A DNA stretch of 24,917 bases from Saccoglossus kowalevskii (Eukaryota; Hemichordata; Enteropneusta; Harrimaniidae): assembly GCF_000003605.2 (NCBI RefSeq), contig NW_003149662.1, positions 1 to 24,917 on the forward strand, in the 5' to 3' direction. A program made the translations under genes and the position numbers. Below, one piece after another: positions 1 through 24,917 of the stretch. The notes under the pieces were generated by a model. It ran no database searches. It was not told the origin of the DNA and saw only the letters and a program-made list of their open reading frames with translations. Each line of letters opens with the position of its first letter. Position 1 is the first letter of the stretch.

Positions 1-221
1 CAGTGGGTATGACCATGCAACTCTCTTACAATTTGGTACGACGACTCAATCAACGTAGTGGGTATGACCATGTAGCTCTCTTACAATCTGGTATGACGAC
101 TCAACCAACATAGTGGGTATGACCATGCAACTCTCTTACAATCTGTCATGACGACTCAATCAACGTAGTTGGTATGACCATGCAGCTCTCTTACAATCTG
201 GTACGACGACTCAACCAACAT

Positions 222-386
222 AGTGGTTATGACCATGCAACTCTCTTACAATCTGGTACGACGACTCAAATAACATAGTGGGTATGACCGGGCAACTCTC
301 TTACAATCTGGTACGATGACTCAATCAACGTAGCGGGTATGACCGTGCAACTCTCTTACAATCTGGTAAGGCGACTCAATCAACGT
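222..386. repeat. Diagnostic three-monomer run (ATAACA / CCGGG / AGCGGG)
   Basis: This is the first example of the best marker for HOR type A. The first unit begins AGTGGTTATG and ends ATAACA, the second carries ACCGGGCAAC and GTACGATG, and the third begins AGCGGG and carries GTAAG. CCGGG-type units begin at 277, 1046, 1431, 1871, 2476, 3081, 3796, 4567, 5227, 5556, 11993, 12489, 13204, 13975, 14855, 15295, 15735, 16175, 17055, 18704, 20795, 22334, 22884, 23984 and 24644. The copies at 14855 and 17055 read CTGGG and TCGGG. At 1431, 3796 and 11993 the following unit is not of the AGCGG type, which points to recombination at those places. No such unit occurs between 5,611 and 11,992. Confidence 0.85.
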
Positions 387-2972
387 AGTGGGTATGACCA
401 TGCAGCTCTTTTACAATCTGGTACGACGACTCAACCAACATAGTGGGTATGACCGTGCAACTCTCTTACAATCTGGTCCGACGACTCAATCAACATAGTG
501 GGTATGACCATGCAACTCTCTTACAATCTGGTACGACGAATCAATCAACGTAGTGGGTATGACCGTGCAACTCTCTTACAATCTGGTACAACGACTCAAT
601 CAACATAGTGGATATGACCGTGCAACTCTCTTACAATCTGGTACGACGACTTAATCAACGTAGTGGGTATGACCGTGCAACTCCCTTACAATCTGGTAAG
701 ACAACGCATCAACGTAGTAGGTATGACCATGCAGCTCTCTTACAACCTGGTACGACGACTCAACCAACATAGTGGGTATGACCGTGCAACTCTCTTACAA
801 TCTGGTACGACGACTCAATTAACATAGTGGGTATGATCGTGCAACTCTCTTACAATCTGGTATGACGACTCAATCAACATAGTGGATATGACCGAGCAAC
901 TCTCTTACAATCTGGTACGACGACTTAATCAACGTAGTGGGTATGACCATGCAACTCTCTTACAATTTGGTACGACGACTCAACCAACATAGTGGTTATG
1001 ACCATGCAACTCTCTTACAATCTGGTACGACGACTCAAATAACATAGTGGGTATGACCGGGCAACTCTCTTACAATCTGGTACGATGACTCAATCAACGT
1101 AGCGGCTATGACCGTGCAACTCTCTTACAATCTGGTAAGACGACTCAATCAACGTAGTGGGTATGACCATGCAGCTCTCTTACAATCTGGTACGACGACT
1201 CAACCAACATAGTGGGTATGACCGTGCAACTCTCTTACAATTTGGTACGACGACTCAATCAACGTAGTGGGTATGACCATGCAGCTCTCTTACAATCTGG
1301 TATGACGACTCAACCAACATAGTGGGTATGACCATGCAGCTCTCTTACAATCTGGTACGACGACTCAACCAACATAGTGGTTATGACCATGCAACTCTCT
1401 TACAATCTGGTACGACGACTCAAATAACATAGTGGGTATGACCGGGCAACTCTCTTACAATCTGGTACGATGACTTAATCAACGTAGTGGGTATGACCGT
1501 GCAACTCCCTTACAATCTGGTAAGACAACTCAATCAACGTAGTGGGTATGACCATGCAGCTCTCTTACAACCTGGTACGACGACTCAACCAACATAGTGG
1601 GTATGACCGTGCAACTCTCTTACAATCGGGTACGACGACTCAATTAACATGGTGGGTATGATCGTGCAACTCTCTTACAATCTGGTATGACGACTCAATC
1701 AACATAGTGGATATGACCGACCAACTCTCTTACAATCTGGTACGACGACTTAATCAACGTACTGGGTATGACCATGCAACTCTCTTACAATTTGGGACGA
1801 CGACTCAACCAACATAGTGGTTATGACCATGCAACTCTCTTACAATCTGGTACGACGACTCAGATAACATAGTGGGTATGACCGGGAAACTCTCTTACAA
1901 TCTGGTACGATGACTCAATCAACGTAGCGGCAATGACCGTGCAACTCTCTTACGATCTGGTAAGACGACTCAATCAACATAGTGGATATGACCGAGCAAC
2001 TCTCTTACAATCTGGTACGACGACTTAATCAACGTAGTGGGTATGACCATGCAACTCTCTTACAATTTGGTACGACGACTCAATCAACGTAGTGGGTATG
2101 ACCATGCAGCTCTCTTACAATCTGGTATGACGACTCAACCAACATAGTGGGTATGACCATGCAACTCTCTTACAATCTGTCACGACGACTCAATCAACGT
2201 AGTTGGTATGACCATGCAGCTCTCTTACAATTTGGTACGACGACTCAATCAACGTAGTGGGTATGACCATGCAGCTCTCTTACAATCTGGTATGACGACT
2301 CAATCAACATAGTGGGTATGACCATGCAACTCTCTTACAATCTGTCACGACGACTCAATCAACGTAGTTGGTATGACCATGCAGCTCTCTTACAATCTGG
2401 TACAACGACTCAACCAACATAGTGGTTATTACCATGCAACTCTCTTACAATCTGGTACGACGACTCAAATAACATAGTGGGTATGACCGGGCAACTCTCT
2501 TACAATCTGGTACGATGACTCAATCAACGTAGCGGGTATGACCGTGCAACTCTCTTACAATCTGGTAAGACGACTCAATCAACGTAGTGGTTATGACCAT
2601 GCAGCTCTCTTACAATCTGGTACGACGACTCAACCAACATAGTGGGTATGACCGTGCAACTCTCTTACAATCTGGTCCGATGACTCAATCAACGTAGTGG
2701 GTATGACCGTGCAACTCTCTTACAATCTGGTAAGACGACTCAATCAACGTAGTGGGTATGACCATGCAACTCTCTTACAATCTGGTAAGACGACTCAATC
2801 AACGTAGTGGGTATGACCATGCAGCTCTCTTACAATCTGGTACGACGACTCAACCAACATAGTGGGTATGACCGTGCAACTCTCTTACAATCTGGTCCGA
2901 CGACTCAATCAACGTAGTGGGTATGACCGTGCAACTCTCTTACAATCTGGTATGACGACTCAACCAACGTAG

Positions 2973-3580
2973 TTGGTATGACCATGCAGCTCTCTTACAA
3001 TCTGGTACGACGACTCAACCAACATAGTGGTTATGACCATGCAACTCTCTTACAATCTGGTACGACGACTCAAATAACATAGTGGGTATGACCGGGCAAC
3101 TCTCTTACAATCTGGTACGATGACTCAATCAACGTAGCGGGTATGACCGTGCAACTCTCTTACAATCTGGTAAGACGACTCAATCAACGTAGTGGTTATG
3201 ACCATGCAGCTCTCTTACAATCTGGTACGACGACTCAACCAACATAGTGGGTATGACCGTGCAACTCTCTTACAATCTGGTCCGATGACTCAATCAACGT
3301 AGTGGGTATGACCGTGCAACTCTCTTACAATCTGGTACAACGACTCAATCAATATAGTGGATATGACCGTGCAACTCTCTTACAATCTGGTACGACGACT
3401 TAATCAACGTAGTGGGTATGACCGTGCAACTCCCTTACAATCTGGTAAGACAACTCAATCAACGTAGTAGGTATGACCATGCAGCTCTCTTACAACCTGG
3501 TACGACGACTCAACCAACATAGTGGGTATGACCGTGCAACTCTCTTACAATCTGGTACGACGACTCAATTAACATAGTGG
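2973..3580. repeat. HOR block, copy 1 of a 27-monomer-offset duplication
   Basis: This 608-bp stretch is repeated at 4,459-5,066 with offset 1,486 bp, which is 27 monomers plus the single-base insertion near 4,122. Both copies share the same ordered variants, including GTCCGATG, the rare end TCAATATAG, GGATATG, CTCCC with GTAAGACAA, AGTAGG and CAACCTGG. I noticed only a few differences, for example ACGACG versus ACGATG and CAACTC versus CAGCTC near the end. The match ends where copy 1 reads AGTGGGTATG and copy 2 reads AGTGGATATG. It is a recent segmental duplication or HOR unit of the array. Confidence 0.8.
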
Positions 3581-4458
3581 GTATGACCGTGCAGCTCTCT
3601 TACAATCTGGTATGACGACTCAATCAACATAGTGGATATGACCGAGCAACTTTCTTACAATCTGGTACGACGACTTAATCAACGTAGTGGGTATAACCAT
3701 GCAACTCTCTTACAATTTGGTACGACGACTCAACCAACATAGTGGTTATGACCATGCAACTCTCTTACAATCTGGTACGACGACTCAAATAACATAGTGG
3801 GTATGACCGGGCAACTCTCTTACAATCTGGTACGATGACTCAATCAACGTAGTGGATATGACCGTGCAACTCTCTTACAATCTGGTACGATGACTTAATC
3901 AACGTAGTGGGTATGACCATGCAACTCTCTTACAATCTGGTACAATGACTCAATCAACATAGTGGGTATGACCATGCAGCTCTCTTACAATCTGGTATGA
4001 CGACTCAACCAAGATAGTGGTTATGATCGTGCAACTCTCTTACAATCTGGTACGACGACTCAATTAACATAGTGGGTATGACCATGCAACTCTCTTACAA
4101 TCTGGTATGACGACTCAATTAAACATAGTGGTTATGACCGTGCAACTCTCTTACAATCTGGTACGACGACTCAATCAACATAGTGGGTATGACCATGCAG
4201 CTCTCTTAAAATCTGGTACGATGATTCAATCAACGTAGCGGGTATGACCGTGCAACTCTCTTACAATCTGGTAAGACGACTCAATCAACGTAGTGGGTAT
4301 GATCGTGCAACTCTCTTACAATCTGGTACGACGACTTAATCAACGTAGTGGGTATGACCATGCAACTCTCTTACAATTTGGTACGACGACTCAATCAACG
4401 TAGTGGGTATGACCATGCAGCTCTCTTACAATCTGGTATGACGACTCAACCAACATAG

Positions 4459-5066
4459 TGGGTATGACCATGCAGCTCTCTTACAATCTGGTACGACGAC
4501 TCAACCAACATAGTGGTTATGACCATGCAACTCTCTTACAATCTGGTACGACGACTCAAATAACATAGTGGGTATGACCGGGCAACTCTCTTACAATCTG
4601 GTACGATGACTCAATCAACGTAGCGGGTATGACCGTGCAACTCTCTTACAATCTGGTAAGACGACTCAATCAACGTAGTGGTTATGACCATGCAGCTCTC
4701 TTACAATCTGGTACGACGACTCAACCAACATAGTGGGTATGACCGTGCAACTCTCTTACAATCTGGTCCGATGACTCAATCAACGTAGTGGGTATGACCG
4801 TGCAACTCTCTTACAATCTGGTACAACGACTCAATCAATATAGTGGATATGACCGTGCAACTCTCTTACAATCTGGTACGACGACTTAATCAACGTAGTG
4901 GGTATGACCGTGCAACTCCCTTACAATCTGGTAAGACAACTCAATCAACGTAGTAGGTATGACCATGCAGCTCTCTTACAACCTGGTACGATGACTCAAC
5001 CAACATAGTGGGTATGACCGTGCAGCTCTCTTACAATCTGGTACGACGACTCAATTAACATAGTGG
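4459..5066. repeat. HOR block, copy 2 of a 27-monomer-offset duplication
   Basis: This is the partner of 2,973-3,580, with the same run of about 11 variant monomers in the same order. The +1 insertion (TTAAACATAG near 4,122) lies between the two copies and sets the odd offset of 1,486 bp. Confidence 0.8.
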
Positions 5067-6370
5067 ATATGACCATGCAACTCTCTTACAATCTGGTACG
5101 ACGACTTAATCAACGTAGTGGGTATGACCATGCAACTCTCTTACAATTTGGTACGACGACTCAACCAACATAGTGGTTATGACCATGCAACTCTCTTACA
5201 ATCTGGTACGACGACTCAAATAACATAGTGGGTATGACCGGGCGACTCTCTTACAATCTGGTACGATGACTCAATCAACGTAGCGGCTATGACCGTGCAA
5301 CTCTCTTACAATCTGGTAAGACGACTCAATCAACGTAGTGGGTATGACCATGCAGCTCTCTTACAATCTGGTACGACGACTCAACCAACATAGTGGGTAT
5401 GACCATGCAACTCTCTTACAATCTGGTCCGACGACTCAATCAATGTAGTGGGTATGACCGTGCAACTCTCTTACAATCTGGTACAACGACTCAATCAACA
5501 TAGTGGATATGACCGTGCAACTCTCTTACAATCTGGTACGACGACTCAATAACATAGTGGGTATGACCGGGCAACTCTCTTACAATCTGGTACGATGACT
5601 CAATCAACGTAGCGGGTATGACCGTGCAACTCTCTTACAATCTGGTAAGACGACTCAATCAACGTAGTGGTTATGACCATGCAGCTCTCTTACAATCTGG
5701 TACGACGACTCAACCAACATAGTGGGTATGACCCATGCAACTCTCTTACAATCTGGTACGACGACTCAAATAACATAGTGGGTATGACCGTGCAACTCTC
5801 TTACAATCTGGTACGATGACTCAGTCAACGTAGCGGGTATGACTTTGCAATTCTCTTACAATCTGGTACTACGACTCAATCAACGTAGTGGGTATGACCA
5901 TGCAGCTCTCTTACAATCTGGTACGATGACTCAACCAACATAGTGGGTATGACCGTGCAACTCTCTTACAATCTGGTCTGACGACTCAATCAACATAGTG
6001 GGTATGACCGTGCAACTCTCTTACAATCTGGTACGACGAATCAATCAACGTAGTGGGAATGACCGTGCAACTCTCTTACAATCTGGTACAACGACTCAAT
6101 CAACATAGTGGATATGACCGTGCAACTCTCTTACAATCTGGTACGACGACTTAATCAACGTAGTGGGTATGACCGTGCAACTCCCTTACAATCTGTTAAG
6201 ACAACTCAATCAACGTAGTGGGTATGACCATGCAGCTCTCTTACAACCTGGTACGATGACTCAACCAACATAGTGGGTATGACCGTGCAACACTCTTACA
6301 ATCTGGTACGACGACTCAATTAACATAGTGGGTATGACCGTGCAACTCTCTTACAATCTGGTACGAAGAC

Positions 6371-7043
6371 TCAATCAACATAGTGGGTATGACCATGCAG
6401 CTCTCTTACAATCTGGTATGACGACTCAACCAACATAGTGGGTATGACCGTGCAACTCTCTTACAATCTGGTACGATGACTCAATCAACGTAGTGGGTAT
6501 GATCGTGCAACTCTCTTACAATCTGGTACGACGATTCAATCAACGTAGTGGGTATGACCGTGCAACTCTCTTACAATCTGGTACGACGACTCAATCAACG
6601 TAGTTGGTATGACCATGCAGCTCTCTTACAATCTGGTATGACGACTCAACCAAGATAGTGGTTATGATCGTGCAACTCTCTTACAATCTGGTACGACGAC
6701 TCAATTAACATAGTGGGTATGACCATGGAACTCTCTTACAATCTGGTATGACGACTCAATTAACATAGTGGTTATGACTGTGCAACTCTCTTACAATCTG
6801 GAACGACGACTCAATCAACATAGTGGGTATGACCATGCAGCTCTCTTAAAATCTGGTACGATGATTCAATCAACGTAGAGGGTATGACCGTGCAACTCTC
6901 TTACAATCTGGTAAGACGACTCAATCAACATAGTGGGTATGACCATGCAGCTCTCTTACAATCTGGTACGACGATTCAATCAACGTAGTGGGTATGACCG
7001 TGCAACTCTCATACAATCTGGTACGACGAGTCAATCAATGTAG
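6371..7043. repeat. Domain B duplication, copy 1 (30-monomer offset)
   Basis: This 673-bp stretch recurs at 8,021-8,693 with an offset of exactly 1,650 bp (30 monomers). By eye I count four differences. Shared rare variants include CCATGGAAC, CTGGAACGAC, TAGAGGGTATG, CTCATACAATC and GAGTCAATCAATG. Identity ends where copy 1 reads TAGTGGGTAT and copy 2 reads TAGTTGGTTT. The number of shared rare variants makes parallel mutation implausible. Confidence 0.85.
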
Positions 7044-8020
7044 TGGGTATGACCATGCAGCTATCTTACAACCTGGTACGATGACTCAACCAACATAGTG
7101 GGTATGACCGTGCAACACTCTTACAATCTGGTACGACGACTCAATTAACATAGTGGGTATGACCGTGCAACTCTCTTACAATCTGGTACGAAGACTCAAT
7201 CAACATAGTGGGTATGACCATGCAGCTCTCTTACAATCTGGTATGATGACTCAACCAACATAGTGGGTATGACCGTGCAACTCTCTTACAATCTGGTAAG
7301 ACGACTCAATCAATGTAGTGGGTATGACCATGCAGCTCACTTACAATCTGGTACGACGACTCAACCAACATAGTGGGTATTACCATGCAACTCTCTTACA
7401 ATCTGGTATGACGACTCAATCAACATAGTGGGTATGACCGTGCAACTCTCTTACAATCTGGCATGACGACTCAACCAACATAGTGGGTATGTCTGTGCAA
7501 CTCTCTTACAATCTGGTACGACGATTCAATCAACGTAGTGGGTATGACCATGCAACTCTCTTACAATCTGGTACGACGAGTCAATCAATGTAGTTGGTAT
7601 GACCATGCAGCTCTCTTACAATCTGGTACGACAACTCAATCAACGTTGTGGATATGACCGTGCAACTCTCTTACAATATGGTACGACGACTCAATCAACG
7701 TAGTTGGTATGACCATGCAGCTCTCTTACAATCTGGTATGACGACTCAACCAAGATAGTGGTTATGATCGTGCAACTCTCTTACAATCTGGTACGACAAC
7801 TCAATTAACATAGTGGGTATGACCATGCAACTCTCTTACAATCTGGTATGACGACTCAATCAACGTAGTGGGTATGATCGTGCAACTCTCTTACAATCTG
7901 GTACAACGAATCAATCAACGTAGTTGGTATGACCATGCATCTCTCTTACAATCTGGTACGACGACTCAATTAACATAGTGGCTATGACCGTGCAACTCTC
8001 TTACAATCTGGTACAACGAC

Positions 8021-8693
8021 TCAATCAACATAGTGGGTATGACCATGCAGCTCTCTTACAATCTGGTATGACGACTCAACCAACATAGTGGGCATGACCG
8101 TGCAACTCTCTTCCAATCTGGTACGATGACTCAATCAAAGTAGTGGGTACGATCGTGCAACTCTCTTACAATCTGGTACGACGATTCAATCAACGTAGTG
8201 GGTATGACCGTGCAACTCTCTTACAATCTGGTACGACGACTCAATCAACGTAGTTGGTATGACCATGCAGCTCTCTTACAATCTGGTATGACGACTCAAC
8301 CAAGATAGTGGTTATGATCGTGCAACTCTCTTACAATCTGGTACGACGACTCAATTAACATAGTGGGTATGACCATGGAACTCTCTTACAATCTGGTATG
8401 ACGACTCAATTAACATAGTGGTTATGACTGTGCAACTCTCTTACAATCTGGAACGACGACTCAATCAACATAGTGGGTATGACCATGCAGCTCTCTTAAA
8501 ATCTGGTACGATGATTCAATCAACGTAGAGGGTATGACCGTGCAACTCTCTTACAATCTGGTAAGACGACTCAATCAACATAGTGGGTATGACCATGCAG
8601 CTCTCTTACAATCTGGTACGACGATTCAATCAACGTAGTGGGTATGACCGTGCAACTCTCATACAATCTGGTACGACGAGTCAATCAATGTAG
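8021..8693. repeat. Domain B duplication, copy 2 (30-monomer offset)
   Basis: This is the partner of 6,371-7,043 and carries the same rare variants in the same order. Its private differences are GGCATG, TTCCAATC, TCAAAG and GGTACG near 8,090-8,150. Confidence 0.85.
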
Positions 8694-11330
8694 TTGGTTT
8701 GACCATGCAGCTCTCTTACAATCTGGTACGACAACTCAATCAATGTTGTGGGTATGACCGTGCAACTCCCTTACTATCTGGTAAGACGACTCAATCAACA
8801 TAGTGGGTATGACCATGCAGCTCTCTTCCAACCTGGTACGACGACTCAACCAACATAGTGGGTATGACCGTGCAACTCTCTTACAATCTGGTATGACGAC
8901 TCAATTAACATAGTGGGTATGACTGTGCAACTCTCTTACAATCTGGTACGACGACTCAATCAACGTAGTTGGTATGACCATGCAGCTCTCTTACAATCTG
9001 GTACGACGACTCAACCAACATAGTGGGTATGACCGTGCAACTCTCTGACAATCTGGTACGACAACTCAATTAACATTGTGGGTATGACCATGCAACTCTC
9101 TTACAATCTGGTACGACGACTCAATCAACATAGTGGGTATGACCATGCAGCTCTCATACAATCTGGTATGCCGACTCAATCAACATAGTGGATATGACCG
9201 TGCAAGTCCCTTACAATCTGGTACGACGACTTAATCAACGTAGTGGGTATGACCGTGCAACTCTCTTACAATTTGGTACGACGACTCAATCAACGTAGTG
9301 GGTATGACCGTGCAGCTCTCTTACAATCTGGTATGAAGACTCAACCAACATAGTGGGTATGACCATGCAACTCTCTTACAATCTGTTACGATGACTCAAT
9401 CAACGTAGTTGGTATGACCATACAGCTCTCTTACAATCTGGTACGACGACTCAACCAACATAGTGGTTATGACCATGCAACTCTCTTACAATCTGGTACA
9501 ACGACTTAAATAACATAGTGGGTATGACCGTGCAACTCTCTTACAATCTGGTGCGATGACTCAATCAACGTAGCGGGTATGACCGTGCAACTCTCTTACA
9601 ATCTGGTAAGACGACTCAATCAATGTAGTTGGTATGACCATGCAGCTCTCTTACAATCTGGTACGACAACTCAATCAACATTGTGCGTATGACCGTGCAA
9701 CTCCCTTACAATCTGGTAAGACGACTCAATCAACGTAGTGGGTACGACCATGCAGCTCTCTTCCAACCTGGTACGATGACTCAACCAACATAGTGGGTAT
9801 GACCGTGCAACTCTCTTACAATCTGGTATGACGACTCAATTAACATAGTGGGTATGACCGTGCAAGTCTCTTACAATCTGGTACAACGACTCAATCAACA
9901 TAGTTGGTATGACCATGCAGCTCTCTTACAATCTGGTACGACGACTCAACCAACATAGTGGGTATGACCGTGCAACTCTCTTACAATCTGGTACGACAAC
10001 TCAATTAACATAGTGGGTATGACCATGCAACTCTCTTACAATCTGGTACGACGACTCAATCAACGTAGCGGGTATGACCGTGCAACTCTCTTACAATCTG
10101 GTAAGACGACTCAATCAACATAGTGGGTATGACCATGCAGCTCTCTTGCAATCTGGTACGACGACTCAACCAACATAGTGGGTATTACCGTGCAACTCTC
10201 TTACAATCTGGTACGACGACTCAATCAACATAGTGGGTATGACGGTGCAACTCTCTTACAATCTGGTATGACGACTCAACCAACATAGTGGGTATGTCTG
10301 TGCAACTCTCTTACAATCTAGTACGACGATTCAATCAACGTAGTGGGTATGACCGTGCAACTCTCTTACAATCTGGTACGACGAGTCAATCAATGTAGTT
10401 GGTATGACCATGCAGCTCTCTTACAATCTGGTACGACAACTCAATCAACGTTGTGGGTATGACCGTGCAACTCCCTTACAATCTGGTAAGACGACTCAAT
10501 CAACGTAGTGGGTATGACCATGCAGCTCTCTTCCAACCTGGTACGACGACTCAACCAACATAGTGGGTATGACCGTGCAATACTCTTACAATCTGGTACG
10601 ACAACTCAATTAACAAAGTGGGTATGACCATGCAACTCTCTTACAATCTGGTACGACGACTCAATCAACATAGTGGTTATGACCATGCTGCTCTCTTACA
10701 ATCTGGTAAGACGACTCAATTAACATAGTGGGTATGACCATACAGCTCTCTTACAATCAGGTACGACGACTCAATCAACATAGTGGGTATGACCATGCAG
10801 CTCGCTTACAATCTGGTATGACAACTCAATCAACATAGTGGGTATGACCATGCAACTCTCTTACAATCTGGTACGACGACTCAATTAACATAGTGGGTAT
10901 GACCGTGCAACTCTCTTACAATCTGGTATGACGACTCAATTAACATAGTGGGTATGACCGTGCAACTCTCTTGCAATCTGGTACGACGACTCAATCAACA
11001 TACTGGGTATGACGGTGCAACTCTCTTACAATCTGGTACGACGACTCAATTAACATAGTGCGTATGACAGTGCAACTCTCTTAAAATCTGGTATGATGAC
11101 TCAATTAACATAGTGAGTATGACCGTGCAACTCTTTTACAATCTGGTACAATGACTCAATTAACATACTGGGTATGACTGTGCAACTCTCTTACAATCTG
11201 GTACGATGACTCAATTAACATATTGGGTATGACCGTGCAACTCACTTGCAATCTTGTACGACGACTCAATCAACATAAGTGGGTATGACCATACAGCTCT
11301 CTTACAATCAGCTACAATGACTCAATCAAC

Positions 11331-13808
11331 ATAGTGGGTATGACCATGCAGCTCTCTTACAATCTGGTATGCCGACTCAATCAACATAGTGGATATGACC
11401 GTGCAACTCTCTTACAATCTGGTACGATGACTTAATCAACGTAGTGGGTATGACCATGCAACTCTCTTACAATTTGGTACGACGACTCAATCAACATAGT
11501 GGGTATGACCATGCAACTCTCTTACAATCTGGTACGACGACTCAATCAACATAGTGGGTATGACCATGCAGCTCTCTTACAATCTGGTATGACGACTCAA
11601 TCAACATAGTGGGTATGACCATGCAGCTCTCTTACAATCTGGTATGCCGACTCAATCAACATTGTGGATATGACCGTGCAACTCTCTTACAATCTGGTAC
11701 GACGACTTAATCAACGTAGTGGGTATGACCATGCAACTCTCTTACAATTTGGTACGACGACTCAATCAACGTAGTGGGTATGACCATGTAGCTCTCTTAC
11801 AATCTGGTATGACGACTCAACCAACATAGTGGGTATGACCATGCAACTCTCTTACAATCTGTCACGACGACTCAATCAACGTAGTTGGTATGACCATGCA
11901 GCTCTCTTACAATCTGGTACGACGACTCAACCAACATAGTGGTTATGACCATGCAACTCTCTTACAATCTGGTACGACGACTCAAATAACATAGTGGGTA
12001 TGACCGGGCAACTCTCTTACAATCTGGTACGATGACTCAATCAACGTAGTGGGTATGACCGTGCAACTCTCTTACAATCAGGTACGACGACTCAATCAAC
12101 ATAGTGGGTATGACCATGCAGCTCTCTTACAAATCTGGTATGACGACTCAACCAACATAGTGGGTATGACCATGCAACTCTCTTACAATCTGTCACGACG
12201 ACTCAATCAACGTAGTTGGTATGACCATGCAGCTCTCTTACAATTTGGTACGACGACTCAATCAACTTAGTGGGTATGACCATGCAGCTCTCTTACAATC
12301 TGGTATGACGACTCAACCAACATAGTGGGTATGACCATGCAACTCTCTTACAATCTGTCACGACGACTCAATCAACGTAGTTGGTATGACCATGCAGCTC
12401 TCATACAATCTGGTACGACGACTCAACCAACATAGTGGGTATGACCATGCAACTCTCTTACAATCTGGTACGACGACTCAAATAACATAGTGGGTATGAC
12501 CGGGCAACTCTCTTACAATCTGGTACGATGACTCAATCAACGTAGCGGGTATGACCGTGCAACTCTCTTACAATCTGGTAAGACGACTCAATCAACGTAG
12601 TGGTTATGACCATGCAACTCTCTTACAATCTGGTACGACGACTCAACCAACATAGTGGGTATGACCGTGCAACTCTCTTACAATCTGGTCCGATGACTCA
12701 ATCAACGTAGTGGGTATGACCGTGCAACTCTCTTACAATCTGGTACAATGACTCAATCAATATAGTGGATATGACCGTGCAACTCTCTTACAATCTGGTA
12801 CGATGACTTAATCAACGTAGTGGGTATGACCGTGCAACTCCCTTACAATCTGGTAAGACAACTCAATCAACGTAGTAGGTATGACCATGCAGCTCTCTTA
12901 CAACCTGGTACGACGACTCAACCAACATAGTGGGTATGACCGTGCAACTCTCTTACAATCTGGTACGACGACTCAATTAACATAGTGGGTATGACCGTGC
13001 AACTCTCTTACAATCTGGTATGACGACTCAATCAACATAGTGGATATGACCGAGCAACTCTCTTACAATCTGGTACGACGACTTAATCAACGTAGTGGGT
13101 ATGACCATGCAACTCTCTTACAATTTGGTACGACGACTCAACCAACATAGTGCTTATGACCATGCAACTCTCTTACAATCTGGTACGACGACTCAAATAA
13201 CATAGTGGGTATGACCGGGCAACTCTCTTACAATCTGGTACGATGACTCAATCAACGTAGCGGGTATGACCGTGCAACTCTCTTACAATCTGGTAAGACG
13301 ACTCAATCAACGTAGTGGTTATGACCATGCAGCTCTCTTACAATCTGGTACGACGACTCAACCAACATAGTGGGTATGACCGTGCAACTCTCTTACAATC
13401 TGGTCCGACGACTCAATCAACGTAGTGGGTATGACCGTGCAACTCTCTTACAATCTGGTACAACGACTCAATCAACATAGTGGATATGACCGTGCAACTC
13501 TCTTACAATCTGGTACGACGACTTAATCAACGTAGTGGGTATGACCGTGCAACTCCCTTACAATCTGGTAAGACGACTCAATCAACGTAGTAGGTATGAC
13601 CATGCAGCTCTCTTACAATCTGGTACGACGACTCAATCAACATAGTGGGTATGACCGTGCAGCTCTCTTAAAATCTGGTACGACGACTCAATCAACGTAG
13701 TGGGTATGACCGTGCAACTCCCTTACAATCTGGTAAGACAACTCAATCAACGTAGTAGGTATGACCATGCAGCTCTCTTACAACATGGTACGACGACTCA
13801 ACCAACAT
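11331..13808. repeat. HOR domain A, second block
   Basis: About 45 monomers return to type A order, with CCGGG units at 11,993, 12,489 and 13,204. The block begins with the run ATGCCGACTC, GGATATG, TTAATCAACG and TTGGTACG, which also begins A-type blocks at about 14.34, 16.54 and 21.83 kb. One monomer, 12,103-12,158, is 56 bp because of an extra A (ACAAATCTGG near 12,131). That insertion produces the longest open frame of the window at 12,049-12,270, which I do not regard as a gene. Confidence 0.78.
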
Positions 13809-14304
13809 AGTGGGTATGTCCGCGCAGGTCTGGTACAATTTGGTCCGATGAATCAATCAAGCTAGTGGGTAGGTCCGGGCAACTCTCTTACAATCTGGTA
13901 CAATGATTCAATCAATATAGTGGATATGACCGTGCAACTCTCGTACAATCGCGGTACGGTGACTCAAATAACATAGTGGGTATGACCGGGCAACTGTGCA
14001 GCAATTCAGTGAGCGAGGTCAATCAAGATAGCGGGTATGACCGTGCAACTCTCCCCCAATGTGGTAAGATGCATCAATCCAGGTAGCGGGTCAGGCCATC
14101 CAACTGTAAAGCAATCAGGTAGGGCAACTCAATTAACATAAGGGGTATGACCCAGCAGGCATCCCACAATTTGCTACGTAGACTCAATCATCGTAGTGGG
14201 TATGGCCATACAGGTGTATAACAATTTCACACAGGGACCCAATCAGCACAGGGGGTAAGTCCATACAGCCATTAGTCAATCAGGTACGACGACTCAATCA
14301 ACAT
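13809..14304. other. Composite of cloning vector and satellite (likely assembly artefact)
   Basis: Nine units (eight of 55 bp and one of 56 bp) stay in satellite register but differ heavily from consensus, one by about 30%. The anomalous bases equal a pUC/pBR322-type backbone read colinearly. Near 13,819-13,865 they fit the ori end (around GGCGGAG, CGCCAGCA and CGGTTCC). TCAGTGAGCGAGG lies at 14,006-14,018, AACTCAATTAA resembles vector AACGCAATTAA at 14,126-14,136, and ATAACAATTTCACACAGG lies at 14,218-14,235. From the first to the last landmark is 230 bp here and 230 bp in the vector as I recall it. Across those 230 bp I count 136 bases equal to vector, and the rest agree with satellite. Variant order (GTCCGATG, TCAATATAG, CCGGG, AGCGGG) still follows HOR A, so the satellite component is ordinary. 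The pattern suggests a quality-weighted consensus of an untrimmed vector read and a satellite read. Vector assignment fades after about 14,255. Confidence 0.85.
14218..14235 (+). promoter_or_regulatory. lac operator/lacZ leader match of vector origin
   Basis: The 18 bases ATAACAATTTCACACAGG are identical to the E. coli lac operator and lacZ leader segment used in pUC-type vectors, where the M13 reverse primer anneals. Only the ACAATTT part can be supplied by the satellite monomer. This is a contamination landmark, not a functional operator of this locus. Confidence 0.8.
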
Positions 14305-15111
14305 AGTGGGTATGACCATGCAGCTCTCTTACAATCTGGTATGCCGACTCAATCAACATAGTGGATATGACCGTGCAACTCTCTTACAATCTGGTACGAC
14401 GACTTAATCAACGTAGTGGGTATGACCATGCAACTCTCTTACAATTTGGTACGACGACTCAATCAACGTAGTGGGTATGACCATGCAGCTCTCTTACAAT
14501 CTGGTATGACGACTCAACCAACATAGTGGGTATGACCATGCAACTCTCTTACAATCTGTCACGACGACTCAATCAACGTAGTTGGTATGACCATGCAGCT
14601 CTCTTACAATTTGGTACGACGACTCAATCAACGTAGTGGGTATGACCATGCAGCTCTCTTACAATCTGGTATGACGACTCAACCAACATAGTGGGTATGA
14701 CCATGCAACTCTCTTACAATCTGTCACGACGACTCAATCAACGTAGTTGGTATGACCATGCAGCTCTCTTACAATCTGGTACGACGACTCAACCAACATA
14801 GTGGTTATGACCATGCAACTCTCTTACAATCTGGTACGACGACTCAAATAACATAGTGGGTATGACTGGGCAACTCTCTTACAATCTGGTACGATGACTC
14901 AATCAACGTAGCGGGTATGACCGTGCAACTCTCTTACAATCTGGTAAGACGACTCAATCAACGTAGTGGTTATGACCATGCAGCTCTCTTACAATCTGGT
15001 ACGACGACTCAACCAACATAGTGGGTATGACCGTGCAACTCTCTTACAATCTGGTCCGACGACTCAATCAACGTAGTGGGTATGACCGTGCAACTCTCTT
15101 ACAATCTGGTA
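14281..15111. repeat. HOR block also present at 16,481-17,311 and partly at 20,349-21,107
   Basis: Bases 14,281-15,111 match 16,481-17,311 at an offset of 2,200 bp (40 monomers) with six differences by eye. From 14,409 to about 15,167 the block also matches 20,349-21,107 at an offset of 5,940 bp (108 monomers) with three differences. The shared order is ATGCCGACTC, GGATATG, TTAATCAACG, TTGGTACG, GTATG/CCAACA, CTGTCACG and so on, to GTACAACG. The 5' edge of this copy abuts the vector-composite patch. Confidence 0.82.
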
Positions 15112-15550
15112 CAACGACTCAATCAACATAGTGGATATGACCGTGCAACTCTCTTACAATCTGGTACAATGACTCAATCAACATAGTTGGTATGACCATG
15201 CAGCTCTCTTACAATCTGGTACGATGACTCAACCAACATAGTGGGTATGACCGTGCAACTCTCTTACAATCTGGTACGATGACTCAAATAACATAGTGGG
15301 TATGACCGGGCAACTCTCTTACAATCTGGTACGATGACTCAATCAACGTAGCGGGTATGACCGTGCAACTCTCTTACAATCTGGTAAGATGACTCAATCA
15401 ACGTAGTGGGTATGACCATGCAACTCTCTTACAATCTGGTACGACAACTCAATTAACATAGTGGGTATGACCATGCAACTCTCTTACAATCTGGTACGAC
15501 GACTCAATCAACATAGTGGGTATGACCATACAGCTCTCTTACAATCTGGT
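14671..15550. repeat. 880-bp HOR unit, copy 1 (16 monomers)
   Basis: Comparing each base with the one 880 bp downstream gives eight differences over 880 bp, about 99% identity. The unit holds two CCGGG runs, at 14,855 and 15,295. The second differs from the first (ACAATG, TAGTTGG, and GTACGATG before ATAACA), so the true repeat is 16 monomers and not 8. It is followed directly by copy 2. Confidence 0.88.
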
Positions 15551-16430
15551 ACGACGACTCAACCAACATAGTGGGTATGACCATGCAACTCTCTTACAAT
15601 CTGTCACGACGACTCAATCAACGTAGTTGGTATGACCATGCAGCTCTCTTACAATCTGGTACGACGACTCAACCAACATAGTGGTTATGACCATGCAACT
15701 CTCTTACAATCTGGAACGACGACTCAAATAACATAGTGGGTATGACCGGGCAACTCTCTTACAATCTGGTACGATGACTCAATCAACGTAGCGGCTATGA
15801 CCGTGCAACTCTCTTACAATCTGGTAAGACGACTCAATCAACGTAGTGGGTATGACCATGCAGCTCTCTTACAATCTGGTACGACGACTCAACCAACATA
15901 GTGGGTATGACCGTGCAACTCTCTTACAATCTGGTCCGACGACTCAATCAACGTAGTGGGTATGACCGTGCAACTCTCTTACAATCTGGTACAACGACTC
16001 AATCAACATAGTGGATATGACCGTGCAACTCTCTTACAATCTGGTACAACGACTCAATCAACATAGTTGGTATGACCATGCAGCTCTCTTACAATCTGGT
16101 ACGACGACTCAACCAACATAGTGGGTATGACCGTGCAACTCTCTTACAATCTGGTACGATGACTCAAATAACATAGTGGGTATGACCGGGCAACTCTCTT
16201 ACAATCTGGTACGATGACTCATTCAACGTAGCGGGTATGACCGTGCAACTCTCTTACAATCTGGTAAGATGACTCAATCAACGTAGTGGGTATGACCATG
16301 CAACTCTCTTACAATCTGGTACGACAACTCAATTAACATAGTGGGTATGACCATGCAACTCTCTTACAATCTGGTACGACGACTCAATCAACATAGTGGG
16401 TATGACCATACAGCTCTCTTACAATCTGGT
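15551..16430. repeat. 880-bp HOR unit, copy 2 (16 monomers)
   Basis: This copy is directly adjacent to copy 1 and about 99% identical. Differences include CTGGAACG for CTGGTACG near 15,715, AGCGGCTATG for AGCGGGTATG, and CATTCAACG for CAATCAACG near 16,212. Similarity stops at about 16,431, where AATGAACATAG replaces AACCAACATAG. Confidence 0.88.
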
Positions 16431-16480
16431 ATGACGACTCAATGAACATAGTGGGTATGACCATACAGCTCTCTTACAAT

Positions 16481-17311
16481 CAGGTACGACGACTCAATCA
16501 ACATAGTGGGTATGACCATGCAGCTCTCTTACAATCTGGTATGCCGACTCAATCAACATAGTGGATATGACCGTGCAACTCTCTTACAATCTGGTACGAC
16601 GACTTAATCAACGTAGTGGGTATGACCATGCAACTCTCTTACAATTTGGTACGACGACTCAATCAACGTAGTGGGTATGACCATGCAGCTCTCTTACAAT
16701 CTAGTATGACGACTCAACCAACATAGTGGGTATGACCATGCAACTCTCTTACAATCTGTCACGACGACTCAATCAACGTAGTTGGTATGACCATGCTGCT
16801 CTCTTACAATTTGGTACGACGACTCAATCAACGTAGTGGGTATGACCATGCAGCTCTCTTACAATCTGGTATGACGACTCAACCAACATAGTGGGTATGA
16901 CCATGCAACTCTCTTACAATCTGTCACGACGACTCAATCAACGTAGTTGGTATGACCATGCAGCTCTCTTACAATCTGGTACGACGACTCAACCAACATA
17001 GTGGTTAAGACCATGCAACTCTCTTACAATCTGGTACGACGACTCAAATAACATAGTGGGTATGATCGGGCAACTCTCTTACAATCTGGTACGATGACTC
17101 AATCAACGTAGCAGGTATGACCGTGCAACTCTCTTACAATCTGGTAAGACGACTCAATCAACGTAGTGGTTATGACCATGCAGCTCTCTTACAATCTGGT
17201 ACGACGACTCAACCAACATAGTGGGTATGACCGTGCAACTCTCTTACAATCTGGTCCGACGACTCAATCAACGTAGTGGGTATGACCGTGCAACTCTCTT
17301 ACAATCTGGTA
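16481..17311. repeat. HOR block, copy 2 of 14,281-15,111
   Basis: This copy is offset 40 monomers from 14,281-15,111. Private changes are CTAGTATG near 16,703, CATGCTGCTC near 16,797, GGTTAAGACC near 16,997, GATCGGG near 17,066 and AGCAGG near 17,112. Unlike the copy at 14,281 it has normal satellite upstream (CATACAGCTCTCTTACAATC near 16,465), which shows what the composite patch has overwritten. Confidence 0.82.
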
Positions 17312-17500
17312 AGACAACGCAATCAACGTAGTAGGTATGACCATGCAGCTCTCTTACAACCTGGTACGACGACTCAACCAACATAGTGGGTATGACCGTG
17401 CAACTCTCTTACAATCTGGTACGACGACTCAATTAACATCGTGGGTATGACCGTGCAACTCTCTTACAATCTGGTACAACGACTCAATCAACATAGTGGG

Positions 17501-17830
17501 TATGACCATGCAGCTCTCTTACAATCTGGTATGATGACTCAATCAACGTAGTTTGTATGACCATGCAGCTCTCTTACAATCTGGTACGACGACTCAACCA
17601 ACATAGTGGGTATGACCATGCAACTCTTTTACAATCTGGTATGATGACTCACTTAACATAGTGAGTATGACTGTGCAACTCTCTTACAATCTGGTACAAC
17701 GACTCAATCAACATAGTAGGTATTACCATGCAGCTCTCTTACAATCTGGTATGACGACTCAACCAACATAGTGGGTATGACCGTGCAACTCTCTTCCAAT
17801 CTGGTACGATGACTCAATCAATGTAGTGGG
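17501..17830. repeat. C-type variant module, copy 1
   Basis: This short run of satellite monomers is marked by TAGTTTGTATG, CTCTTTTACAATC, GATGACTCACTTAACATAG, AGTGAGTATGACTG, AGTAGGTATTACC and CTCTTCCAATC. The same run recurs 70 monomers downstream (about 21,351-21,680) and again 38 monomers further on. No other element is present. Confidence 0.75.
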
Positions 17831-17890
17831 TATGATCGTGCAACTCTCTTACAATCTGGTACGACGAATCAATCAACGTAGTTGGTATGA

Positions 17891-18453
17891 CCATGCAACT
17901 CTCTTACAATCTGGTACAATGACTCAATCAACATAGTGGGTATGACCATGCAGCTCTCTTACAATCTGGTATGACGACTCAACCAAGATAGTGGTTATGA
18001 TCGTGCAACTCTCTTACAATCTGGTACGACGACTCAATTAACATAGTGGGTATGACCATGCAACTCTCTTACAATCTGGTATGACGACTCAATTAACATA
18101 GTGGTTATGACCGTGCAACTCTCTTACAATCTGGTACGACGACTCAATCAACATAGTGGGTATGACCATGCAGCTCTCTTAAAATCTGGTACGATGATTC
18201 AATCAACGTAGCGGGTATGACCGTGCAACTCTCTTACAATCTGGTAAGACGACTCAATCAACGTAGTGGGTATGACCATGCAGCTCTCTTACAATCTGGT
18301 ACGACGAGTCAATCAATGTAGTTGGTTTGACCATGCAGCTCTCTTACATTCTGGTACGACGACTCAATCAATGTTGTGGGTATGACCGTGCAGCTCCCTT
18401 ACAATCTGGTAAGACGACTCAATCAACGTAGTGGGTATGACCATGCAGCTCTC
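17891..18453. repeat. B-type block, copy 1 of a 24-monomer-offset duplication
   Basis: This 563-bp stretch recurs at 19,211-19,773 with an offset of exactly 1,320 bp (24 monomers), with only two differences by eye (both G versus A, at 18,361 and 18,392). Shared rare markers are CAAGATAGTGGTTATGATCG, CTCTTAAAATC, GATTCAATCAACG, GAGTCAATCAATG, TTGGTTTGACC and TTACATTCTGG. The match ends at a one-base deletion (CTCTACAATTTGG near 18,454) in this copy. This is the closest duplicate pair I found. Confidence 0.88.
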
Positions 18454-18570
18454 TACAATTTGGTACGACGACTCAACCAACATAGTGGGTATGACCATGC
18501 AACTCTCTTACAATCTGGTATGACGACTCAATCAACGTAGTTGGTATGACCATGCAACTCTCTTACAATC

Positions 18571-19148
18571 TGTCACGACGACTCAATCAACGTAGTTGGT
18601 ATGACCATGCAGCTCTCTTACAATCTGGTACGACGACTCAACCAACATAGTGGTTATGACCATGCAACTCTCTTACAATCTGGTACGACGACTCAAATAA
18701 CATAGTGGGTATGACCGGGCAACTCTCTTACAATCTGGTACGATGACTCAATCAACGTAGCGGGTATGACCGTGCAACTCTCTTACAATCTGGTAAGACG
18801 ACTCAATCAACGTAGTGGTTATGACCATGCAGCTCTCTTACAATCTGGTACGACGACTCAACCAACATAGTGGGTATGACCGTGCAACTCTCTTACAATC
18901 TGGTCCGATGACTCAATCAACGTAGTGGGTATGACCGTGCAACTCTCTTACAATCTGGTAAGACGACTCAATCAACGTAGTGGGTATGACCATGCAACTC
19001 TCTTACAATCTGGTAAGACGACTCAATCAACGTAGTGGGTATGACCATGCAGCTCTCTTACAATCTGGTACGACGACTCAACCAACATAGTGGGTATGAC
19101 CGTGCAACTCTCTTACAATCTGGTCCGACGACTCAATCAACGTAGTGG
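18571..19148. repeat. A-type block, copy 1 of a 96-monomer-offset duplication
   Basis: This stretch matches 23,851-24,428 at an offset of exactly 5,280 bp (96 monomers), with two differences by eye (CGTAG versus CATAG near 18,592, and TATGACC versus TATTACC near 18,658). A related block at about 2,350-2,930 shares the order, including two successive GTAAG monomers after GTCCGATG. Three occurrences of such a specific order mark one ancestral HOR segment. Confidence 0.85.
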
Positions 19149-19210
19149 ATATGACCGTGCAACTCTCTTACAATCTGGTACGATGACTCAACCAACGTAG
19201 TGGGTATGAC

Positions 19211-19773
19211 CCATGCAACTCTCTTACAATCTGGTACAATGACTCAATCAACATAGTGGGTATGACCATGCAGCTCTCTTACAATCTGGTATGACGACTC
19301 AACCAAGATAGTGGTTATGATCGTGCAACTCTCTTACAATCTGGTACGACGACTCAATTAACATAGTGGGTATGACCATGCAACTCTCTTACAATCTGGT
19401 ATGACGACTCAATTAACATAGTGGTTATGACCGTGCAACTCTCTTACAATCTGGTACGACGACTCAATCAACATAGTGGGTATGACCATGCAGCTCTCTT
19501 AAAATCTGGTACGATGATTCAATCAACGTAGCGGGTATGACCGTGCAACTCTCTTACAATCTGGTAAGACGACTCAATCAACGTAGTGGGTATGACCATG
19601 CAGCTCTCTTACAATCTGGTACGACGAGTCAATCAATGTAGTTGGTTTGACCATGCAGCTCTCTTACATTCTGGTACGACAACTCAATCAATGTTGTGGG
19701 TATGACCGTGCAACTCCCTTACAATCTGGTAAGACGACTCAATCAACGTAGTGGGTATGACCATGCAGCTCTC
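19211..19773. repeat. B-type block, copy 2 of a 24-monomer-offset duplication
   Basis: This is the partner of 17,891-18,453. It starts just after a one-base insertion (GACCCATGC near 19,210) and ends where CTCTTCCAACCTGG replaces the deleted CTCTACAATT form of copy 1. Confidence 0.88.
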
Positions 19774-20258
19774 TTCCAACCTGGTACGATGACTCAACCA
19801 ACATAGTGGGTATGACCGTGCAACTCTCTTACAATCTGGTATGACGACTCAATTAACATAGTGGGTATGACCGTGCAACTCTCTTACAATCTGGTACGAC
19901 AACTCAATCAACGTAGTTGGTATGACCATGCAGCTCTCTTACAATCTGGTACGACGACTCAACCAACATAGTGGGTATGACCATGCAACTCTCTTACAAT
20001 CTGGTACGACGACTCAATCAACATAGTGGGTATGACCGTGCAACACTCTTCCAATCTGGTACGATGACTCAATCAACGTAGTGGGTATGACCATGCAACT
20101 CTCTTACAATCTGGTATGACGACTCAATTAACATAGTGGTTATGACCGTGCAACTCTCCTTACATCTGGTACGACGACTCAATCAACATAGTGGGTATGA
20201 CCATGCAGCTCTCTTAAAATCTGGTACGATGATTCAATCAACGTAGCGGGTATGACCG

Positions 20259-20353
20259 TGCAACTTTCTTACAATGGAGTAAGACGAGTCAATCAACGTA
20301 GTGGATATGATCGTGCAACTCTTGTACAATATGGTACGGCGCAGTAATCAACG
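20259..20353. repeat. Small divergent patch inside the array
   Basis: Just under two monomers carry clustered unusual substitutions: CAACTTTCTT, ACAATGGAGTAAG, GACGAGTC, CTTGTACAATATGG and TACGGCGCAGTAATC. Register is kept with no net indel. The right edge returns abruptly to canonical sequence at ATCAACGTAGTGGG, the same HOR position as the sequence just downstream of the composite patch. I tested the anomalous bases against the pUC lac region and did not find a convincing fit, so this may be low-quality sequence, another contaminant, or true divergence. Confidence 0.6.
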
Positions 20354-20719
20354 TAGTGGGTATGACCATGCAACTCTCTTACAATTTGGTACGACGACTC
20401 AATCAACGTAGTGGGTATGACCATGCAGCTCTCTTACAATCTGGTATGACGACTCAACCAACATAGTGGGTATGACCATGCAACTCTCTTACAATCTGTC
20501 ACGACGACTCAATCAACGTAGTTGGTATGACCATGCAGCTCTCTTACAATTTGGTACGACGACTCAATCAACGTAGTGGGTATGACCATGCAGCTCTCTT
20601 ACAATCTGGTATGACGACTCAACCAACATAGTGGGTATGACCATGCAACTCTCTTACAATCTGTCAAGACGACTCAATCAACGTAGTTGGTATGACCATG
20701 CAGCTCTCTTACAATCTGG

Positions 20720-21763
20720 TACGACGACTCAACCAACATAGTGGTTATTACCATGCAACTCTCTTACAATCTGGTACGACGACTCAAATAACATAGTGGG
20801 TATGACCGGGCAACTCTCTTACAATCTGGTACGATGACTCAATCAACGTAGCGGGTATGACCGTGCAACTCTCTTACAATCTGGTAAGACGACTCAATCA
20901 ACGTAGTGGTTATGACCATGCAGCTCTCTTACAATCTGGTACGACGACTCAACCAACATAGTGGGTATGACCGTGCAACTCTCTTACAATCTGGTCCGAC
21001 GACTCAATCAACGTAGTGGGTATGACCGTGCAACTCTCTTACAATCTGGTACAACGACTCAATCAACATAGTGGATATGACCGTGCAACTCTCTTACAAT
21101 CTGGTACGACGACTTAATCAACGTAGTGGGTATGACCGTGCAACTCCCTTACAATCTGGTAAGACAACTCAATCAACGTAGTAGGTATGACCATGCAGCT
21201 CTCTTACAACCTGGTACGACGACTCAACCAACATAGTGGGTATGACCGTGCAACTCTCTTACAATCTGGTACGACGACTCAATTAACATAGTGGGTATGA
21301 CCGTGCAACTCTCTTACAATCTGGTATGACGACTCAATCAACATAGTGGGTATGACCATGCAGCTCTCTTGCAATCTGGTATGATGACTCAATCAACATA
21401 GTTTGTATGACCATGCAGCTCTCTTACAATCTGGTACGACGACTCAACCAACATAGTGGGTATGACCGTGCAACTCTTTTACAATCTGGTATGATGACTC
21501 ACTTAACATAGTGAGTATGACTGTGCAACTCTTTTACAATCTGGTACGTTGACTCAATCAACATAGTAGGTATTACCATGCAGCTCTCTTACAATCTGGT
21601 ATGACGACTCAACCATCATAGTGGGTATGACCGTGCAACTCTCTTCCAATCTGGTACGATGACTCAATCAATGTAGTGGGTATGACCATACAGCTCTCTT
21701 ACAATCTGGTATGACGACTCAATCAACATAGTGGGTATGACCATACAGCTCTCTTACAATCAG
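20720..21763. repeat. HOR block, copy 1 of a 38-monomer-offset duplication
   Basis: About 1,040 bp recur at 22,809-23,852 at an offset of 2,089 bp, which is 38 monomers minus the single-base deletion near 21,998. By eye there are about ten differences (about 99% identity). The block runs from the ATAACA/CCGGG/AGCGGG marker through GTCCG, GTACAACG, GGATATG, CTCCC and AGTAGG into the C-type module (TTTGTATG, CACTTAACATAGTGAG, GTATTACC). It is the longest near-identical pair in the window. Confidence 0.85.
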
Positions 21764-22388
21764 GTACGACAACTCAATCAACATAGTGGGTATGACCATG
21801 CAGCTCTCTTACAATCTGGTATGCCGACTCAATCAACATAGTGGATATGACCGTGCAACTCTCTTACAATCTGGTATGACGACTTAATCAACGTAGTGGG
21901 TATGACCATGCAACTCTCTTACAATTTGGTACGACGACTCAATCAACGTAGTGGGTATGACCATGCAGCTCTCTTACAATCTGGTATGACGACTCAACAA
22001 CATAGTGGGTATGACCATGCAACTCTCTTACAATCTGTCACGACGACTCAATCAACGTAGTTGGTATGACCATGCAGCTCTCTTACAATTTGGTACGACG
22101 ACTCAATCAACGTAGTGGGTATGACCATGCAGCTCTCTTACAATCTGGTATGACGACTCAACCAACATAGTGGGTATGACCATGCAACTCTCTTACAATC
22201 TGTCACGACGACTCAATCAACGTAGTTGGTATGACCATGCAGCTCTCTTACAATCTGGTACGACGACTCAACCAACATAGTGGTTATTACCATGCAACTC
22301 TCTTACAATCTGGTACGACGACTCAAATAACATAGTGGGTATGACCGGGCAACTCTCTTACAATCTGGTACGATGACTCAATCAACGT

Positions 22389-22443
22389 AGCGGCTATGAC
22401 CGTGCAACTCTCTTACAATCTGGTAAGACGACTCAATCAATAT
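22389..22443. repeat. Recombinant monomer with a three-monomer deletion junction
   Basis: This unit begins as the AGCGG type (AGCGGCTATG, GTAAGACG) but ends with TCAATATAG, which belongs to the unit normally three positions further along, and the GGATATG unit follows at once. In the comparable block at 12,544-12,763 three extra monomers lie between these parts. The monomer therefore records an in-register loss of 165 bp by unequal exchange, or an assembly misjoin of the same form. Confidence 0.8.
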
Positions 22444-22808
22444 AGTGGATATGACCGTGCAACTCTCTTACAATCTGGTACGACGACTTAATCAACGTAG
22501 TGGGTATGACCGTGCAACTCCCTTACAATCTGGTAAGACAACTCAATCAACGTAGTAGGTATGACCATGCAGCTCTCTTACAACCTGGTACGACGACTCA
22601 ACCAACATAGTGGGTATGACCGTGCAACTCTCTTACAATCTGGTACGACGACTCAATTAACATAGTGGGTATGACTGTGCAACTCTCTTACAATCTGGTA
22701 TGACGACTCAATCAACATAGTGGATATGACCAAGCAACTCTCTTACAATCTGGTACGACGACTTAATCAACGTAGTGGGTATGACCATGAAACTCTCTTA
22801 CAATTTGG

Positions 22809-23852
22809 TACGACGACTCAACCAACATAGTGGTTATGACCATGCAACTCTCTTACAATCTGGTACGACGACTCAAATAACATAGTGGGTATGACCGGGC
22901 AACTCTCTTACAATCTGGTACGATGACTCAATCAACGTAGCGGGTATGACCGTGCAACTCTCTTACAATCTGGTAAGACGACTCAATCAACATAGTGGTT
23001 ATGACCATGCAGCTCTCTTACAATCTGGTACGACGACTCAACCAACATAGTGGGTATGACCGTGCAACTCTCTTACAATCTGGTCCGACGACTCAATCAA
23101 CGTAGTGGGTATGACCGTGCAGCTCTCTTACAATCTGGTACAACGACTCAATCAACATAGTGGATATGACCGTGCAACTCTCTTACAATCTGGTACGACG
23201 ACTTAATCAACGTAGTGGGTATGACCGTGCAACTCCCTTACAATCTGGTAAGACAACTCAATCAACGTAGTAGGTATGACCATGCAGCTCTCTTACAACA
23301 TGGTACGATGACTCAACCAACATAGTGGGTATGACCGTGCAACTCTCTTACAATCTGGTACGACGACTCAATTAACATAGTGGGTATGACCGTGCAACTC
23401 TCTTACAATCTGGTATGACGACTCAATCAACATAGTGGGTATGACCATGCAGCTCTCTTACAATCTGGTATGATGACTCAATCAACATAGTTTGTATGAC
23501 CATGCAGCTCTCTTACAATCTGGTACGACGACTCAACCAACATAGTGGGTATGACCGTGCAACTCTTTTACAATCTGGTATGATGACTCACTTAACATAG
23601 TGAGTATGACTGTGCAACTCTTTTACAATCTGGTACGACGACTCAATCAACATAGTAGGTATTACCATGCAGCTCTCTTACAATCTGGTATGACGACTCA
23701 ACCAACATAGTGGGTATGACCGTGCAATTCTCTTCCAATCTGGTACGATGACTCAATCAATGTAGTGGGTATGACCATACAGCTCTCTTACAATCTGGTA
23801 TGACGACTCAATCAACATAGTGGGTATGACCATACAGCTCTCTTACAATCTG
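22809..23852. repeat. HOR block, copy 2 of a 38-monomer-offset duplication
   Basis: This is the partner of 20,720-21,763. Private differences include CATAGTGGTT near 22,990, CAGCTC near 23,120, CAACATGG near 23,297 and CAATTCTC near 23,726. Just downstream, 23,851-24,428 matches 18,571-19,148, so this part of the array is a patchwork of segments that also occur elsewhere in different order. Confidence 0.85.
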
Positions 23853-24428
23853 TCACGACGACTCAATCAACATAGTTGGTATGACCATGCAGCTCTCTTA
23901 CAATCTGGTACGACGACTCAACCAACATAGTGGTTATTACCATGCAACTCTCTTACAATCTGGTACGACGACTCAAATAACATAGTGGGTATGACCGGGC
24001 AACTCTCTTACAATCTGGTACGATGACTCAATCAACGTAGCGGGTATGACCGTGCAACTCTCTTACAATCTGGTAAGACGACTCAATCAACGTAGTGGTT
24101 ATGACCATGCAGCTCTCTTACAATCTGGTACGACGACTCAACCAACATAGTGGGTATGACCGTGCAACTCTCTTACAATCTGGTCCGATGACTCAATCAA
24201 CGTAGTGGGTATGACCGTGCAACTCTCTTACAATCTGGTAAGACGACTCAATCAACGTAGTGGGTATGACCATGCAACTCTCTTACAATCTGGTAAGACG
24301 ACTCAATCAACGTAGTGGGTATGACCATGCAGCTCTCTTACAATCTGGTACGACGACTCAACCAACATAGTGGGTATGACCGTGCAACTCTCTTACAATC
24401 TGGTCCGACGACTCAATCAACGTAGTGG
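23851..24428. repeat. A-type block, copy 2 of a 96-monomer-offset duplication
   Basis: This is the partner of 18,571-19,148, offset 5,280 bp. The tail beyond it (24,429-24,753) instead follows the order seen at about 15.96-16.28 kb (GTACAACG, GGATATG, GTACAACG, TAGTTGG, GTACGATG before ATAACA), which indicates another exchange point near 24,428. Confidence 0.83.
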
Positions 24429-24753
24429 GTATGACCGTGCAACTCTCTTACAATCTGGTACAACGACTCAATCAACATAGTGGATATGACCATGCAACTC
24501 TCTTACAATCTGGTACAACGACTCAATCAACATAGTTGGTATGACCATGCAGCTCTCTTACAATCTGGTACGACGACTCAACCAACATAGTGGGTATGAC
24601 CGTGCAACTCTCTTACAATCTGGTACGATGACTCAAATAACATAGTGGGTATGACCGGGCAACTCTCTTACAATCTGGTACGATGACTCAATCAACGTAG
24701 CGGGTATGACCGTGCAACTCTCTTACAATCTGGTAAGACGACTCAATCAACGT

Positions 24754-24917
24754 AGTGGGTATGACCATGCAACTCTCTTAAATCTGGTACGACAACTCGA
24801 TTAACATAATGGGTATGACCATGCAACTCTCTTACAATCTGGTACGAGACTCGTTCAACATAGGGGGTATGACCAAGCAACTCTCTTACAATCTGGTACG
24901 ACGACTCATACAAAGTA
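24754..24917. repeat. Degraded terminal monomers
   Basis: The last three monomers contain two one-base deletions (CTCTTAAATCTGG near 24,780 and GTACGAGACTC near 24,847) and several unusual changes (AACTCGATTAAC, CATAATGGG, CTCGTTCAAC, CATAGGGGG, CCAAGCAAC, ACTCATACAAAG). The previous 24.7 kb hold only about ten net indels. This looks like a read or contig end of lower quality, or the start of the array's decaying edge. Confidence 0.7.

Follow-up and report, generated by a model that had tools for sequence, protein, structure and literature searches.

A satellite contig and its irregular patch

The window, meaning the whole stretch of 24,917 nucleotides analysed here, is an entire contig of the Saccoglossus kowalevskii genome (C3971:1-24917; genome total 572,110,611 bases in 4830 contigs). 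It is filled by a 55-bp satellite, and in its interior lies a patch of about 450 bases in which satellite bases are interspersed with the bases of a cloning vector. The features are as follows, with L004 denoting the plasmid record mainly used for comparison.

2..24908, plus strand: host 55-bp satellite array filling the whole contig (Tandem Repeats Finder: 452.9 copies, about 453; 88% matches, 0% indels)
13819..14252, plus strand: vector-satellite mosaic, certain part (434 columns; rare bases equal to vector in 12/12 and 59/60 cases)
13819..14028, plus strand: vector component, the end of the plasmid with the pMB1-type origin (L004 diagonal at shift +1 to at least 13959 and at shift 0 from 13996; rare bases equal to vector 12/12 in 13819-13950 and 13/13 in 13996-14028)
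13951..13951, plus strand: extra base relative to the satellite register, equal to the vector base at shift +1 (register alignment and vector diagonal)
13960..13996, plus strand: interval holding one window base in excess of the vector (the fit is at shift +1 for 13959 and at shift 0 from 13996 on)
14006..14018, plus strand: exact vector run TCAGTGAGCGAGG, equal to L004
14029..14252, plus strand: vector component from the E. coli lac region up to the start of lacZ (46/47 rare bases equal to vector; this portion of the query finds lacI-lacZ as annotated in E. coli records)
14218..14235, plus strand: exact vector run ATAACAATTTCACACAGG, 18 bases, equal to L004, in the lac operator region; the sole exact copy found in the searchable genome
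14258..14276, plus strand: right fringe, eight bases deviating from the satellite copy at +2200 and fitted by no tested polylinker (array-copy and polylinker comparison)

We call a base rare if it is present in fewer than 3% of monomers at its column after register-aware alignment of the array. Rare bases occur at a mean of 0.64 per 55 bases across the array. Eight 55-base bins hold five or more, and seven of these eight lie within 13806-14300, the remaining bin starting at 20296. A second, smaller irregular spot, in which one- and two-base indels and rare bases are crowded together, spans 20158-20346. The patch retains the 55-bp register apart from the one extra base, as the first-pass annotation had described, and gave no match to an RNA family at gathering score.

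The same annotation had drawn the patch from 13809 to 14304 and had reported roughly 430 bp of colinear vector, from the origin end through the lac promoter and operator. The colinear stretch is borne out, running from 13819 to at least 14252. Towards the outer limits, 13809-13818 holds no rare base, deviating bases continue as far as 14276 but those at 14258-14276 fit no tested vector, and 14277-14300 is identical to the array copy at +2200. For that fringe, 13 of the 21 records covering at least 80% of our vector query were fetched, and L039 and L041 were dropped for want of an anchor. Against 18 polylinkers (11 from fetched records and 7 others, partly the same) at 28 shifts, the best agreement was six of the eight bases, a value of at least which was reached by 216 of 2000 random 70-mers. 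The polylinker that follows the lacZ start, and with it the identity of the vector, thus did not emerge above chance among these 18 candidates.

The satellite component also has structure of its own. The array copy at +2200 fits from 13951 rightwards into the right flank, with mismatches of 0/33, 2/107 and then 2/316. In 13819-13950, three other copies fit perfectly (0/85), yet these misfit the left flank (14-15 of 219). The best-fitting satellite variant therefore switches at 13951 and again at 13818/13819, suggestive of contig joins between different reads or copies. With the satellite part beyond 13951 running almost unbroken into the right flank, and a change of variant at 13951 itself, a join of satellite reads at the patch is suggested.

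A laboratory vector as the second source

Vector records were retrieved with a 342-base pUC-type stretch running from the origin to lac. Twenty-one plasmid records matched at least 80% of its length, and 10 of the 40 listed contained the whole stretch at 100%. The patch was scored against four fetched records (L001-L004), mainly L004, and nine further records were fetched for their polylinkers. Three of the matching records in the plasmid collection, L001, L033 and L034, bear labels naming Escherichia of a giant panda and of starlings and contain the laboratory origin-lac stretch in full at 100%; these are probably cloning vectors present in the samples or libraries.

Along a single ungapped diagonal over 13781-14330, L004 equals 69 of 86 rare bases, and the other three records equal 68, 67 and 65 of 86. 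The background, taken on both strands of the four records (20,026 diagonals), has a mean fraction of 0.247 and an sd of 0.051, and the next best unrelated diagonal reaches 42/86. In 300 dinucleotide shuffles of L004 the best diagonal averaged 36.1 +/- 1.5 with a maximum of 42/86, so that the vector alignment clearly exceeds that obtained with shuffled sequence. One fixed diagonal for the entire patch was nonetheless rejected, as it is bettered by a one-base shift left of 13960-13996. With that shift, and at the 3% cut, the vector equals 12/12 rare bases in 13819-13950 and 59/60 in 13996-14252, which upholds the original observation of a vector-satellite chimera. The result changes little with the cut, being 7/7 on the left and 51/51 on the right at 1%, and 12/14 and 60/61 at 5%. 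Between the two scored stretches, the rare bases at 13951, 13952 and 13959 also equal the vector at shift +1.

The annotation's counts can be followed closely. From the start of TCAGTGAGCGAGG at 14006 to the end of ATAACAATTTCACACAGG at 14235 there are 230 bases in the window and in L004 alike. Its tally of 136 of 230 bases equal to vector is exact, and its chance expectation of about 58 compares with a mean of 57.9 (sd 6.6, maximum 79) on the other 2511 plus-strand diagonals of L004. The longest exact run along the vector diagonal is 18 bases.

Rare bases on either side of the origin-lac fusion equal the vector on one diagonal (13/13 on the left, in 13996-14028, and 46/47 on the right). Since both sides of the fusion are represented, chromosomal lac or a natural plasmid would not by itself suffice as the source, which is a laboratory vector. 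A plasmid origin fused to lac is a laboratory construct, and the patch is accordingly an artefact.

Two sources account for almost every column. When satellite states were taken from array-wide frequencies, the 434 columns of 13819-14252 divided into 224 equal to satellite only, 135 equal to both, 74 equal to vector only and one, at 14210, equal to neither. When the satellite source was instead taken from array copies at offset -1155 on the left and +1320 on the right, the 442 columns of 13815-14256 divided into 232, 121, 89 and 0; the absence of columns matching neither source is partly a product of selection, as these copies were picked as best fits. Likewise, the non-vector columns equal an array copy in register at 85/85 positions in 13819-13949 (copy 12664-12794) and at 107/107 in 13996-14252 (copy 15316-15572), each copy having been chosen as best fit. 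The annotation's statement that the remaining positions agree with satellite is therefore sustained.

Taken at face value, the patch would pass for an array that had been invaded or for hyperdiverged monomers in a cluster. The preservation of the 55-bp register throughout, with one extra base, would be expected of real diverged monomers or of a novel element in the animal. The deviating bases, however, spell a vector on one diagonal, and we regard this reading as refuted, and its chance as negligible, since the vector accounts for 71 of the 72 rare bases in the two scored stretches. We are nearly certain that the patch is a letter-by-letter blend of satellite with a laboratory cloning plasmid, not animal DNA, and an artefact of some kind; this degree of confidence sums those of all the artefact readings considered below. 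The patch is without biological function.

Two plain similarity searches did not reveal the vector. Using blastn with 11-base words, the patch gave no match in 72,556 plasmid records and none in 50,697 phage records, which is expected for a blend. Even allowing up to three mismatches, a 30-mer taken from the blend has a single occurrence in the searchable genome. A search for vector elsewhere in the searchable genome came back empty, an answer that is uninformative by itself. In the window, 19 other segments, with 6-19 rare bases apiece, matched the vector at 5-13 of these when the best of all diagonals was taken, numbers too small for any single segment to be judged; the segment starting at 19841 reached 9/12 on the best of all vector diagonals and was not taken as a match.

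Column-by-column combination of the sources

The vector and satellite sources are identical at 121 of 442 columns (27%), which is the level of chance, as 44 of 440 circular shifts reach it. Globally aligned, the two stretches needed 39-105 gap runs under seven ordinary sets of costs; stiffer gap costs brought this down to 14 (5 per gap base) and, at a prohibitive level, to 2 (10 per gap base). In the patch, the pairing shows two single-base slips over more than 430 bases. Together, the low identity and the nearly gapless pairing mean that an ordinary gapped alignment misfits and that a superposition in lockstep is needed. The slips sit in different columns, that of the satellite at 13951 and that of the vector within 13960-13996. 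The first-pass annotation had seen one extra base near 13951 as the cause of a one-base alignment shift; the base is real relative to the satellite, but the vector's own extra window base lies elsewhere.

The choice between sources appears to have been made separately in each column. Among blocks of more than one base that lack a shared column, 10/27 on the left are mixed in source (12.3 +/- 1.5 under permutation) and 23/35 on the right (27.6 +/- 2.1). Source switches inside these 33 blocks show that columns were decided apart, which a graph path is incapable of. Of the 253 distinguishable columns, 73 take the vector base: 14/109 left of 13996 (13%) and 59/144 to the right (41%), a step with a Fisher P of 7e-7. 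Neighbouring choices agree 174 times, where shuffling inside each of the two zones predicts 157.6 +/- 6.2 (P 0.006); this mild clustering also shows in the shortfall of mixed blocks on the right. On the right, a vector T was chosen in 6/33 columns compared to 65/149 for other bases (P 0.01, a contrast picked after looking); over all four bases, the dependence of choice gives P 0.06 for vector bases and P 0.05 for satellite bases. No fixed ranking of the bases, alphabetical tie-breaking for instance, explains the choices, since in each of the six base pairs either base wins. The clustering and the left-right step fit a vote weighted by quality or coverage; the vector T deficit agrees with it less and allows for a mixed trace.

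We consider it probable that the patch arose in assembly, from a column-wise vote over an untrimmed vector tail laid without gaps on satellite reads; this account draws on the pattern of bases in the patch. A Sanger-type clone read from a leftward primer would have reached the vector after a short insert, or no insert at all, crossed the lac region and then entered the origin, reading leftwards. Its vector tail, left untrimmed, would have been laid gap-free over satellite reads, and a quality vote taken column by column could then have favoured the vector in about 41% of the distinguishable right-hand columns and in 13% of those to the left. The lower share on the left might reflect more satellite reads or poorer vector quality there. 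The length of the patch, about 430-460 bases, suits one Sanger read. A single satellite read is probably not enough, given that a different variant becomes the best fit at about 13951 and once more at the patch's left edge. The first-pass annotation's proposal of a consensus between one untrimmed vector read and one satellite read thus holds as to the base-by-base blend and needs amending as to the ordinary alignment and the single satellite read. Several observations tell against the voted tail. Standard assemblers exclude such tails or open gaps in them, and the genome looks more like a long-read assembly, having satellite contigs free of N, in which a lockstep blend is hard to explain. The deficit of vector T on the right is not predicted by a pure quality vote, the number of mixed blocks on the left is not clearly below chance, and a very gap-averse aligner (at the cost of 10 per gap base) would likewise yield two gap runs. 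The eight bases of the right fringe stay unexplained, and the vector has no match elsewhere in the searchable genome, with the reservation already given for that empty answer.

The main rival to the voted tail, which we consider unlikely, is a mixed-template chromatogram, in which one trace recorded a satellite clone together with a vector clone whose insert was short or absent, and the taller of two peaks was called. It accords with the gap-free lockstep of sources only 27% identical, with slips of one base by both sources close together but in different columns, as differences in mobility could give, and with the low share of vector T. Such a trace, however, would hardly account for a satellite variant that changes at about 13951 while the vector bases continue, so that more than one satellite source seems present; choices also cluster a little, their dependence on the base is weak, and mixed traces are of low quality and usually trimmed. 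Some other lockstep process, be it an in-silico blend, a deliberate test sequence or a polishing error of unfamiliar kind swapping bases column by column, seems to us rather improbable. The blend is nearly gapless, and its 30-mer and the 18-mer ATAACAATTTCACACAGG each occur singly in the searchable genome where no other vector trace was found, as such a process would allow; the vector share is uneven and the choices clustered, on the other hand, and the slips and the fringe resemble data and not a clean construction. A path-type consensus from a partial-order graph, or an ordinary gapped alignment of two reads, would also yield a mosaic of two sources, but we give it very little credence. In the former, a change of source is possible only at shared bases, and the latter predicts many more gap runs than the two slips seen; in their simple forms, both are ruled out by the mixed blocks and the gap-run counts.

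The wider assembly and a possible class of hidden contamination

At least seven of 19 other contigs with readable sequence (the mitochondrial contig included) are satellite over essentially the whole stretch read. Seven of these (L007, L018, L020, L021, L026, L027 and L028) have units of 58, 44, 216, 58, 20, 47 and 48 bp, respectively, and make up a rich set of satellites. No N occurs in 16 of 24 fetched stretches. Many contigs consisting of satellite throughout are a feature of long-read assemblies. Exact repeats reach at most 221-664 bases in nine of ten satellite stretches, and 1355 in the tenth. Such repeat lengths suit Sanger or shorter reads and satellite contigs free of N suit long reads, leaving the character of the genome ambiguous.

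We looked for further blends in seven other satellite contigs (the first 10 kb of each) and in the window. The densest spots of rare bases gave best vector fractions of 0.41-0.52, which we take as chance in view of the many diagonals tried, no random baseline having been set. Register shifts caused by indels weaken this hunt; run on the window, it ranked the drifting contig end, and not the patch, as the densest spot, so that other blends could have escaped it.

Also among the fetched sequences is the animal's mitochondrial contig (C4830, 17,037 bases; L031 and L032), which opens with a 141-bp tandem repeat of 4.8 copies. Its COX1 open frame at 13355-14941, identified by Pfam, lies on the strand opposite COX2, COX3, ATP6, ND1, ND2, ND4, ND5 and CYTB, the names other than COX1 being assigned by reading translations. 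The inversion reported for Asymmetron is a different one from this COX1 arrangement (PMC2034537).

The patch resembles several known artefacts without coinciding with any of them. As in ordinary vector contamination, where untrimmed vector lies at the end of a read or contig, the foreign part is laboratory pUC-type origin-lac sequence; in contrast to such contamination, the patch holds no long intact vector, its longest run being 18 bases, keeps the register of the host and gave no blastn match in the plasmid and phage records. As in a collapsed or misjoined assembly of tandem repeats, the patch shows a switch of best-fitting satellite variant at 13951, such as a doubtful join would leave, but a misjoin reorders true sequence, whereas the patch takes single bases from a foreign molecule. 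With a mixed-template Sanger trace it shares two sequences in lockstep and one base per position; unlike a single such trace, it contains a change of satellite variant that asks for further reads. Among the literature matches listed, no column-wise blend of vector and repeat appears in the titles and the beginnings of abstracts.

The patch demonstrates a form of contamination missed by two plain similarity searches, of plasmids and of phages. Although we give the idea a low probability, column-wise blends of vector and repeat may constitute a hidden class of contamination, keeping the register, probably passing a similarity-based vector screen and being counted as diverged monomers. If so, the patch would be one decoded case, and others could lie in the satellite divergence maps of further assemblies. 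For the S. kowalevskii satellite itself, the patch is foreign laboratory sequence at the scale of single bases and should therefore be masked, and 13819-14276 is unfit for studies of satellite evolution unless reads are remapped.
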